Source of the DNA: Sphingomonadaceae bacterium | GTDB lineage: Bacteria > Pseudomonadota > Alphaproteobacteria > Sphingomonadales > Sphingomonadaceae | NCBI GenBank assembly: GCA_019239915.1 | Contig: JAFAZF010000058.1 | Location: forward strand, 62,001-126,000 | Direction: 5' to 3' | DNA length: 64,000 nucleotides | Part shown: in pieces, positions 1-64,000 of the stretch | How the letters are laid out: every line of letters begins with the position of its first letter | How positions within the stretch are numbered: position 1 is the stretch's first letter | The notes under the pieces: generated by a model | What the model saw: the letters and a program-made list of their open reading frames with translations, nothing else | What the model was told of the DNA's origin: nothing | Database searches by the model: none | Made by a program: the position numbers and the translations under genes

Positions 1-155
1 AACGTCGTCATGAGCTGGCCTTCGGGAGGAAGGAAATCGCCCTCCTTGAGTTCGCCCCTAATTATCCGCCTACGGATATGGTCGGCCACGATCTCCGCCG
101 TCTTGGGAACGCGGGCTAGGGGCACCTCGGCCTCGTCGCTGGATGAAGCCGTCAT
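1..155 (-). CDS. GntR-family transcriptional regulator (N-terminal fragment, cut by window edge)
   Basis: The reverse strand opens at an ATG at 153-155, preceded by CGGAG, and reads about 51 codons to the window edge without a stop. The peptide starts MTASSSDEAEVPLARVPKTA and continues into the first helices of a GntR winged helix-turn-helix (VADHIRRRIIRGELKEGDFL, then LPPEGQL). The spacing 'I..G.L..GD.LP.E..L' is characteristic of the FadR/FCD branch, which usually senses an organic acid or acyl-CoA. The C-terminal effector domain is outside the window. It is divergent from the acyl-CoA ligase at 465 and could control it, but that is inferred from position only. Confidence 0.75.
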   Translation of the reverse strand, partial: MTASSSDEAEVPLARVPKTAEIVADHIRRRIIRGELKEGDFLPPEGQLMTT

Positions 156-464
156 GCCGCTCCGAGTTAGGCTCAGTTCTTCATTCACTTCGGCTCGTTC
201 TCCAGCCGCCCCGACCGCCAACGTGCGCACGATCGGTTGAACCAGTTGGATATATATCTCAACCAGCACCTATCGGTCGGACTAGATGGTGACAAGGAGT
301 TCGTGGGCCCGCGCTGATTCGCACGCCTGACGTCTCTTGATCGGCGGAGAGATTGCCTATGCTGTTCCACCGGGCTGGTCGATCAAAGCCACATGATGCC
401 GAAGAGTCGCGAACGGACTAGAAGACGTCGCTGGCACCTGTTTCCATGATCGATCGGAGAGACC
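156..464. other. Divergent intergenic region, no gene seen
   Basis: About 309 bases separate the GntR-type gene (leftward) from the acyl-CoA ligase (rightward). I see no convincing coding frame. There is an AT-rich stretch TATATATC near 251-258, and a segment GACTAGATGGTGAC near 280 that loosely resembles the candidate operator motif found elsewhere in the cluster. Promoters for both flanking genes are presumably here, but I cannot place -35/-10 boxes with confidence. Confidence 0.5.
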
Positions 465-2015
465 ATGCACCCTCGCTTCCATGCCGTGTCCGCCCCGGAC
501 CGGCCTGCTGCGATTGATGCGGAAACCGGCGAAAGCTGGAGCTATGCCGAGCTCGAGGCACGTGCAAACCGCGGCGCGCACCTGCTGCGCAGCCTCGGCC
601 TCCGCAACGGCGACACGATGGCGATCTGGCTTCCCAACATATTGGGCTATTTCGAGATTTACTGGGCTGCTCAGCGCGCGGGGCTCTATATTGTGCCGAT
701 TTCCACGCAGCTCACTGCCGAAGAAGCCGCCTATATTCTCAAAGACTCCGCGAGCCATGTGCTGGTAACGAACGCCACGATCGGTGCGGCCGAAGCACTG
801 CTCGTCGACGTCTTGCCAGAGCATGTTTCCAAGGTACTTAGCTACGGAACTGCCATGAAAGGTGTCCCACGCTGGGAACTGCTTGTCGCCGCATTTCCCG
901 ATACTCCGATCGCCGACGAGCAGGCGGGGTACCATATGGTCTATTCCTCTGGGACGACAGGGCGACCGAAAGGCGTCCATCTCGCGCTTTCCGGCGGCCC
1001 TGCGACCGAGCCGCACCAGCTCGCCGAACGACTTGAAGAACAATATCATCTTGGGCCGGAAAGCGTGATGCTGTCCCCCGCTCCCATCTATCACACCGCG
1101 CCGTTGGCCTATTCTACGATGGCACAGCGGCTCGGAACAACGGTCGTCATCCTGCGCAAATTCGATCCTGAGGCTGCTCTCGCCGCAATCGAGCGCTACC
1201 GCGTCACCTTTACGCAGATGGTACCCACGATGTTCATTCGGCTGCTTCGCCTGCCGGAGGAGGTTCGCAGGCGATACGACCTCTCCTCGCTTCGTTCGCT
1301 CGTCCACGCGGCGGCACCCTGCCCCATCGAGATCAAGCGACAGATGCTCGAGTGGCTCGGGCCCATCATCTATGAATATTATGGCGGCTCCGAGGGTGCG
1401 GGCTCGACCTTCATCACCCCACAGGAGTGGCTGGAAAAGCCTGGTTCGGTCGGGCGCGCGGCCTGGGGTGTGATTCACGTCTGCGATGAGGATGGCCGGG
1501 AGCTACCTGCGGGCCAGCCCGGCACCATATATTTCTCTGGTGGCTGGGACTTCCACTATCTGAACGATCCGGAGAAGACCCGCGACTCGCGTCATCCCGA
1601 ACACCCTGAGTGGTCAACGATCGGCGATGTCGGTTATGTCGACGGGGACGGTTATCTTTACCTTACCGATCGCAAGAGCTTCATGATCATCTCCGGTGGC
1701 GTGAACATCTATCCACAGGAAGTCGAGAACCTGCTCGCCACGCACCCGAAGGTGGCGGATGTCGCCGTGCTCGGCGTGCCTAGTGCCGAGATGGGGGAGG
1801 AAGTGAAGGCGGTCGTTCAGCCGCTCGATTGGAACGATGCCACCACCGCGTTCGCCGAGGAGCTGATCGCCTGGTGTCGGGCGCGCCTGTCGCCCATCAA
1901 ATGCCCTCGCTCGGTGGATTTCGAGCATCAGCTGCCGCGCCATGAGACGGGCAAGCTCTACAAGCGGCTGATCCGTGACCGATATTGGCAGGGCCACGAT
2001 AGGAGGGTGGCGTGA
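465..2015 (+). CDS. AMP-forming acyl-CoA synthetase (ligase 1)
   Basis: A 516-residue member of the adenylate-forming (ANL) superfamily, which activates a carboxylic acid through an acyl-AMP to its CoA thioester in the cytoplasm. The phosphate-binding loop YSSGTTGRPKG lies at residues 160-170, the YGGSEGAG adenine-binding segment at about 306-313, and the A8 hinge motif GDVGYVDGDGYLYLTDR near 388-404. The C-terminal domain ends with a GKLYK segment carrying the expected catalytic lysine. Length is normal for the family. The stop overlaps the GTG start of the next gene by four bases (GTGA), so the two are translationally coupled. It is less like the other two ligases of this window than those are to each other. 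The substrate cannot be read from the sequence. Confidence 0.9.
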   Translation: MHPRFHAVSAPDRPAAIDAETGESWSYAELEARANRGAHLLRSLGLRNGDTMAIWLPNILGYFEIYWAAQRAGLYIVPISTQLTAEEAAYILKDSASHVLVTNATIGAAEALLVDVLPEHVSKVLSYGTAMKGVPRWELLVAAFPDTPIADEQAGYHMVYSSGTTGRPKGVHLALSGGPATEPHQLAERLEEQYHLGPESVMLSPAPIYHTAPLAYSTMAQRLGTTVVILRKFDPEAALAAIERYRVTFTQMVPTMFIRLLRLPEEVRRRYDLSSLRSLVHAAAPCPIEIKRQMLEWLGPIIYEYYGGSEGAGSTFITPQEWLEKPGSVGRAAWGVIHVCDEDGRELPAGQPGTIYFSGGWDFHYLNDPEKTRDSRHPEHPEWSTIGDVGYVDGDGYLYLTDRKSFMIISGGVNIYPQEVENLLATHPKVADVAVLGVPSAEMGEEVKAVVQPLDWNDATTAFAEELIAWCRARLSPIKCPRSVDFEHQLPRHETGKLYKRLIRDRYWQGHDRRVA

Positions 2016-2887
2016 CCGACAACGGGATCACCGTTGTCGCGGAGGGGCTCGGCTTCCCCGAGGGACCAGTGGTGATGGCGGACGGCTCGGTGATCGTCGT
2101 CGAGATCTCCGGGCGGACCATCGCACGCTGCTGGGGCAGCGGCCGCGTGGAGCGCGTCGCGCAGTGCGGCGGCGGCCCCAACGGCGCTGCGATCGGGCCC
2201 GATGGGGCACTCTATGTCTGCAATAACGGCGGCTTGCCGATCGGCATCTTCGGCAACAAGGAAGCGCCTGAAAGCGGCCGTATCGAACGCGTGGATCTCA
2301 ATACTGGAAAGACTGAGCGTTTATACGATAGCTGCGGCGGCGTCCCGCTCAGCGCTCCCAATGATCTCGTCTTCGACGCTTCCGGCGGCTTCTGGTTCAC
2401 CGATCTCGGCAGGATAACCGACGGCGCGCATGAATTTGGCGGTCTCTATTACGCGCTGCCAGACGGAAAACGCATCACGCGCGTTCATCGCGGCGTCAGC
2501 TCCTATAACGGCGTCGGTCTCTCGCCAGACGGCGCCACCGTCTACGTCGCCGAAACTTTCAGCGCTCGGCTCTACGCGTATCAGGCAAAACCCGAGCCGC
2601 GCTACCAGCGCCGCCTCGTCGGCACCGCGCCAGGACTCGTCGAACTTGACAGCCTTGCGGTGACCGCCGCCGGCAATATCTGCGTCGCACAACTGCACGA
2701 GGGCGGCATCACTAGCTTTACGCCCGATGGCGTGACGCAGACGACCCCCACGCCCGATCCCTATACGACGAATATTGCGTTCGGTGGTGCAGACATGTGC
2801 ACTGCCTGGATCACGCTGTCCACGACCGGCAGACTGATCAAGCGGCAATGGGCCGAAGCTGGCCTCAAGCTGCATTTCAACGGTTGA
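2012..2887 (+). CDS. SMP-30/gluconolactonase-family beta-propeller hydrolase
   Basis: A 291-residue protein of the SMP-30/LRE family: six-bladed beta-propeller, metal-dependent lactonases. The N-terminal GLGFPEGPVVMADGS motif carries the glutamate that usually binds the metal. The signatures GPNGAAIGPDGALYVCNNGG, APNDLVFDASGGFWFTD and YNGVGLSPDG are the repeating blade motifs with conserved Asn/Asp metal ligands. The GTG start at 2012 follows AGGAGG at 2001-2006 and overlaps the ligase stop. Opening a lactone formed from a hydroxy acid is the likely role. Pairing with a ligase suggests that hydrolysis of a lactone supplies the free acid for CoA activation, which is inference. No signal peptide is evident, so it is probably cytoplasmic. 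Confidence 0.85.
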   Translation: MTDNGITVVAEGLGFPEGPVVMADGSVIVVEISGRTIARCWGSGRVERVAQCGGGPNGAAIGPDGALYVCNNGGLPIGIFGNKEAPESGRIERVDLNTGKTERLYDSCGGVPLSAPNDLVFDASGGFWFTDLGRITDGAHEFGGLYYALPDGKRITRVHRGVSSYNGVGLSPDGATVYVAETFSARLYAYQAKPEPRYQRRLVGTAPGLVELDSLAVTAAGNICVAQLHEGGITSFTPDGVTQTTPTPDPYTTNIAFGGADMCTAWITLSTTGRLIKRQWAEAGLKLHFNG

Positions 2888-3115
2888 TGCCGCTTGGGCG
2901 AGTCGTTCGGATGTAAATATTGTCGCCGCGGCGCCTTCTCGCGAGCGGCGCGAAATTAAGATAGGAATGTTCTCTGTTCTCCGCCGACACAGGAAGAACA
3001 CGCTACATCAGCACCGTGCGCCCTACCAAGAAGCGGCTTCGCGTGTGATGCCATAGTCGCACTTACGAGAGTGCCATTCTCTCACTTCAGTGGTGTGGTC
3101 GTCCGGTTCTGCGTG

Positions 3116-3745
3116 TTACCCAGCCAAGGTTATCCTTACCCCCTGTAGTATGATCTCGACGATTTTGCGAACAAAGTCGTCGGACTCTTCGAAAACGCGT
3201 TCGCGCAGATCGCTTGGCGTAGAAACGACGTGGTTGATAACGCCGCCGATAAGCAAATCCACGATCAGGCCCGGTTTCGCCGCTGGCGGCAGGTCCCCGC
3301 GCACAATGGCGCGGCTGACGATGCCGCGTCCCTCGCGCACCATGAGCGCCCGATAAGGTTCGGCGAACGCCCGAACCTCGTGGAACCGTCGAGCGTCGGC
3401 CCGCAACTGCAGGGCAACCTCTCCATAGGTCCCCGCAAACGTTTCGAAGGTCCTTGATGCCAGCGCGAGAAAGTCCTGACGGATGTCGCCTGTATCGATG
3501 TCGGCCACCCAGTTCCATCGGCAGCGAAGCGCACTTTCGAGGAGCGCCTCGCGGGACTTCCACCGCCGATAGAGCGCATCCTTGCTGACTTTCGCCTCAC
3601 GCGAGACCGCATCCAAATTGAAGCCGAGCCAGCCCGCCCGCCCATAGAGCGACAATGTGGCGTCGAACACGCGCTCCTCGATCGAGGGGTCGCGTGGCCG
3701 CCCCCGAGAAGCCCGGTCCTCGGCCTCGATCTTCCCGCTAGGCAC
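3116..3745 (-). CDS. TetR-family transcriptional regulator (TetR 1)
   Basis: A 209-residue TetR-type repressor. The N-terminal helix-turn-helix covers about residues 20-65: ERVFDATLSLYGRAGW, then FNLDAVSREAKVSKDALYRR, then W-K-S-R-E-A-L, the usual 'Y/LYRRW.SKEAL' pattern. The remainder is an all-helical ligand-binding and dimerisation domain. It is divergent from the acyl-CoA dehydrogenase operon starting at 3823. The 77-base gap contains a perfect inverted repeat, CCGACG-N5-CGTCGG (3771-3787), a good candidate for its operator. Its ligand is probably a pathway acid or CoA thioester, by analogy with FadR-like TetR proteins. Confidence 0.88.
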   Translation of the reverse strand: MPSGKIEAEDRASRGRPRDPSIEERVFDATLSLYGRAGWLGFNLDAVSREAKVSKDALYRRWKSREALLESALRCRWNWVADIDTGDIRQDFLALASRTFETFAGTYGEVALQLRADARRFHEVRAFAEPYRALMVREGRGIVSRAIVRGDLPPAAKPGLIVDLLIGGVINHVVSTPSDLRERVFEESDDFVRKIVEIILQGVRITLAG

Positions 3746-3770
3746 TTGCTTCGACGTCCCAGTCCATATA

Positions 3771-3787
3771 CCGACGGAGGTCGTCGG
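3771..3787. promoter_or_regulatory. Inverted repeat between TetR 1 and the acyl-CoA dehydrogenase operon
   Basis: CCGACG at 3771-3776 and CGTCGG at 3782-3787 form a perfect 6-bp inverted repeat with a 5-bp spacer. It lies 26 bases before the TetR start and 36 bases before the dehydrogenase start. Position and symmetry fit a TetR operator. The arms are short and the genome is GC-rich, so chance is not excluded. Confidence 0.4.
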
Positions 3788-3822
3788 ATTTACGATCCCG
3801 TGAATAGCAGAGGAAGTCGGAT

Positions 3823-4935
3823 ATGACGATGATCGAGGCCGAGGAACTCGGCGCGATCCGTGCTGGATTTGCGCGATTGCTCTCCGAGAAGTGCAGCGAG
3901 GCAGAGGTGCGCCGCGTAATGGCCACGGAATCAGGGCACGATCCCTCGTTGTGGAAGGCGATCGCCGAAATGGGGATTACGGCGCTACTGGTGCCCGAAG
4001 AGCATGGCGGGATCGGCGCCGGTCCGGTCGAGATGGAGTCCGTGATGGAAGAGGCGGGGGCGGCGCTCCTCGCCGGCCCCCTGATTTCGAGTGCAGTCCT
4101 CGCGACGGGACTGCTCTCTGCTTCCAGCGATGCCGACGTGAAGGAGAGGATCCTGCCGGCGATCGCCTCCGGCGAGACGATCGCCTCGGTAGCACTCACC
4201 GGCGATGAGGGGCTCTGGACGCCCGAGGGTGTGGAGGTGACGGCTGCTCGGCAGGGAAACGGCTGGAGCTTGAACGGCATTGCTTCCTTCGTGTTGTCCG
4301 CCAACGTCGCGGATCTGCTGCTGGTGGTCGCCAGAACGTCCGAAGGTGTCGGCTGCTTCGAGGTGGCGCCGGGCGTGAAAGGCGTGCAGTTGCAGCCGCT
4401 CGAGACGTGGGATCGCACGCTCCGCTTCTCACGTATCGCCTTCAACGGTGCGGAAGGGCGCGCGATCGGCGGCATCGATGAGCAGGTGGTGGAGCATGCG
4501 CTCGACCTCGCGCGCGTGGCTCTAGCTGGAGAGCAAGCCGGGGCGAGCCGGCGGATCTTCGACATCACGATAGACTATCTTAAAACCCGCGTGCAGTTCG
4601 GCCGTCCGATCGGCGGCTTCCAGGCCCTGAAACACATGGCTGCCGACCTGCTTATCGAGGTGGAGTCGGCCACATCGGCGGCGCGAGCGGCCGCGCAGGC
4701 GTTGGCATCGAACGCGCCGGACAAGGATGTGCTGATCAACCTCGCCGCGTTCGCCTGCGCCGACGCTTTCGGCCAAGTAGCGGCGACCGCGATCCAGATG
4801 CACGGCGGCATCGCCTTCACCTGGGAGCATCCAGCGCATCTATATCTGCGTCGTGCGCGCGCCGACGCGCAACTCTTCGGGCAATCGGATATGTATCGCG
4901 AGCGCTATGTCGCGGCGATGGAGAAAGCGGCATGA
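3823..4935 (+). CDS. Acyl-CoA dehydrogenase, short-type subunit (pair 1)
   Basis: A 370-residue acyl-CoA dehydrogenase-fold protein. It keeps the C-terminal half signature R256-VQF-GRPIGGF-Q267, which contacts FAD across the subunit interface, and MHGGIAFTWEH (327-336) with a glutamate at 335. It lacks the middle-domain motif SEPxxGSDxxxxxT. The next gene has that motif and lacks this one. Complementary loss of this kind is known for the heteromeric alpha2beta2 dehydrogenases of steroid catabolism (ChsE1/ChsE2, ChsE4/ChsE5), so the two probably form one enzyme introducing an alpha-beta double bond in an acyl-CoA. It is the first gene of an operon through 10773 and overlaps the next gene by ATGA. 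Confidence 0.9.
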   Translation: MTMIEAEELGAIRAGFARLLSEKCSEAEVRRVMATESGHDPSLWKAIAEMGITALLVPEEHGGIGAGPVEMESVMEEAGAALLAGPLISSAVLATGLLSASSDADVKERILPAIASGETIASVALTGDEGLWTPEGVEVTAARQGNGWSLNGIASFVLSANVADLLLVVARTSEGVGCFEVAPGVKGVQLQPLETWDRTLRFSRIAFNGAEGRAIGGIDEQVVEHALDLARVALAGEQAGASRRIFDITIDYLKTRVQFGRPIGGFQALKHMAADLLIEVESATSAARAAAQALASNAPDKDVLINLAAFACADAFGQVAATAIQMHGGIAFTWEHPAHLYLRRARADAQLFGQSDMYRERYVAAMEKAA

Positions 4936-6119
4936 CCGACAGCGTGGACGAGATCCGCAAAGAGGTTCGCGATTGGCTGGCGGAGCATTGGGACGCCGAG
5001 ACCGGCAAGGGGAGATCCGCCGGCTCTGTGCGCGATTGGCTCGACCATGTAATCGCGGCGGGCTGGGCTGCGCCGAGTTGGCCTGCCGCTTATTGGGGCC
5101 GCGGCCTCGGCAAGGAAGAGACAAGCGCGGTCATTAACGAATTCCGCAAGGTGGGCGCACCAGGCGCCGGGCAGGATCGGGGCAACATCCCCGCCAACAG
5201 CATCATGCAGTTCGGTAGCGAAGCGCTGAAACGGCGGATGATCCCGGAATTCCTTCGCGGCGCGCAGGTTTGCCTCCTCTACTCGGAGCCGGGCGCCGGG
5301 TCCGACCTTGCTGCGGTGCAAACGCGTGCTGACCGGAAGGGCGATGTTTATGTGGTGACAGGGCAGAAGGTCTGGACCTCCGGCGCGCACAAGGCGGACT
5401 ACGGCCTGCTGCTCGCCCGGACCGACTGGGACGCGCCCAAACATGACGGCCTGAGCTTTTTCATCATCCCGATTCGGCAGGCGGGGATCGAGATTCGCCC
5501 TATCAACCAGATCACCGGCGACAGTCATTTCAACGAAGTGTTCCTGGATAATGCCGAGGTCGCCGCGGACAACCGCGTCGGCGAGGAAGGTCAGGGTTGG
5601 AAGGTGATGCAAACGGCGCTCGCGGTCGAACGCCTGATCATGGGCGAAGGCGCGGGCGAACGCCGCCAGGGCTCGATGAAGGATAATGTCGTCAGCCTGA
5701 TCGACATCGCGCGCGAAACGCGCAAGATCGGCGACCCAGTGCTGCGCCAGGAGATCGCGCAGGCGATGGCCTATCGGCAGCTCAACGCGCTCAACATCAT
5801 CCGGTCCAAGCAGGAGATGGCGCAAGGGTCGTCCTCGCCGATCATGTCGCTTGGCAAGCTGGCGATGAGCCGCATCCTTCACGGCGACGCCGCCGTGATG
5901 ACGAAGCTGCTCGGCGCCGCCTCGATGCTAGACGCCGATGCCAATCCGCGCGCGGCCGACGTGAACTACCGCACCGCGAACGCCTTCATGACTTCGATCG
6001 GCGGCGGCACCGACCAGATTCAGCGCAACATCATCAGCGAGCGGGTGCTCGGCCTGCCCCGTGAGACGGAGGCGGATCGCACCATCCCCTTCCGCGAATC
6101 CCGCGCGGTCAAAGGTTGA
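4932..6119 (+). CDS. Acyl-CoA dehydrogenase, long-type subunit (pair 1)
   Basis: A 395-residue acyl-CoA dehydrogenase. It carries the flavin/substrate motif SEPGAGSD (118-125) with T131 and the GQKVWTS strand (144-150), both typical of the middle beta-domain. Where medium-chain dehydrogenases have the catalytic YEGT glutamate, this protein reads SIGGGTDQIQRN, so that base is missing here. The R..F....Q FAD-interface signature is also absent. Both gaps are filled by the partner encoded immediately upstream, with which it overlaps by four bases. FAD-dependent, cytoplasmic. The electron acceptor is presumably ETF, which is not encoded in this window. Confidence 0.9.
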   Translation: MTDSVDEIRKEVRDWLAEHWDAETGKGRSAGSVRDWLDHVIAAGWAAPSWPAAYWGRGLGKEETSAVINEFRKVGAPGAGQDRGNIPANSIMQFGSEALKRRMIPEFLRGAQVCLLYSEPGAGSDLAAVQTRADRKGDVYVVTGQKVWTSGAHKADYGLLLARTDWDAPKHDGLSFFIIPIRQAGIEIRPINQITGDSHFNEVFLDNAEVAADNRVGEEGQGWKVMQTALAVERLIMGEGAGERRQGSMKDNVVSLIDIARETRKIGDPVLRQEIAQAMAYRQLNALNIIRSKQEMAQGSSSPIMSLGKLAMSRILHGDAAVMTKLLGAASMLDADANPRAADVNYRTANAFMTSIGGGTDQIQRNIISERVLGLPRETEADRTIPFRESRAVKG

Positions 6120-6180
6120 CTCGCAGGTCGTTCCGAGTTCCCGGGACGGTCAGCCACCCCGTTCAGTGGAGTCCGACATC

Positions 6181-8445
6181 ATGACCGACCGGCCGCTGAA
6201 GGGCGTGCGCGTGCTCGATCTCGCCATCGGACCGATGGCGGCGATCGCGCGCCACTATGCCGAACTGGGCGCCGACGTCATCCGCATCGAACCTGCGGGC
6301 GGCGCGCATGATCGAGTTCAGGGACGGATAGTGGATGGAGTCAGCCTTGATTTCGTGGCCGTCAATCTCGGAAAGCGGGCCGCCACGGCCGATCGGCTGG
6401 ACGCGCTCGCGGTGGATGCCGACATCCTTATCGCGCCGCGAGGTACGATAGCGGTCGAGCGTCTCCAGGCGAACAATCCGGCGCTCGTGGTGCTTTCGGT
6501 ATCCGACTTCGGAGACACTGGTCGCTTTGCCGACTGGGCCGGTTCTGACCCGGTCTATCACGCGCTATCGGGTGAGCTCTCCCGTTCCGGCATCCCTGGG
6601 CGCGAGCCGTTGCTGCCGCCAGGCAACTTGGCGATCGTCTGCGCTTCCGTACAAGCCGCCTACATGACACTGGTCGCCTATTGGCAGGCTCTCAAAACCC
6701 GCCGGGGCGATCATCTCGACTTCTCCGTGCTCGACGGGGCGGCGCAGGCGCTCGATCCCGGCTACGGTATTGCCGGCAGCGCCACTGCGGGCGTTCCCGC
6801 GAGCGAGCTGCCGCGCGGCCGCCCCGAGGCGCGTTTCCAATATCCCATCCTGCCGTGCAAGGATGGCTTTGTGCGACTGTGCGTGCTGGCGCCCCGGCAG
6901 TGGCAGGGCATGTTCGAATGGATGGGACAACCGGAGGAGTTCGCCGATCCTGCCTTCCAGACGCTTCAGGTCCGTTTCGCATCCTCGACATTGCTGCCGG
7001 CGATTACCCGGCTGTTCGCAGACAAGACCCGCCGCCAGATTGAGGACGAGGGCGAGCGCTTCGGGGTCCCAGCCGCCGCCGTGCTCGATCTAGACGAGGC
7101 TCTTACGACCGAACAGATCCAGGCACGGCGGGCCTTCGCACCGGTCGAGATCGCGCCGGGCCTCACTGCACCGTTTCCCGATGGCATGCTCGAGATCGAT
7201 GGGACCCGCATGGGGATCGCCGGCCCCGCACCCGGCCTGCCGGAGCCGATTGACTGGCATTCCCGCGATCCCGTGCCGGCACCCGAGACGCAGGGCGAGC
7301 GCCCGTTTGACGGCCTCAAGGTGCTCGATTTTGGCGTGATCGTGGTGGGCGCCGAGGGTGGCCGCCTGCTCGGTGACCAGGGCGCGGATGTCGTCAAGGT
7401 GGAAAGCTCGGCTTTTCCCGACGGCAGCCGCCAGAACCGCTGGTCCGATCTGCTCTCGCCCGCCTTCGCGACAGGTCATCGCAACAAGCGTAGCCTCGGC
7501 CTCAACTTGCGCGATCCGAAGGGCAAGGAGTTGTTGCTCGATCTTGTCCGGCAGACGGACGTGCTGCTGTCCAACTTCAAGGGCGGGACGCTGGAGTCGC
7601 TGGGCCTCGACTATCAATCGCTCAAGGCGATCAACCCGGCCATCATTGTGACCGACAGTTCGGCCTTCGGCCCGACCGGACCCTGGTCGCGCCGCATGGG
7701 CTACGGGCCACTGGTGCGGGCATCGGCGGGGCTCACCACGCAATGGCGCTATCCCGGCGAGCCGGACAGCTTCTCCGATGCGCTCACGGTCTATCCGGAT
7801 CATGTCGCCGGCCGCATCGGCGCGATCGGCGTCATCGCGTTGCTGATCCGCCGGCTGCGCACCGGGAGCGGCGGCCAAGTCAGCGTTAGCCAGGCCGAGG
7901 TGATGCTGAGCCAGATGGCGCCGCGCATTGCCGCCGACGCGCTGGCGCGGGCCGGTCATGCCGTTTCTGCGGAAAAGGAGGAATCCGCCGTCTATCGCTG
8001 CGCCGGGGATGACGAATGGTGCGTCGTCACGATCCGCGACCAGGCCGACGAGCAAGCGGTAATGGGGGTAACCCAGGGCATGCCGCTTTCAGACTGGCTG
8101 GCAACGCAGGCGTCGCGCGACGGCATGGAGGCGCTGCAGGCTGCCGGCGTTCCCGCAGGGGCGATGCTGCGCGTGTCCGAGCTTCCCAGCTATGACTATT
8201 ACGTCGAACGGGACTTCTTCCGCGAGACGCGCCATCCTCACATGGCGAAGCCGTTCATAGTTGAGGCCGCGCCGATCCGGTCCGAGCGGCTGCCCAATCC
8301 GCCGGCCGGGCCGGCGCCCTTGCTCGGCGAGCACAGCGTGGAGTTGATCCGGGACCGGCTGGGCCTGCCCGAGGCGGCGATCGAGGCGCTGATCGAAGCC
8401 GGTGTTATCGAGCAGTTCCGGATGCAGGAGACGAGGGCGGCATGA
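6181..8445 (+). CDS. Tandem CaiB/BaiF (family III) CoA-transferase, two fused domains
   Basis: About 754 residues, twice the normal family length. Both halves begin with the family's opening motif: GVRVLDLAIGPMA at about 8-20 and GLKVLDFGVIVVGAEGGRLL at about 378-397, each followed by GADV(I/V)(R/K)(I/V)E. The catalytic-aspartate segment in half 1 reads FSVLDGAAQ (D185). The equivalent in half 2 reads VSVSQAEVM (E573), so the halves are not equivalent. Family III enzymes move CoA between acids, or racemise 2-methylacyl-CoA in the AMACR branch. I chose the ATG at 6181 because GTGGAG lies just before it and homology begins there; the frame is open further upstream. The stop overlaps the next start (ATGA). 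Confidence 0.88.
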   Translation: MTDRPLKGVRVLDLAIGPMAAIARHYAELGADVIRIEPAGGAHDRVQGRIVDGVSLDFVAVNLGKRAATADRLDALAVDADILIAPRGTIAVERLQANNPALVVLSVSDFGDTGRFADWAGSDPVYHALSGELSRSGIPGREPLLPPGNLAIVCASVQAAYMTLVAYWQALKTRRGDHLDFSVLDGAAQALDPGYGIAGSATAGVPASELPRGRPEARFQYPILPCKDGFVRLCVLAPRQWQGMFEWMGQPEEFADPAFQTLQVRFASSTLLPAITRLFADKTRRQIEDEGERFGVPAAAVLDLDEALTTEQIQARRAFAPVEIAPGLTAPFPDGMLEIDGTRMGIAGPAPGLPEPIDWHSRDPVPAPETQGERPFDGLKVLDFGVIVVGAEGGRLLGDQGADVVKVESSAFPDGSRQNRWSDLLSPAFATGHRNKRSLGLNLRDPKGKELLLDLVRQTDVLLSNFKGGTLESLGLDYQSLKAINPAIIVTDSSAFGPTGPWSRRMGYGPLVRASAGLTTQWRYPGEPDSFSDALTVYPDHVAGRIGAIGVIALLIRRLRTGSGGQVSVSQAEVMLSQMAPRIAADALARAGHAVSAEKEESAVYRCAGDDEWCVVTIRDQADEQAVMGVTQGMPLSDWLATQASRDGMEALQAAGVPAGAMLRVSELPSYDYYVERDFFRETRHPHMAKPFIVEAAPIRSERLPNPPAGPAPLLGEHSVELIRDRLGLPEAAIEALIEAGVIEQFRMQETRAA

Positions 8446-9251
8446 GCGAGACATCAAGCGACCAGCCGGCGGCGCTGGTGGAGCGTCGCGGCCACGTGAT
8501 GATCGTGACGCTGAATCGCCCGAAAGCGCGCAACGCCGTCAATCGGGCGCTCTGGGTCGACGTGGGCAAGGCGTTGGCGGAGGCGGAGCGCGACCTCGAG
8601 GTGCGGGTTGTGATCATCACCGGCGCGGGCGACCAGAGCTTCTGCGCGGGCGCTGATCTGAAAGCCCTGTCGCGCGGAGAGACGATCGCGCCCGAGGACG
8701 CTGAGCAGCAGGCCTGGGGCTTTGCCGGCATCGTCTCGCACGCGATCTCGAAGCCGCTGATCGCGGCAGTCAATGGCACTGCGCTCGGTGGCGGCACCGA
8801 GATTGCGCTTGCCTGCGATCTTGCGGTCGCTGCCGACAGTGCGAGCTTCGGGCTGCCCGAGGTCAAGCGCGGCATCGTCGCCGGCGCGGGCGGCGCGTTC
8901 CGCATCGTGCAGCAATTGCCGAAGAAGATCGCGATGGAGATGCTGTTGACCGGCGATCCGATCGACGCCGCCCGCGCGCTCGAGCTGGGCCTCGTCAACG
9001 CCGTCGTGCCGCGTAGCGAACTGATCGACGCGGCGCTGGCTCTGGCCGAACGGATCGCCGTCAACGCACCGGTATCGGTGCAGGCGAGCAAGCGCATCGC
9101 GCTTGGCATTGCGAACGGGAAGATCGCGGCGGACGAACCGCTCTGGGCGCGCTCGCACAGCGAGGGCAAGGTCGTGATGCGTTCGGAGGACGCAAAGGAA
9201 GGCCCGCGCGCTTTTGCCGAGAAGCGCAAGCCTGTCTGGAAGGGACGCTGA
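8442..9251 (+). CDS. Enoyl-CoA hydratase/isomerase (crotonase family)
   Basis: A 269-residue crotonase. The oxyanion-hole segments are SFCAGADLKAL and NGTALGGGTEIALACD. The sequence FGLPEVKRGIVAGAGG holds a glutamate where classical hydratases place a catalytic residue. The length fits a stand-alone enoyl-CoA hydratase that adds water across the double bond made by the preceding dehydrogenase pair. It overlaps the CoA-transferase gene by ATGA and is followed one base later by the thiolase-like gene. Its C-terminal end (DAKEGPRAFAEKRKPVWKGR) closely matches that of the second hydratase at 46147, so the two are paralogues. Hydration is the best guess; an isomerase role cannot be excluded. Confidence 0.9.
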   Translation: MSETSSDQPAALVERRGHVMIVTLNRPKARNAVNRALWVDVGKALAEAERDLEVRVVIITGAGDQSFCAGADLKALSRGETIAPEDAEQQAWGFAGIVSHAISKPLIAAVNGTALGGGTEIALACDLAVAADSASFGLPEVKRGIVAGAGGAFRIVQQLPKKIAMEMLLTGDPIDAARALELGLVNAVVPRSELIDAALALAERIAVNAPVSVQASKRIALGIANGKIAADEPLWARSHSEGKVVMRSEDAKEGPRAFAEKRKPVWKGR

Positions 9252-9252
9252 G

Positions 9253-10773
9253 ATGACGAGTCGGAACGACGATCCCGAACGCGTACCCGTCATCGTCGGC
9301 GTGGGCCAGATCAACGACCGGCCGGCCGACCCGCAGGCGGGACTCAACTCGGCCGGGCTCATGGAAGCCGCCCTGCGCGCCGCCGATGAGGATGCCGGCG
9401 GCGGCTGGCTCGCCGATCTCGATTCGCTCGCGGTGGTCGACCAGATCAGCTTCCGCGAACTCAATCCGATCGCGCCAGGCCTCGCGGACCGCGTCGGCGC
9501 GCGTCCCCGCTTCTGCGAGCAGACGCCGATGGCAAGCGGCGACAGCCCGATCCTGTTGCTCAACGAGGCGGCCAACCGCATCGGCAGCGGCGAGATCCGC
9601 ATCGCGGCTGTGGCCGGCGGCGAGGCGCTACGCACCGCGGCGCACCGCAGCGCGGCCGCCCAAGGCACCGACGTCGCGGCGCAGAACGCCTCGCGCGCCA
9701 TGTCCCAGATGAGGGCGCCGAGCTTCCGCGGGCGCTACGGCCTCGTCGCGCCGGTCGACGTCTACCCGCTCTACGAGAATGGCGGTCGCGCCGCCTACGG
9801 CCAGTCGCTCGCCGAGGCGCAGGCCGAGAGCGGCGCCATCTGGTCGCTCTTCTCGGAGGTGGCGGATGCCAATCCGGGTGCGTGGATCCACCGGCCGACC
9901 GCGGCCGAGGCGATCGTCACCCCGTCGGCCGACAATCGCCCGATCGCGCACCCCTACACGAAGCTGATGGTTGCCAACTCCTCGGTGAACCAAGGGGCGG
10001 CGTTCCTCGTCACCAGCCTCGCCGAAGCGCGACGGCGCGGGATCGCGGAAGACCGGCTGATCTATGTCGGCAACGGCGCCGCCGCACATGAGGAGCATGA
10101 TCCGCTGGCGCGAGACAGCTACGATCATTCGCCCAGCATGGGCGTCTCGATCCGGCGTGCGCTCGATCTGAACGGCCTAGCGACGGCCGATCTCGATCAT
10201 GTCGAGCTCTATTCCTGCTTTCCCTGCGTGCCCAAGATGGCGCGCCGCGTGCTCGACTGGCCGGTCGGGAAGCCGGCAACGGTGTTCGGCGGCCTCACCT
10301 TCGGCGGCGGGCCGATCGGCAATTACATGAGCCACGCGGTCGTCAGCATGGTGCTGAAGCTGCGCGAAGCCGGCCGCTACGGTCTGCTCTTTGCGAACGG
10401 GGGATTCGCCACCCACAACCACACGATCATCATCGGCGGCGAGCCGATCGAACAAGCGCGGTTTCCGCGCGAATTCGACTATCAACGCGAGGCCGACGCT
10501 GCCCGCCAGCCGGTTCCGGAAACCGACGAATCCTATGAGGGTCCTGCGACGATAGAGACCTACACCGTACTCTACGAGCGAGACGGATCGGCCAAGTGGG
10601 GCGTGATCGTCGCTCGCACGTCGGAGGGGAAGCGCACCCTTGCCAAGGTACCAGGCAGCGACACCCACGGGATCGCCTTCCTCACCGACGGCGCCGCTGA
10701 GCCCGTCGGCAGTGAAGGCATGATAGCGCGCGATGCCGACGGCGACCAGATCTGGCGCCGCCAAATGAACTAA
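9253..10773 (+). CDS. Thiolase-like protein type 1 (TLP1), acetyl-CoA acetyltransferase family
   Basis: About 506 residues, starting at the ATG at 9253 just after the hydratase stop and a GGGACGCTGAG segment. It has a thiolase fold (VPVIVGVGQINDRP at the N-terminus, VAGGEALRT, GNGAAAHEEHDPL) and the HVELYSCFPCVPKM motif seen in the SCP2-thiolase-like TLP1 group. After about residue 420 there is the extra C-terminal domain typical of that group (ETYTVLYERDGSAKWGVIVA and onwards). The canonical N-terminal Cys motif is not recognisable: the matching region reads AGGEALRTAAHRSAA. It may be a thiolase, or a lyase like other divergent members. It ends the operon begun at 3823. Confidence 0.82.
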   Translation: MTSRNDDPERVPVIVGVGQINDRPADPQAGLNSAGLMEAALRAADEDAGGGWLADLDSLAVVDQISFRELNPIAPGLADRVGARPRFCEQTPMASGDSPILLLNEAANRIGSGEIRIAAVAGGEALRTAAHRSAAAQGTDVAAQNASRAMSQMRAPSFRGRYGLVAPVDVYPLYENGGRAAYGQSLAEAQAESGAIWSLFSEVADANPGAWIHRPTAAEAIVTPSADNRPIAHPYTKLMVANSSVNQGAAFLVTSLAEARRRGIAEDRLIYVGNGAAAHEEHDPLARDSYDHSPSMGVSIRRALDLNGLATADLDHVELYSCFPCVPKMARRVLDWPVGKPATVFGGLTFGGGPIGNYMSHAVVSMVLKLREAGRYGLLFANGGFATHNHTIIIGGEPIEQARFPREFDYQREADAARQPVPETDESYEGPATIETYTVLYERDGSAKWGVIVARTSEGKRTLAKVPGSDTHGIAFLTDGAAEPVGSEGMIARDADGDQIWRRQMN

Positions 10774-10936
10774 GGCCCCTGGGAGGCCATCGGCTCCAAG
10801 AGTTCACATTGATGCCGGTGCCCGTCGCTTTAGACGATCCACCATTGCAGTCCGCCAGTGCAGCATGATTTGCAGTGAGGAAGCGGGTCCAAGTCGGTCC
10901 GTCGCCGGCGCGCCAATGCATAAAAAGGTGGACCTG

Positions 10937-10950
10937 TCTGACTTAGTGAT
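10937..10950. promoter_or_regulatory. Possible operator, divergent copy of a motif also at 15906 and 21080
   Basis: TCTGACTTAGTGAT matches TCTAACTAGGTGAT (21080-21093) at 11 of 14 positions. It lies 42 bases before the SDR start at 10992. The other two copies also sit just upstream of genes of the cluster. This copy is the weakest, so it may be chance. Confidence 0.25.
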
Positions 10951-10991
10951 GCAACTGCGGCCGCGGCAAGCTGGCACGAGAGGATCGGGAT

Positions 10992-11762
10992 ATGGACATC
11001 AGCGGCTCCTCGGCGTTGATCATCGGAGGAGCAGGCGGCTTCGGTGCCGCGACGACGCGGCGTCTGGCCGACGCTGGTGCCCAGGTCCTGATTGCCGACA
11101 TGGCGGAGGACAAAGGCACCACGCTGGCAAAGGAGCTTGGCGGATCGGCACGCTTCCTGAAAACCGACGTGTTGAGCGAGGATTCGGTCGCCGCCGCTGT
11201 CGCGGCCGCCGGCGAGACCGGTCCGCTGCGCGCCTGCATAATTGTGCACGGGGGCCCATCCGCGGGCGCGCGCATCATCGATCGTGACGGCAAGCGCTAT
11301 TCGCTCGGTCTCTTCCGCCGGACGGTCGACATCTTCCTCACCGGCACCTTCCACGTTCTTGCACAGGCGGCGGAGGCGATGGCGGCGACTGAGCCTCTAG
11401 CCGACAACCAACGCGGCGTCATCGTCACCACCGCCTCGATCGCAGGCTTCGAAGGACAGGTCGGCCAGGCCGATTATTCGGCGGCTAAGGGCGGCGTAAT
11501 CGGACTGACGCTGACCGCCGCGCGCGACCTGTCGCCCCTTGGCGTCCGGGTCATGTGCATCGCGCCCGGAACCTTTCTGACGCCGGCGTACCGCATGGCG
11601 CCAGAGGAGGCGCAGGCGAAATGGGGCCCGCTCGTCCCAAACCCCAAACGCATGGGCGATCCTGACGAATATGCCCGTCTCGCCGCCCATATTGTCGAAA
11701 ACGACTTTCTGAACGGCACGACGATCCGTATCGATGGTGCGCAGCGCTTCGGTCTCAAATAG
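10992..11762 (+). CDS. Short-chain dehydrogenase/reductase, 3-hydroxyacyl-CoA dehydrogenase type II-like
   Basis: A 256-residue classical SDR. The nucleotide-binding loop is GGAGGFGAAT near residues 12-21, followed by D34-M-A-E-D, so NAD is likely. The catalytic serine lies in TTASIAGFEG and the Tyr/Lys pair in DYSAAKGG. The overall pattern, including a short QVGQADYSAAK segment and the ending DGAQRFGLK, recalls HSD10-type 3-hydroxyacyl-CoA dehydrogenases. The likely reaction is oxidation of a 3-hydroxyacyl-CoA to the 3-oxo form, the step after the hydratase encoded at 8442. A 218-base gap precedes it, so it may have its own promoter. Confidence 0.85.
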   Translation: MDISGSSALIIGGAGGFGAATTRRLADAGAQVLIADMAEDKGTTLAKELGGSARFLKTDVLSEDSVAAAVAAAGETGPLRACIIVHGGPSAGARIIDRDGKRYSLGLFRRTVDIFLTGTFHVLAQAAEAMAATEPLADNQRGVIVTTASIAGFEGQVGQADYSAAKGGVIGLTLTAARDLSPLGVRVMCIAPGTFLTPAYRMAPEEAQAKWGPLVPNPKRMGDPDEYARLAAHIVENDFLNGTTIRIDGAQRFGLK

Positions 11763-11798
11763 CTCGGCGGGCATCGGATTTCCCTGAGGCGGGGCGCG

Positions 11799-12974
11799 TC
11801 AGACTTCGATCAAAACCGCGCCTGCCTGTCCGCCACCTGCGCACATCGCGGCCACGCCGAAGCCCCCTCCCCGTCGCTGCAGATCGCGGATCAAGGTTGC
11901 GATCATGCGGCCTCCGGATGCGGCGACCGGGTGGCCGAGGCTGCACCCCGAGCCGGACACGTTCACCTTCTCCTCATCTAGCTCGAAGGCCCGGCAAGCC
12001 GCGATCGGTACAGAGGCGAAAGCCTCATTGATTTCCCAAAGCGCGATGTCCGCAAGCTTCACGCCGGCGCGGTCGAGCAACTTCGAGGTGACATCGATCA
12101 CCGCCATGCCGGTCATCTTCGGATCGACGCCGACGGCCGCCCACCCCCGCACCGTCGCCAGTGGCGCACGGCCGTGCGCTGCGGCGAAATCCGCATCCGC
12201 CAAAACGATCGCCGAACCGGCATCATTAATCCCGCTCGAGTTGCCGGCAGTGATCGAGAAGCCCTCGATTTCGGGATGAAGCGGCTTCAGCGTCGAGAGC
12301 TTCTCATAGCTGCTGTCACGCCGGGGATGCTCGTCGGTTGTGAAGTCACCGAAGCCCCCGCCGAGCTGGCGCGCCTTCACGGGGACGATCTCATCCTCGA
12401 ACCGGCCGGCGTCAATCGCCGTCACCGCACGCTGATGCGAGCGCAGTGCCCAACGATCCATCTCATCGCGGCTGATGCCGGCCGCTTGTGCAGTGTTCCA
12501 GCCAACCGTGATCGACATATCGCGATTGGGCGCGTCGTCGCGATCGGGATGCGTCGGTGGCATCCAGTTCTCGACGAATTGCTGTTCGCTGCCTGGGATC
12601 CGGTACAGCATCTTCGGCGCGGTGGAGCTCGATTGAACCCCGCCTGCGACGATCGCCTTCTCCATGCCCACCATGATCGTCGCCGCCGCGACACCGGTCG
12701 ACGTCAGGCTGCCGGCGCAGTGACGGTTGATCGCCATGCCGGACACGCCGGTCATGCCCGCCTCGACAGCCGCGTGACGTGCGAGCGCACCGCCGCCGTA
12801 GAGCGACTCCGCGAAGATGACATCGTCGATTACCTCCGGCGAAAGGCCGGAGCGCTCGACCGCCCCGCGCAGCACCGTGAGCGCGATCTCCTCGGCGCTC
12901 GTGTTAGCGAGCGCACCCTTGCGCGCCGTCGCGATCGGCGTCCGCACGGCGCTCAGAATGACTGCTGAATTCAT
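11799..12974 (-). CDS. Degradative thiolase (acetyl-CoA C-acyltransferase)
   Basis: A 391-residue thiolase starting MNSAVILSAVRTPI at 12974, where homology begins although the frame is open further upstream. All three active-site segments are intact: the nucleophile C86 in INRHCAGSLTS, the NEAF and GCSLGHPVAASG histidine segments (about 325 and 345-356), and the second cysteine in CAGGGQAGA near the end. It performs CoA-dependent cleavage of a 3-oxoacyl-CoA, releasing acetyl-CoA or propionyl-CoA. It is last in the leftward group containing the dehydratase, ligase 2 and dehydrogenase pair 2, which makes it the natural final step of that set. Confidence 0.93.
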   Translation of the reverse strand: MNSAVILSAVRTPIATARKGALANTSAEEIALTVLRGAVERSGLSPEVIDDVIFAESLYGGGALARHAAVEAGMTGVSGMAINRHCAGSLTSTGVAAATIMVGMEKAIVAGGVQSSSTAPKMLYRIPGSEQQFVENWMPPTHPDRDDAPNRDMSITVGWNTAQAAGISRDEMDRWALRSHQRAVTAIDAGRFEDEIVPVKARQLGGGFGDFTTDEHPRRDSSYEKLSTLKPLHPEIEGFSITAGNSSGINDAGSAIVLADADFAAAHGRAPLATVRGWAAVGVDPKMTGMAVIDVTSKLLDRAGVKLADIALWEINEAFASVPIAACRAFELDEEKVNVSGSGCSLGHPVAASGGRMIATLIRDLQRRGGGFGVAAMCAGGGQAGAVLIEV

Positions 12975-13027
12975 GGAACGAGCCTCTTTCGAATCGACGA
13001 TCTGGTCGGCTGAGCGCGGCCGCGCCG

Positions 13028-14323
13028 TCAGCCTTTTTTCCTGGCAGAGAGTTGCCAATGGCGCGCCATCATCTTGGTCGCGCGCTCCTGCAGGTCTTCC
13101 GGCACCTTGGGGTATAATACCGGTTTGTCGTCCGACGGCAGCGCGATCGTAGCGGTGGAGCGCACCGTCTCGTCCCCGCGCTGATTGGTGAAGCGGCACA
13201 CCACGTCGATAAGCTTCCGGCCATCATCGTCTGTGCGCTTGGCGACCACCTCACCGGTGATCATTTGCGTATCACCGATGTAATTGAACTTGCGAATTTC
13301 ATCGTGGACATGCAGCACGACACCATCATCGCCGGCCCAGTCCGTAAGATAATGGTAGAGATAGTTCTCTCGCATCACGCCATAATCGTAAGCCATTGGA
13401 TTTCCGATCGCCTGAGCCCACACCGGATCCCAGTGTAGTCGCTGCGCAACATCGGGAACGCCATACTCGTTCTTAATGTAGAACGGCGCGATGCGCTTTC
13501 GGTTCTTGTGCGCGAGCCGGCCGACTGTCGGCGCATACGGAACGAACCCGTAGCCGCCCGCGTGGAAACAGATCACGTCCGTCACCGTCAACGGTCCCTT
13601 GGCCATCTTACCGAGACTATCTCCGATCTCCACCGAGGACCAATCCCGTACGTTGGCGCCCTGGACTCTCTCCGCCTCATAGACGGCATCGATCGCGGCG
13701 ATGTCCTCATCGGAATAGCGCGCCGGCTCGATCGCCGAGTATTTTCCCTTCTTCGCTGCCGTCTTGCGTTCGGTAAGCACACGCAGAATTCGGTAAACCG
13801 CAACGACTTCGCCACGCTGGTTGACCTTCACATCGCGACGGACGTTGATTACTGACCGACCGGAGAATTCGCTCGGCTTGACCTCGCAGCTTTCCTCGCC
13901 GTTAAAGGAGTAAAGCGTGTCACCCGGAAAGATCGGGCGATACCAATCCCAGGTCGAGCCAGATACGAAGACGTGAATGCCTCGGAACAGCGACTTCTTC
14001 AGTGCCTTGATGTGATCGGGGGTCGGGTCGCCGAGCATCGGCGCGTTGATCACGCCGGCCATCATCCCGGGCGCGATCACGCCGCCCCAGCGCGTCGCCT
14101 TGGCATAATCCGGATCGCAATGCAGCGGATTATCATTACCGCAGCCATGCGCAAAGTTGCGGATATTGTCTGTGGTCGCGGTCTGGATGTATTCGCGAGT
14201 CTTGGCGGGCTCGTCATAGCCGACAAGCTGTCGCTGTCTTTCGATGTCCTCGTCCGTGATCGTGTAATCGACCGCCTTCTGCCACTCGTCGCTTTCCAAG
14301 ATGTCTTTTGTTCCAGTGGCCAT
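13028..14323 (-). CDS. Two-hotdog MaoC/FAS1-type enoyl-CoA dehydratase
   Basis: About 431 residues, starting at the ATG at 14323 with AGGAGG nine bases before it. It holds two hotdog domains. The N-terminal one (about 40-190) contains GNDNPLHCDPDYAKATRWGG, close to the hydratase-2 motif with its catalytic Asp and His. The C-terminal one (about 225-390) contains YDYGVMRENYLYHYLTDWAG and belongs to the MaoC group. Such double domains are used as (R)-specific enoyl-CoA hydratases for bulky acyl-CoAs, as in steroid catabolism, where one half is catalytic and the other binds the large substrate. It sits between ligase 2 and the thiolase, consistent with the hydration step of the same sequence. Confidence 0.85.
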   Translation of the reverse strand: MATGTKDILESDEWQKAVDYTITDEDIERQRQLVGYDEPAKTREYIQTATTDNIRNFAHGCGNDNPLHCDPDYAKATRWGGVIAPGMMAGVINAPMLGDPTPDHIKALKKSLFRGIHVFVSGSTWDWYRPIFPGDTLYSFNGEESCEVKPSEFSGRSVINVRRDVKVNQRGEVVAVYRILRVLTERKTAAKKGKYSAIEPARYSDEDIAAIDAVYEAERVQGANVRDWSSVEIGDSLGKMAKGPLTVTDVICFHAGGYGFVPYAPTVGRLAHKNRKRIAPFYIKNEYGVPDVAQRLHWDPVWAQAIGNPMAYDYGVMRENYLYHYLTDWAGDDGVVLHVHDEIRKFNYIGDTQMITGEVVAKRTDDDGRKLIDVVCRFTNQRGDETVRSTATIALPSDDKPVLYPKVPEDLQERATKMMARHWQLSARKKG

Positions 14324-14342
14324 GATACCCTCCTGATTGCAG

Positions 14343-15872
14343 TCAGACAGTTCCGCCCTCGGCATCGGCTGCGAACAACTCGCGTACCTGCGGCAGCATC
14401 GGCTTCATCGAAAGTGTCCGCGGTACATCATCCACGACGAGGAATTTCACCGGCACCTGGTAAGGCATCATATGCTCGCGTCCATAGGCAACGAGCTCAC
14501 CATCAGTTGGTCGTTCCGCTCCTTCCTTGAGCATGATGGCGGCCACGGGCACGGCTCCGAGCCGCTTGTCAGGCATGCCGACCGTCACCGCCTCGCGGAT
14601 CGACGGATGGAGTTCATAGCATTTGTTCACATCCTCGGGGTGAACCTTGAAGCCGCCGCGGATGATAGCAAGGTCGGCGCGGCCCCTGATGAACAGGAAG
14701 CCGTCCTCATCGATTATCGCGCGATCGGTGGTCGCCAGCCATTCGTCACCATTGTCGAATTGGCCCGAACGCATCTCGAGGAGACCTTCCTCCCCGGCGG
14801 GCAACTCCGCCCGTGTCTCCGGGTCGACCACGCGCCCTGCAACGCCAGGTTGGAAGCGGCCGGCGGAGCCTGGCTTCTTGTCCCAATATCGCCTGAAATC
14901 CGGCAGCGTCCAGCCGGCGACCGCTCCTGAGAATTCAGTCGCGCCATAATTTTGGAGAACGGGAAGATCGTAGCGATCCATGAATTCCTTGGTGACGGAA
15001 AAGTCGAGGGGAGCAGCGCCGGTACGGAGTGCGACTAAGCTCGAGAGATCCTCCTTCGGAAGCTTGGCATCAAGAATCATGCGCAGACCCGCCGGCACGG
15101 CACCAGCCACTATGGGCCGATGACGAACGATAGCGTCACGCCAGCTTTCGACAGAGAACTTCTCGAGCAGACACGCCTTTCGTCCACTCGCGACGGTTGT
15201 TAGCGCTCCCCAAAGGCCGCCAATGTGCGTCATCGGATTGGACAATATCGTCGTACCCGGCCGGAGCTGCGGTGGATCGTCAGGTTTGCGATCCCTTTCA
15301 TAGGATAACGCCGCGACAAAGCTCTTGTCGAAGGCTTCGCGCTTCAGAGGGATGCGCTTTGGCTTACCGGTGGTTCCGGACGACAGCATTTCGAGCACAA
15401 CACCGGGCTGTTCACGCACCACCTGCGGGCCGGGTTCCTCAAACCCCGGGCGAAGGCGGATACCCGCTAGGTTGCCCGACAGCTCGATCACGGCACTTCC
15501 CGCCCGCCAAATCGCATCGAGAATACCAGGACGCTCGACGTCCACGATATCACCGATCACGACCGGCAAGGCGAGACCGGCGATATCGTCTGCAAGGGCG
15601 TCATCCGGCAGCAGCGGGTTGATCGAGACCATCGCCGCATCTTCGGCGACAGCGGTCAGCACCGCCGCGAAGGTCGACGGACGATTGCGTACCATCACGC
15701 CGATCCGGCAGTCGCGACCCAAACCGAGCTTGCGGAGGTCGCGTCGTATCGCGTCTATGGTGTCGGCAACCTGACCCCAGCTATACCATTCCCCATGATA
15801 ATCGACCGCTAAGGCGGTGCGATCGATTGCGATGACGCCGCTTAGCAACTCGGCGAAAAGGGACATTGACAT
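14343..15872 (-). CDS. AMP-forming acyl-CoA synthetase (ligase 2)
   Basis: About 509 residues. I chose the ATG at 15872 because GGAG precedes it by four bases; another ATG follows two codons later. Motifs: LSSGTTGKPKR (P-loop, about residue 165-175), NYGATEFSG, and TTDRAIIDEDGFLFIRGRAD followed by IIRGGFKVHPEDV at the domain hinge. RTLSMKPMLPQV at the C-terminus carries the catalytic lysine. It shares unusual features with ligase 3 at 51671: PxTHIGGxWG, NYGATEF in place of the common YG.TE, and RTxSMKPxLPEI/V, so these two are close paralogues and may activate related intermediates. It is cotranscribed with the dehydratase 19 bases downstream. Confidence 0.9.
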   Translation of the reverse strand: MSMSLFAELLSGVIAIDRTALAVDYHGEWYSWGQVADTIDAIRRDLRKLGLGRDCRIGVMVRNRPSTFAAVLTAVAEDAAMVSINPLLPDDALADDIAGLALPVVIGDIVDVERPGILDAIWRAGSAVIELSGNLAGIRLRPGFEEPGPQVVREQPGVVLEMLSSGTTGKPKRIPLKREAFDKSFVAALSYERDRKPDDPPQLRPGTTILSNPMTHIGGLWGALTTVASGRKACLLEKFSVESWRDAIVRHRPIVAGAVPAGLRMILDAKLPKEDLSSLVALRTGAAPLDFSVTKEFMDRYDLPVLQNYGATEFSGAVAGWTLPDFRRYWDKKPGSAGRFQPGVAGRVVDPETRAELPAGEEGLLEMRSGQFDNGDEWLATTDRAIIDEDGFLFIRGRADLAIIRGGFKVHPEDVNKCYELHPSIREAVTVGMPDKRLGAVPVAAIMLKEGAERPTDGELVAYGREHMMPYQVPVKFLVVDDVPRTLSMKPMLPQVRELFAADAEGGTV

Positions 15873-15897
15873 GCTTCTCCGCAAGAACGCGCAAAAC

Positions 15898-15928
15898 CAC
15901 TCCTATCTAACTAGGTAATACAGGAGTG
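15898..15928. promoter_or_regulatory. Inverted repeat enclosing the TCTAACTAGGT motif upstream of ligase 2
   Basis: CACTCCT (15898-15904) and AGGAGTG (15922-15928) are perfect 7-bp inverted arms around a 17-bp centre that contains TCTAACTAGGTAAT (15906-15919). The inner motif matches the one upstream of the TonB receptor (21080-21093) at 13 of 14 positions. It stands 26 bases before the ligase start. Shared sequence before two genes of the same cluster suggests a common regulator, probably one of the TetR proteins. Confidence 0.45.
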
Positions 15929-15953
15929 CGCGGTCGTGCAAGCGCTGCGCAGC

Positions 15954-17171
15954 CTAAAGCTTGTCGAACGCCACATTCTTGTCGGTGCGCACTTCCCCGG
16001 GCATGCCCAAAACGCGTTCCGCGATCTGGTTGCGGAGCACCTCGTCCGCTCCGCCAGCGATGCGTAACGCCGTCGACCAAATATAGTCGTACCAAAGCTC
16101 CGGAGTGAAGGTATCGTCGGGAGCATGCGCGATGCCCGCCATCTCGCGGATTTCCATCGCCAGTCCGGAGGTCTTCTGATAGCGGTTCGAATAGATGAGT
16201 TTGACGATAGATGCAGCAGCACCCGGGTTCTCGCCGCGCGAGATCATCGTCCGCAAGCGCGCTTGGAAATGCTTCTCCGCCTGTTCTTCGGCATAGGCAC
16301 CCGCGAGTGCTAAGCGGACCGCCGAATTATCGAGCGCGGTTGCCTCTGCCCGCGGCGTTTGCGCAGCGAAACGAATGAGATCGATGATCCCACGATCCTT
16401 GCCTTCACCGCCCTGGCCGAGGCGTTCGCCAGTGAGCAGCGTCATCGCGCAAGCCCAGCCTTCACCCACCGCGCCAATTCGATTTGTGTCGGGAATGCGG
16501 ACATCGGTCAGAAAGGTCTCGTTGAAGTCCTTCAATCCGGAAATCTGGCGGATCGGACGCACCTGGATGCCAGGCGTCTTCATATCGACAACGAAAAAGG
16601 TAAGCCCCTTGTGCTTGGGTACGCTCACATCGGTACGCGCGATCAGTACACCCCAATCGGTCAGATGCGCCCAACTCGACCACACCTTTTGACCATTCAC
16701 GACCCATTCGTCAGCCGCGTCGTCTTTAACTGCACGGGTGCGCAGTCCGGCGAGATCCGATCCTGCGGATGGCTCGGAAAATAGCTGGCACCATGTCATC
16801 TCGCCACGAAGAGTGGGGCCGACGAAGCGTTCGACCTGATCCGACCGCCCGTGCTTGAGGATCGTCGGGATCGCCATCCCAATCCCGATTCCTACATAGG
16901 CGCCACGCGGCAGGCGGTAGCGGCCCTCCTCCTCCGCGAAGACAACTGCCTCCATGATCGTGCCGCCGCGACCGCCATAGGTCTCGGGCAGCAGTATCGA
17001 ACCATAACGATTGGCGGTTTTGCGGGCGAGCCACGCGCGCCCGAGGCGGATCTCCTCGGCGTCCTCGATGTGCACGCCCGCCGGCAGTTCGAATTCCGGC
17101 GCGTTCGCCGCGAGCCATGCCCGCGCCGTTGTCCGAAAAGCAGCTTCTTCCGGAGTGTCCTTGAAGTCCAT
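15954..17171 (-). CDS. Acyl-CoA dehydrogenase, long-type subunit (pair 2)
   Basis: A 405-residue protein with the middle-domain motif LFSEPSAGSDLAGLRTRA and NGQKVWSSWAHLTD. At the canonical catalytic position it reads RIAGGADEVLRNQIAERVLG, with glycine in place of glutamate. It lacks the R..F....Q FAD signature, which its neighbour at 17173 retains, so the two should form one heteromeric FAD enzyme. Its start follows the neighbour's stop by one base. It is closest by eye to the long subunit of pair 3 at 26815 (same SEPxAGSDLAGLRTRA and IAGGADE segments), suggesting a duplicated module. Confidence 0.9.
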   Translation of the reverse strand: MDFKDTPEEAAFRTTARAWLAANAPEFELPAGVHIEDAEEIRLGRAWLARKTANRYGSILLPETYGGRGGTIMEAVVFAEEEGRYRLPRGAYVGIGIGMAIPTILKHGRSDQVERFVGPTLRGEMTWCQLFSEPSAGSDLAGLRTRAVKDDAADEWVVNGQKVWSSWAHLTDWGVLIARTDVSVPKHKGLTFFVVDMKTPGIQVRPIRQISGLKDFNETFLTDVRIPDTNRIGAVGEGWACAMTLLTGERLGQGGEGKDRGIIDLIRFAAQTPRAEATALDNSAVRLALAGAYAEEQAEKHFQARLRTMISRGENPGAAASIVKLIYSNRYQKTSGLAMEIREMAGIAHAPDDTFTPELWYDYIWSTALRIAGGADEVLRNQIAERVLGMPGEVRTDKNVAFDKL

Positions 17172-17172
17172 A

Positions 17173-18306
17173 TCAAGCAGCCTTCGCGTGGTCAGGCGCT
17201 TCGGAACGCAGGTCAGGTAGATGGGCGATCAGCCGATCGGCCCAGCGTTCGCGGCCGCCGAGGCTCAATGCCAACGTACGCTCGCGGCGATAATAGAAGT
17301 GGCAATTGGCCTCGAAGGTATAGCCAATCCCGCCGTGCACCTGGATATTCTCGCGGGCCGCGCGCTCGAACGCGTCGATAGCCTGAAGCCGCGCCGCCGC
17401 GGCAGCCGCGGGCAACTCGTTGCCGCCATCCGCCGCAGCCCAAGCGCCATAAAAGGCCGCCGAGCGCGCGAGCTCGACGCCGGCGTAGACATCGGCGAGC
17501 TTGTGCTTGATCGCTTGGTAACCGGCAAGCGAACGTCCGAAGATTTGCCGCTCCATCGCATAGTCGCGCGCCATGTAGAGGCATGCCTCGGCGCCCCCTA
17601 CTCCCTCGAACGCGGCCTGCACCGCCGCGCGGTCGAATAACTGATCGAGCACCTCTCGCGCGGGTTGCGCATCGAGCACCTCGGCAGCCGCACCGTCGAA
17701 GATCAGCGAATAGTGCGCGCGCAGCTGATCGAAGCTGGCAAGCTTCACACGCGTGACGCCGGGTTGATCCAGCCGTACCAGCGCAAGACCGGGTTCGCCG
17801 CCCACTTCGGTCAGCACAACGGCGATATCGGCCACGCCGCCGTCGGCCACCGGCGTCTTCGTTCCGATTAGTCTGGCGTTTGCAAGCCTCGCTTTGACCG
17901 CGCCGCCCGTCCAGCCGGCGGATCCCTCGGCATAGGCGAAGCACGCCACGATCTCGCCGCGCGCAAGTTTGGGCAGCCACTCGCTCTGCTGCGCGTCGGA
18001 TCCCGCCAGCCGGATCGCGTCAGCAGCGAGCACGATCGAGGAGAAAAAGGGAAGCGCGGCATTGGCGCGTCCGAGCTCTTGGCTGATCACCGCGAGATCG
18101 AGCTCGCTCATGCCGAGGCCGCCATGAACCTCCGGAATCGCGGCTCCGAGAAATCCCATTTCCGCGAGTTCGCGCCACAAAGGCTCGTCCCACTCGAAGC
18201 CGGCATCGATCAGCGCGCGCAACCGATCGAAGGTCGAGCGCGCGCTCAACAGGCCGCGTGCCTGCTCACCCAACATCTTTTGCTCGTCGGATAAATCGAA
18301 GTTCAT
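17173..18306 (-). CDS. Acyl-CoA dehydrogenase, short-type subunit (pair 2)
   Basis: A 377-residue protein that begins MNFDLSDEQKMLGEQARGLL, a typical dehydrogenase N-terminal helix. It keeps RQIFGRSLAGYQAIKH (FAD interface) and IQVHGGIGYTFEANCHFYYRR, with a glutamate in the TFE segment. The SEPxxGSD motif of the middle domain is missing: the corresponding part reads FAYAEGSAGWTGGAVKA. It complements the long subunit encoded directly downstream. It is the first gene after the TonB receptor, but a terminator at 18427-18462 separates the two, so this pair probably starts its own transcript within 18307-18426. Confidence 0.9.
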   Translation of the reverse strand: MNFDLSDEQKMLGEQARGLLSARSTFDRLRALIDAGFEWDEPLWRELAEMGFLGAAIPEVHGGLGMSELDLAVISQELGRANAALPFFSSIVLAADAIRLAGSDAQQSEWLPKLARGEIVACFAYAEGSAGWTGGAVKARLANARLIGTKTPVADGGVADIAVVLTEVGGEPGLALVRLDQPGVTRVKLASFDQLRAHYSLIFDGAAAEVLDAQPAREVLDQLFDRAAVQAAFEGVGGAEACLYMARDYAMERQIFGRSLAGYQAIKHKLADVYAGVELARSAAFYGAWAAADGGNELPAAAAAARLQAIDAFERAARENIQVHGGIGYTFEANCHFYYRRERTLALSLGGRERWADRLIAHLPDLRSEAPDHAKAA

Positions 18307-18426
18307 AGCCTGAACCGTTCCTCAGCGATGATCGGCAACTCGAATGCGCCCGCGGATTTTCCGCTCAAACATCCGGAGGCCACTCTAGCTCGCTGCCGCC
18401 AGAGACATCAGTTCCTACGCTTCATT

Positions 18427-18462
18427 AAAAAAGTGGGGCTGCCGGCGCTAGCTGGCAGCCCT
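18427..18462 (-). terminator. Rho-independent terminator of the TonB receptor gene
   Basis: On the reverse strand GGGCTGCC (61-54) and GGCAGCCC (43-36, counting within 18400) form a perfect 8-bp stem, and a run of six T follows (A run at 18427-18432 on the + strand). It begins 26 bases after the receptor stop codon. Stem, loop of 10 and T-tract fit an intrinsic terminator for leftward transcription. Confidence 0.85.
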
Positions 18463-18488
18463 CCCTCTTCCGTTTTTGGTTGAAGTAA

Positions 18489-21029
18489 TCAGAAGTGGTA
18501 TTTCACCTCCGCCGTGAACATCCGGGGCGCACCATAGGCCACGGCGTTAAAGCCGAGCTGGTAGATGCCGGCACCACCGGTAATGAAGGTCTTGTTGGTC
18601 AGATTGGTAACATTCGCAGCGATATCGAACTTAGAGCCTCTGATCTTGTTCCACTCTACCCGCAGGTCGACCGTGGTGTAACCAGGCGCAACGGTCGCCC
18701 CGACAGCAGCCGAGTTAACCGGCCCGAAAAGAGCAGCGCCGGCATTCGGCTGACGGACCGCCTGGTCATTGATATAGAACTTACTCTGGTAGTTAACGGA
18801 CGGCGATAGCGCTATCTCACTTCCGTCAGACATTTCGGTGTGAAAACGCGCGCCAAGAGAGAACTTATGACGCGACACCAGACCCATGGGGTTCGTCGCC
18901 TGATCACCGGGGTTGATCGCCTGGATCACGGCGTTCGGCACGAAGCCCGCGCCGCCGCCAATCAGCACGACACCCGGCGCACCGGCGAATGCCCCGCCCT
19001 CGAAGCAGTAGTTGGTGCCGGGGACAAGCCCGGGAACGGGCGTGTTGGTGGAGTTGATCGAGCAGGTATTGTCCGGATACTTCAGATATTTCGCATCTAC
19101 AAAGGTATAGTTTCCGAACAATTCCAGCCACTTGGTCGGCTCGACATCGAAGTCCATGTCGAAGCCGCGGTAGCGTGCTTTGGGCGCATTCGCAATGACC
19201 GTGGCAAGCGCGCCGACGGAAGGATCGAAGCTCAGGAAGCTCCGCTGGGCATTGTGATAGTTATCCCAGAAGCCTTCGATATTGAAGTGGCCCGGCAACC
19301 CGAGCCGTCCCAGGTCCTGCTTCAAGCCGACATAGAAGTCATCGACCGTTTCAGGCGCGAACAACGCCAGACCAGTGCCCTTGGCGTTGAAGCCGCCGCG
19401 TTTATAGCCGCGGCGGTAGCCGCCGTAAATCATCGTATAAGCATTCGGCCGCCACTCGATGCTGCCGTTGTAGCTGAGACCACTGAACTTCTTCTGCCCA
19501 ACGGTAAAGCCAACTGTTGCGGCGCACGTTGCGGCGCTCGACTGGTCCACCAGAGAGTCGTTCTCGCAGCTGCGCTCCTTGATATTGTCCCAAGTGTTGC
19601 GAATGCCGCCTGTCACGCTCAGCGTGTCAGTGAGCTTATACGTCGCCGAGCCGAAAAGTGACTTGGTCGTGAAGGTCGATTGGCGGAACTGCTCGTCGAA
19701 GCCAGGCGCACCTGGCAAGCCGGAATTGGTGGCGATGTTGATCGAATCGAGACCACCGGGCTGCCGCGTGAGGTCGATCATGCCACCGATGATGTATGTC
19801 AGCCTGTTGTCGAGCAGGTTACCCTGAAGCTGAAGCTCGTCGGTGGTCTGGAAGTTGTGGAGAAAGCGCGGCGGCTTCGGCAAGTCGACCGCTGGAGCGG
19901 GCGAGCCGTCGGCATCGCCCGGATTGTTGCCCCATCCGGTCGAATGGATGTAGCCGAAGATGTTCTTCACCGTCAGCGCGTCGGCCAGAGCAAGCGTACT
20001 GGTGTTGATCACGGCAAAGGTCGAACTCGGCGGCCGCCGGAGATCCACGTTCTCCTCGGTGACGCGCGGGCCGTCGGTCAGATAATCCGGAACGCCATTG
20101 GTCTTCGTGTAGAAAGCATTGATCAGCGGACCATAGGGCGAGGCCGGATTGACCTTGTTCACCTGTGTCGTGCCGCGATTTTTATCGGTATGATAGGTGA
20201 AGATCGTCGAGTTCGTGAACGTGTCGGTCGGCTTCAATAAAAGCGTGCCGCGCACCTCCGTCACGTCCTGATTGTCGAAATATTGCTCTGGCAGAAGGTT
20301 GCCGAAGCGATCGACGAAGCCGCCGGTGGTGTGCGTATAGCCCTTGCGGTGCCATTCGAACGCGGCAAGCCGAAGCATGACCTTCTCGCTGAACGGCAAG
20401 TTGACGGCCGCCTCGAACTGCACGTCCTCGTGCGTGCCGCCTTGCAGGCGCGCATAGCCGCCGAGCTGGTCCGTCGGAGCAGCCGGCACGAACAGCACTG
20501 CGCCGCCGGTGGTGTTGCGGCCGAACAAGGTACCCTGCGGCCCCTTCAGGACCTGAAGCGATTGGAGGTCGAAGAATTGCGGCGGCAGCGTCGGTATCTG
20601 ATAGGGCGCCGACAACGGCACATCCGCGAAATAGGTCTCGACCGATCCCGACGCCGCGCCGAAGAACTGGCCGCGGCCGCGGATCGAGAAGCTCGGCAAT
20701 GCGCCCGAGCCCGAATCTGCATCGACCTGCAGACCGGGAACCGCCTTGTTGAGCGAGAATGGGTCGCTGATGGCTTTGCGCTCCAGCGCGACCTGCGAGA
20801 AGGCGGTCACCGCGACGGGAACGTGCTCAAGACTTTCCGCACGACGCCTCGCGGTTACGACGATGTCGCCGCCGTTCGACGGCTGCAGCGTCGATTGGGA
20901 ATTGGAAGAGCCGGTTGCGTCAGATGACGCCGCAGACGGCGCGTTTTGCGCGAAAACCGGCGCCTCGAACGCGAAGGCCGCCGCAAGCGCACATGACGCC
21001 ATCAAGGCGCGCCTAGCCGAACGGTGCAT
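18489..21029 (-). CDS. TonB-dependent outer-membrane receptor
   Basis: About 846 residues from the ATG at 21029, with GGGGGAG before it. A signal peptide (MHRSARRALMASCALAAAFA, cleaved after the alanine-rich PVFAQ) is followed by a low-complexity Ser/Asn linker. The plug domain starts with GGDIVVTARRRAESLEHVPV and includes FSIRGRG and the VLKGPQGTLFGRNTTGG segment. The 22-stranded barrel ends in AEVKYHF with a terminal aromatic residue. Energy-driven uptake of a bulky or poorly soluble compound across the outer membrane is the likely role. It is the only outer-membrane transporter in the cluster, so its ligand is probably the pathway substrate. It has its own terminator and a candidate operator 51 bases upstream. 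Confidence 0.95.
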   Translation of the reverse strand: MHRSARRALMASCALAAAFAFEAPVFAQNAPSAASSDATGSSNSQSTLQPSNGGDIVVTARRRAESLEHVPVAVTAFSQVALERKAISDPFSLNKAVPGLQVDADSGSGALPSFSIRGRGQFFGAASGSVETYFADVPLSAPYQIPTLPPQFFDLQSLQVLKGPQGTLFGRNTTGGAVLFVPAAPTDQLGGYARLQGGTHEDVQFEAAVNLPFSEKVMLRLAAFEWHRKGYTHTTGGFVDRFGNLLPEQYFDNQDVTEVRGTLLLKPTDTFTNSTIFTYHTDKNRGTTQVNKVNPASPYGPLINAFYTKTNGVPDYLTDGPRVTEENVDLRRPPSSTFAVINTSTLALADALTVKNIFGYIHSTGWGNNPGDADGSPAPAVDLPKPPRFLHNFQTTDELQLQGNLLDNRLTYIIGGMIDLTRQPGGLDSINIATNSGLPGAPGFDEQFRQSTFTTKSLFGSATYKLTDTLSVTGGIRNTWDNIKERSCENDSLVDQSSAATCAATVGFTVGQKKFSGLSYNGSIEWRPNAYTMIYGGYRRGYKRGGFNAKGTGLALFAPETVDDFYVGLKQDLGRLGLPGHFNIEGFWDNYHNAQRSFLSFDPSVGALATVIANAPKARYRGFDMDFDVEPTKWLELFGNYTFVDAKYLKYPDNTCSINSTNTPVPGLVPGTNYCFEGGAFAGAPGVVLIGGGAGFVPNAVIQAINPGDQATNPMGLVSRHKFSLGARFHTEMSDGSEIALSPSVNYQSKFYINDQAVRQPNAGAALFGPVNSAAVGATVAPGYTTVDLRVEWNKIRGSKFDIAANVTNLTNKTFITGGAGIYQLGFNAVAYGAPRMFTAEVKYHF

Positions 21030-21079
21030 GTCTACTCCCCCTTGGAAAAATTGTCCGCTTCCCGTCTTCAAGCAGGATG

Positions 21080-21093
21080 TCTAACTAGGTGAT
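21080..21093. promoter_or_regulatory. Candidate operator upstream of the TonB receptor
   Basis: TCTAACTAGGTGAT matches the copy inside the inverted repeat at 15906-15919 at 13 of 14 positions, with the first 11 bases identical. It lies 51 bases upstream of the receptor start and about 130 before the rightward phosphotransferase gene. A short partial palindrome (CTAG...CTAG) extends into GATCTAGC. Shared use by two operons suggests a regulon. Confidence 0.45.
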
Positions 21094-21225
21094 CTAGCTG
21101 GAATGCGATGTCAACAATAATCCCCGTCTACGGCGCAAGGACCGACGGTGGGTCTTTGCAGCCACACTCGACGCGGCTGAGCGTGAGATCGAGCCGGCCG
21201 GTGCGCTTCAGAATAGGAGGATGGA

Positions 21226-22596
21226 ATGGCCGTGGTTTCCAACGAACAGGTGGCAGCGCTCGTCGAGCGAAACATGCCCGGCCTGAGAGTGACGGGCGTG
21301 CGGCGTCAGCAGCGCTGGCGGCCGGCCTGGTTCGTCGATGCAGAGCGCGACGGGCTCGACACCAAGCTGATGATCCGCGGCGAGCGCGTCGACACTGTCG
21401 CTTTCCCGCTGCGCCACGAGATCACCTTCCACAAGATCCTGCAGGATCACGGCATTCCCGTGCCGAAGATCTACGGCTGGATAGACGAGATCGAGGCGGC
21501 GATCTGTGAACAGGTGCCAGGCACCACGGATCTGTCGATGCTCGATGCAGTATCGCGCGACCGCGTTGTTGATGAATATCTTCAGACGCTCGTCAATGTT
21601 CATAAGCTGCCGATCGAGCCGTTCGCGGATGCGGGCATTCTGCGCGCCGACAGACCCGAGGAGTCCGGGACAGTGGGTCACTTCAAGGTCATGGAAGCAC
21701 GGTGGCGCGCAAAGAAAATCGCGCCGCATCCGTTTCTCGAATTCACGCTTGGATGGCTTCACCGCCATCCGCCGCGCTCACGCGGGCGCGAATGCCCGAT
21801 CGTATGGGATTCCGGTCAGTTCCACCAGCAACAAGGCCGCATAACCGCCATTCTCGACCTCGAGTTCGGCCATATCGGCGATCCGATGTTGGATATCACC
21901 GTTTGGCGGATGCGGGACACGCTGCTCGGATTCGGCGACATGAACAAGATTTACGCCCGCTACGAAGAGCTTTCGGGCGAGCCGATCGATGTCGAGGCGA
22001 TCAAGCTGCACCATTTCGCCGGTACCATCGGCAACGAAATGATGTTTGGCCCCGCCGTTCTGGATCCAGTTGCGGAGACCGATCTCATGAACAACATGCA
22101 GTGGGATAGCGAGACCAACCTACATGCGACCGAAGCGCTCGCCGAATATTTGGAAATCGAGCTGCCGACGATCGAGATTCCCGCGCCTAAACGGACGCGC
22201 TACGACAACAGCTATCGTCATCTCGTCGAAAGCTTGAAGCGGATGGACGCGGACGAGCCGTTCCTGCGTCATGACATCCGGCTCGCCTTTCGTACCGCGC
22301 GGCATCTGGCCCGTGCCAACGGTCTCGGCGACGCGATAGCGGAGGCCGACCTCGACGACCTGCACCAACTGCTGGGCCATCGCCCCTCGACGTGGTGGGA
22401 AGGCGATGCGGAACTTGAGCGCTTCGTGCTAACCGACAAGGATACGGGACATCATGACGAGGCGCTGATCAGGCTGTTCCACAAGCGCAATTTGCGGGTT
22501 CATGCGTTGTTGGGCCCATCAGGCTCCAAGATGATCGCTCACCATCCGACGCAACGCTTCGACGGTCGCGAATCGATCAACACCGCGACCTTTTGA
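21226..22596 (+). CDS. APH-fold phosphotransferase-like protein with altered catalytic loop
   Basis: A 456-residue member of the aminoglycoside-phosphotransferase (APH) superfamily, ACAD10/11- and LvaA-like branch. The N-lobe includes LRHEITFHKILQDHGIPVPKIYGW (68-85 core), and the metal-binding DLEFGHIGDPMLD (D211) is present. The catalytic loop, normally HGDxxxxN, reads PIVWDSGQF at 191-199: the histidine, the HGD order and the asparagine are lost. The second family member in this window (37064) has a normal loop. It may be a pseudo-kinase, or use the displaced D195. AGGAGG precedes the start. It is followed 78 bases later by an SDR and divergent from the TonB receptor. Confidence 0.8.
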   Translation: MAVVSNEQVAALVERNMPGLRVTGVRRQQRWRPAWFVDAERDGLDTKLMIRGERVDTVAFPLRHEITFHKILQDHGIPVPKIYGWIDEIEAAICEQVPGTTDLSMLDAVSRDRVVDEYLQTLVNVHKLPIEPFADAGILRADRPEESGTVGHFKVMEARWRAKKIAPHPFLEFTLGWLHRHPPRSRGRECPIVWDSGQFHQQQGRITAILDLEFGHIGDPMLDITVWRMRDTLLGFGDMNKIYARYEELSGEPIDVEAIKLHHFAGTIGNEMMFGPAVLDPVAETDLMNNMQWDSETNLHATEALAEYLEIELPTIEIPAPKRTRYDNSYRHLVESLKRMDADEPFLRHDIRLAFRTARHLARANGLGDAIAEADLDDLHQLLGHRPSTWWEGDAELERFVLTDKDTGHHDEALIRLFHKRNLRVHALLGPSGSKMIAHHPTQRFDGRESINTATF

Positions 22597-22674
22597 GAGC
22601 GTCGACCTCCGCTCAACGCACGGCGGCGCGATTGCGGGAACCGGCTGCAGGATCGAATACATAGGAGATATGAG

Positions 22675-23556
22675 ATGACCGAACGCCTACGGCTCGATGG
22701 GCAAACCGCGATCGTCAGCGGAGCTGGTGCCGGCATCGGTCGCGCCATCGCCATACGCCTCGCCGAGGCCGGCGCCAATGTGGTGATCGGGGAGATCGAC
22801 CCGGATCGCCTGGAAGAAGCCGCTTCACGGGTAAGGGAGGCGGGCGCGCGAGCGCTGCCTTACCGCATGGATGCGATGGACGGCGAGCAGGTGCGCGCGA
22901 TGGTCTCAGCCGCGGACGAAGCGTTCGGCCGCATCGACATCCTCGTCAACAATGCGGGCGGTGTATCGGGGCGCCCCTTTCTCGAGCAGAGCCCGCGCAG
23001 TTGGCAGCGGCATATCGATCTCAATCTGATGAGCATGCTCCACGCCTATCACTCGGCGGTACCGATCATGATTCGCGGCGCCCGCGGCGGTTCGGTCGTC
23101 AACGTCGCCTCGATCGAAGCCTCGCGCGCTGCGCCGATGTTTTCTGTCTATGCCGCTTGCAAGGCGGGCATGGTAAGCTTCACGCGCACCATGGCACTCG
23201 AACTCGCGGAACACGGAATTCGCTCGAACGTGATCGCGCCCGATCACACCACTACGCCGGGCAACAACGGCAACCGGTCCGGTCCCGTGGATCCCGCCAG
23301 CTGGCCCAAGCGCACGCTGGAGGAGGAGCGCGCGTGGGAACAGCTCATCCCACTCGGCCGCGAGGGCATCGACATGGAATGCGCCGACGCGGCCTTGTTC
23401 CTTTGTTCCGAGATGGCGAGCTACATCACGGGCGTCGTGCTGCCGGTCGATGGCGGCACCTGGGCGTCGAGCGGCTGGGTACGGAACGCCGAGGGCGGCT
23501 GGACGCTCAACCAGTCGCTTCGGTTCAGTATGCCGCGCGTTGTGGCGCGCTCGTGA
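22675..23556 (+). CDS. Short-chain dehydrogenase/reductase
   Basis: A 293-residue classical SDR. Its cofactor loop is SGAGAGIGRAIA (about 14-25) and its DxNVVIGEID segment suggests NAD. NNAGG, then a serine in NVASIEASRAAP and the Tyr/Lys pair in VYAACKAGM complete the active site. At about 293 residues it is longer than the usual 250; the excess is a C-terminal tail after VDGGTWASSGW (RNAEGGWTLNQSLRFSMPRV). It oxidises or reduces a hydroxyl or keto group of a pathway intermediate. Cotranscription with the phosphotransferase-like gene upstream is likely because only 78 bases separate them. Confidence 0.85.
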   Translation: MTERLRLDGQTAIVSGAGAGIGRAIAIRLAEAGANVVIGEIDPDRLEEAASRVREAGARALPYRMDAMDGEQVRAMVSAADEAFGRIDILVNNAGGVSGRPFLEQSPRSWQRHIDLNLMSMLHAYHSAVPIMIRGARGGSVVNVASIEASRAAPMFSVYAACKAGMVSFTRTMALELAEHGIRSNVIAPDHTTTPGNNGNRSGPVDPASWPKRTLEEERAWEQLIPLGREGIDMECADAALFLCSEMASYITGVVLPVDGGTWASSGWVRNAEGGWTLNQSLRFSMPRVVARS

Positions 23557-23960
23557 GCGCGCCTGCCGAGAACATCGTGCTGCGGGTCGCGCGGTTGCCC
23601 CACCGGTCGCGGTCACTGCGGATGTATACGAAGAGCGCGTCGGCCGATCGTGCCATTCCCGAGGCAAAATGACATCGCGACGATCTCCGCTGTTGCAATG
23701 GCAATCGCCTCCGCTCGGTGCTTCGGGCGAACACCATCAGTCCGGCCACCGGTCGACACAACCGCACGCGCAAGCGCACGATTGACACGACGAACCGCGT
23801 ACAATGATCGGTGGCGTCGAAGCCATGTTCTGCCGCCACAAGGACTTCTCACGGACGAAAATCCAATACGACCACTCGTCCTGCAATTTGCTCACAACCG
23901 CAGGCATAGCTTTAGCAGTGTCGTTCTGGCTGTGGTGATCTGGACGTTCGCTACCGGATG
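23557..23960. other. Intergenic stretch between convergent genes, no gene seen
   Basis: About 400 bases lie between the SDR stop and the far end of the disrupted hydrolase frame. Frames in both directions are open here but look like chance frames: arginine- and serine-rich, no family motif, and no ribosome-binding site. I see no terminator hairpin with a T-tract. It may be leftover sequence from a deletion. Confidence 0.5.
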
Positions 23961-24713
23961 TCAGGTACCCAGACGTGCTTCTGCGATGAGGATTTCCGCA
24001 AGCGAGAAGGGGCGCGTATTCATTCCCTAGTGTCCGCAGTCCAGGCGGACGAGGCGGCTGGCGTTCACCCGCGCGGCGAAGCGCTCCTGCCAGGCGATAG
24101 GCAGAATCTTGTCGGCCAGCGCGATTACGTAGGTCGCGGGTACATGGTCCACCGCGTCGTAGAGCCACTTGTTCCAATCGCTGCCGCAAGCTGCGGGCCA
24201 GTGGTCCTTTCCGAGCTTCGCCATGAAGCTTCGTGACATATCCTCATCCATATCATTGCAGAACGCGGCACGGAACCGTTCCTCCTGCGAGGCAGTCGCC
24301 GGGTCCATTGGCCAACCCACCTCATCTTCGACGCTTCCCTGCACCCCGCGCCCCATCATTTGCGCAACAGTCTGGCCATTGCTTGGTACCGAGCAGGTGA
24401 AATAGACGGCGCGGGCAATGCGATTGGAACGCGCGGCAATGAGGCCCGGCAACAAGGTACCGGCTTGCGAATGGCCGACCAGCACTGCGTCGCGGACGTC
24501 GTTTGCATCCAATTCCGCTGCAAGTGACTCTATCACCTCGGGAACGCTAAATTTGCCTGTATCCCACGCTCGCTTCCTACCGCAGCCCGGCACATCGAGC
24601 GTCAATAGTCGTCCAGCGGATTGCGCGGCTTCAATCCGGATCGCATCGATCGTTTCGGCCCAAACCCAACCCCCTTGCCCACCGCCGTGAAGCAAAACGA
24701 TATCGCTCAGCAT
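23961..24713 (-). pseudogene. Alpha/beta hydrolase interrupted by an in-frame amber codon
   Basis: Reverse-strand frame of an EstC/salicylate-esterase-like alpha/beta hydrolase: IVLLHGGGQGGWVW near the N-terminus, nucleophile in LVGHSQAG, and the last residues before a TAG (24027-24029) are LVRLDCGH, which is the catalytic-histidine motif. Reading through the TAG, the same frame continues for 21 codons (GMNTRPFSLAEILIAEARLG and T) to a TGA at 23961. This is the conserved C-terminal helix of the family, where GHQxMNTRP is usual, so a CAG-to-TAG change is the simple explanation. The stub ends exactly at the catalytic histidine and is probably unstable. It is downstream of an SDR on the same strand. 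The gene may be recently inactivated. Confidence 0.8.
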
Positions 24714-24788
24714 GTCACCTCATCCAATCGAAGCGCCCGGCCGGGCTCTCCCTGCCTCTCAGCGCATTTGCGATACCGAGATCCGAGC

Positions 24789-25592
24789 CTAGAAGTCGGT
24801 CCCGCCGTCGATGTTGATGATCGCGCCATTGAGATAGCCGGCACGCTCGGAGAGTAGGAAGGCCATAAGCTCGCCCGCCTCTCGCGCCAGCCCTGGACGG
24901 CGCATCGCCACTGGCATCTTCCACACATCGCTGACGAGATGCCTGGCCGCCGCTTCGCGCGACAGGCCTTGCTCAGCCATCACTGCCTCAAGGCTCTGGA
25001 TGACGCGCTCGGTCTCAAAGGCACCTGGACAGACGCAATTGGCGCGCACGCCCTGGCCGCCATAGGCCTTGGCGAGGTTCTTCGTGAAATTGACGATTGC
25101 GGCCTTCATCGCCGCGTAGCCGAACAGAAAGCTTTTTGCGGCGCGCACTGAATAGGCGGCAGTGGTGACGATCTGACCGCCGCCCGCCGCGATCATCGCC
25201 GGCACCGCCGCGCGGACCGCGCGGACATGGCCCATCAGCACGTCCTGGAAGTTCGCTTCCCAATCGGCATCGGTCATCTCGTTCAACGCGCCATTATGGT
25301 CGGTGAGGCCGCTGGTCACGAGCAACCCGCGAGGCTCGCCATGCGCCAAAACGATGTCTGCGATCATCGTCTCGATCGCGCCGTTTTCGGCAGCGGCGTC
25401 AGCAGCATGGGCGGTGGTGGCGACACCGAATTCCCGCGAAATCGCTGCTGCGGCGGCTTCCACGGCCTTCGCAGATCGGCCAATTAGCGCGAGGCGCGCT
25501 CCGTCCGCGGCGAGCACGCGCGCCGCTTCGAAGCCCATTCCGCGCGACCCCCCGACGACGATGTAGAGCCGACCTCGAACACCAAGATCCAT
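24789..25592 (-). CDS. Short-chain dehydrogenase/reductase
   Basis: About 267 residues from the ATG at 25592; a GTG at 25625 is possible, but GAGGA before the ATG and the start of homology favour the ATG. Cofactor loop VVGGSRGMGFEAA (glycine motif varied), then LIGRSAK, which suggests NADP. Active-site serine region TTAAYSVRAA is atypical because threonines replace the usual serine; the Tyr/Lys pair is in GYAAMKAAI. INIDGGTDF closes the fold. It is a reductase or dehydrogenase of unknown substrate. It is divergent from dehydrogenase pair 3, across a strong inverted repeat (25660-25687). Confidence 0.82.
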   Translation of the reverse strand: MDLGVRGRLYIVVGGSRGMGFEAARVLAADGARLALIGRSAKAVEAAAAAISREFGVATTAHAADAAAENGAIETMIADIVLAHGEPRGLLVTSGLTDHNGALNEMTDADWEANFQDVLMGHVRAVRAAVPAMIAAGGGQIVTTAAYSVRAAKSFLFGYAAMKAAIVNFTKNLAKAYGGQGVRANCVCPGAFETERVIQSLEAVMAEQGLSREAAARHLVSDVWKMPVAMRRPGLAREAGELMAFLLSERAGYLNGAIINIDGGTDF

Positions 25593-25659
25593 GACGCAGC
25601 GATCCTCGTAGCGCGCGTCGGGCACGATTCTCTTCTGCGCGCTGGCGTTACCTCTATAA

Positions 25660-25687
25660 CCTCGCTAGCTATGTGAAAATAGCGAGG
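25660..25687. promoter_or_regulatory. Perfect inverted repeat in a divergent promoter region
   Basis: CCTCGCTA (25660-25667) and TAGCGAGG (25680-25687) are perfect 8-bp inverted arms with a 12-bp spacer. It lies in the 129-base region between the leftward SDR and the rightward dehydrogenase pair 3. Arm length, spacing and position fit a dimeric repressor operator. It is unlike the TCTAACTAGGT motif, so it may answer to another of the cluster's regulators. Confidence 0.55.
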
Positions 25688-25721
25688 GTCTGGTAATCCG
25701 CGCGGCTTGGGAGAGGTATCG

Positions 25722-26813
25722 GTGTCCCTGCTTTACGACGAAGCCCAGCAACAGATCGCGACGGAAGCGGCGCGCGTGCTGGACGACGCTTATTCGGGCG
25801 AACGGCTCAAGGCACTGTTGGAAGCCAAGGGTGCCTACGATCAAGAATTCTGGAAAACCTGCTCCGAGCAGGGATGGACGGCGGTCGCGCTTCCGGAGGA
25901 ATATGGTGGCCTCGGGCTTGGTCTCGTCGAACTCGGCTTGATCGCCGAAGCCTGCGGCGGCGTCGCCTGCGGGGCTCCGTTTCTCGGCTCTTCGCACGCC
26001 GCGGCGCAAGCGATCCTACGCTTTGCCGGCGAAGCGACCAAGGCTGAATGGCTGCCAAGGTTCGCCGGCGGCGAGGCCAAAGGCGCGATCGGCTTCGCCG
26101 ATGCACAGGATATGCTTCCTGTCGCGCCGTCACTTCAGCTTTCCAACGGCCGCCTCAACGGCGTCAAGCCAGCCGTAAGCGGAGGCGGGGCAGCCGATCT
26201 GGCGGTGGTGCTGGCGTCGGGGGAGCACGGCCCGGTATTGGCGCTCGTCGTACTCGATCAGACGAATGTTACGCGAACCCTGGTCGACACGTTCGACAAC
26301 AGCCGCGTTACCGCCGATCTCGCGTTCGACGGCGTCGAAGCCATCGCCCTTTCCGGCGATGGGCTTGAAGCAGCGCGCACGATCTTGTGTCTTCAGGCCG
26401 TGGTCACCGCGCACGAGCAGGTCGGCGGCGCGCAGAAGATGCTCACTGCTGCACGTGATTACGCGCTGACCCGGAAAGCGTTCGGGCAGCCGATCGGCGC
26501 CTTCCAGTCGGTCAAACACCGGATTGCCGAGGATTATGTGCTGGTAGAACTCGCTCGCGCCAACGCGCAGCACGCCGCCGTCCACGCCGATCATCCGGAA
26601 TTCGGCCGCTACGCCGCCGCCGCGCGCCTATCCGCGACCGAAGCCTACGACACCGTCTCGCGAGACGCGACACAGGTCCATGGCGGCATCGGCGTCACCT
26701 GGGAGGCCGACATGCATCTCCACCAGCGGCGAGCGCGCACGCTCGCGATCGAAATCGGCAACATGATCTTTTGGGAAGACGCGCTCGTCGACGCGTTGGC
26801 GGAGGCAGCCTGA
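25722..26813 (+). CDS. Acyl-CoA dehydrogenase, short-type subunit (pair 3)
   Basis: About 363 residues from a GTG at 25722, preceded by GGGAGAGG; a TTG at 25707 is in frame but lies within that ribosome-binding site. It retains TRKAFGQPIGAFQSVKH (FAD interface) and TQVHGGIGVTWEADMHLHQRR, with the glutamate in TWE. It lacks SEPxxGSD: the matching region is GFADAQDMLPVAPS. One base separates its stop from the long subunit at 26815. Together they should make one heteromeric acyl-CoA dehydrogenase. The N-terminal half is alanine-rich and shorter than in single-gene dehydrogenases. Confidence 0.9.
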   Translation: MSLLYDEAQQQIATEAARVLDDAYSGERLKALLEAKGAYDQEFWKTCSEQGWTAVALPEEYGGLGLGLVELGLIAEACGGVACGAPFLGSSHAAAQAILRFAGEATKAEWLPRFAGGEAKGAIGFADAQDMLPVAPSLQLSNGRLNGVKPAVSGGGAADLAVVLASGEHGPVLALVVLDQTNVTRTLVDTFDNSRVTADLAFDGVEAIALSGDGLEAARTILCLQAVVTAHEQVGGAQKMLTAARDYALTRKAFGQPIGAFQSVKHRIAEDYVLVELARANAQHAAVHADHPEFGRYAAAARLSATEAYDTVSRDATQVHGGIGVTWEADMHLHQRRARTLAIEIGNMIFWEDALVDALAEAA

Positions 26814-26814
26814 C

Positions 26815-28023
26815 ATGGTCGACATCGACGCATATCGCGAGAGAGCCCGCGCGTGGCTTGATTCGCAAGCCGCAGCCTTCGGTCACGCCGCCCGCCGCGG
26901 GCTCTCCGTCGCGGAGGATCTCGCGCTTGGTCGCCGTTGGCAGGCGGCCAAACACGATGCCGGTTATGCGGGCATCAGCTGGAAGAAGGAACATGGCGGC
27001 CAAGGCCTCGGGCCGCTGCAGAAGCTCGCCTTCGAACAGGAGGAAATGAAGCACGGGTTTCCCAATACCTATTTCGCGGTGAGCTTGGGCATGCCGGTGC
27101 CTATCATGCTCCGCTATCTGCCTGACGGCTGGAAGCAGGAACGCGCCCGCGCCGCGCTGCGCGGCGACGAGATTTGGTGTCAGCTCTTTTCGGAACCCGC
27201 GGCGGGCTCCGACCTGGCCGGTCTGCGCACTCGCGCGACGAGGGATGAAGCGACCGGCGACTGGATCATCAACGGCCAGAAGCTGTGGACCACCTGGGCA
27301 CAACATGCCGATTACGGCGTGATCGTTGCGCGCACCGATCCGACCGTGCCCAAGCATAAGGGCCTCACCTACTTCTGGGTCGACATGAAGGCACCCGGCG
27401 TGACGGTTCGTCCGGTCAAGCTCGCCGAAGGTTCGAGCCACGTCAACGAGGTGTTCTTCGACGACGTGCGCATCTCGGATGCGCAGCGGCTCGGGCCAGT
27501 CGGCGGCGGCTTCGGCGTCGCGATGGAAACGCTGGTCATCGAGCGCTATTCAGCGACCGATCCCGCCGGCTTCGGTCCACCCCTCGCTCTTCTGATCGAG
27601 CAGGCCAAGACCGATCAGGTCCGCGGCCGCCCGGCGATCGAGGACGGTCGGGTGCGCGAGCGCGTGGCACGCACCTATGCGATCCAGAATGGTCTGGCCG
27701 CAATCCACAAGAAGTCGCTGCTCGCGCTGGAAGCCGGCCTGCAACCCGGTCCGGAAGGCGCGCTGCACAAGCTCGTATCCGTCCGCACGCGCCAGAAGCT
27801 GTCGGAGTTCGCGATCGACCTCAAGGGCGTGTCCGGCCTGCGATGGGATGGCGACGGCGAGCGCAAGGACGATTGGGTTGCGAGCTGGATATCGGCGCCT
27901 ACCGGACGCATCGCAGGCGGTGCGGACGAGATGCTGCTCAACACCATCGCCGAGAAGATCCTGGGTTTGCCGCAAGATCACCGACCGGACAAGGGCGTGC
28001 CGTTCAACGCGATCGCTCAATAG
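26815..28023 (+). CDS. Acyl-CoA dehydrogenase, long-type subunit (pair 3)
   Basis: A 402-residue subunit with LFSEPAAGSDLAGLRTRA and NGQKLWTTWAQHAD in the middle domain. The canonical catalytic position reads RIAGGADEMLLNTIAEKILG: glycine replaces glutamate, and leucine replaces the usual arginine after it. It is otherwise very close to the long subunit of pair 2. It partners the short subunit encoded one base upstream. Downstream, at 37 bases, is a SnoaL-like protein and then a quinone-oxidoreductase-like enzyme, probably in the same transcript. Confidence 0.9.
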   Translation: MVDIDAYRERARAWLDSQAAAFGHAARRGLSVAEDLALGRRWQAAKHDAGYAGISWKKEHGGQGLGPLQKLAFEQEEMKHGFPNTYFAVSLGMPVPIMLRYLPDGWKQERARAALRGDEIWCQLFSEPAAGSDLAGLRTRATRDEATGDWIINGQKLWTTWAQHADYGVIVARTDPTVPKHKGLTYFWVDMKAPGVTVRPVKLAEGSSHVNEVFFDDVRISDAQRLGPVGGGFGVAMETLVIERYSATDPAGFGPPLALLIEQAKTDQVRGRPAIEDGRVRERVARTYAIQNGLAAIHKKSLLALEAGLQPGPEGALHKLVSVRTRQKLSEFAIDLKGVSGLRWDGDGERKDDWVASWISAPTGRIAGGADEMLLNTIAEKILGLPQDHRPDKGVPFNAIAQ

Positions 28024-28060
28024 TCATCATCGCTCGAATGGACGCATGAAGGGAGTCCTG

Positions 28061-28513
28061 ATGACCGATCAGGAACGGAACGATCGCGAGGCGATCCGCG
28101 TGCTGATGGCACGCTATAACATCAATGGCGATCAGGGCCGGATCAAACAGCTCGCCGCGACCTTCGCGGATGATGGCGTGCTGCACTTCAACGACGAGAG
28201 TACGCAAGGGCGAGAAGCCATCGCGAAACGACTGAGCAGCGGCACACGCAACCCAGCGCTCACCGTCACGCGTCATCATCTCGGCACATCGCTGGTCGAG
28301 CTGGATGGCGAAACCGCCACGGGCAGGACCTATTTTCACGTCTTGACCGATATTGGGCCCGATCATCACGGCGTCTACGTGGATCGTTTTCTCAAGGCTG
28401 GCGGCGAATGGCTGATCGCGCACCGTCAGGTGCGGATCGACTGGCAGTCCCCGCAGTCGCTGAATGCACCGCTATGGGTGCGCGGTGTGGCTCCTGCACA
28501 GCGACAAGCCTGA
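28061..28513 (+). CDS. SnoaL-like/NTF2-fold protein
   Basis: About 150 residues, starting at the ATG at 28061 with GGGAG six bases ahead; an ATG at 28046 is in frame but has no such signal. It fits the SnoaL_4 pattern: an N-terminal helix (EAIRVLMARYNINGDQGRIKQLAATF), then FADDGVLHFNDESTQGREAI and RHHLGTSLVELDGETATGRTY strands. Members include ketosteroid isomerase-like hydratases and the scytalone dehydratase group, plus many with no assigned activity. The usual general-base Asp/His positions cannot be assigned here. Its last base is the first base of the next start (TGATG), so the two are coupled. Confidence 0.78.
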   Translation: MTDQERNDREAIRVLMARYNINGDQGRIKQLAATFADDGVLHFNDESTQGREAIAKRLSSGTRNPALTVTRHHLGTSLVELDGETATGRTYFHVLTDIGPDHHGVYVDRFLKAGGEWLIAHRQVRIDWQSPQSLNAPLWVRGVAPAQRQA

Positions 28514-29493
28514 TGCCGCGCGCGGTAGTCGTACGAGCCTTCGGTTCACCCGAAGGCTTTACCATCGAAGAGCGCGACCCTGGGGCTCCCGGCCGCGACG
28601 AGGTGCGGGTGCGGATCCACGCTGCCGGGGTCAGCTTTGTGGACGTGCTCATCGCAGAAGGCCGATATCAGCTGAAGCCGCCGCTTCCCTTCGTACCCGG
28701 AAGCGAGGTCGCTGGGATAATTGAAGCGGTTGGCGAAAATGTGCCCTCGTCTCGCATTGGCGAGCGGGTCTGCGCCGCCGCTTTCGGTTCGGCGTTCAGC
28801 GAGGTCGCGGTCGTCGCTGCCTCGCAGGCCTCGCGCATTCCAGAGACGATGAGCTTCGAGGAAGCATCGGTCTTTCGCGTCAGCTACGCGACCGCCTACC
28901 ACGCGCTGGCGCATCGCGGGTCGCTCCAACGCGGCGAGATAGTGTGCGTGCTGGGAGCGGCGGGCGCGGTTGGCTACGCCGCCGTCCAGATCGGGAAGGC
29001 TCTGGGCGCCACTGTGATCGCATCGGCTTCGAGTCCCGAGAAGCGTGCCTTCGCGCTTTCCGGCGGCGCCGATCACGCGATCGACAGCAACGCCGATGAT
29101 TGGCGCGCGCAGGTGAAGGCGGCGAGCAACGACCACGGCTTGGATGTCGTCGTCGATCCGGTCGGTGATCGATTCAGCGAGCCGGCGTTCCGGTCGCTAT
29201 CCTGGAACGGGCGCCATCTCGTGATCGGATTCGCCGGCGGTCAGATCCCGAAGCTCGCGACCAATCTCGCGCTGCTGAAAGGTGCCTCGCTGGTCGGAGT
29301 CGATATCCGCCAGTTTGGTATCCGCGAACCGCAAAACGCTGCCATGCTGATGCCCGCGATCACGGCACTTTACGAGGCAGGCCGGATCCGACCGCCGGTC
29401 GCGAGCACCTATTCGATCGATGGTTTTGCCGAAGCGATGCTCGAGGCGAAGGCCGGCCGGACCGCCGGCCGCGTCGTGATCCGCATGAGGTAG
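28513..29493 (+). CDS. NADPH:quinone oxidoreductase-like MDR protein
   Basis: About 326 residues of the zinc-independent medium-chain dehydrogenase/reductase family. The N-terminal GroES-like domain contains GVSFVDVLIAEGRYQLKPPL and PFVPGSEVAGII; the cofactor motif is LGAAGAVGYAAVQIGKALGA (about 140-159), followed by SASSPEKRA, which suits NADPH. No structural or catalytic zinc cysteines are present. Such proteins reduce quinones or the C=C bond of enones and enoyl-CoA. In a pathway with many dehydrogenases, a role as enoyl or quinone reductase is plausible. It is last in the pair 3 operon and convergent with the pair 4 genes (11-base gap). Confidence 0.87.
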   Translation: MPRAVVVRAFGSPEGFTIEERDPGAPGRDEVRVRIHAAGVSFVDVLIAEGRYQLKPPLPFVPGSEVAGIIEAVGENVPSSRIGERVCAAAFGSAFSEVAVVAASQASRIPETMSFEEASVFRVSYATAYHALAHRGSLQRGEIVCVLGAAGAVGYAAVQIGKALGATVIASASSPEKRAFALSGGADHAIDSNADDWRAQVKAASNDHGLDVVVDPVGDRFSEPAFRSLSWNGRHLVIGFAGGQIPKLATNLALLKGASLVGVDIRQFGIREPQNAAMLMPAITALYEAGRIRPPVASTYSIDGFAEAMLEAKAGRTAGRVVIRMR

Positions 29494-29503
29494 GCGGACG
29501 CGA

Positions 29504-30577
29504 TCACCAGCCCGCGAGATCGGCGGCGCGCGCACGATGAACGGCTGGACTACCGAGATAGGCACGATCGAACATCGAGCGGCGGAACCAGATAACCAGC
29601 CCATATTCCCAGGTATAACCGATGCCGCCGTGCGCCGCGACGGCTGCGCGCGCGACCGAAACAAAGCGATCGGCGATGTGCGCCTTCGCCATCGCTGCGG
29701 CACGCGATGCTTCGGCAAGCTGCATGTCCCACGCATAGGCCGCATACCACATCATCGCGCGCGCGGGTTCGACCTCGAGTGCCATCCCGGCGAGCTGGTG
29801 CTTGAGCGCCTGGAAGCGGCCGATCGGCTGGCCAAACTGCTCGCGCTCCTTGGCGTACGCGACAGAGAGATCAACGCAATGTTGAGCGCCGCCAAGCGCG
29901 TCTGCCGCGATCAGCACCAACGCGGCATCGAACAGGCGGGCGACGGTTGGGTCACCCGGTTCGAACAGCTCGACCGCCTTGGCATTCTTGAAGGTCACTG
30001 TCGCGGTCCGGCGGCTCCGATCGGAACTATGCTGCGCGGAGACCCGCATTCCTGCTTCGAGCTCACATAGTGCGAGGCCTCCGCCTGCAGTGCCGACGAG
30101 GAAGAGATGCGCGGCGTTTGCGCCCGGGACGTAGCGGACCATGCCGCTCAGCACGCCATCTTCGATCTTGACGGTCCATTTTTCCGGCAACCATTCGCCG
30201 CCCCATGCCACGGTCGCGACCGTCCCGCCGCTCGCCAGCTCCGGCAACCATCTCGCCTTCAGCTCTTCGCTTGCTGACGATGCGATAGCGAGAGCGACAA
30301 GGCAGTGCTGCAGGATCGGCCCCGCGGCCGCACCGTCGCCCAGCACCTCGATCGCCATGGCGAGGTCGAGCAAACCGAGCCCCGCGCCGCCCCATATCTC
30401 CGGCAACGCAAGTCCGCCGAGACCCAGCGCCATCAGCGCGTCCCAGCTAGGCTTGTCGAAGTCCGTGTCGCCGTCGACCAGTTCGTGCAGCCGCTCCTTG
30501 GGAAAGCTATCGGCGAGCGTGCCCCGCAGCGCGTCCTGGATCGCGAGCTGCTCCTCGGTAGGATGAAACCTCATCAT
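29504..30577 (-). CDS. Acyl-CoA dehydrogenase, short-type subunit (pair 4)
   Basis: A 357-residue subunit with EREQFGQPIGRFQALKH (FAD interface) and VAAHGGIGYTWEYGLVIWFRR. The glutamate in TWE is kept, but the usual glutamine before HGG is replaced by alanine (AAHGG). The SEPxxGSD motif is missing (matching region: TVAWGGEWLPEKW). Here the long subunit is upstream and the short one downstream, the reverse of pairs 1-3, so this pair is probably an older or independently acquired module. Its start overlaps the long subunit's end by four bases. Confidence 0.9.
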   Translation of the reverse strand: MMRFHPTEEQLAIQDALRGTLADSFPKERLHELVDGDTDFDKPSWDALMALGLGGLALPEIWGGAGLGLLDLAMAIEVLGDGAAAGPILQHCLVALAIASSASEELKARWLPELASGGTVATVAWGGEWLPEKWTVKIEDGVLSGMVRYVPGANAAHLFLVGTAGGGLALCELEAGMRVSAQHSSDRSRRTATVTFKNAKAVELFEPGDPTVARLFDAALVLIAADALGGAQHCVDLSVAYAKEREQFGQPIGRFQALKHQLAGMALEVEPARAMMWYAAYAWDMQLAEASRAAAMAKAHIADRFVSVARAAVAAHGGIGYTWEYGLVIWFRRSMFDRAYLGSPAVHRARAADLAGW

Positions 30578-31767
30578 TCGCCCCCCATCGCGAGATCGCG
30601 CGGCAGCCCCAGGCCGCGCTCGGCGATGATGCCGCGATGGATGTTGGTGGTACCGCCGGCGATCGAGTTACCCAACGAGCCCATGATCTGATCCAGCCAC
30701 TTGCTGGGCCCCCGCTTGCCGTGCCCGCTCGGCGGCGGCTCGAGCAGCGCTTCGTCACCGATCAGCTCCTGCGCGGCGAGCGCGATCTCGTGTCCCGTCT
30801 CAGTGAGGAGAAGCTTCATCATCAACTGGACGATGCCCGGCTCCTCCTGCGCGGCGGCGAGGCTGAACAGGCGATAGCTTGAGCAGCGATGCGCCATGAC
30901 CCAGCCTTCGATCCGCGTCAGCAGCTGACGGATCTCGGGATCTTGGATGGCGGGCCGGCCATCCCGCTCCACTTCGCGGGCGAGCTCGACGAGCTTTTCG
31001 AACTGAGCGCCAAGGGAGGCCGCTGAGCCGATCGACGCACGCTCATGCTTGAGGGTCGTGCGGCTGACCTTCCACCCTTCGCCACGCTCGCCGACGATCC
31101 AATCGGCCGGCGTCTTCGCGTTGTCGAAGAAGAACTCGTAGAAGCCGGCGTCCCCCGTCATCTGCCGGATCGGACGGCGCGTGACGCCGGGCTGATCGAG
31201 ATCGATCAGCAGGTAAGAGATGCCATCATGCTTCTTCGCCTGCGGCTCGGTGCGGATCAGCGCGAACATGTAGTTGGCGCCGCCGCCCTGGCTGGTCCAG
31301 ATCTTCTGGCCGTTGATCACCCACTCGCCGTCGATCAACTCGCCTTTCGTGCGCACCGATGCGAGATCGGAACCGGTACCCGGCTCGGAATATCCCTGGC
31401 CCCACACATAATCGCCCTCCACGGTGGGACGGATGAAGCGCTCGCGCTGCGCCTCGGTACCACGCTCGAGCAGTGTCGGCACCAGCATGGCCATGCCGTT
31501 GCCGCCCACTTCCATCGGCGCCCGCGCGCGACTGAACTCCTCGCGGATCACCTGCGCCCTAACAACATCGACCGGCTGCTCCGACCCGCCATAACGTTTG
31601 GGTACGAACCGATAGAGCAAACCCTCGTTCGTCGCCCGGTGCCGGAAGTTCTTGATGTAGGCGCCAAGATCCGATCCGCGCCGTTCGCCGGGCTGCCACT
31701 CGCGCTTCACGAAAGCGCGAACCTCAGAGCGATAGTTCTCGGCCTCGGCACCGTAGCTTAGGTCCAT
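30574..31767 (-). CDS. Acyl-CoA dehydrogenase, long-type subunit (pair 4)
   Basis: A 397-residue subunit with GYSEPGTGSDLASVRTKG and NGQKIWTSQGGGAN in the middle domain; the first residue of the motif is Y rather than F. The catalytic position reads SIAGGTTNIHRGIIAERGLGL (core 20), again glycine in place of glutamate. It pairs with the subunit encoded four bases into its end. Upstream lies an enoyl-CoA isomerase-like gene on the same strand (83-base gap), so dehydrogenation and isomerisation or hydration are probably co-expressed. Confidence 0.9.
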   Translation of the reverse strand: MDLSYGAEAENYRSEVRAFVKREWQPGERRGSDLGAYIKNFRHRATNEGLLYRFVPKRYGGSEQPVDVVRAQVIREEFSRARAPMEVGGNGMAMLVPTLLERGTEAQRERFIRPTVEGDYVWGQGYSEPGTGSDLASVRTKGELIDGEWVINGQKIWTSQGGGANYMFALIRTEPQAKKHDGISYLLIDLDQPGVTRRPIRQMTGDAGFYEFFFDNAKTPADWIVGERGEGWKVSRTTLKHERASIGSAASLGAQFEKLVELAREVERDGRPAIQDPEIRQLLTRIEGWVMAHRCSSYRLFSLAAAQEEPGIVQLMMKLLLTETGHEIALAAQELIGDEALLEPPPSGHGKRGPSKWLDQIMGSLGNSIAGGTTNIHRGIIAERGLGLPRDLAMGGE

Positions 31768-31850
31768 AACCTCTCCACCAACCTTCCATGAAGGCCGCCA
31801 ACCATATTCATAGGGTAAGGCGGGTACGCATCTTGCGCGGTTGGGCGACG

Positions 31851-32639
31851 CTAGCCCGCCTGATTGCTTAAAGCCTTGTGGATCTGGGCCGTCGCCATCG
31901 TAGACAGGCCCATGTTGAGTGTCTCGTGGTCGAGCGCAGCCTCGAAGGTAGCGTCTTCAGCCATGTTGAGGTTTGCCTTCATGTAGCGGTAGCCGATGCG
32001 CGGTCCGTCGGCGAGCCTGTGGGCGGCCTTGAGGGTCTCCATGCGCAGCGTCTCATCGGGAAAAAGTTGCGAATAGATGCCTCTGGCGAAGGCCTGTTCC
32101 GCAGTCAGCTTCTCTCCAAGGAAGAAGAGTGCGCGCGCAGCGCCACTGCCCAGAATCTTGGTCCAGAACCAGGTCGATCCGAAGTCGCCGCCAGCGCCGA
32201 TGCGATCGAAGGCTGCGAGAAAGGTCGCCGACGTGGCGGCGAAGCGCAAGTCACATGCGCCCGCGACACCGATGCCGGCGCCCGCGACCGGACCGTTGAT
32301 CATCGCGATGGTAGGCTTCGGCATCTCGTGGAGCAGCCGCGACGTCTCCGTAAATCCTCGCAAGCGCGTGAAGCCCTGCTCGACACGGCCGCCGCGCTCA
32401 GGATCTGCGGCGACCGCGCGGGTGCCGCCCTCCTTCAGGTCACCGCCGGCGCAAAAACCGCGACCGGCGCCGGTGACCACCACGCAACCGACCGAGGGAT
32501 CGCGCGCGGCGTCGGCAACCGCATCCGCCAAGGCCGCCATGATCACATCGTTGAAGGCGTTCATTCTATCAGGTCGATTGAGCGTGAGGATGCGAACCCC
32601 CCAATCATTCTCGATAAGGACCGTATTCTCCTCGGCCAT
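31851..32639 (-). CDS. Enoyl-CoA hydratase/isomerase, PaaG-like
   Basis: About 262 residues from the ATG at 32639, preceded by GGGAGGGG. Crotonase fold with GRGFCAGGDLKEG and MINGPVAGAGIGVAGACDLR. At the position where hydratases show GLPExxxG this one reads FLAAFDRIGAGGDFGSTW, with an aspartate. That pattern is seen in ring-epoxide and delta3-delta2 enoyl-CoA isomerases such as PaaG, so double-bond isomerisation is more likely than simple hydration. It precedes dehydrogenase pair 4 on the same strand, and could move a double bond so that the pair or a hydratase can act. Confidence 0.87.
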   Translation of the reverse strand: MAEENTVLIENDWGVRILTLNRPDRMNAFNDVIMAALADAVADAARDPSVGCVVVTGAGRGFCAGGDLKEGGTRAVAADPERGGRVEQGFTRLRGFTETSRLLHEMPKPTIAMINGPVAGAGIGVAGACDLRFAATSATFLAAFDRIGAGGDFGSTWFWTKILGSGAARALFFLGEKLTAEQAFARGIYSQLFPDETLRMETLKAAHRLADGPRIGYRYMKANLNMAEDATFEAALDHETLNMGLSTMATAQIHKALSNQAG

Positions 32640-32743
32640 CAGCGCCCCTCCCACGGCAGGCGGCACCAGCGCCGCCTGCCGTCGCATTCCAGTTCATCCT
32701 CGTGGTCAACTTAGATAAACAGGTCAAGCGCGAAGCAATTGCT

Positions 32744-34195
32744 TCAGGCAATTCCTACCGTCTTGTAGCGAAGGAACTCGTCGATGCCCGCCCGGCCACC
32801 TTCCTTGCCATAACCCGAGACGCCGAGGCCGCCGAAGGGCGTATGAGGATGGATCTGCATGGCGCCGTTTACATAAACGCCGCCCGCCTTAAGCCGCTCC
32901 GCGAGGCGATGAACGCGCTTGACGTCCGCCGATTGGATATAGGCGGCAAGGCCGTATTTGGTCGCGTTGGCGAGCGCGATTGCTTCGTCTTCATCGCCGA
33001 ACCTCTGAACGAGCAGCACCGGTCCGAAGATCTCGACCTGGGCGATCTCACTGTCTGCCGCAATATCCGTGATGATCGTCGGTTCTATATAGTTCTTTCC
33101 CGCAAGATCTCCGCCCGAGCGGTTGCCTCCCAGTACGATCTTGCCGGATTGCTCCGAGCGCACGCGGTCGAGCATACCCATCACGCGATCGCACGCGGCC
33201 GCATTGATCAGCGGACCGACCATAACGGTTTCGTCGAACGGATCGCCGACTTTGTAGCTCTTGGTGATTTCGATCAGCCGATCGACCACTTGAGCGTGGA
33301 TCGATTCGTGTACGATAAGCCGCGTCGGGAGCGCGCAGCCCTGCCCGGCCATGATGCCGATCGTCCAAGCAACCGCGCGCTGGCACGCAGCTTCGATGTC
33401 CGCGTCGGGAAACAGCAGACTGGCGGACTTGCCGCCGAGTTCCAGCACCGCTGGTTTTAGCTGCTCCGCACATGCGACAAGGATGTTGCGCGCGGCGATC
33501 GGACCGCCTGTGAAGCTGATCTTCTCGACCTTGTCGTGACGAACGAGGGCCTCGCCAGCCTCAGGCTTGCCGGGGACGATCGAGAGCACGCCGTCGGGCA
33601 CGCCGGCCTCGCGGGCAAGGCGCATGTAGAAGTCCGGTGCGAAGGGGGTTATTTCGGCGGGCTTCACCACCACGCAATTGCCTGCTGCCAGCGCCGGCGC
33701 GACCTTCATGCCGAGCGAGATCAACGGCCCGTTCCAGGTGATGATGATGCCCACGACACCATAGGGTTCGGGCACGGTGTACGCGAACTCGCCCCTGGTA
33801 TCGAATGTCGAGATCAACTCGCCGGACAGCTTGTCGCACCATCCGGCATAGTAGTTGTGCCACTCTGCGGAAAGCTCGGCCATGCGCCGCCCACCCTGAA
33901 GCGGAGTACCGCCATCGAGCGCCGCCAGCCGCGCGAACTCCTCGACGTTCTGATGGATCAAATCGGCTAGCCGGCGAAGTATGTCGCGCCGCCGTTCGGG
34001 CGGAGTGGTGCGCCATTGCTCGAAAGCCGATGCAGCCTTTTCGACGGCTCGATCCATCTCGTCTTTACCGGCAAGCGGTACCGTCGCCTGGAATGCTCCG
34101 GTGACAGGATTGTGATGATCGAAGCTCCCGCCGCTTCCGGAACTCATATCTTCGTTGCCAATGCGTAGCATTGCCGACGGCACCGCCATATCCAT
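32744..34195 (-). CDS. NAD(P)-dependent aldehyde dehydrogenase (ALDH 1)
   Basis: About 483 residues starting MDMAVPSAMLRIGNEDM at 34195, where homology begins although the frame stays open upstream. Motifs: TWNGPLISLGMKVAPALAAG with cofactor-binding KPAEITPFAP, FTGGPIAARNI, general-base glutamate in LELGGKSASLL, and catalytic cysteine in GQGCALPTR. The C-terminal PHTPFGGLGVSGYGKEGGR is typical. It oxidises an aldehyde to the acid, perhaps after P450 or retro-aldol chemistry in this pathway. It is divergent from the TetR gene at 34247, with only 51 bases between the two starts, so that regulator probably controls it. Confidence 0.93.
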   Translation of the reverse strand: MDMAVPSAMLRIGNEDMSSGSGGSFDHHNPVTGAFQATVPLAGKDEMDRAVEKAASAFEQWRTTPPERRRDILRRLADLIHQNVEEFARLAALDGGTPLQGGRRMAELSAEWHNYYAGWCDKLSGELISTFDTRGEFAYTVPEPYGVVGIIITWNGPLISLGMKVAPALAAGNCVVVKPAEITPFAPDFYMRLAREAGVPDGVLSIVPGKPEAGEALVRHDKVEKISFTGGPIAARNILVACAEQLKPAVLELGGKSASLLFPDADIEAACQRAVAWTIGIMAGQGCALPTRLIVHESIHAQVVDRLIEITKSYKVGDPFDETVMVGPLINAAACDRVMGMLDRVRSEQSGKIVLGGNRSGGDLAGKNYIEPTIITDIAADSEIAQVEIFGPVLLVQRFGDEDEAIALANATKYGLAAYIQSADVKRVHRLAERLKAGGVYVNGAMQIHPHTPFGGLGVSGYGKEGGRAGIDEFLRYKTVGIA

Positions 34196-34246
34196 ATGCG
34201 AACTTCCTCTCTCGCTTCCCGGCCAGGCTTGACGGAGCGAAGACTC

Positions 34247-34906
34247 ATGGCCGAACCTTCTAAGCAACAAGCTGAGCGGGAGCGCCGGATATGTCAACGA
34301 CGAGTTACTTACGAGGTGAGTGAATCGACCGGCTCCGTCCGCCGCCGCGACGCGGCGCGGACGAGGGAGCGTATCTTGCTCGCCGCACAGGAGGTGTTCT
34401 CGACGCGCGACTACACGCAGGCGCGGGTTTCAGATATCGCGGCGGAAGCCGGCATCAATCAAGCGCTCGTCGTGCGCTACTTCGGAACCAAACATCAGTT
34501 GTTCGAAACCGCACTGGCCGCGCTGCTCGAAGAAAACAGCGTCGATGGGCTCCGCTCGCGTGCAAACTTCGGCCGCCAGATCGTGCGCCGCCTGCTCGGG
34601 GAAGATGGCAGCAAGCGCGATCCGTTGCCGATGGTGATCCATGCCGTGTCCGATCCGGTCGCGCAGCCGATCGCTCAGCGTCTGATGGCCACACGTATCC
34701 TGCAGCCGCTGGCGCGCTGGCTCGGCGGCGACGCAGCGGAAGCGCGGGCCGCCGAGTTGCTTCTCCTCTGCGCCGGTTTGTTTACCTATCGCAAGCTTCT
34801 CCCGCTGCCGCCGTTCGAGGGGAGCATGGCACCGCCGGCGCGCGAATGGCTCGAGGAGCGCCTGCAGGCCCTGGTCGACGAGCCTTACGCGCCGCAGGGC
34901 AAGTAA
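34247..34906 (+). CDS. TetR-family transcriptional regulator (TetR 2)
   Basis: About 219 residues from the ATG at 34247 with GGAG 10 bases ahead; the frame is open to 34196. The helix-turn-helix is TRERILLAAQEVFSTRDYTQ, ARVSDIAAEAGINQALVVRY, then FGTKHQLFETAL, i.e. the standard TetR N-terminus with the FGTKxxLF recognition end. Before it lies a basic 35-residue extension. The C-terminal part resembles the TetR_C_33 group by feel, which I cannot verify. It shares a short divergent promoter region with ALDH 1 and is followed by a beta-hydroxyacid dehydrogenase operon. Confidence 0.88.
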   Translation: MAEPSKQQAERERRICQRRVTYEVSESTGSVRRRDAARTRERILLAAQEVFSTRDYTQARVSDIAAEAGINQALVVRYFGTKHQLFETALAALLEENSVDGLRSRANFGRQIVRRLLGEDGSKRDPLPMVIHAVSDPVAQPIAQRLMATRILQPLARWLGGDAAEARAAELLLLCAGLFTYRKLLPLPPFEGSMAPPAREWLEERLQALVDEPYAPQGK

Positions 34907-34967
34907 ACGGCTCTTGACATGGCTCGATTGCCGCCGAACGATAGCCGAAGAGAGGAAGGAGGAGGCC

Positions 34968-35801
34968 ATGGCGAGCGGAGGCAACCCGCATGTCGGCTTC
35001 GTCGGCATCGGCAATCAGGGCGGCCCAATCGTCGAACGGATCGCGGCCGCGGGCTTTCCCGTGACCATCTGGGCGCGGACGCCCGAAGCTGCCGCTCCGC
35101 TCGTCGCGCTCGGCGCGACGGCCGCGCGCGAAGTGACCGGGCTCGGTGCTTGCGATATCGTCGGCATTTGCGTTCGCGACGATGCTGGCGTCGTTCAGGT
35201 GTTCGATGGGTTGTTCCCAGCCTTGCGGCCACAGATGATCGTCATGATCCTCGCAACCATCCACCCCGACACATGCGCCGCGCTTGCGGTACGCGCCGCG
35301 GAACGCCAGGTGACAGTGATCGATACGCCGGTTTCGGGCGGAGCCGAGGTCGCACGGGCGGGGAAGCTGACGGTGATGGCAGGCGGGCCGGCCGACGCGA
35401 TCGAACGCTGCCGGCCGGTCATCGATAGCTTTTCGGCGCTGCTCGTCCACCTTGGGGACGTCGGAAGCGGGCAGCTTGCCAAGCTGATCAACAACACGTT
35501 GCTGACGGCGCACCTCGCGCTCGCGGACGAGGCGCTTTGCTCTGGAGAGGCGCTGGGTCTCAACCGCGTCGGTCTTGCGACGCTGCTCTCGGCATCCAGC
35601 GGACGGAGCTATGGCGTCGATATCGTGAGCCGCCTGCCTTCGCCCGCCGCCTTCTCCAGTGGCGCGAAGCTGCTTGAGAAGGATGTTGGTCTGCTCGAGG
35701 CGGTTGCGCAGGAGCGTCGCGTGAACGTGGATCGCATGATCGGGACTGCCGGTAGCTTCCTGGCAGCTGCCATTAGCAAATCTGAAGGCGAGGAGAGCTG
35801 A
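34968..35801 (+). CDS. 3-hydroxyisobutyrate dehydrogenase-family oxidoreductase
   Basis: About 277 residues from an ATG at 34968 with AGGAGGAGG before it. The Rossmann motif is VGFVGIGNQGGPIVERI, the substrate-loop DTPVSGGAEVARAGKLTVMAGG is the family signature, and the catalytic lysine lies in GSGQLAKLINNTLL. NAD(P)-dependent oxidation of a beta-hydroxy acid to a semialdehyde or keto acid is the family reaction. It is followed by a carboxymuconolactone decarboxylase-like gene after a two-base gap and then an SDR, so the three form an operon. Confidence 0.9.
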   Translation: MASGGNPHVGFVGIGNQGGPIVERIAAAGFPVTIWARTPEAAAPLVALGATAAREVTGLGACDIVGICVRDDAGVVQVFDGLFPALRPQMIVMILATIHPDTCAALAVRAAERQVTVIDTPVSGGAEVARAGKLTVMAGGPADAIERCRPVIDSFSALLVHLGDVGSGQLAKLINNTLLTAHLALADEALCSGEALGLNRVGLATLLSASSGRSYGVDIVSRLPSPAAFSSGAKLLEKDVGLLEAVAQERRVNVDRMIGTAGSFLAAAISKSEGEES

Positions 35802-35803
35802 CG

Positions 35804-36256
35804 ATGGCCGAAGACCCCGCGAGATATGGCGATGATCCCGATAAATCACATGTGACGCCGGAGCAGCGTCGACAATATGGTCGTGACTGGTTCGAATATA
35901 CGATGTTCGCGCCTGCACCGCCGCCCACGACGCCTTATTTTAGAAACGGCATCGCTGATTTTGTGTTCGGCGAAATGTGGAGCCGTCCGGGATTGGACAT
36001 GAAGTCCAGACGCTGGATCACGTTAGCCTGTGTCGCCGCCTGCGATACCACGGTTCCGATCCAGTCCCATATCTATGCGGCGCTCAAATCAGGCGACATC
36101 ACGATCGAAGAGATGCACGAATTCACGCTGCAGTTCGCAGTCTATTGTGGCTGGCCCAAGGCGTCGATCGTAAATCAGACGATCATCGATGCCTGGCAGC
36201 GTGTCCAGAACGAAGGCGGCCCGATAAAGCGCGACAAGCCGGAACCGATCTGGTGA
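35804..36256 (+). CDS. Carboxymuconolactone decarboxylase (CMD) family protein
   Basis: A 150-residue all-helical CMD/AhpD-fold protein. The family core appears as RRWITLACVAACDTTVPIQS, HIYAALKSGDITIEEMHEF and FAVYCGWPKASIVNQTI. It has a single cysteine at the start of the core (C in ACDTT) and a histidine seven residues later; AhpD has CxxC, so a peroxidase mechanism is unlikely. Members include decarboxylases and many proteins with unknown activity in hydrocarbon clusters. Its GTGA overlap with the next gene shows translational coupling. Confidence 0.85.
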   Translation: MAEDPARYGDDPDKSHVTPEQRRQYGRDWFEYTMFAPAPPPTTPYFRNGIADFVFGEMWSRPGLDMKSRRWITLACVAACDTTVPIQSHIYAALKSGDITIEEMHEFTLQFAVYCGWPKASIVNQTIIDAWQRVQNEGGPIKRDKPEPIW

Positions 36257-37095
36257 AGGATCTCCGGGGCAAAGTCGCGCTGATCACCGGCGGCGGCAGC
36301 GGGATCGGGCGCGGCGCCGGCATCGCGCTCGCACGCCGGGGCGTAAAGGTGATCGTTGCCGATATCGATGAAGCCGGCGCCAGCGAAACCGCGGAAGCGG
36401 TCCGCATGGCTGGCGGCGAAGCCGTCGCGGTCACCATAGATGTCGGTCTCCCCTCTGCATTCGACGAAATTCACGCTTTCGCCGCCGGTGCTTATGGTGC
36501 GATCGACATCGTGATGAACAACGTCGGCGTGCTCGTAATGGGCCTCATCGGCGATATTCCGCTGGCCGAATGGGAGCGCGTACTCAATCTCAACCTAATG
36601 TCGGTCATCCGCGCGCAACACCGTTTCGTCCCGGAGATGGTGGCGCGCGGATCCGGGCATATCGTCAACACTGCGTCCTTCGCGGGCCTTTTTCCTTATG
36701 CCTATGATCGCCTCCCTTATGCTGCCAGCAAGGGCGCGATCGTAACGATGACCGAGGGCCTCGCGCTTTATTGCAAACCGCGCGGCGTCGGCGTCACCCT
36801 GCTCTGTCCGGGGCCGGTGAAGACCAACATCGGCGCCACGCTTAAAAGTTGGACAGAGGGGCTTCCGCTGCGCGGGCCGGGGGCGGAGTTCGCGATGCTC
36901 GACCCGCTCACGGTAGGCGAGATGGTTGCGGACGCGATCATCGAGGATCGCTTCTTCCTTCCCACGGACGAGCTCGTGAAGCCGCTGCTTCGGGAGCGCG
37001 ATCTCGATCGGGACCTGTTCATCGCCAAGCAGATCGAGGTCTCCCAGGTGAGTCACGCCTTGCTCAGTCGAGATGCGGAAAATAGGTCGTCTTGA
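36253..37095 (+). CDS. Short-chain dehydrogenase/reductase
   Basis: About 280 residues from the GTG at 36253, coupled to the CMD gene. Cofactor loop ITGGGSGIGRGAG (about 10-22) with VADIDEAG downstream (NAD preference), NNVG in place of NNAG, serine in NTASFAGLFP, and catalytic YAASKGAI. The insertion LKSWTEGLPLRGPGAEFAML and the ending with a long helical tail are common in SDRs of this size. The last 32 bases overlap the convergent phosphotransferase gene at 37064, so the C-terminal LLSRDAENRSS is encoded over that gene's end. Confidence 0.86.
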   Translation: MKDLRGKVALITGGGSGIGRGAGIALARRGVKVIVADIDEAGASETAEAVRMAGGEAVAVTIDVGLPSAFDEIHAFAAGAYGAIDIVMNNVGVLVMGLIGDIPLAEWERVLNLNLMSVIRAQHRFVPEMVARGSGHIVNTASFAGLFPYAYDRLPYAASKGAIVTMTEGLALYCKPRGVGVTLLCPGPVKTNIGATLKSWTEGLPLRGPGAEFAMLDPLTVGEMVADAIIEDRFFLPTDELVKPLLRERDLDRDLFIAKQIEVSQVSHALLSRDAENRSS

Positions 37096-38452
37096 ACCAA
37101 CCCATGGCGTCGCCCATGAGCTCCGTCTCGCGCAGCATCCGGCGGTTGCACAGGTTGAGCGCAGTGATACGATCGACGCGGCTTCCCGCGACCGCATGCG
37201 CGAGCGCATGACGTGCCTCCGCGAGGCTGCCGTACTCGCCGCCTATGGCACGCTCAGTCTCTCCGATTTCGAGCCGGTCGTAAGTCGCGCCATAGCGCTC
37301 GCGTTGCCGCCAGAACTTGATCATCCGCGCGATCGACTTGGCCTTGCCGGCAGCGAGCTGATCACTCGCTCGCGGCACGATGATCTGGCGAATGTCGTCG
37401 AGCGCGATCTGGAAGGCACGATCGGCTTGCGTCGGCATCACGTTGGGCGCGTCATACGTGTCAAGTGCAAGACCGGAGAGTTCGGCGATCTGCTGGACGA
37501 TGATACGCAGGTGCGCGGTCGAGAAGAGCATGCGCGTACCGGCCATCGCGGGCAGCGACTTGGCGTCAGCATCAAGGGCACGACTTGGTACGGTGAATGA
37601 TATCTGGAAGAACAGTCGGAAATATTTGACGCGCACGATGTCGACCTTGCGTCCGCTCGCTGCGACATAGGCTTCAATGACTTCGCGCATCGGAATGAAG
37701 GGATTGAACAACATCCGCACCCAGACACCGGCGAGATCCTCCATGGGATCACCATAATGCGTCAGCTCCCAGTCGAGCAGCGCCGTACATTGTCCTTCGT
37801 GGTTCAGAAAGTTGAGTGGCCCGGCATCGCCATGAACGATGACGGGAGGGCCATCGTCAGGGGGAACATTCTCCTCGAGCCATTGGATGGCAAGCAGCAG
37901 GATCGCGTCGGGCGTGGTGGCGAGGTTGAGCTGCCTCAGTTCGCGCAGTTTCTCCCGCACGCGCTGCGATGTCGGAATCCCCGGATCGCCGAAGCCCGGC
38001 AGCGGATGTTCTCGCGGGTCGATCGCATGCAACGCGGCGATCTGGCGTACAAAGTCATGCGCGGAGGCGATCCGTTCCGCCTCGGGCTCGACGGTGATCC
38101 ATTTGTCCGTACCCGGCACAAGGGCCGTGAACAGCGCGAACATCGCTGGCTCGGTCGCGATCAGCCGCGGCGCATTGACGCCACGGCCCCGATAAAGACC
38201 GGACAATGCCGAAAGTATTGCCGCCTCTCGTTCGAATGCCGGCGGTCGGGTAACGTCGCCGAGCCGCGTGTCCCAACTGAGATAACCGCGCTCGTGGCTT
38301 CCGTCCGCCAGGATGACACCGACCTCCGCACCGGCGCGCGAGGCACCGCCACCCGCCCGCGGCACGACATCAGTGATCCGCCCGCCTGTCTGTCGCTCGA
38401 TCGATTCGACGAGCAGCTGGGGTAACAGGTGGCTTGATTCAGCCTCCGCCAT
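37064..38452 (-). CDS. APH-fold phosphotransferase, ACAD10/11- and LvaA-like
   Basis: A 462-residue kinase-fold protein with intact catalytic residues: H207-G-D209 and N214 in VIVHGDAGPLNFL, then D227 in LLDWELTHYGDPMED. The N-lobe holds REAAILSALSGLYRGRGV. LvaA phosphorylates 4-hydroxyvaleryl-CoA and the APH domain of ACAD10/11 phosphorylates 4-hydroxyacyl-CoA. In both systems an acyl-CoA dehydrogenase homologue then eliminates phosphate. With four dehydrogenase pairs nearby, phosphorylation of a hydroxyacyl-CoA is a reasonable hypothesis. The C-terminal 200 residues are a long helical extension. A good ribosome-binding site (GAGAGGAAG) precedes the ATG. Its substrate is unknown. Confidence 0.85.
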   Translation of the reverse strand: MAEAESSHLLPQLLVESIERQTGGRITDVVPRAGGGASRAGAEVGVILADGSHERGYLSWDTRLGDVTRPPAFEREAAILSALSGLYRGRGVNAPRLIATEPAMFALFTALVPGTDKWITVEPEAERIASAHDFVRQIAALHAIDPREHPLPGFGDPGIPTSQRVREKLRELRQLNLATTPDAILLLAIQWLEENVPPDDGPPVIVHGDAGPLNFLNHEGQCTALLDWELTHYGDPMEDLAGVWVRMLFNPFIPMREVIEAYVAASGRKVDIVRVKYFRLFFQISFTVPSRALDADAKSLPAMAGTRMLFSTAHLRIIVQQIAELSGLALDTYDAPNVMPTQADRAFQIALDDIRQIIVPRASDQLAAGKAKSIARMIKFWRQRERYGATYDRLEIGETERAIGGEYGSLAEARHALAHAVAGSRVDRITALNLCNRRMLRETELMGDAMGWFKTTYFPHLD

Positions 38453-38617
38453 AACGACTTCCTCTCCTTGGCGCGGATGGCAGACATAGGCTACCAGGTC
38501 AAACAGGTGCCGTTAGAGATTTGACGATCGGTCAGTTTTGCTGGACGGTCTTTTCGGGACTGATATACGGCTGCCCATCCGAGCGGCCACAAGGTCGACC
38601 GACCATGGAGAGCTGGC

Positions 38618-40093
38618 ATGACATTGCTGAAGAACAAGAACGCGCTTTATATCAACGGCGAGTGGGTGGCATCGGATCAGCTCGAGGCGGTGTTGAACCC
38701 GGCCGACGAGAGCGTGCTCGCCGAGGCGCCGGTCGGATCGTCGGCACATGTCGAAGCGGCGCTCGCCGCCGCCTATCACGCCTTTCACAAGGGACCGTGG
38801 CCGCGTCTCCATGCCAAGGAACGGCAGGCTAAACTCAGCCAATTTCTCGATGCGATCGAGCGGCGCGCGGACGAGATCGTCAAGTTGATCGTTGCCGAAG
38901 CGGGTTCGACCATGATGCTTGCACAGTTCCTGCAATTCGGCATCCCGATGAAGCATGCCCGCAACACCGTCGAGATCATGACGCGGCCAGCGCAGACCTC
39001 GCTGCCGATCGATCTGACCCCGGCCCCCGACGGCACCACAACGCTGGGCGCTACTGTACTCTCGCGCGAACCCGTCGGCGTCGTGTCGGCGATCACTCCG
39101 TACAACTTCCCGTTCTTTCTCAACGTCGGCAAGGTCATTCCCGCCATGGCGGCGGGATGCACCGTAATTCTCAAGCCTTCCCCTTACACGCCCTTCGAGG
39201 CGCTCATCCTTGGCGAGATCGCAGACGAGGTCGGCCTTCCGAAAGGGGTGCTCAACATCGTCACCGGCGGCGTTGACGTGGGCGCCGCGCTCACCACCGA
39301 TAAGCGTATCGATCTCGTAAGTTTCACCGGATCCGATGTGGTCGGCGCCGCGATCCAGGCGCAGGCGGCGCCGACGCTCAAGCGCATCCTGCTCGAGCTC
39401 GGTGGGAAATCGGCGATGATCGTGCGGCCGGACGCAGACATCCGCCAGGCGGCGATGGCCGGCGTCGGCGGCTTCACCACTCATTGCGGGCAGGGCTGCG
39501 CGCTGCTCACCCGCCATCTCGTCCACAATTCCGTCAAGGCCGACTATGTCGAAACCATCCGCCAGATCATCGGGGGCATGAAGGTCGGCGACCCAAGCGA
39601 TCCCTCGGTCGCGGTCGGACCGCTCATCCGCGAGGTAGCCCGCGCCCGCACGGAGAAATATGTCGACATCGCACGTGCTGAAGGCGCCAAGCTGATCGTC
39701 GGCGGTAAGCGGCCGGTCGGGCTCGAAAAAGGTTTTTATTACGAGCCGACCTTCTTCGATGACGTGCACAATTCGCATCGCATCGCACAAGAAGAGGTAT
39801 TTGGCCCCATCGGAGTGGTCATTGGGTATGACAGCGACGAGGAGGCCATCGAAATCGCCAATGAAAGCGAATTCGGGCTTTCCGGGGCGATCTACTCGAG
39901 AGATGCCGGCAAGGCCTACGAGATGGCACTTCAGATACGCACCGGCGGGGTCGCTATCAACGGCGGCGCAGGAACGATGTCGAGCCACGCGCCGTTTGGC
40001 GGGATCAAGCGCTCCGGCTACGGTCGCGAATACGGCCATGAGGGGCTCAATGAATTCACCTACATGAAGACTATCGGGTTCCACTCCGCTTGA
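38618..40093 (+). CDS. NAD(P)-dependent aldehyde dehydrogenase (ALDH 2)
   Basis: A 491-residue ALDH. Motifs: ITPYNFPFFLNVGKVIPAMA with KPSPYTPFEAL (cofactor), FTGSDVVGAAI, the general-base glutamate in LLELGGKSAMI, and the nucleophile in CGQGCALLTR. The C-terminus has HAPFGGIKRSGYGREYG. It is close to the ALDH 1 family but diverged in the N-terminal half. First in an operon with an alpha/beta hydrolase, two ferredoxins and a TetR gene. The upstream GGACGGTC (38543) resembles part of the palindrome upstream of the P450, so the two may share control. Confidence 0.93.
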   Translation: MTLLKNKNALYINGEWVASDQLEAVLNPADESVLAEAPVGSSAHVEAALAAAYHAFHKGPWPRLHAKERQAKLSQFLDAIERRADEIVKLIVAEAGSTMMLAQFLQFGIPMKHARNTVEIMTRPAQTSLPIDLTPAPDGTTTLGATVLSREPVGVVSAITPYNFPFFLNVGKVIPAMAAGCTVILKPSPYTPFEALILGEIADEVGLPKGVLNIVTGGVDVGAALTTDKRIDLVSFTGSDVVGAAIQAQAAPTLKRILLELGGKSAMIVRPDADIRQAAMAGVGGFTTHCGQGCALLTRHLVHNSVKADYVETIRQIIGGMKVGDPSDPSVAVGPLIREVARARTEKYVDIARAEGAKLIVGGKRPVGLEKGFYYEPTFFDDVHNSHRIAQEEVFGPIGVVIGYDSDEEAIEIANESEFGLSGAIYSRDAGKAYEMALQIRTGGVAINGGAGTMSSHAPFGGIKRSGYGREYGHEGLNEFTYMKTIGFHSA

Positions 40094-40112
40094 GCGTCAT
40101 GAGCCGGCCGAA

Positions 40113-41063
40113 GTGATTGCATCGGAGGTATCGGTCGCCCGCGTCGAGGAGGGGCACGAGAACGCGGGCCTTGCCGTTCCCGCGCTAGGTGCCGGCACGC
40201 CCCTCTCCCGGTGGCTCGCTGCGGGGTGGCGCTGCGATGCAGAGGTTCGCGCGGTCGAGGTCGAGGGCGCAACCGTTCGCTATCGCGGCTGGGGGCTGTC
40301 GGAGGCCGGCAAGCCGGGGCTCGTGTTCGTCCACGGCTTCCTGGCGCACGCGCGCTGGTGGGATCATATCGCGCCGCACTTCGCCGATCGCTACCGCGTC
40401 ATCGCCCCGGATTTTACCGGGATGGGAGACAGCGATCGGCGGGCGGCTTATTCGCGGCGACAATATGCGCGCGAGCTCGTGGCGGCGCTGCGCGATGCAG
40501 GGATGCAAGATGCCATCCTCGTCGCGCACAGCTTCGGCACGGTCTCGGCGCTCGTTGCCGCATCGATCGATCCCGAGCGCGTCCGCCGCGTGATCGTGAT
40601 CGATGCGCACGTCTTCCGTGCGGAAGACGAGGGCAATGTTCCGATGCAGCCCGAAAAGTCCTATCCGAGCTTCGACGCGGCTCGCGCGCGCTATCGCCTC
40701 GCCCCGCCCGGCGCGTGGCCCGATCCCGAGATTGAGGACTATATTGCCCGCCATTCGATCCGTCGCATGGCAGATGGACGGTGGGGCTGGAAATTTGATC
40801 CGGAGACGTTCAGGTCAGTGCACCGCGAAAGGTTGCGCAATGAGTTGAAAGGCCTGCCATTGGCGGTCGACTTCATCCATGCGGGCAATAGCGAGGTTGT
40901 GGACGCGGCGAGCTTAGCGGCTTTTCGCCTGCACATGCCGGCGTGCGGCACGCCGGTGACGGTGCCGCTCAGCCATCATCACGTCATGATCGAGCAGCCC
41001 GTCGGCCTCGTCGCCGCGCTCAACGGCCTGCTTGCCCAGCCACATCAGGGAGAGGCACGATGA
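40113..41063 (+). CDS. Alpha/beta hydrolase
   Basis: A 316-residue hydrolase starting at a GTG at 40113; no ATG precedes the conserved part in this frame. The HG motif is FVHGFLAHARWW with the oxyanion hole, the nucleophile lies in VAHSFGTVSALV (His-Ser-Phe), and the acid follows in the HAGNSEVVD region. The catalytic histidine is in LSHHHVMIEQP near the end. It is similar to haloalkane/epoxide hydrolase-like or thioesterase enzymes and probably cleaves an ester or lactone. It overlaps the 4-residue start of the ferredoxin gene (ATGA). A role in the P450 branch is suggested only by position. Confidence 0.85.
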   Translation: MIASEVSVARVEEGHENAGLAVPALGAGTPLSRWLAAGWRCDAEVRAVEVEGATVRYRGWGLSEAGKPGLVFVHGFLAHARWWDHIAPHFADRYRVIAPDFTGMGDSDRRAAYSRRQYARELVAALRDAGMQDAILVAHSFGTVSALVAASIDPERVRRVIVIDAHVFRAEDEGNVPMQPEKSYPSFDAARARYRLAPPGAWPDPEIEDYIARHSIRRMADGRWGWKFDPETFRSVHRERLRNELKGLPLAVDFIHAGNSEVVDAASLAAFRLHMPACGTPVTVPLSHHHVMIEQPVGLVAALNGLLAQPHQGEAR

Positions 41064-41254
41064 GGATTCGCGTGATCGAGGGGAAATGCAGCGGCCATGC
41101 CCGTTGCGCGGCGGTCGCTCCGGATATTTTTATTCTCAACGACGACGGCTATCTGGACATGCCCGAGACGGCGGTCGCCTCCGAGAACGAGGCACTTGCC
41201 CGTCGCGGCGCGCGCGCTTGCCCGGAACGCGCCATCGAAGTGATCGAAGACTGA
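41060..41254 (+). CDS. Small [3Fe-4S]-type ferredoxin (P450 redox partner class)
   Basis: A 64-residue protein starting MRIRVIEGKCSGHARCAAVA. The cysteines C10 and C16 in CSGHARC and a C-terminal ACPERAI give the CxxHxxC...CP pattern of single-cluster ferredoxins, which are partners of cytochromes P450 in steroid- and terpene-degrading bacteria. Its cluster is probably [3Fe-4S] because histidine occupies the place of one ligand. It overlaps the hydrolase stop by ATGA, is followed eight bases later by a second, different ferredoxin, and the P450 is about 9 kb away. Confidence 0.85.
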   Translation: MRIRVIEGKCSGHARCAAVAPDIFILNDDGYLDMPETAVASENEALARRGARACPERAIEVIED

Positions 41255-41261
41255 CGAGGAG

Positions 41262-41588
41262 ATGCATTTGACGACCATCCGCTTCATCCAGCACGACGGG
41301 CGCGAACAAGCAGTTGATGCGACGGACGGCGAATCCGTTATGCGCGCCGCCAACGATCACGGTGTTCCCGGCATCGTCGCTGATTGCGGCGGTTGCATGA
41401 CATGTGCGACTTGCCACGTCTATCTTCCGCACGAATGGTTTGAGCGGCTTGCTCCGCCGACTGAAGATGAGACCGCAATGCTCGAGGCTGCGGTCGATCC
41501 GCGCCCCAACAGCCGGCTTTCATGCCAGATCATCGTATCGGCAGATGTCGAGGGACTGATCGTCAACGTTCCGAAGAATCAATTCTAA
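41262..41588 (+). CDS. [2Fe-2S] adrenodoxin-type ferredoxin
   Basis: A 108-residue plant/adrenodoxin-type ferredoxin. Cluster ligands are in ADCGGCMTCATCHVYLP, i.e. C-x5-C-x2-C with an extra cysteine between the first and second ligands, plus the fourth ligand in SRLSCQI. The MxAANDHGVPG segment precedes the loop, as in adrenodoxin, terpredoxin and putidaredoxin. Such proteins pass electrons from a ferredoxin reductase to P450. No reductase is encoded in this window, so it must be elsewhere. Two ferredoxins in tandem suggest that more than one oxygenase or dehydrogenase is served. Confidence 0.9.
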   Translation: MHLTTIRFIQHDGREQAVDATDGESVMRAANDHGVPGIVADCGGCMTCATCHVYLPHEWFERLAPPTEDETAMLEAAVDPRPNSRLSCQIIVSADVEGLIVNVPKNQF

Positions 41589-41672
41589 CGGCGCGCGCTG
41601 GCAATCTGCGATCTTACATGCTTTGAGACCTCATCGCGCGACCCGCATGGTCGTGCTAAGGGGAATATCGCT

Positions 41673-42332
41673 TTGCCCGCAGACGTTTCCGCCATGCTCA
41701 CCGATGGTCGCCGGCCCACGGAAGAGCTGGGCCGTAAGGGATTGGAAACGCGGCGCCGGCTGATGGCAGCCGCGCAGGAATTGCTGCAGACGATGTCGGC
41801 GGTGTCGCTGACCGCCACCGCGATAGCGCGCAAGGCGAGCACTTCGTCGGCGACCTTCTATGTCTATTTCGACGATGTCAGCGACGTCGTGCTCGCGCTC
41901 GCGCGCGAAGCGAGCGAAGATCTCGGTGCGGTCCATGCCGTGCTTGCAGCATGGCGCGCGGGCAAGGACACGCAGGTGGGCGCGCGGGACTTCTTCGAGA
42001 TCTATCGTGCGTATTGGGATCGGCATCGCGCCATATTGGGTATCCGCAACATGGAGGCGGATCGCGGCGATCAGCGCTTCCTCGCCATCCGCAGCCGGGC
42101 CGGAATGAGCATCATCGCCGAGCTCGCTGCGCTGATCCGGGAGGGTCATCCGGACGGCTCGCTCACCGAAGACCAGTCGATCGCACGCGCGACGGTGATC
42201 TTCGCGGCCATAGAGCGGCTGGCGGCGACAGCTTCGCTGTATCCGCCGCAGCTAGGCGGCGTGCGCGCCGTATCTCCGACTGCGCTTGGCGAGGCCCAGA
42301 TCGCCATTCTCGTTTCGCTGGTTCAGCACTGA
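41673..42332 (+). CDS. TetR-family transcriptional regulator (TetR 3)
   Basis: 219 residues if begun at the TTG at 41673, which has AAGGGGA eight bases ahead; the ATG at 41694 gives a protein seven residues shorter. The helix-turn-helix is ETRRRLMAAAQELLQTMSAV, LTATAIARKASTSSATFYVY, FDDVSDVVLAL. The FYVYFDD recognition end is typical. It follows the ferredoxin genes at 84 bases and faces the SDR gene at 42340 (convergent, seven-base gap). Its target may be its own operon. Confidence 0.87.
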   Translation: MPADVSAMLTDGRRPTEELGRKGLETRRRLMAAAQELLQTMSAVSLTATAIARKASTSSATFYVYFDDVSDVVLALAREASEDLGAVHAVLAAWRAGKDTQVGARDFFEIYRAYWDRHRAILGIRNMEADRGDQRFLAIRSRAGMSIIAELAALIREGHPDGSLTEDQSIARATVIFAAIERLAATASLYPPQLGGVRAVSPTALGEAQIAILVSLVQH

Positions 42333-42339
42333 GCAAGCC

Positions 42340-43107
42340 CTAAAGGGAGGCCGGACCTCGTCCTCTTGCCTCGACCAGATCAACGTTCACATCGCGCGGC
42401 AGCGATAGGACGGCCAGCAGCGTGCACGCCATGGTTTCGGGGGTCGCCGGAGCACCGCTAAATTGCAGATTTCCCATGCGCGTCGCCGTCGCAAAGAAAT
42501 CATCGCGTCGATCGGCCGGCCATTCCTCGCTCAGATTTCCGCCGGTCGCGACCGTTCCCGACCTCAGCACGGTGACTCGCGTACCCTGCTCACGCAGTTC
42601 AGACCGCAACCCTGCCGCCATACTCTCCACCCCTCCCTTCGTCGACGCGTAGAGTGTCAGATAGGGGTAAGGCATGCGGACACTTTCCGACGAGATGAAG
42701 ACCAAATCGCCGCCGCCTGCCGCGCGCAGATGCGGGATCGCCGCGCTGCTGGCGTAGGCCGGACCATGCAAGTTGACCGCGTACTCACGCTGAATTTCGG
42801 CGTCGGAGGCGGTTTCCAGCTTCAGCAGCGTGGTTATCGCCGCATTGTTCACCAACACGTCGATCTGTCCGAAGTGCACGGCCGCCCGATCGATTGCAGC
42901 GCGTACCGCCGCACCGTCCGCCATATCCGCCGCAATCGGCAGCACCGCGTCGCCGTGAAGATCGGAGAGTGCGTCGAGCGCGGCGGACTCGCGCGCCACC
43001 GCCGCCACCTTCGCGCCATGCGCGACCAGCGCAGCGGTGAAGGCGCGCCCCATGCCCTTCGAGGCGCCGGTGACGACGACGATCTTGCCGGCAAGCTCAC
43101 CCGTCAT
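42340..43107 (-). CDS. Short-chain dehydrogenase/reductase
   Basis: A 255-residue classical SDR: cofactor loop VTGASKGMGRAF (about 13-24), VNNAAITT, catalytic serine in FISSESVRMPYPY, and YASTKGGVESM. The VARESAAL segment suggests NADP. It lies four bases downstream of a second SDR on the same strand. Two SDRs back to back fit oxidation of two positions or stereoisomers. The C-terminus (VNVDLVEARGRGPASL) is normal. The substrate is not determinable. Confidence 0.88.
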   Translation of the reverse strand: MTGELAGKIVVVTGASKGMGRAFTAALVAHGAKVAAVARESAALDALSDLHGDAVLPIAADMADGAAVRAAIDRAAVHFGQIDVLVNNAAITTLLKLETASDAEIQREYAVNLHGPAYASSAAIPHLRAAGGGDLVFISSESVRMPYPYLTLYASTKGGVESMAAGLRSELREQGTRVTVLRSGTVATGGNLSEEWPADRRDDFFATATRMGNLQFSGAPATPETMACTLLAVLSLPRDVNVDLVEARGRGPASL

Positions 43108-43111
43108 CGGA

Positions 43112-43945
43112 CTAGACGGCGGCAGACGCGGTTGCGCGGGCGAGCAGCGCCTGCATGTCGATGGCGCCGGTCGTCACGCCGCCGAAGAAGCCGCCGTCGA
43201 CCGGCAAACAGACGCCGCTGACGAAGCTGGCGGCGTCGGAATTGAGCAGCACCATCGCGTTGCCCTGCTCATCCGCCGTCGAGCGGCGGCCGGTGGGCGC
43301 GGTAAAGGTATCGAGAACGACCTGCCCCGCGACCTGCTCGAATGCCGCCATCATCGGCGTCTGCGTCGGGCTCGGCATCGTTGCATTGATGCGGATACCT
43401 CTCGGCGCGAGTTCGACCGCCTGCAAGCAGGTCCAGGTGTTGAGCAGCTCTTTCGAGAAGGAATAGCCGTCGCCCACCAGCCCCGGATTTCCGGCTACCC
43501 AGTCGAGAAATGCGACGCGATCGGCGATGGCGATCACCGGTTTCAGCATCTCGAGCTTCGTCAGGTAGGCCATACCCGCAAGCGACGAGATGGTAGCGAT
43601 CGCGCCCCCGCGCTTCACGCGCGGCAGCCACTGTTCGGTCCAGTGACGGATGCCGAGGAAATTCACGGCGACCACGTCTGCGGCCGGAAAGGTCTGCGGC
43701 AGACCGGCGCAGTTGAAGAGTGCATCGATTTCGCCACCGATCCCTCCAACCGCCTGATCGATGGACGACCAGTCCTTGAGATCGACCTGCGTGAAGGATG
43801 CGAGATCCACCGGCGACGGCTTGATGTCGGCCCCGTGGACCTCTGCGCCGAGATCGACAAGGGCGCGCGCGCACGCCTCGCCCATGCCTGAGAAGCAGCC
43901 GACGATCGCGACGCGCTTGCCCTCGTACGAAAAGATGCTCGCCAT
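43112..43945 (-). CDS. Short-chain dehydrogenase/reductase, 3-alpha-HSD-like
   Basis: About 277 residues starting MASIFSYEGKRVAIVGCFSG at 43945 with GGAGGCG immediately upstream; the frame is open further but without a homologous sequence. The cofactor loop is unusual (VGCFSGMGEA). The order GxxxGxG, then a short central part (FNCAGLPQTF), ISSLAGMAY, an extended segment before the catalytic DGYSFSKELLNTW, and LPVDGGFFGGVTTG matches 3-alpha-hydroxysteroid dehydrogenase/carbonyl reductase-type SDRs, which have this long insertion before YxxxK. That hint of a steroid-like substrate agrees with other parts of the cluster, but a side-by-side alignment is needed to be certain. Confidence 0.85.
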   Translation of the reverse strand: MASIFSYEGKRVAIVGCFSGMGEACARALVDLGAEVHGADIKPSPVDLASFTQVDLKDWSSIDQAVGGIGGEIDALFNCAGLPQTFPAADVVAVNFLGIRHWTEQWLPRVKRGGAIATISSLAGMAYLTKLEMLKPVIAIADRVAFLDWVAGNPGLVGDGYSFSKELLNTWTCLQAVELAPRGIRINATMPSPTQTPMMAAFEQVAGQVVLDTFTAPTGRRSTADEQGNAMVLLNSDAASFVSGVCLPVDGGFFGGVTTGAIDMQALLARATASAAV

Positions 43946-44018
43946 CTCGCCTCCCCGGGAATCGACCGCGGCCTCTGGTGCCGCCTTGGTCGCTAAGAGC
44001 GAGAAAATTGTTGAATCG

Positions 44019-44771
44019 TCAAGTCTGGGCCGCGAGCCACTCGTCGTCGGCGCGCGTGAGCAACTCGGCGCGACCTGTAAAGTCTTGCGTCGACCCTTTG
44101 TGGCGGATGGCGGTGTGCGCTCGCGCTTCTTGTTGCACCCAGCAACCGCCCGATACTGGAGCACCAGCCCGCTCATCGAGCTCTTTGCCCATGCCCCGAC
44201 CGCCGGAGATGAACACACCCCGGCGAAGCACGAGCGCGGCCTCCGCCGTCTCGCTATCGAAGGTTTGTGATACCCATGATGTGAAGCCCGAACCCAAGCT
44301 GCGGCCCGCGAAGCGCTCCGGCGCGGCAACAGCATAGCGATCGAGCGTCCAGTCGAGCAGGAGCGTGCCGTCGCGCCAGAGCAGCGCGTGCCGCTTCGTA
44401 TCTGCCCGTTTGTCGAACACCCGCACGTCGTATCGACGTCGCACGGTCCCGCGGGCCGCCGCGGCAACCGCAAGCGCGGCGAGATCGATTTGATGGGTGC
44501 ACTGATCGCGTGCATCGGTGAGGCGGAACGCGGCGGTCATGTCGTCGCTCAGTGGCATGTCCAGGAGATCGCGCAGCCGCACGCTTGCGACCGGACAGAG
44601 TGAATAGGGCGAACGTGGGCTGTCGGCCTCGATCGAGGTGACATGCTCGCCGTCGTGTCGCAACACCACGCGGAAATGATGAAAATCATCCTCGAGGGTC
44701 GCGCGCACCATAGCTGGCGCACCCGCAATCCGGATCACGCGATTGAGCGAAGGCATCGGCGCGATGTTCAT
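44019..44771 (-). CDS. DUF2889 protein
   Basis: About 250 residues from the ATG at 44771; a TTG at 44783 is also in frame. DUF2889 features: an N-terminal R-I-R-I-A-G, then RATLEDDFHHFRVVLRHDGE, the conserved block RSPYSLCPVASVRLRDLLDM, and CTHQIDLAALAVAAA with a conserved Cys-Thr-His. The cysteine and histidine pairs look like a metal or cofactor site, but no activity is established for the family to my knowledge. It occurs here in a catabolic cluster, divergent from the Ltp2-like thiolase gene (164-base gap). It may act in the same step. Confidence 0.8.
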   Translation of the reverse strand: MNIAPMPSLNRVIRIAGAPAMVRATLEDDFHHFRVVLRHDGEHVTSIEADSPRSPYSLCPVASVRLRDLLDMPLSDDMTAAFRLTDARDQCTHQIDLAALAVAAAARGTVRRRYDVRVFDKRADTKRHALLWRDGTLLLDWTLDRYAVAAPERFAGRSLGSGFTSWVSQTFDSETAEAALVLRRGVFISGGRGMGKELDERAGAPVSGGCWVQQEARAHTAIRHKGSTQDFTGRAELLTRADDEWLAAQT

Positions 44772-44935
44772 TCCTGATTCCAATCCTGCACTCCCGATCG
44801 CGCCTCAATCACGGATTGCCTTGGGCACATAGCAATGCGATGCGATGAACCTGACGATGCATCAAATAAAGTCGGGAGAGCAATATGCCGCAGGTGGAAG
44901 GCCCCGTTTCTTCGCGCTGCATCAAGGCTTGAACG

Positions 44936-46132
44936 ATGGTCGGCAATCCTCTCGCCGGAAAGGCCGCGATCTCGGGCATCGGCCGCTCGCGCATCGAGCG
45001 CAAGGGCATGACGCCGCCGATGATCCTGCTGGCGGAGGCGTTCAAGCAGGCGCTCGACGATGCTGGACTTGTTCGTGACGATATCGATGGCGTGTGTACT
45101 TATCCCGGCCACCGTGACGGTCGCGACGGGATGGCGCCGGTCGGCTCGACAGAAGCGATCAACGCGCTCGGGCTCAAGGTAAATTGGTATCAGGGCGGCC
45201 CGGAGGGTGCCGCGCAATCTTCCGCGCTGATGATCGCGGCGCTAGCGGTCGCGACGGGACAGGCGCGCCACGTGCTGGTCTTCCGCTGCCTCAACGAATC
45301 CTCGGCGCAGGCGACGGGTCGGCGCGGCATTGGTGAACGCGGCGGCGCCAGCGAGGTAGCGACGATCGGCGGCTGGTTATCCTGGCTCGTCCCTCTCGGT
45401 GCATCGTCGGCGGTCAACTGGGCTGCGATGTACGCCGATCGGATCATGCACGAACATGGCCTCACCCGCGAGCAGCTTGGCGCGCAAGCGGTGTTTCAGC
45501 GCGAGTGCGCACAGCACGATCCTGGCGCGATCATGCATGGCAAGCCGCTCACCATGGCGGACTATCTATCGTCGCGCATGATCTCCGATCCGCTCTGCCT
45601 CTTCGATTGCGACGTGCCGATAGACGGCGCCGCCTGTGTGATCGTGTCCACCATCGAGGCGGCGCGCGACTGCAAGCGGCCGCCCCTGCGGATCGAGGCG
45701 ATCGGGGCCGGACTGGAGCATGGCTTCACTTGGCACCAACGGCCCGATCTTACCACGATGGGCGCGCACGACGCCGCCGCGTCGATGTGGGCCACGACGG
45801 ACCTCAAACCTAGCGATGTCGATGTCGCCGGCCTCTATGACGGATTCTCGATCTTCGTACCCATGTGGCTCGAAGCACTCGGCTTCTGCGGACTTGGCGA
45901 AGGTGGCCCGTTCATCGGTTCGGGCGCGACGCGCCTCGACGGAGCAATCCCGACCAATACCAATGGCGGCCAGCTCTCCTCCGGCCGGCTACATGGCTAC
46001 GGCCTGCTGTGGGAGGTTTGTACTCAGCTTCGCGGCGATGGCGGCGCGCGGCAGGTCAAGGATGCACGCGTCGGCGTGGTCGGCGTCGGCGGCGGCCCGA
46101 TCGCGGGTACGGTGTTGCTGGCGCGCGAATAG
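44936..46132 (+). CDS. Cysteine-less SCP2/Ltp2-like thiolase (candidate retro-aldolase)
   Basis: A 398-residue thiolase-fold protein of the SCP-x/lipid-transfer group. At the nucleophile position it reads WYQGGPEGAAQSS (84-96) with no cysteine. It has the YDGFS motif (Y301) and GGQLSSGRLHGYG (344-356). Ltp2, a steroid side-chain aldolase, lacks the thiolase cysteine, uses tyrosines in this region, and needs a DUF35 partner. A DUF35 gene lies at 49795. Retro-aldol removal of a side-chain fragment from a beta-hydroxyacyl-CoA is therefore the best hypothesis; a plain thiolase is less likely. The ribosome-binding site is weak (AAGG). Confidence 0.83.
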   Translation: MVGNPLAGKAAISGIGRSRIERKGMTPPMILLAEAFKQALDDAGLVRDDIDGVCTYPGHRDGRDGMAPVGSTEAINALGLKVNWYQGGPEGAAQSSALMIAALAVATGQARHVLVFRCLNESSAQATGRRGIGERGGASEVATIGGWLSWLVPLGASSAVNWAAMYADRIMHEHGLTREQLGAQAVFQRECAQHDPGAIMHGKPLTMADYLSSRMISDPLCLFDCDVPIDGAACVIVSTIEAARDCKRPPLRIEAIGAGLEHGFTWHQRPDLTTMGAHDAAASMWATTDLKPSDVDVAGLYDGFSIFVPMWLEALGFCGLGEGGPFIGSGATRLDGAIPTNTNGGQLSSGRLHGYGLLWEVCTQLRGDGGARQVKDARVGVVGVGGGPIAGTVLLARE

Positions 46133-46146
46133 CAGTGGAGAAACGG

Positions 46147-46944
46147 ATGGCGGAGCAGCCCGAAGGGGTCGGCAAGGAGGTGCTCTACGAGATCGTCGAC
46201 GATCATGTCGCGCTCGTCACTCTCAACCGGCCAGACAAGCGCAACGCGGTCAATGGGATAGTCGCGCGTGCCATGCAGTGGATCCGTCGTGACGTCGAGG
46301 TCCGGGACGCGATCCGTGTTGCGATCATTTGCTCGTCGAGCCCGCAGACCTTCTGTGCCGGCGCGGACCTCGCCGAGATCGCCGCCGGGCGCGGTCACAC
46401 CATCGCCCCCGACGGCGAGGGCTTCGCTGCCTTTACCGACGTTGCGCATGCCAAGCCGTGGATCGCGGCGGTCTCCGGCAACGTGCTCGCCGGCGGCTGT
46501 GAACTTGCGCTCGCCTGCGACATGATTGTCGCTTCCGAGGACTCGCGCTTCGGCTTGCCCGAGGTAAAACGAGGCCTGTTCGCGGGCGCCGGTGGCGTCT
46601 TCCGCCTGCCGCGCATGATTCCCCGCAACATCGCCTATGAATTGGTCGCGACCGGCGACCCGATGCCGGCTGAGCGCGCTTTTCATTTTGGATTGGTCAA
46701 CCGATTGGTTCCGTCTGGTGAGGCAATTTCGAGCGCCCGTGGTCTCGCCCGGGAGATTGCTGTGAACGCGCCTGTTTCGGTGCGCGAAAGCTTGGCTGTC
46801 GCGCGTCTCTCGCACGATATCGACGAGGAAGCTTTGCGTGCCCGTTCGCGCGAGGCGAGCGCGATCACCGGCGCCACCCAAGACGCCAAGGAAGGCACGC
46901 TGGCCTTTCTCGAGAAACGGGCGCCGGCGTGGACAGGCCGGTGA
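46147..46944 (+). CDS. Enoyl-CoA hydratase (crotonase family)
   Basis: About 265 residues from the ATG at 46147, six bases after GGAG. Motifs: TFCAGADLAEI and SGNVLAGGCELALACDM (oxyanion hole), then RFGLPEVKRGLFAGAGG, with a glutamate in the hydratase position. It is closely related to the enzyme at 8442 (same GLPEVKRG and the ending DAKEGTLAFLEKRAPAWTGR). It follows the Ltp2-like gene by 14 bases. Hydration of an enoyl-CoA would give the beta-hydroxy substrate for a retro-aldolase, so the two genes may act in sequence. Confidence 0.9.
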   Translation: MAEQPEGVGKEVLYEIVDDHVALVTLNRPDKRNAVNGIVARAMQWIRRDVEVRDAIRVAIICSSSPQTFCAGADLAEIAAGRGHTIAPDGEGFAAFTDVAHAKPWIAAVSGNVLAGGCELALACDMIVASEDSRFGLPEVKRGLFAGAGGVFRLPRMIPRNIAYELVATGDPMPAERAFHFGLVNRLVPSGEAISSARGLAREIAVNAPVSVRESLAVARLSHDIDEEALRARSREASAITGATQDAKEGTLAFLEKRAPAWTGR

Positions 46945-47032
46945 AGTCGCGCAGCCACTTGCAAAGCCATCAGCGACCGCGTAAAAGTGACGGATAGTCA
47001 ATTCCAGCGGTGATAGGCCGAGGAGAGGTGAT

Positions 47033-48349
47033 ATGAGAATGGACGATATGGTGATCGTCAGCGTCGACGATCATGCGGTCGAGCCGCCGAGCGCATTCCT
47101 CAGTCACTATTCCGCGTCGTTCAAGGACGAAGCGCCCAAAGTCATCGACAAGGACGGCAAGGACGTCTGGTTATGGAATGACCAGATCTATCCAACGATC
47201 GGGTTAAATGCCGTCGTGGGGCGGCCTCGCTCGGAGTACGGGATGGAGCCAACCCGCTTCGAGCAGATCCGGGCAGGAGCGTTCGATCCGAAGGCGCGGG
47301 TCGACGACATGAACGTCAACGGAATATGCGGCTCGCTCAACTTCGCGACGATGCCCGGCTTTTCAGGCAACGCCTTTATCGCCGCCGCGCTTCAGGGCCA
47401 CAAGGAGAAGGCGCTCCGGGCGATCAAGGCCTGGAACGACTGGCACATGCTCGAATGGTGCGCGGCCGCTCCGGGCCGGTTCATCCCGATGATGATCCTG
47501 CCGCTTTGGGACATGACGGAGACGCTCGCCGAAATCCAACGTTGGGTGAAGCAGGACGTCCATGCCATCGCCTTTCCCGACAATCCTGCTCTGATCGGCC
47601 TGCCGAGCCTGCACAACGCCTATTGGGAGCCGGTGTGGCAGGCCTGTTGCGACCACAAGATCGTGCTCAACTGCCATATCGGCACCGGCGCGCGCGCGGC
47701 GCACGCCTCCGACGAGTCGCCCATCGACGCGTGGATCACGACGATGCCGATGTCGATATCCAACTCGGCTGCGGACTGGTTGTTCGGCACGTTCTGGAAG
47801 AAATACCCCGATCTGCGCATGGCGCTGTCCGAAGGCGGCATCGGCTGGGTGCCCTATCTGCTCGAGCGAGCCGACTTCACCTATGAGCACCATCACGAAT
47901 GGACTTTTTCGGATTTTGGCAGGGAGCGGCCGTCCGATGTGTTCAAGCGGCATATCATCACCTGTTTCATCGACGATCAGTTCGGGCTCAAGAATCTGGA
48001 ATACATGAATACGGATATGGTCTGTTATGAGTCGGATTATCCGCATTCCGACACGTTGTGGCCGAACTGCCCGGAGTATCTATGGGCAACGGTCAACGGA
48101 CTGAACTCGCACGTGATCGACGCGATCACGCACCAGAATGCCATGCGCGAATACAATTTCGATCCCTATACTGTACTCGGTGGACGCGAGAACTGCACAG
48201 TCGGACATCTCCGCGTTCTCGGCAAAGACGTCGATGTCTCGCCGCGCGAGAATCTTGGCGGCCTTCGCACCGATAGCATGGATTTCGTCGGGAAGGCGCG
48301 GCGCCCGGTCACATCGGGCGAAATCCAGCGCATGTTCGCAGCGGCATAG
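47033..48349 (+). CDS. Metal-dependent amidohydrolase, ACMSD-like TIM barrel
   Basis: A 438-residue amidohydrolase_2 family protein. The metal motif appears as IVSVDDHAVEPPSAF, followed by HIGTG, and EGGIGWVPYLLERADF, with the final aspartate in CYESDYPHSDTLWPNC, a typical end of this group. Such enzymes cleave C-C bonds (decarboxylation, retro-aldol) or C-N bonds. In sphingomonad and actinobacterial lipid clusters they occur widely with unknown substrates. A ribosome-binding site AGGAGAGG precedes the ATG. A good terminator 18 bases after the stop ends the rightward operon of Ltp2-like, hydratase and this gene. Confidence 0.88.
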   Translation: MRMDDMVIVSVDDHAVEPPSAFLSHYSASFKDEAPKVIDKDGKDVWLWNDQIYPTIGLNAVVGRPRSEYGMEPTRFEQIRAGAFDPKARVDDMNVNGICGSLNFATMPGFSGNAFIAAALQGHKEKALRAIKAWNDWHMLEWCAAAPGRFIPMMILPLWDMTETLAEIQRWVKQDVHAIAFPDNPALIGLPSLHNAYWEPVWQACCDHKIVLNCHIGTGARAAHASDESPIDAWITTMPMSISNSAADWLFGTFWKKYPDLRMALSEGGIGWVPYLLERADFTYEHHHEWTFSDFGRERPSDVFKRHIITCFIDDQFGLKNLEYMNTDMVCYESDYPHSDTLWPNCPEYLWATVNGLNSHVIDAITHQNAMREYNFDPYTVLGGRENCTVGHLRVLGKDVDVSPRENLGGLRTDSMDFVGKARRPVTSGEIQRMFAAA

Positions 48350-48366
48350 ATTTGGCGGAAAAGGTT

Positions 48367-48397
48367 CCGGGGCAGATATCGCCTGCCCCGGCTTTTC
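48367..48397 (+). terminator. Rho-independent terminator after the amidohydrolase gene
   Basis: CCGGGGCAG (48367-48375) and CTGCCCCGG (48383-48391) form a perfect 9-bp stem with a 7-base loop, followed by CTTTTCTT. It begins 18 bases after the stop codon. This is a clear intrinsic terminator. Confidence 0.88.
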
Positions 48398-48501
48398 TTC
48401 TGGATGGTTGACAGAGACGGCATAGAACGGCGGACTGAATCGCGATCTACCCCGCAGCGTTCAGCAGCGACAATGCCGCCAACGCCACGAAGCATTGCCA
48501 T

Positions 48502-49590
48502 TCAGCGCGTCGCTCGCAAGGCATCCAGCATCCGCATGAAGTGATTGCCGACCCAGACGTCCTGGTCCTCACCCCAGCCGACCTTGCCTTCCATCTCCCA
48601 GCGCATGAGCTGGTTGAGACCGTAGCCGCTCTCGCTCATCCGGCTTACCGACATGCCTTCGGCTTCCATCGTTCGCCCGAGCTCGTCGGCGATCGAAACG
48701 AGCATGTGGCTGTTCCAGCCCGCGATCGGATCCCGGAAATTGAGCATCCTCGATCGTGCTTGATCGATGGCGCCGAACTTGCCGTCCTTCAACAGCCAAC
48801 CCACGTTCATTGGCGCCCAACCCTGCGCGTCGCCATCCTGCATCCGCACGAACCCGAGGAACCCGGTTTGCAGGTCCAGGCTGTGGCCGTAGATATAGTC
48901 GATCCGGCCGCGGCCGCGCTCGCGCTCGATCTGGCGCCACGCCGGACCGCCTGGATTTCTCACGCGGCTCTCGCCCGGCGCATAGGTCTTGCGGCTGGTC
49001 AGGTACGGACCTCCGCGAGGCCCCCACGTGCGATCGCGAACACCGACACCGTCGATCGGGATCTTCTCACCGCGCAGAGTGAGCGTGCCGACCACATGCC
49101 CGAGCTGGTCATAGTGCGGCGTCTGCATGAACGGCGCCTCGCCGGGCCGAAAGCGATGCGGCAGATGGACGCCGGTATGCACGAAGTCGAGCGCGAAGCC
49201 CCGCTCCGGGTCGGTGTAGCCGAGATGGTACTTCATGCCCGGCTCCAGCATCTTCAGGCTGTAGCCGCCGTTGGGAAAGGTGATGTCCCGCAGATCCGGA
49301 TCGTCCGGCATCGGGGCTTCCTCGACCTTCTTGTAATAGGCGAGCCGCCCGGGTTCGACACCCTGATCGTCCCATACGAAGATGCGCCAGGTGGCGGTCT
49401 TGCGATTGGGATAATAGGGCGTGTGGAGCCAGCAGCCGATCTTGCGCTCCGGGATGTTGAACGACCACCAGTTGGTTTCGGTCTCGTAGGGATCATCCGA
49501 AAGCTGATGGTAGCAATCATCCTCCGGTTTGAATCGGAGGGTCTCGTCGTCCGCCACTTTCATCTCCTCCAGCTCTCGAGCGCCTTTCAT
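48502..49590 (-). CDS. CrtC-like beta-barrel protein (lipocalin-type, DUF7064/7065-like)
   Basis: About 362 residues from an ATG at 49590; another at 49563 has GGAGGAG but too close to it. The sequence is rich in tryptophan and aromatic strands: TNWWSFNIPERKIGCWLHTP, WRIFVWDDQG, LDFVHTGVHLPHRF, GVRDRTWGPRGG and GWNSHMLVSIADELG. This is the pattern of hydroxyneurosporene synthase (CrtC)-like, AttH-like double beta-barrels, a fold that includes water-adding and terpenoid-modifying enzymes. No signal peptide. Hydration or isomerisation of an isoprenoid double bond is possible. It is downstream of the DUF35 gene on the same strand (204 bases apart), so co-expression is uncertain. Confidence 0.7.
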   Translation of the reverse strand: MKGARELEEMKVADDETLRFKPEDDCYHQLSDDPYETETNWWSFNIPERKIGCWLHTPYYPNRKTATWRIFVWDDQGVEPGRLAYYKKVEEAPMPDDPDLRDITFPNGGYSLKMLEPGMKYHLGYTDPERGFALDFVHTGVHLPHRFRPGEAPFMQTPHYDQLGHVVGTLTLRGEKIPIDGVGVRDRTWGPRGGPYLTSRKTYAPGESRVRNPGGPAWRQIERERGRGRIDYIYGHSLDLQTGFLGFVRMQDGDAQGWAPMNVGWLLKDGKFGAIDQARSRMLNFRDPIAGWNSHMLVSIADELGRTMEAEGMSVSRMSESGYGLNQLMRWEMEGKVGWGEDQDVWVGNHFMRMLDALRATR

Positions 49591-49794
49591 AAGCGCAGTC
49601 AGGTTCCTTGAGCCCAATATCGTCAGCAGCACGGCGGCATCTTCGTGCCTGCGAGATAAGCTCGCGCAATTGATCGATGATGGCACAATCCCATCTCGCC
49701 AAATTGGTGCGCTTACTTGATGGTGACCAATTTCGGCACTCGGTAACACGGAGTGGGCTGTAAACGCCGTGCGCCCCCCCCCCGTCTGCGGCCC
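49591..49794. other. Intergenic region with a C10 homopolymer
   Basis: About 204 bases between the CrtC-like and DUF35 genes. No gene is seen. A run of ten C (49774-49783) sits 11 bases beyond the DUF35 stop; such a homopolymer is a frequent site of sequencing error or length change. No terminator with a T-tract is visible. Confidence 0.5.
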
Positions 49795-50193
49795 CTAGCC
49801 AGCGAGCGGCTTGAACAGCGGGAGCCAGACGTCGCCTTCTTGTTGGAACGAGACCTGCACGCGGTCGTCGATACGTACATCTTCGGGATCGATGTCGACG
49901 ACGCGGGCGGTGATCCGCACCCCCGGCTCGCCATCCAGCTCGACCACCGCAAGCGCGTAGGGTACGATCATGTCCGGCGACCATTGCTGCCGGTTGATGG
50001 TCCGAGCCAACACCGTTCCGGTTCCTCTCGCCGGTCTTGCGGTGGTGCCGGACAGGCATTTTGGACAGACCATCTGCGCCGGATGGATCGCCGCATCGCA
50101 AGCATCGCAATGCGTGATCATCAATTCCCCTCTCGCGCCGCCCGTCCAGAACGGAGTGTTTTCAGGCGTCATCTCGGGAAGGATGCGCGTCAT
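49795..50193 (-). CDS. DUF35 OB-fold protein with zinc ribbon (Ltp2 partner candidate)
   Basis: A 132-residue protein: N-terminal helix (ENTPFWTGGARGELMITHC), a zinc ribbon C29-x2-C32...C43-x2-C46, and an OB fold (RGTGTVLARTINRQQW, YALAVVELDGEPGVRITARV). DUF35 proteins bind acyl-CoA and form complexes with SCP2-thiolase-type enzymes; in steroid catabolism a DUF35 domain (ChsH2) pairs with Ltp2 to carry out retro-aldol cleavage. The cysteine-less Ltp2-like thiolase at 44936 is the likely partner, 4 kb away and on the other strand. A well-placed AGGAG precedes the ATG. Confidence 0.88.
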   Translation of the reverse strand: MTRILPEMTPENTPFWTGGARGELMITHCDACDAAIHPAQMVCPKCLSGTTARPARGTGTVLARTINRQQWSPDMIVPYALAVVELDGEPGVRITARVVDIDPEDVRIDDRVQVSFQQEGDVWLPLFKPLAG

Positions 50194-50352
50194 GATCTCG
50201 CTCTCCTGCGGGCCGTGTCCTCATCCTAGCCATCGGAATCGCCACCGACCAGCCGCGTAGACGCACCGATCATGGCGAATTTGACGCGAGGGGCGCAGGA
50301 GCTGGCATTGATCAAGAAGTGCGGGAGGCGCCGTTTTTGACTCATCCGACCT

Positions 50353-50363
50353 GACGGACCGTC
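50353..50363. promoter_or_regulatory. Short palindrome upstream of the cytochrome P450 gene
   Basis: GACGG-A-CCGTC is an 11-bp palindrome 66 bases before the P450 start. GGACCGTC within it resembles GGACGGTC at 38543-38550, which stands 75 bases before the ALDH 2 operon, and both are followed by a run of T. It may be a shared operator, but the match is short. Confidence 0.3.
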
Positions 50364-50428
50364 ATTTTCCTTGGGGTGCATCATCCTGTCTGATATGCCG
50401 CCGATTAAAGGACACTTGGAGAGTGATG

Positions 50429-51682
50429 ATGGCTACCCAGCTCAAGGTCGAGCTCGATCCCTTCGTCGTGGACAATCGCCCCGACCATGTGCCTGCCGAA
50501 CTTGTCCGGGATCTGCGCTGGGCGTTGGGCAACTTTCCCGTCACTTATGACGAACCGTATAAGGAGACACAGATCTTCTTCGAAGGTGACGTGCCGCCGC
50601 TGCTCTGGACACCGGATGCAGTCGCCGGCCATCCCGGCATCGGGGCGTGGGTCGTCACCCGGTATCAGGATATCGCGCGCGTCTACCAGGATGCGGAGCT
50701 GTTCTCGACCGAAGGCGTCGCGGCGTTCCAATCAATGATCGGTGAGACCTGGCCTTGCATTCCGCTCGGCATCGATCCTCCGGATCACATGAAATATCGC
50801 ACGATGCTGAACCCGTTCTTCAGTCCGAAAGCGATCGACGCCCTCGAACAGAAGATCCGTGCAAGCGCCAATGTTCTGATCGACAGCTTCATCGATAAAG
50901 GCACCGTCGACTTCGCCTATGATTTCGGACGCGTCTACCCGGTGCGCGTGTTCATGGACTTGATGGGCTTCCCGTTCACGCAATTCGAGCAATTCCTCGA
51001 ATGGGAAAACGCGATCCTGCACAGCCATGATTTCGAGCTGGCGACCATGGCGCTGCGTGGCATCCTCGCCTATCTGCGTGAGTTCATAGCCGAACAGCGC
51101 GCTAATCCGGGGCCCGATCTCGCGGGCAAGATCGTCACCGGTCAAGTGGGCGGCCGCCCCATCACCGACGACGAGATCATCGGCACGATCTTCTTCCTGT
51201 GGCTGGGCGGGCTCGACACCGTTGCCTCCACGCTCGCGATGATATTCCGGCGGCTCGGGCTCGATATGGCGATGCAGCAGAAGCTGCGCGCCGATCCCGA
51301 ACTGATCCCGGACGCGGTCGAGGAGTTCCTGCGTGTACAGCCGCTGGTCAACTCGCACCGGCTCGTCAAGCGTGAGTTCGAATGGTACGGTCAGACGATC
51401 AAGCAGGGCGATTGGGTGATGGCCTTGGTGACGGCCGGCAACTTCGATCCCGCCGAGTTCGACAACCCGCGCGAAGTGCGGTTCGACCGTCAAGGCAATC
51501 GCCACTTCACGCTGGCCGGTGGGCCGCATCGCTGCCTCGGCTCGCATCTTGCGCGACGCGAATTGCGGGTGGCGCTGGAGGAATTCTTCCGCCGCGTCCC
51601 TCCTTTCAAGCTGGCAGCCAACGATGAGCGACTGATCTACCCCGGCCTGCGTTCGGCGCGGAATGTCCGCTTAGTGTGGTGA
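50429..51682 (+). CDS. Cytochrome P450
   Basis: About 417 residues starting at the ATG at 50429 (GGAG seven bases ahead; an ATG three bases earlier is also possible). The I-helix oxygen-activation motif reads LGGLDT (259-264), a variant of AGxDT. ExxR is E299-F-L-R302, and the heme-thiolate loop is LAGGPHRCLG with the ligand C369; phenylalanine of the usual FxxGxxxCxG is replaced by leucine. Bacterial class I P450, soluble, fed by a ferredoxin. It hydroxylates a substrate C-H bond, probably the first activation of a terminal or ring position in this pathway. It ends 12 bases inside the convergent ligase 3 gene. Confidence 0.93.
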   Translation: MATQLKVELDPFVVDNRPDHVPAELVRDLRWALGNFPVTYDEPYKETQIFFEGDVPPLLWTPDAVAGHPGIGAWVVTRYQDIARVYQDAELFSTEGVAAFQSMIGETWPCIPLGIDPPDHMKYRTMLNPFFSPKAIDALEQKIRASANVLIDSFIDKGTVDFAYDFGRVYPVRVFMDLMGFPFTQFEQFLEWENAILHSHDFELATMALRGILAYLREFIAEQRANPGPDLAGKIVTGQVGGRPITDDEIIGTIFFLWLGGLDTVASTLAMIFRRLGLDMAMQQKLRADPELIPDAVEEFLRVQPLVNSHRLVKREFEWYGQTIKQGDWVMALVTAGNFDPAEFDNPREVRFDRQGNRHFTLAGGPHRCLGSHLARRELRVALEEFFRRVPPFKLAANDERLIYPGLRSARNVRLVW

Positions 51683-53185
51683 ACTGGTGTCGCCCGATAG
51701 CAAGCGTACGATCTCGGGCAATACCGGTTTCATCGACGCGGTGCGCGGCACGTCATCCATCAGCGCGAACCGCACCGGGATCTGATAAGGCGCAAGGCTG
51801 AAGCGCAGGAATTCGGATAGCTCGGCATCCGATGGCGGCGAAGCGCCTCGCGCCAACATGATCGCAGCTGCAGGGACCCGGCCCAGCCGCGCATCGGGGA
51901 CGCCGACTACGACCGCCTCGCGAATAGAAGGATGCGCCTCCAGCGCCTGAACGACCTCCTCGGGCGATACCTTGAAGCCCCCGCGAATGATCACCCCATC
52001 GGCCCGTCCGGTCACCCAAAGGAAGCCATCGCCGTCGATCCGCGCGCGATCCGATGTCCGCAACCAGCCCCTCGGGTCGATCAACTGAGGCGACCGGAGT
52101 TCAAGCACTCCCTCCTTTCCGGGCGGCAAGACCGCATCGCTCGTGTCGTCAACGATCCGCGCCTCAACGTTGTGATGAAGACGGCCGACGGAACCGCGCT
52201 TTTCTGCCCACAACACCTCGAAGTCTGCCAGCGACCAGCGCGCCACCGGGCCGGCAAATTCCGTCGCTCCATAATTTGTTAGGACCGGGATGCCGTAGCG
52301 TTCGCGAAAGGCGTCGACGATCGCAGGATCCGTAGGTGCGGCGCCTGCAGTGATGGCCGCCAAGCTCGACAGCGCTTCTCGAGAAACGTTCGCGTCGAGA
52401 ACCATGCGAAGCGCGGCAGCGGTCAACGCTGCGGAGCGAGGCTGGTGACGGACGATTGCATCGAGCCACACAGCCACTTCGAATTTCTCGATCAGCACGA
52501 GCTTCCTGCCCAGGCAGATCGCAGTCAAGGAGCCCCACACGCCGCCGATGTGCGTCAGCGGCGCGGCCGATATCTGAATGCCGGGGCGCAGCGTCGGCGG
52601 CGCATCGAGCGCGCCTTCGGCCTTCAGCGTCGTGGCGAAGCTGTGCTCGAACGCTTGCCGGGTAAGCGAAACACGCTTCGGGAGACCCGTCGTACCGCTG
52701 GTCAGCATTTCGATCATTACGCCTGGTGCGGCACGTGCGAGCCTCGTACGGTCGTTCGGCGCGAGGATGATTTCCGCCTCGCCACGCCAGGGCTCGGGCA
52801 GTGCGACAAGCGCCGTACCTACCTCCCTTGCCGCCTCGACTATACCGTCACGGGCCAGATCGGCCGCGCCGCCGATGATCAACGGCAGTTCGAGGCGAGA
52901 GATTTCCTGCACAAGAACCGCTTCGGGATACATGGGGTTGAGCGTGACCATGCAGCGCTCCGTTGCGATCAGCGTATAGAGCGCGGCCAGATGGGGGAGA
53001 CGGTTGCGCAGCATGATGCCGACACGCGTCTCGGCGTCGAGACCGAGCGATCCGATCAGCCGATCGATCTCGCCCATCCGGGTCGCGAGCCCACCCCAGC
53101 TCTCCCAGCGCCCCTCGAACTCCATCGCCGGTGCGGTCGGATCGATTTTCAATACTGCGGAGATAAGCGCAGGAAGATCGAGCAT
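51671..53185 (-). CDS. AMP-forming acyl-CoA synthetase (ligase 3)
   Basis: A 504-residue ligase. P-loop MLTSGTTGLPKR at about residue 155-166, NYGATEFAGPV, SDRARIDGDGFLWVTGRADG and IIRGGFKVSPEEVV at the hinge, catalytic lysine in RTASMKPVLPEIV. It is clearly paralogous to ligase 2 at 14343, with which it shares the THIGGxWG and RTxSMKPxLPE motifs. It is the last gene before the tRNA remnant, on the reverse strand. Two such closely related ligases suggest two acids of the same pathway, for example before and after a chain-shortening step. Confidence 0.9.
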   Translation of the reverse strand: MLDLPALISAVLKIDPTAPAMEFEGRWESWGGLATRMGEIDRLIGSLGLDAETRVGIMLRNRLPHLAALYTLIATERCMVTLNPMYPEAVLVQEISRLELPLIIGGAADLARDGIVEAAREVGTALVALPEPWRGEAEIILAPNDRTRLARAAPGVMIEMLTSGTTGLPKRVSLTRQAFEHSFATTLKAEGALDAPPTLRPGIQISAAPLTHIGGVWGSLTAICLGRKLVLIEKFEVAVWLDAIVRHQPRSAALTAAALRMVLDANVSREALSSLAAITAGAAPTDPAIVDAFRERYGIPVLTNYGATEFAGPVARWSLADFEVLWAEKRGSVGRLHHNVEARIVDDTSDAVLPPGKEGVLELRSPQLIDPRGWLRTSDRARIDGDGFLWVTGRADGVIIRGGFKVSPEEVVQALEAHPSIREAVVVGVPDARLGRVPAAAIMLARGASPPSDAELSEFLRFSLAPYQIPVRFALMDDVPRTASMKPVLPEIVRLLSGDTSSPH

Positions 53186-53303
53186 GCTGCCACCTCTCCT
53201 CAGATATGGCCTTCCCTATACGAGGCGCCGTGCTGTCGGCCAGCCTATCCCACTTATCGGTCGGTTGATGACGAGGGGAATGGCGTGGCATTTCGCAACG
53301 CCC

Positions 53304-53355
53304 TAAATCCAGTTGGTGATCTGCGGCCGCAGGTTCGAACCCTGTCGCCCCGACC
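53304..53355 (+). other. Orphan 3' part of a tRNA gene (candidate attachment scar)
   Basis: From TAAATCCAG at 53304 the sequence reads as the end of an anticodon loop and its 3' stem. A long variable region follows, then a T arm GCAGG-TTCGAAC-CCTGT (53329-53345), the acceptor strand CGCCCCG (53346-53352), discriminator A, and CC. No matching 5' half (CGGGGCG, D arm, 5' anticodon stem) occurs in the preceding 100 bases. The variable region suggests a class II tRNA, perhaps tRNA-Tyr since the loop end would be ..TAAA, but the identity is uncertain. Integrases often recombine in the anticodon loop, leaving such a 3' fragment at one end of the element. Confidence 0.6.
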
Positions 53356-53466
53356 GTTCACACCGGAGACCCTGGATATCCGAACCCGCAGGCTTCGCTC
53401 TTGCGCGGGCCGCGCGCGAGCCGCACTCTCCTCCTCGCGATCGCAACGACGAGGAGAAGAGCGACC

Positions 53467-53934
53467 ATGGGCGTGAAGCTGACCCCCGAGGAGGTCGACG
53501 CCTTCCTCACCACCGGCCACACGCTGATCATCGCGACGATCCGCAAGTCCGGCGAACCGTTCATGACGCCGATCTGGTATGTCTGGGAAGACGGCGCCTT
53601 CTACGCGAGCACGCGTGCGGCATCCTCCAAGGTGCAGCACATCAAGCGCGATCCGCGCGTCTGCTGCATGGTCGAGGATGGCGAGATGTGGCTCGATCTG
53701 CGCGCCGTCATCGCCAATTGCGACGCCGAGTTCGTCACCGATGAAGCCACGATCGAGCGGATCCGGGCCGCCAACCAGAAGAAATATGCGGCGTTCCGCA
53801 CTGATCCGGCGAAGATGCCGAGCGCGACGAGCTCGCATTATGCGACCGAGAGCGTGCTCATCAAGATGACGCCGCGCCCGGGTGAGCTGCGCAGTTGGCA
53901 CAACCGCAAGATCCGGCTGCGCGACCCCTCCTGA
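53467..53934 (+). CDS. Pyridoxamine 5'-phosphate oxidase-fold protein
   Basis: A 155-residue split-barrel flavin-binding protein (PPOX/F420-binding superfamily). The start is the ATG at 53467 after GAGGAGAAGA. Family signature: TLIIATIRKSGEPFMTPIWYVWEDG, then ASSKVQHIKRDPRV and MVEDGEMWLDLRAVIANCD. Members bind FMN, heme or F420 and act as oxidoreductases or detoxifying enzymes. The specific role is unknown. It is the first gene after the tRNA remnant and convergent with the small exported protein. Confidence 0.86.
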   Translation: MGVKLTPEEVDAFLTTGHTLIIATIRKSGEPFMTPIWYVWEDGAFYASTRAASSKVQHIKRDPRVCCMVEDGEMWLDLRAVIANCDAEFVTDEATIERIRAANQKKYAAFRTDPAKMPSATSSHYATESVLIKMTPRPGELRSWHNRKIRLRDPS

Positions 53935-53952
53935 GGCGGCGCGGCCGCGCGA

Positions 53953-54225
53953 TCAGCGGTGCGGCTGCTCGTGCGCGCGCGGCGCGGCGGCGTTGGGCGT
54001 GCCGGGTTCGGTCGGGCGCACCGGATGGTTGGCGCGATCGGTGCTGCGGATCATCGCGTTGGTTTCGGCCTGGATGTTGGCGGTGAAGCCGCCTTGCGCG
54101 GCGGCACGCGAGGTTGGGCCCGCCGCCTCCATCTGACCCGCGGTCGGGACCTGGGCGAGCACCGTGGCCGCGCAGAGCAGGCCGGCGGAAAGGAGGCCGA
54201 GCCTCGCGATCGTCATCTTCGGCAT
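53953..54225 (-). CDS. Small exported protein of unknown function
   Basis: A 90-residue protein beginning MPKMTIARLGLLSAGLLCAA, a positively charged start and hydrophobic core, with probable cleavage after VLAQ. The mature part (about 65 residues) is rich in Ala, Pro, Asn and charged residues with no repeat or motif that I recognise. The ATG at 54216 is an alternative start. It is probably periplasmic. Its function cannot be guessed. It lies 37 bases from an oxidoreductase gene on the same strand. Confidence 0.6.
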   Translation of the reverse strand: MPKMTIARLGLLSAGLLCAATVLAQVPTAGQMEAAGPTSRAAAQGGFTANIQAETNAMIRSTDRANHPVRPTEPGTPNAAAPRAHEQPHR

Positions 54226-54262
54226 GGCGCTCGATCAACCGACCAGTTGCGCCAAGGTTGCG

Positions 54263-55360
54263 TCAGCCGGTTTCCGCCAGCCGCACTACATGCTCGGCGA
54301 TCGCGAGCGACGCGGTCAGCCCCGGCGATTCGATGCCGAACAGGTTGACGAGCCCGGCGAGGCCATGCGCCGCCGGCCCCTGCAGCATGAAGTCGGCGGG
54401 CGGCGCGCCGGGCCCGCTCAGCTTCGGCCGGATGCCGGCATAGCCGGGCGCGAGCCGCTCCTCGTCGATCCCCGCCCAGATCTTGCGCGCGGCGGCGAGG
54501 AACTCGCCCTTGCGGGCGGGATCGACGCTATAGTCGATCGCGTCGACCCAATGGATGTCGGGCCCGAACCGCGCCTGTCCGCCGAGATCGAGCGTAAAGT
54601 GCGTGCCGAGGCTCGCCGGCCCCGGCACCGGATAGATCAGCCGCGTGAACGGCACCCGCCCCGAATAGGTGAAGTAACAGCCCTTGGCGAGGAAGCGCGG
54701 CGGGATCAGCGCGGGATCGAGCGCGTCGATCGTCCGCGCCACCGCCTGTGCGTCGAGCCCGGCGGCGTTGACGACGAGCGGCGCGGCGATCGCAGTCTCA
54801 CCCGAGCGGACCACCCAGCCGTCGCCGCGCCGCGCGATCCCGTCGACCGCCGCTTCGCAGACAAGCATCGCGCCGTACGCCTCGGCTTCGCCGAGCAGCG
54901 CCAGCATCAACGCGTGCTGGTCGACGATCCCGGTCGAGGGCGAATGCACCGCGCCGACGCAGCGCAGCGCCGGCTCGATCGCCGCCGCGCCCGCGCCATC
55001 GAGCAGCACGAGATCGTCGACGCCCGCGGCCCGGCCATGCGCCATCACCGCCTCGAGCCCGGCGAGCTCGCCTTCGTCCGCGGCGAAGATCAGCTTGCCG
55101 CAGCGCCGGTGCGGCACGCCATGCTCCGCGCAGAAGTCGTAGAGCAGCCGCCGCCCCGCGACGCACAGCGCCGCCTTCAGCGAACCCTCGGGATAATAGA
55201 GGCCGGCGTGGATCACGCCGCTGTTGCGCGACGAGGTGATCGCCCCGAACCGCGCCTCGCGCTCGAGGATCAGCACCTCGCGGCCGGACCGCGCCAGCGC
55301 CCGCCCGATCGCAAGCCCGACCACCCCCGCCCCGATCACGATCGCGCCGACTTCGTCCAT
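54263..55360 (-). CDS. L-2-hydroxyglutarate oxidase-like FAD-dependent oxidoreductase
   Basis: A 365-residue DAO-family flavoprotein. The FAD-binding motif is AIVIGAGVVGLAIGRAL (about 7-22), followed by the ribose-binding ILEREARFG and the family-typical SSRNSGVIHAGLYYPEGS. VNAAGLDAQ and the C-terminal FGIESPGLTASLAIAE complete the FAD site. This is the LhgO/L2HGDH pattern: oxidation of L-2-hydroxyglutarate or related 2-hydroxy acids with electron delivery to the respiratory quinone pool. Length is slightly shorter than E. coli LhgO (about 420) but the motifs are intact. It is probably single-gene. Confidence 0.87.
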   Translation of the reverse strand: MDEVGAIVIGAGVVGLAIGRALARSGREVLILEREARFGAITSSRNSGVIHAGLYYPEGSLKAALCVAGRRLLYDFCAEHGVPHRRCGKLIFAADEGELAGLEAVMAHGRAAGVDDLVLLDGAGAAAIEPALRCVGAVHSPSTGIVDQHALMLALLGEAEAYGAMLVCEAAVDGIARRGDGWVVRSGETAIAAPLVVNAAGLDAQAVARTIDALDPALIPPRFLAKGCYFTYSGRVPFTRLIYPVPGPASLGTHFTLDLGGQARFGPDIHWVDAIDYSVDPARKGEFLAAARKIWAGIDEERLAPGYAGIRPKLSGPGAPPADFMLQGPAAHGLAGLVNLFGIESPGLTASLAIAEHVVRLAETG

Positions 55361-55469
55361 GGCGCTCCTCTAGAGCCGAGACACACGCGCGGGAATGGCG
55401 AACGAAGGTGAATGGCGGCTATCGCCCATTTGGGGACAGGACGTTGCCGCTCCTCGCCTTATCCTTCAT

Positions 55470-55913
55470 CCTCCCCATGCATGCATGGGGAGGGGGACCG
55501 CCGCAGGCGGTGGAGGGGAGATGGCGCCACGCAAGACGATTGCGCGGCTCGCGATCTGCGCAAGCGCATGACCGCACCCGAGGTGCGGCTGTGGGCGCTG
55601 TTCAAGTCGCGGCCGGGCGGGGTCCGGCTGCGGCGCCAGCATCCGATCGGACCGTTCATTCTGGACTTCTACTACGCGCGGGCTCGGCTCGCGATCGAGA
55701 TCGACGGCATGACTCATGACATGGGCGATCGGCCGGAGCGCGACCGGCGACGCGACCTGTGGTTGGCGGACCAGGGGATTGCGACACTGCGCATCGCCGC
55801 GAGCGAAGTGATGAACGATGCGGAAGCAGTCGTCGCCGCCATCTGCGCGCGTTGCGCATCACCCCTCCACCATCCTGCGGATGGTCCCCCTCCCCATGCT
55901 ACGCATGGGGAGG
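55470..55913. repeat. Inverted repeats flanking the DUF559 gene
   Basis: The left arm 55470-55518 and the right arm 55862-55913 (reverse complement) are nearly identical: both read CCTCCCCATGC, a short hairpin loop, GCATGGGGAGGGGGACC, then a second hairpin (CCGCCGCAGGCGG on the left, CCATCCGCAGGATGG on the right) and TGGAGGGG. Each arm is two hairpins, and the pair brackets the DUF559 gene. The left arm supplies the ribosome-binding site; the right arm lies inside the coding frame's tail. Similar GC-rich double hairpins occur in many sphingomonad genomes. Confidence 0.85.
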
Positions 55914-56005
55914 ACGAACGACCGCTTTCCACCAACACCCGCCGTCAGCTGCCGTTGCCCTCGCCTTCGCGGCGGGAGCCGGGGGAGTGTTCCTTGCGCA
56001 TGTAG
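55521..56005 (+). pseudogene. DUF559 (endonuclease-like) gene with an N-terminal frameshift
   Basis: A DUF559 protein of the Vsr-related endonuclease fold. Frame 1 from ATG at 55521, with GGAGGGG before it, reads MAPRKTIA and then leaves the family pattern. Frame 2 from 55547 gives ARDLRKRMTAPEVRLWALFK, HPIGPFILDFYYARARLAIE and IDGMTHD, the DUF559 core. One base appears lost at about 55545-55546: inserting a base restores MAPRKTIARARDLRKRM. The ATG at 55568 could start a shortened 145-residue protein. The C-terminal 50 residues are translated through the right inverted repeat and beyond, overlapping the convergent SnoaL gene, so they are not original. Function is unknown. Confidence 0.65.
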
Positions 56006-56400
56006 GAGAGGCGGCGGCTGGTGAAGAGCCACTGCCCGTCGCGGACGCCATAGGTGTCGTCATAATGGCCCCAGCCGTGGAACCAGTGATCCTCGTCGCC
56101 CTGCTTCCAGTAGAGATAATCCTCCAGCGTCCAGAAGCCCCGCGCCTCGGTCGGCGAGAGGATCTCGATCATCGGGCTGTGCACGAAATGGATGTGGCGA
56201 ATGCCGTCCATATTCTTCTTGAGCGCGTCCATCATCGCCTTGCGGCCGCCACCGGGATTCCACTGCGGGCCGGCCGAGACATGATCCTCGGCATGGCACG
56301 CCTCGTAGGTCTCCCAGTCGTGCGCATCGAGCGCGCGCACCCGCCGCGCCATCAGGCAGTGGATCTCGTTGATCGCGACCAGCTTCTCCAGATCGGTCAT
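55945..56400 (-). CDS. SnoaL-like/NTF2-fold protein
   Basis: About 151 residues from the ATG at 56400, following AGGAGAGGAT. The fold pattern is an N-terminal helix (EKLVAINEIHCLMARRVRAL), HDWETYEACHAEDHV, GGGRKAMMDALKKNMDGIRH, HFVHSPMIEILSPTEARGFW and WFHGWGHYDDTYGVRDGQW. It resembles the SnoaL_4 group, as does the gene at 28061, but the two share only general features. Putative catalytic residues cannot be defined. The end reads EHSPGSRREGEGNGS. Its 3' end overlaps the tail of the DUF559 frame by 61 bases. Confidence 0.8.
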   Translation of the reverse strand: MTDLEKLVAINEIHCLMARRVRALDAHDWETYEACHAEDHVSAGPQWNPGGGRKAMMDALKKNMDGIRHIHFVHSPMIEILSPTEARGFWTLEDYLYWKQGDEDHWFHGWGHYDDTYGVRDGQWLFTSRRLSYMRKEHSPGSRREGEGNGS

Positions 56401-56432
56401 ATCCTCTCCTCGTTCGTGCGGCGTCGTCGCCG

Positions 56433-56930
56433 TCAGGCCTTGCCCCGCAGCATCTGCAGCGCGCGGCGGAAGCGCTCGCCGCCGGCCGCGGCCTGCGCGT
56501 CGGCATCGGCATCGCGCGGCGCATTGGCGGTCGCGGTAGTCTCGCGCAGCCGTTCGGACAGGAACAGCGCCAGCGCCCGATAGAAGCGGGCGGCGAAGCG
56601 CGGCTCCTGCTCGAAACGCTCGAGGATGCGATCGCGCGGGATGGCGAGGATCTCGCCCTTGCCCTCGGCGCGCACGGTGGCGGACGGCGGCCGGCTCTCG
56701 ATGAACGACATCTCGCCGAACACCGCGCCTTCCTCCAGCGTCGCGACCTGCGTACCGTCGGGCAGCACCACCGCGAGGCTGCCCTGCGTCACGAAGAACA
56801 GGTCGCCGACCGGCTTGCCGGCCTGGATCGGCCGCTCGCCGCCCCGCAGCCGCTTGAGACTGCCGGTCGAGAGCAGCCAGATCATGTCGGCGTCGCTCAG
56901 GCCTGCGACGATATAGAGCGTGTTGGCCAT
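56433..56930 (-). CDS. Cyclic nucleotide-binding domain protein (Crp-like sensor without HTH)
   Basis: A 165-residue protein with one cNMP-binding beta-barrel: QAGKPVGDLFFVTQGSLAVV, TLEEGAVFGEMSFIESRPPS and ATVRAEGKGEILAIPRDRIL. The FGEM segment corresponds to the phosphate-binding cassette, but the usual FGExAL-R-A is altered (FGEMSFIESRPPSA). No helix-turn-helix follows; the C-terminus is a helical tail (FLSERLRETTATANAPRDAD). It probably serves as a sensor or partner subunit. It lies 32 bases from the SnoaL gene on the same strand. Confidence 0.83.
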   Translation of the reverse strand: MANTLYIVAGLSDADMIWLLSTGSLKRLRGGERPIQAGKPVGDLFFVTQGSLAVVLPDGTQVATLEEGAVFGEMSFIESRPPSATVRAEGKGEILAIPRDRILERFEQEPRFAARFYRALALFLSERLRETTATANAPRDADADAQAAAGGERFRRALQMLRGKA

Positions 56931-57066
56931 CGCGTCCCCCGGGGCACCCGGCGTTCACTGTGCGTCGCCGCGCGATTCTCGGCAACCGCCGCGGCGATAA
57001 TTTCCTGCTGTCCTACAGAGAACCAGATGGGTTACTTGCCGCCACAACGAGGGTTGGAGGCAAAAC

Positions 57067-57606
57067 ATGGACGTGACCGCATTGATCGACGCGCTGATCG
57101 ACCGGGAGGGCGGCTATGTCGCCAACCCCGCCGATCGCGGCGGCCCCACGCGCTTCGGCATTACCCAGGCGACCGCGCGCGCCAACGGCTATGCCGGCGA
57201 CATGGCGGTGCTTCCGCGCGCCGTCGCCGCCGCGATCTACCAGCGGCTCTATTGGGCCAAGCCGGGGCTCGACCGCATCGCGGCGCTGGCGCCGAAGCTC
57301 GCCGCCGAACTGTTCGATACCGGCGTCAACATGGGTCCCGAGACCGCGCTCGGCTTCCTCCGCCGCGCGCTCAATGCGCTCAATCGCGGCGCACGGGACT
57401 ATGCCGACATCCCTGCGAGCGGCCTGGTCGACACCGCCTTGTTCGGCGCGCTCGCGGCTTTTCTCAAGACGCGCGGCCCGGCCGGGGAGACGGTGCTGAT
57501 CCGGGCGGTCGATGCGCTGCAGGGCGCCCGCTACGTCGCGCTCGCCGAGGCGCGGCCGGCCGACGAAGCCTTCCTCTACGGCTGGCTCGCGAACCGGGTG
57601 GGGTGA
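57067..57606 (+). CDS. GH108 N-acetylmuramidase (phage-type lysozyme)
   Basis: A 179-residue glycoside hydrolase of family 108. The catalytic region is IDREGGYVANPADRGGPTRF, with E14 in the EGGY motif and a GIT continuation; AELFDTGVNMGPETA is the second conserved block. The C-terminal half carries the peptidoglycan-binding domain found in this family. No signal peptide, which fits export with a holin in phages, or a phage-derived domesticated lysozyme. No other phage gene is near, so I regard it as an isolated muramidase gene rather than a prophage. Confidence 0.88.
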   Translation: MDVTALIDALIDREGGYVANPADRGGPTRFGITQATARANGYAGDMAVLPRAVAAAIYQRLYWAKPGLDRIAALAPKLAAELFDTGVNMGPETALGFLRRALNALNRGARDYADIPASGLVDTALFGALAAFLKTRGPAGETVLIRAVDALQGARYVALAEARPADEAFLYGWLANRVG

Positions 57607-57629
57607 GCGCTTCTCCGTATCATACTCTC

Positions 57630-57713
57630 CGTCATGCCAGCGAAAGCTGGCATCTCGTGCGTCAAACCGCGCGCCTCGTTTTCAGGGGATTCCAGCTTTT
57701 GCTGGGGTGACGG
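57630..57713. repeat. Dispersed palindromic repeat after the muramidase gene
   Basis: CGTCATGCCAGCGAAAGCTGG and ATCTC at the left and GGGATTCCAGCTTTTGCTGGG and GTGACG at the right are inverted to each other with about 22 of 27 positions matching, around a centre of about 30 bases. The CCAGCGAAAGCTGG hairpin type is common in alphaproteobacterial intergenic repeats. Confidence 0.75.
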
Positions 57714-57747
57714 TGCACGATCGGTGAGGTCGTAAAGTCACGAAACC

Positions 57748-57785
57748 CTGTGACCTTTCGCGCCTCCCCACTGTGACCTTTCGCG
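57748..57785. repeat. Two 15-bp direct repeats upstream of the DUF486 gene
   Basis: CTGTGACCTTTCGCG occurs exactly at 57748-57762 and 57771-57785, a 23-bp period, ending 21 bases before the DUF486 start. GTCAC-N8-GTGAC (57737-57754) overlaps the first copy. They could be regulator binding sites on the same DNA face, or a tandem duplication. Confidence 0.5.
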
Positions 57786-57806
57786 GAACGCGCTAGAGGC
57801 ACGGAC

Positions 57807-58151
57807 ATGACCAAGGCGCTCCCCACCCTGCTCCTGCTCTGCTGCTCAAACATCTTCATGACCGCCGCTTGGTACGGCCAGCTCCGCTTCCCGCAGGCGA
57901 AGCTGTGGGTGGCGATCCTCGTCTCCTGGGCGATCGCGCTCTTCGAATATTGCCTCGCGGTGCCGGCGAACCGGATCGGTTACGCGAACGGCCTCTCGAC
58001 CGCCCAGCTCAAGATCATGCAGGAGTGCGTCACGCTCGCCGTCTTCGCAATCTTCGCCGCGATCCTGTTTAAGGAGCCGATCACCTGGCGCTATCTCGGC
58101 GCCGGCGCCTGCATCGCCGGCGCGGCCGCGTTCATCTTCGTCGGGCGGTGA
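57807..58151 (+). CDS. DUF486 (DMT-like) small membrane protein
   Basis: A 114-residue protein with four hydrophobic helices: PTLLLLCCSNIFMTAAWYG, LWVAILVSWAIALFEYCLAV, CVTLAVFAIFAAILF and LGAGACIAGAAAFIFVG. The motif PANRIGY and GLSTAQLKIMQE between helices 2 and 3 is the DUF486 signature. It is related in topology to the small multidrug-resistance/DMT transporters and possibly moves a small compound in the inner membrane. No start alternative is obvious. Direct repeats upstream may regulate it. Confidence 0.87.
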   Translation: MTKALPTLLLLCCSNIFMTAAWYGQLRFPQAKLWVAILVSWAIALFEYCLAVPANRIGYANGLSTAQLKIMQECVTLAVFAIFAAILFKEPITWRYLGAGACIAGAAAFIFVGR

Positions 58152-58173
58152 GCGAAAGCCGAACCAAGGCGCC

Positions 58174-58290
58174 CGTTCGCACTGAGCGAAGTCGAAGTGC
58201 GGCCACCAGCGCATGGCCTTCGACTTCGCTCAGGCCGCACGGGGACAATTCCCGTGAGCACGTGCTTCGACTTCGCTCAGCACGAACGGT
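58174..58290. repeat. Dispersed palindromic repeat between DUF486 and hslV
   Basis: Outer arms: CCGTTCG and CACTGAGCGAAGTCGAAG at 58174 onwards, and the reverse complement CTTCGACTTCGCTCAGCACGAACGG (two parts) ending at 58290. An internal copy of CTTCGACTTCGCTCAG lies at 58218-58233. It belongs to the same type as the repeat at 60352. Confidence 0.8.
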
Positions 58291-58350
58291 GAAGCGCGTA
58301 GGAGCGGTGGTGTTGCGGGCACCGCGACCATCTCCCATATCGCCGCCGCA

Positions 58351-58917
58351 ATGAGCGGGACGACGATGGACGACAAGATCGGCTGGCACGGGACGACGAT
58401 CCTCTCCGTGCGCAAGAACGGCAAGGTGGTGGTGGCGGGCGACGGCCAGGTGTCGATGGGCAACACGGTGGTGAAGCCCAACGCGCGCAAGGTCCGCCGC
58501 CTCCACGACGGCTCGGTGATCGGCGGCTTCGCCGGCGCCACCGCCGACGCGTTCACGCTGTTCGAGCGGCTCGAGCGGAAATTGGAGCAGCATCACGGCC
58601 AGCTGATGCGCGCCGCGGTCGAGCTCGCCAAGGATTGGCGGACCGACAAGTTCCTGCGCAACCTCGAGGCGCTGATGATCGTCGCCGACAAGGACATCAC
58701 GCTGATGATCACCGGCAACGGCGACGTGCTCGAGCCCGTCGCCGGCATCGCGGCGATCGGTTCCGGCGGCAACTACGCGCTCGCCGCCGCCCGCGCTCTC
58801 GCAGACTATGAGGCCGACGCCGAGACGATCTGCCGCAAGGCGATGGGAATCGCGGCGGAGGTCTGCGTCTTCACCAACGGCAACCTCACGATCGAGACGC
58901 TGGATTCCAGCAGCTAA
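58351..58917 (+). CDS. hslV: ATP-dependent protease proteolytic subunit HslV
   Basis: A 188-residue proteasome-like N-terminal-nucleophile peptidase. The mature enzyme begins at the threonine in [20 protein letters not shown] (T at about 15-16 after the removed propeptide); [20 protein letters not shown] and [16 protein letters not shown] are the family signature. It forms a dodecamer with the HslU ATPase, which is encoded 105 bases downstream, to degrade misfolded or specific regulatory proteins. The first in-frame ATG (58351) has a weak ribosome-binding site and another ATG lies 15 bases later. Confidence 0.95.
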
Positions 58918-58919
58918 AG

Positions 58920-59013
58920 CCCCTCCCTGGAAGGGAGGGGTTGGGGTGGGTTGCTATCGGCAGCGCACCTCGCCCATCTACCCACCCCCGACCCCTCCCG
59001 TCCAGGGAGGGGG
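58920..59013. repeat. Inverted-repeat element between hslV and hslU
   Basis: CCCCTCCCTGGAAGGGAGGGG and TTGGGGTGGGT (58920-58951) and ACCCACCCCCGACCCCTCCC plus GTCCAGGGAGGGG (58980-59013) are inverted copies with a centre of about 28 bases. They form hairpins themselves. The right arm ends next to the hslU start, and GGGGGGAG, which is probably the hslU ribosome-binding site, is at its edge. An element of this kind inside a core operon could affect hslU expression. Confidence 0.82.
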
Positions 59014-59022
59014 GAGTATAGA

Positions 59023-60327
59023 ATGAACGACGCCCTCACCCCCAAGGCCATCGTCGCCGCGCTCGACCAGCACATCATCGGTCAGACAGAGGCCAAGCGC
59101 GCGGTCGCGGTCGCGCTGCGCAACCGCTGGCGCCGCCAGCGTCTCGCGCCCGAGCTGCGCGAGGAGGTCAGCCCCAAGAACATCCTGATGATCGGGCCGA
59201 CCGGCTGCGGCAAGACCGAGATCAGCCGCCGCCTCGCCAAGCTCGCCGATGCACCGTTCGTGAAGGTGGAAGCCACCAAGTTCACCGAGGTCGGCTATGT
59301 CGGCCGCGACGTCGAGCAGATCGCGCGCGATCTCGTCGAGGAGGCGATCCGGCTGGAGCGCGAGCGCCGCCGCGGCGCGGTCAAGGAAAAGGCCGAGGAG
59401 GCGGCGCGCGAGCGGTTGCTCGACGCGCTCGTCGGCAAGGACGCGTCCGCCGCGACCCGCGAGAGCTTCGCCCGGCGCTTCGCCGACGGCCATCTCGAGG
59501 CCAGCGAGATCGAGATCGAGGTCGAGGACCAGCCCAACATGCCGTTCGAGATTCCCGGCATGGGCGGCCAGGTCGGCATGATCAACCTGTCCGATATGAT
59601 GGGCAAGGCGTTCGGCGGCGGCCAGCGCTCGAAGCGTCGCCGCATGAACGTCCGCGCCGCCTGGACTAAACTGGTCGAGGAGGAGAGCGACAGAAGGCTC
59701 GATCAGGATGATCTCAACCGCGCCGCGCTCGCCGACGCCGAGGCTAACGGCATCGTCTTCCTCGACGAGATCGACAAGATCGCAGTCAGCGATGTACGCG
59801 GCGGATCGGTCAGCCGCGAGGGCGTGCAGCGCGACCTGCTGCCGCTGATCGAGGGGACGACGGTCGCGACCAAATATGGTCCGATCAAGACCGACCACAT
59901 CTTGTTCATCGCGTCGGGCGCCTTCCACGTCGCCAAGCCCTCCGACCTGTTGCCCGAGCTGCAGGGCCGCCTGCCGATTCGGGTGGAGCTGAAGGCGCTG
60001 ACCGAGGCCGATTTCGTCGCGATCCTCTCAGACACGCGTGCGAGCCTAGCCGAGCAATATCGTGCGCTACTCGCGACCGAAGAGGTCACGATCGAGATCA
60101 CGCCGGAAGGCATTGCCGCGATCGCCCGCATCGCCGCGGAGGTGAACGAGAGCGTCGAGAATATCGGCGCGCGCCGGCTCCAGACGGTGATGGAGAAGCT
60201 GCTCGAGGAAGTCAGCTTCGACGCCGAGGAGCGGCGCGGCACGGCGCTGGCGGTGGACGCGGCCTATGTCGAGGCGCAGCTCGCGGGGATCGCGAAGAAC
60301 ACGGATCTGTCGAAGTACGTGCTCTAG
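59023..60327 (+). CDS. hslU: HslU ATPase subunit of the HslVU protease
   Basis: About 434 residues starting [20 protein letters not shown] at the ATG at 59023; the frame is open upstream through repeat sequence, which is not protein. Walker [10 protein letters not shown] (about 60), Walker [12 protein letters not shown] (about 245), the family I-domain insertion between them (about 110-230), sensor regions, and the C-terminal ISKYVL-type tail (here DLSKYVL) that docks HslV. It unfolds substrates and feeds them to HslV in the cytoplasm. Gene order hslV-hslU is normal. Confidence 0.97.
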
Positions 60328-60351
60328 ACTCCACCAACCGACCATTCGAAG

Positions 60352-60457
60352 CCGTTCGTGCTGAGGAGCCGCTGAGCGAAGTCGAAGCGGCGTCTCGAAG
60401 TACCCGCCCTTCGAGACGGGCCTTCGACTGCGCTCAGTCCCTCCTCAGGGCGAACGG
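60352..60457. repeat. Dispersed palindromic repeat after hslU
   Basis: CCGTTCGTGCTGAGGAGCCG and CTGAGCGAAGTCGAAG on the left and the reverse complement of CTTCGACTGCGCTCAG plus CCTCCTCAGGGCGAACGG on the right form an inverted pair around CGTCTCGAAG...CTTCGAGACG, itself a hairpin. It belongs to the same family as the one at 58174. It may act as a transcription stop after hslU. Confidence 0.82.
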
Positions 60458-60480
60458 TCTCACACTTCGAGCGGCGGTTC

Positions 60481-60825
60481 TTACCCCCGCGCCAGCAGCG
60501 TCACGGCGGCGAGCTGGCGCTGGGTGAAGCCCATGCCGAGCAGGCGCCTGGCGATCTCGGCGGCGTCGCGGCGGCCGCGCGCGGTGCAGACGAAGCGGCG
60601 CAGCATCTCGAGGCGCGGATCGGCGAGCGGACGCTGCGGCTCCCAGCCGGTGAGCGCCGTCCACAGCCGCCGCAGCCGCTGGCGCAGTCGCGACGGCTCG
60701 GCGACGCCGGCGCAGCGGAGCTCGCCCGCCTCGCGCAGCGCGAGGCGCACCACCTTCCACTCCAGCGCGCTCAGCGCGGGTGCCTCGATGCGCTCGCCGG
60801 CGTGCATTGCGATCTGTGCGCTCAT
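60481..60825 (-). CDS. Hypothetical protein
   Basis: About 114 residues from the ATG at 60825, with GGGAG seven bases upstream. Sequence: MSAQIAMHAGERIEAPALSA then LEWKVVRLALREAGELRCAG, RLRQRLRRLWTALTGWEPQR, and a C-terminal CTARGRRDAAEIARRLLGMG ending in AAVTLLARG. It is helical and arginine-rich, and has no motif I recognise. It is downstream of wrbA on the same strand by 30 bases, so it may share its transcript. The frame is complete, and the amino-acid composition fits real coding sequence, but the function is unknown. Confidence 0.65.
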   Translation of the reverse strand: MSAQIAMHAGERIEAPALSALEWKVVRLALREAGELRCAGVAEPSRLRQRLRRLWTALTGWEPQRPLADPRLEMLRRFVCTARGRRDAAEIARRLLGMGFTQRQLAAVTLLARG

Positions 60826-60855
60826 GATCCTGCTCCCGCTGTCCATGCCGCCGGA

Positions 60856-61461
60856 TTAGGCGCCGGCGGCGAGCTTCGCTGTGATCTCGGCCACATGGCG
60901 ACCCTGGAAGCGCGCGCCTTCGAGCTCCACGTCGGAGGGCTGGCGCGAGCCGTCGCCGTTGGCGATCGTCGTGATGCCGTAAGGCGAGCCGCCGTGCACC
61001 GCGCCCACGCCCATCTGCCCGGCGAAGCTGTAGGGCAGCCCGACGATCACCATGCCGAAGTGCAGCAGGTTGGTGATGATCGAGAACAGCGTGGTCTCCT
61101 GCCCGCCATGCTGCGTCGCGGTCGAGCTGAACGCCGACCCGACCTTGCCGACCAGCTTGCCCGACTGCCATAGGCCGCCGGCCTGATCGAGGAATGCCGC
61201 CATCTGCGAGCTGATGCGGCCGAAGCGGGTGCCGGTGCCGACGATGATCGCGTCATAGTCGGCAAGCTCCGCGATCGTCGCGACCGGCGCCGCCTGATCG
61301 AGCTTGAAGTGATGCGCCTTGGCGACCTCCTCGGGAGCCGTCTCGGGCACGCGCTTGATGTCGACCGCCGCGCCGGCCTCGCGCGCGCCCTCGGCGATGG
61401 CCTCCGCCATGCGCTCGATATGGCCATAGCTCGAATAATAGAGGACGAGGATCTTGGGCAT
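60856..61461 (-). CDS. wrbA: NAD(P)H:quinone oxidoreductase WrbA (flavodoxin family)
   Basis: A 201-residue flavodoxin-like protein. The FMN phosphate loop [20 protein letters not shown] (9-28) follows the first strand PKILVL, then [19 protein letters not shown], the active-site [17 protein letters not shown], and [20 protein letters not shown]. It reduces quinones by two electrons, protecting against redox stress, as a tetramer in the cytoplasm. It stands upstream of the hypothetical gene and is preceded by the palindromic repeat that ends at 61561. Confidence 0.95.
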
Positions 61462-61487
61462 GGAAGAACTCCGTAGCTTAGGGAACC

Positions 61488-61561
61488 GTGCTCCGGCGAA
61501 AGCCGGAGCCCAGAGCCGAAAGCGCGATGCCTGCTCTGGGCTCCTGCTTCCGTAGGAGCAC
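61488..61561. repeat. Inverted repeat between wrbA and the pirin gene
   Basis: GTGCTCCGGCGAAAGCCGGA and GCCCAGAG on the left and the reverse complement of CTCTGGGCTCCTGCTTCCGT plus AGGAGCAC on the right, with inner hairpin CTCCGGCGAAAGCCGGAG. The two arms match at their ends (GTGCTC / GAGCAC type) and in CCCAGAG/CTCTGGG. This is the third repeat class in this region. Confidence 0.78.
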
Positions 61562-61570
61562 TGAAGAAAG

Positions 61571-62269
61571 TTAGGCGGCGTCGACGAGGACGAGCTCGGC
61601 GTCTTCGAGCGCCGTCACCTTGAGCGTCTCGACGTCGGCGATCGCGGCGCCGTCACGCGGCTCGAGCGTCACGTCGTTGGCGACGACACGGCCCTTCGCC
61701 GGCACGAGATAGCCCTTGCGGCCGGCTGCGAAGCGGTACTCGATCGTCTCGCCGGCCTTGACGGTGGCGCCCGCGACCCGTGCCGAGGTGCGGATCGGCA
61801 GCGCGTCGTCATCGCCGGGCAGTCCGCTCGCGAGCGTGACGAAGCGGCCGGCGCGGCCATCCTTCGGAAACGGCCGGCTGCCCCAGCTCGGCTGGCCACC
61901 CTTGGCATCGGGGATGATCCAGATCTGGAAGAGCGTGGTGGCGACATCCTCCATGTTGAATTCGCTGTGCGCGATGCCGCTGCCGGCGGACATCACCTGC
62001 ACGTCGCCGGCTTCGGTACGGCCCTTGTTGCCGAGATTGTCCTGGTGCGTGATCGCACCCTCGCGGACATAGGTAATGATCTCCATGTCGGCGTGCGGGT
62101 GCGGCGGGAAGCCGCTCTTCGGCGCGATCGTGTCGTCGTTCCAGACCCGGAGTGAACCCCAATGGGTGCGCGCCGGATCGCGATAGTCCGCGAACGAGAA
62201 ATGGTGGTGGGCATCGAGCCAGCCGTGGTCGGCGGCGCCGAGGCTGGCGAAGGGGCGGCGTTCGATCAT
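61571..62269 (-). CDS. Pirin-family (YhhW-type) quercetinase-like cupin
   Basis: About 232 residues from the ATG at 62269 ([20 protein letters not shown], with GGAGACAGGA before it). The metal site is [20 protein letters not shown], where H-x-H and E are three of the ligands, plus the fourth in GSGIAHSEF. The N-terminal [11 protein letters not shown] is typical of the YhhW group. Such proteins are iron-binding cupins: some oxidise quercetin, others regulate transcription factors. It is divergent from a LysR-type gene, with which it shares an inverted-repeat operator. Confidence 0.9.
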
Positions 62270-62349
62270 GTCCTGTCTCCTGGATGGAGCGAGCATCGGC
62301 TCGTTGAACGCCAAGATAAGGATTGCGTCGCGTTCGGAAATAGAAATGA

Positions 62350-62368
62350 TCGAAACGTATCGTTTCGA
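62350..62368. promoter_or_regulatory. Inverted repeat in the divergent pirin/LysR promoter
   Basis: TCGAAACG (62350-62357), TAT, CGTTTCGA (62361-62368): a perfect 8-bp inverted repeat with a 3-bp centre. It ends 10 bases before the LysR start and lies 80 bases upstream of the pirin start. Position and symmetry fit the binding site of the adjacent LysR regulator, repressing its own gene and controlling pirin. Confidence 0.65.
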
Positions 62369-62378
62369 GGAATTACCT

Positions 62379-63299
62379 ATGGCGCTGCCGGATTTCGAAG
62401 CCTGGGCAATCTTCGCGAAGGTCGCGGAGCGCGGTGGCTTCAGCGCCGCGGCGGCCGACCTCGGCTTCTCCAAGCCGACCGTGTCCAAGGCAGTCGCGCG
62501 GCTCGAGACACGGCTCGGCGCGCCGCTGTTTAGCCGCAGCTCGCGACGGCTCTCGCTCACCGATAGCGGCCGCCGCGCGCTCGATCGCGCGCAGGCGCTG
62601 CTCGCCGACGGCGAGGCGATCGAGGCCGATCTCGCCGAATGCGCCGAGGAACCGCGCGGCCGGGTCCGCCTCGCCGCACCAATGTCGTTCGGCATCCGTC
62701 ACCTCGGCCCGCTGCTCCCCGCGTTCCTCGAACGCTATCCGCAGATCGAGATCGAGCTCAGCCTCAGCGACAGCCGCATCGACCTGATCGGCGACGGCGT
62801 CGACGTCGCGCTGCGCATCGGCGTGCTCGGCGATTCGGCGCTGCGCGCGCGCCGTCTGTTCGATGTGCGGACGGTGCTCGCCGCCGCCCCCGCCTATCTC
62901 GAACGCGCCGGCGCGCCCGAGCATCCGCGCGATCTCGAACGGCACGCGGCGATCCTCTACACGCATGTCGCGACGCCGGCGCTCTGGCATTTCGAGCATC
63001 CGCTGGAAGGCAACTGCACCGTGCGCGTCCACGGCCGGCTGCTCGCGAACAATGCCGACGTGGTGACGCCCGCGCTGCTCGCGGGTGCCGGCATCGCCCG
63101 CGAGCCCGAGTTCTTGCTGTGGGACGAGCTGCGCGCCGGCCGCCTGGTCGAGCTGCTGCCAGGCTGGAGCTCGGCCGCGGCCGGGCTCTACGTCGTCACC
63201 CCACCCTCGCCGCTGCGGCCGGCCCGCGTCACCGCGCTGATCGACTTCCTTGCGAGCCGCTTCGCGCGCGCGCCCTGGGCGCACATGCCGATGAGCTAA
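62379..63299 (+). CDS. LysR-family transcriptional regulator
   Basis: A 306-residue LysR protein starting MALPDFEAWAIFAKVAERGG at the ATG at 62379, six bases after GAGGA. The helix-turn-helix is FSAAAADLGFSKPTVSKAVA (21-40), followed by RLETRLGAPLFSRSSRRLSL and TDSGR. The effector domain (90-300) contains RVRLAAPMSFGIRHLGPLLP and an ending similar to AaeR/DsdC-like regulators. It probably controls the divergent pirin gene; LysR-pirin pairs are frequent in proteobacteria. The operator lies immediately upstream. Confidence 0.93.
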   Translation: MALPDFEAWAIFAKVAERGGFSAAAADLGFSKPTVSKAVARLETRLGAPLFSRSSRRLSLTDSGRRALDRAQALLADGEAIEADLAECAEEPRGRVRLAAPMSFGIRHLGPLLPAFLERYPQIEIELSLSDSRIDLIGDGVDVALRIGVLGDSALRARRLFDVRTVLAAAPAYLERAGAPEHPRDLERHAAILYTHVATPALWHFEHPLEGNCTVRVHGRLLANNADVVTPALLAGAGIAREPEFLLWDELRAGRLVELLPGWSSAAAGLYVVTPPSPLRPARVTALIDFLASRFARAPWAHMPMS

Positions 63300-63420
63300 A
63301 GGATCCGTAGCGCAATAAAATTTTGCGGGATTGGCTTGTGCGAGTGCGAACGGCTATGGCCGATCGCCCGAAGGTTCAGACTCGCAACGCGTTTTAACGA
63401 AAGAGCGACAGCGGCGGCGG

Positions 63421-64000
63421 ATGACGAGCGTGCACAAGTCCCTGGCCGCAGCCGCGCTCGCGCTGCTTCTCACCGGTTGTGGCGGCAAGCCCAAGCAAGG
63501 GCCGCCGCCGCCACCAACCGTTGGCGTCGTAACGGTGCGGACGCAGCCGGTCGCGATCACGACAGAGCTTCAGGGCCGCACCGACGCCTTCGTGACGTCG
63601 GATGTGCGCCCGCAGGTCTCCGGCATCATCCGGCGGCGGCTGTTCACGGAGGGCTCGCGCGTCCGCAAGGGTCAGCCTCTCTATCTGATCGATCCCGCAC
63701 CCTATCGCGCCGCGCTCGCCCAGGCTCTTGCGCAGCTGCAGAGCGCGCAGGCCAACCGCGTGACCGCCGAGCTCAAGAACGAGCGCTACCAGCAGCTCGT
63801 CAAGGTCAACGCCGTCGCCAAGCAGGATGCCGACGACGCCCGCGCCGCCGCCGGCCAGGCGGTCGCCGCCGTCGGCGAGGCGCAGGCGCAGGTCCAGACC
63901 GCGCGGATCAATCTCCACTACACCAACGTCAACGCGCCGATCTCCGGCCGCATCGGCCGCTCCTCGGTCACCGTCGGTGCGTTGGTCACCGCGAGCCAGA
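63421..64000 (+). CDS. RND efflux periplasmic adaptor (AcrA/MexA-type), N-terminal part
   Basis: The 5' part of a membrane-fusion protein gene (about 193 codons, continuing past the window edge). Starts MTSVHKSLAAAALALLLTGC, a lipoprotein signal peptide with LLTGC lipobox (Cys at 20), then a Pro-rich linker GPPPPP, VGVVTVRTQPVAITTELQGR, TDAFVTSDVRPQVSGIIRRR, LFTEGSRVRKGQPLYLIDPA (lipoyl domain) and helical hairpin (ALAQLQSAQANRVTAELKN, ERYQQLVKVNAVAKQDADDA). This is the periplasmic link of a tripartite drug pump, with an RND pump and outer-membrane channel expected downstream. The ATG is at 63421, in a reasonable context. Confidence 0.93.
   Translation, partial: MTSVHKSLAAAALALLLTGCGGKPKQGPPPPPTVGVVTVRTQPVAITTELQGRTDAFVTSDVRPQVSGIIRRRLFTEGSRVRKGQPLYLIDPAPYRAALAQALAQLQSAQANRVTAELKNERYQQLVKVNAVAKQDADDARAAAGQAVAAVGEAQAQVQTARINLHYTNVNAPISGRIGRSSVTVGALVTASQ

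Follow-up and report, generated by a model that had tools for sequence, protein, structure and literature searches.

Tandem arrays of genomic islands at tRNA genes are well documented: Table 1 of the Islander database (PMC4383910) lists 3919 islands and gives 125 as the number of tandems with at least two members, and the tandem rule stated in that source asks for an integrase and a tRNA fragment for each member. For the ICEs of the Tn4371 family, the attachment sequence is given as TTTTTCAT (PMC2789088, PMC9960961). Here we analyze a locus of a Sphingomonadaceae bacterium in which a long block of catabolic genes lies between two copies of the 3' part of a single tRNA gene, tRNA-Pro(GGG). The stretch under study, hereafter the window, is 64,000 nucleotides long and corresponds to positions 62001-126000 of contig C81 in an assembly of 85 contigs; coordinates without a contig name refer to the window. 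The reading we favor, at a probability of about 60%, is that two insertions are stacked at tRNA-Pro(GGG), and that 31 bases of the window, perhaps up to 52, are the 3' end of this gene displaced by foreign DNA.

The displaced fragment lies on the forward strand at 53325-53355 (C81:115325-115355) and comprises the T arm, the 3' strand of the acceptor stem, the discriminator A and CC. Aligned to the tRNA-Pro(GGG) of the same genome, it covers positions 46-76 and differs by two mismatches in 31 bases (29/31, or 94%, BLAST E-value 8.6e-7), and the final A of its CCA is replaced by G. The next-best matches are the tRNA-Pro(TGG) genes of relatives (28/31), and other tRNA genes reach 27/31 at most, in a comparison that took in 30 of the genome's own 40 Rfam tRNA matches. 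As expected for a fragment, neither ARAGORN nor Rfam at its gathering threshold calls a tRNA gene in the window. The original prediction had placed a tRNA segment running from the anticodon loop to CC at 53304-53355. Its right-hand part stands, whereas the remainder (53304-53324, forward strand) may at most be a worn stretch of this fragment's anticodon arm: its similarity to the anticodon arm is marginal and close to the 5% chance level, as 937 of 20,000 random 21-mers from neighboring accessory DNA align as well. The local alignment itself can be lengthened on the left, so that it covers 53314-53355, at the cost of mismatches and a single gap. An exact 27-mer of the fragment occurs in one of 397 genomes of the family, namely its own, which gives it the look of a private, drifted copy. 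A tRNA from another species, instead of a mutated copy of the own gene, was considered and rejected as its source, since the 27-mer is found in no other of these 397 genomes; donors beyond this sample may still exist. Its sequence and its surroundings, described below, mark the fragment as a displaced tRNA 3' end, or scar, on the right border of acquired DNA.

Base composition changes at the same place. For the genes of C81:20-138.4 kb, predicted with a simple custom codon score, a single shift in third-position GC (GC3) is best placed in the interval 53185-53401, where the log-likelihood gain is 298; the borders 53934/53953 (gain 290) and 54225/54263 (gain 284) come next and trail by no more than 8 and 14 log units. 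The break in codon usage is thus located at 53.2-54.3 kb with a sharpness no better than about 1 kb, and within this tolerance the catabolic genes end at the scar, as had been proposed; the limited sharpness counts against two insertions. Left of the scar, the two halves of the block have pooled GC3 values of 0.749 and 0.755; the value is 0.902 for the four genes called at 53356-57000 and 0.881 further right. Palindromic repeats, which the original prediction had confined to the right of the scar, indeed keep to that side in the window as far as three tested families show; outside the window, a copy sits in accessory DNA at C81:12098-12166. This core-type repeat, inside what would be the older block (C81:12.1 kb), also counts against two insertions.

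The first gene past the scar (53467-53934, forward strand) encodes a PNPOx-like protein (Pfam PF01243) with a paralogue on contig C14 of the same genome and no match in any of nine congeners; a contig pattern search with the gene right of the scar returned at least four genomes among the matches listed, all of them distant relatives. It is followed by a DAO-family FAD oxidoreductase gene of core-like codon usage (54263-55360, reverse strand; PF01266; GC3 0.910) and, all on the forward strand, by a glycoside hydrolase 108 (GH108) lysozyme gene (57067-57606; PF05838), a DMT_6 (DUF486) gene (57807-58151; PF04342) and a pair of core genes for a proteasome-type protease and an AAA ATPase (58351-60327; Pfam), which share 82-85% DNA identity with all nine congeners. 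We take this pair, from its families, to be hslV-hslU. With 30 candidates scored per genome, hslVU (58.35-60.33 kb) are, among the matches listed, the first to be matched over a long stretch in every one of the nine congeners. That core genes begin at the scar is therefore true by composition, but not by conservation, given the unmatched gene at 53467-53934 and the start of the universal long matches at hslVU. At 12.4-13.7 kb right of the window, C81 carries a tRNA-Tyr(GTA) gene (138391-138473) and then, on the opposite strand, a tyrosine integrase gene (138482-139711). This is likely another tRNA island, and the core-like segment bearing hslVU would hence be only about 22 kb long.

To which tRNA gene this right flank belongs can be read from the congeners. 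A match to tRNA-Pro(GGG) was obtained in eight of the nine, and all eight regions were compared; the ninth assembly (G008, about 880 contigs) gave none. The upstream side of the gene (secD, yajC and beyond) is syntenic in all eight. Downstream, a GH108 orthologue lies 140-182 bp past the tRNA in three regions (G001, G002 and G009), and in a fourth (G004) DMT_6-hslV-hslU begins 3.2 kb past it, with hslVU at 3.6 kb; in the other four (G003, G005, G006 and G007) neither right-flank gene is near the tRNA in the stretch compared. Right-flank genes beside tRNA-Pro(GGG) in four of eight congeners assign the sequence beyond the scar to the neighborhood of this tRNA. The expectation that the region right of 53355 follows the intact tRNA directly does not hold for the first 3.7 kb, which are beside the tRNA in none of the eight regions; the genes that do follow it there lie 3.7-7 kb right of the scar here. 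These 3.7 kb between scar and GH108, lacking a counterpart, count against two insertions. So does a second feature of the comparison: hslVU are found near tRNA-Gln(CTG) at all five other loci compared (G001, G002, G005, G006 and G009, the loci of G003, G007 and G008 being outside this comparison), which, together with the four regions devoid of right-flank genes, shows that the tRNA-Pro(GGG) neighborhood has been rearranged within the genus. The hslVU pair, which is in the tRNA-Pro(GGG) neighborhood in G004 and, by inference, here, offers in itself a case of core-gene relocation within a genus.

Taken as a mere chance similarity, or as a tRNA fragment unrelated to the block, the scar would agree with the near-chance level of 53304-53324. 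Agreement of 29 of 31 bases on the fitting strand makes such a coincidence extremely improbable, the more so as composition shifts where the fragment lies and four congeners have right-flank genes adjoining this very tRNA.

Left of the scar extends an accessory block of 105.5 kb (C81:9807-115303), whose right half occupies window 1-53303 (family scans; GC3 0.755 vs 0.88 right of 57 kb). The part of its genes that was scanned includes CoA ligases, acyl-CoA dehydrogenases, a P450, an aldehyde dehydrogenase and a TonB receptor, as well as family III CoA transferases, SDRs and luciferase-like monooxygenases. Two long proteins of 794 and 815 amino acids (window 6061-8445 and C81:53123-55570) each contain at least two family III CoA transferase stretches and are apparently fused CoA transferases. 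As anticipated, the congeners lack the cluster: for window 36000-53250 (17 kb), a search at E 1e-30 with 30 candidates scored per genome revealed no counterpart of the block in any of the nine, two of them giving one match each of less than 1 kb (67-68%) and seven giving none. Window 1-25000 matches seven plasmid records, with a best cover of 11%, and window 28400-53300 matches none by megablast.

No PF00589 integrase is found within C81:9807-115303, and a search for an integrase relic in the 105-kb block yielded nothing convincing (best tblastn E-value 0.016). The block ends on an acyl-CoA ligase gene (51671-53185, reverse strand; family scan; GC3 0.734), in the position where the younger element described below has its integrase. 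Another explanation would have the block arrive by homologous recombination or transposition, with the scar surviving from an older element that is now deleted. The 105 kb devoid of an integrase relic would fit, and so would the degraded state of the scar and the extra 3.7 kb that separate it from the gene following the tRNA in congeners, but the shift in composition is placed best right at the scar, even if borders up to about 0.9 kb further right are only 8-14 log units worse. We consider this explanation possible but rather unlikely.

The original prediction foresaw an intact tRNA and an integrase to the left of the window. An intact tRNA exists, and so does an integrase on that side. The intact tRNA-Pro(GGG) gene is at C60:19478-19554; C60 and C81 are separate contigs, unjoined in the assembly, so that tRNA and scar are on different contigs, and the orientation of the scar fits both the accessory DNA and the flank. 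The integrase gene (C81:8303-9583, reverse strand; PF00589), of the tyrosine type and with no second PF00589 integrase on this side of the scar on C81, adjoins a perfect 45-bp copy of tRNA-Pro(GGG) positions 33-77 (C81:9762-9806), 105 kb left of the scar. Other than this copy, C81:1-145000 and C60 contain no further fragment of the tRNA 3' end. The predicted extent, from anticodon loop to 3' end, is thus realized in the perfect copy and is not demonstrable for the scar.

Right of the intact tRNA, C60 encodes members of the families TrbI, CagX, VirB8, TrbL, CagE_TrbE_VirB, TrbC, T2SSE and T4SS-DNA_transf, which we read as trbI, trbG, trbF, trbL, trbE, trbC, trbB and traG. The genome contains a 22-bp motif, composed of a pair of 11-bp units, at just two places: 66 bases past the tRNA (C60:19621) and 118 bases ahead of the perfect copy (C81:9622). 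Several features of ICEs are hence present, namely a tyrosine integrase beside an att copy and type IV secretion genes with a coupling protein; no relaxase was seen among the genes scanned, which represent part of the element; a further part would lie in the gap between C60 and C81. The tRNA, the trb module, the integrase and the perfect copy most likely frame a younger ICE with putative excision and transfer functions, and the paired copies and 22-bp motifs are what the two ends of a single ICE with integrase arm sites should be expected to show. The secretion module matches 94 plasmid records, all partially (best cover 25%), and the best plasmid matches of both this module and window 1-25000 are Sphingomonas and Sphingobium records.

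Five related integrases (40-46% identity) provide a wider view of this element. At E 1e-60 the group is present in at least six of the 397 family genomes, including the present one, a lower bound obtained with four candidates scored per genome. A tRNA 3' half lies beside each of the five. Two of these halves were identified by a tool as Pro; the remaining three, read by eye, are Arg, Arg and Thr-like. In two genomes (G256 and G382), an intact tRNA-Pro is followed by the integrase and then by a 45/46-bp copy in the same orientation, 56.8 kb from the tRNA in G256 and 8.5 kb in G382. The C60 trb genes have no match in the whole of the G382 element or at the two ends of the G256 element, which suggests that integrases of this group have no fixed association with conjugation genes and travel with different cargo. 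Direct repeats spaced by 11 bp (run of at least 7) are present at all nine ends tested for the group (both ends in the present genome, G256 and G382; the integrase end in G315, G112 and G223), whereas in the sole control, random pieces of C81, they turn up in 91 of 5000; they were first noticed by eye at the ends in the present genome, G256 and G382 and tested afterwards. The paired 11-bp repeats vary in sequence from end to end and are probably arm-type integrase sites; their occurrence at nine of nine ends predicts the arm binding sites of the integrase. At the two ends of the older block no such paired repeat was found (runs of 3). This, with the missing integrase relic, counts against two insertions.

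Other tRNA genes of this genome also have integrases for neighbors. A tRNA-Pro(TGG) without its first 8 bases (C33:8700-8768) lies near an integrase (C33:6949-7491); a complete tRNA-Pro(TGG) was not found in the assembly, and the intact gene is therefore probably in a gap. Four further tRNA genes, for Leu, Thr, Lys and Ser (C85:26773, C15:86233, C57:8827 and C39:13645), each have a match to an integrase, or to something resembling one, no more than about 1.1 kb away; of these matches, three fall below the Pfam cut-off.

Could the scar be the right end of a single element, at least 134 kb from the tRNA, with the copy at C81:9762 as a secondary insertion? All assembled DNA from the tRNA to the scar is accessory in composition, and the integrase at C81:8303-9583, with no other PF00589 integrase on C81 left of the scar, lies in between. 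However, the perfect copy and the motif that occurs only twice frame the DNA from C60 to C81:9761 and leave the catabolic block outside, and the elements of this integrase group in G256 and G382 end at the copy beside the integrase. A single element is accordingly quite unlikely. As the integrase at C81:8303-9583 has its own perfect copy at C81:9762-9806, the scar is not its right end and at least two insertions are needed. On this point the original prediction, which had a single element carrying the 53-kb cluster and bounded by the scar, is not borne out as stated.

We therefore return to two successive insertions at tRNA-Pro(GGG). The older one, now represented by C81:9807-115303 with its catabolic genes, would have split off the scar seen in the window, and this island would later have lost, or never kept, its integrase. 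A younger ICE would then have entered the same regenerated tRNA gene by recombination at the anticodon loop, leaving the perfect copy at C81:9762-9806 and pushing the older island away from the tRNA. An older island that has no integrase is thus the most likely identity of the catabolic genes between the two tRNA copies. Through the ICE, part of which would fall in the gap between them, contigs C60 and C81 would be joined; that the assembly keeps them apart counts against two insertions. The order of insertion, block before ICE, we infer from position, the insertion nearer the tRNA being the newer, and from the state of the copies, decayed in the scar and perfect beside the ICE; that an integrase made the older insertion would follow from the scar alone.

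Such an arrangement gives access to the relative order of acquisition at a single tRNA gene, with the catabolic block (eroded scar) preceding the conjugative element (perfect copy), and illustrates a way for genes of degradation to become fixed next to mobile DNA. ICE, perfect copy and scar could also act as a composite, the ICE integrase occasionally recombining the tRNA with the distal scar and mobilizing the 105-kb block in cis. If true, the ICE would carry an integrase-less catabolic block together with itself; we regard this as very unlikely.

Known systems share several of these traits. The Trb-type transfer genes with traG are like those described for the Tn4371 family (PMC2789088, PMC9960961), and one TTTTTCAT octamer is present at C60:19567-19574, 12 bases past the tRNA and near trbI. 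Membership in this family was considered on account of this octamer and ruled out, an exact octamer search having found no second TTTTTCAT at the integrase end: unlike the ends described for Tn4371 elements in these sources, with TTTTTCAT at both, those of the present ICE are tRNA copies. Another likeness is with the trb-type ICEs of Alphaproteobacteria of the ICEMlSym R7A group, as portrayed in PMC8627217, which likewise combine an integrase, trb genes and integration beside a tRNA; the target here is tRNA-Pro(GGG), and the likeness is one of gene content and type of target. Relative to the tandems of Islander, as defined in PMC4383910, the locus differs in that its older block has no integrase and its scar is mutated. 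It agrees with the tRNA islands of the same database in having an intact tRNA, a displaced 3' fragment and accessory DNA; the fragment would share the orientation of the tRNA, with the accessory DNA between them, if the two unjoined contigs connect as proposed. The stacking mechanism is already known, and the locus would add a further case to the tandem tRNA islands.
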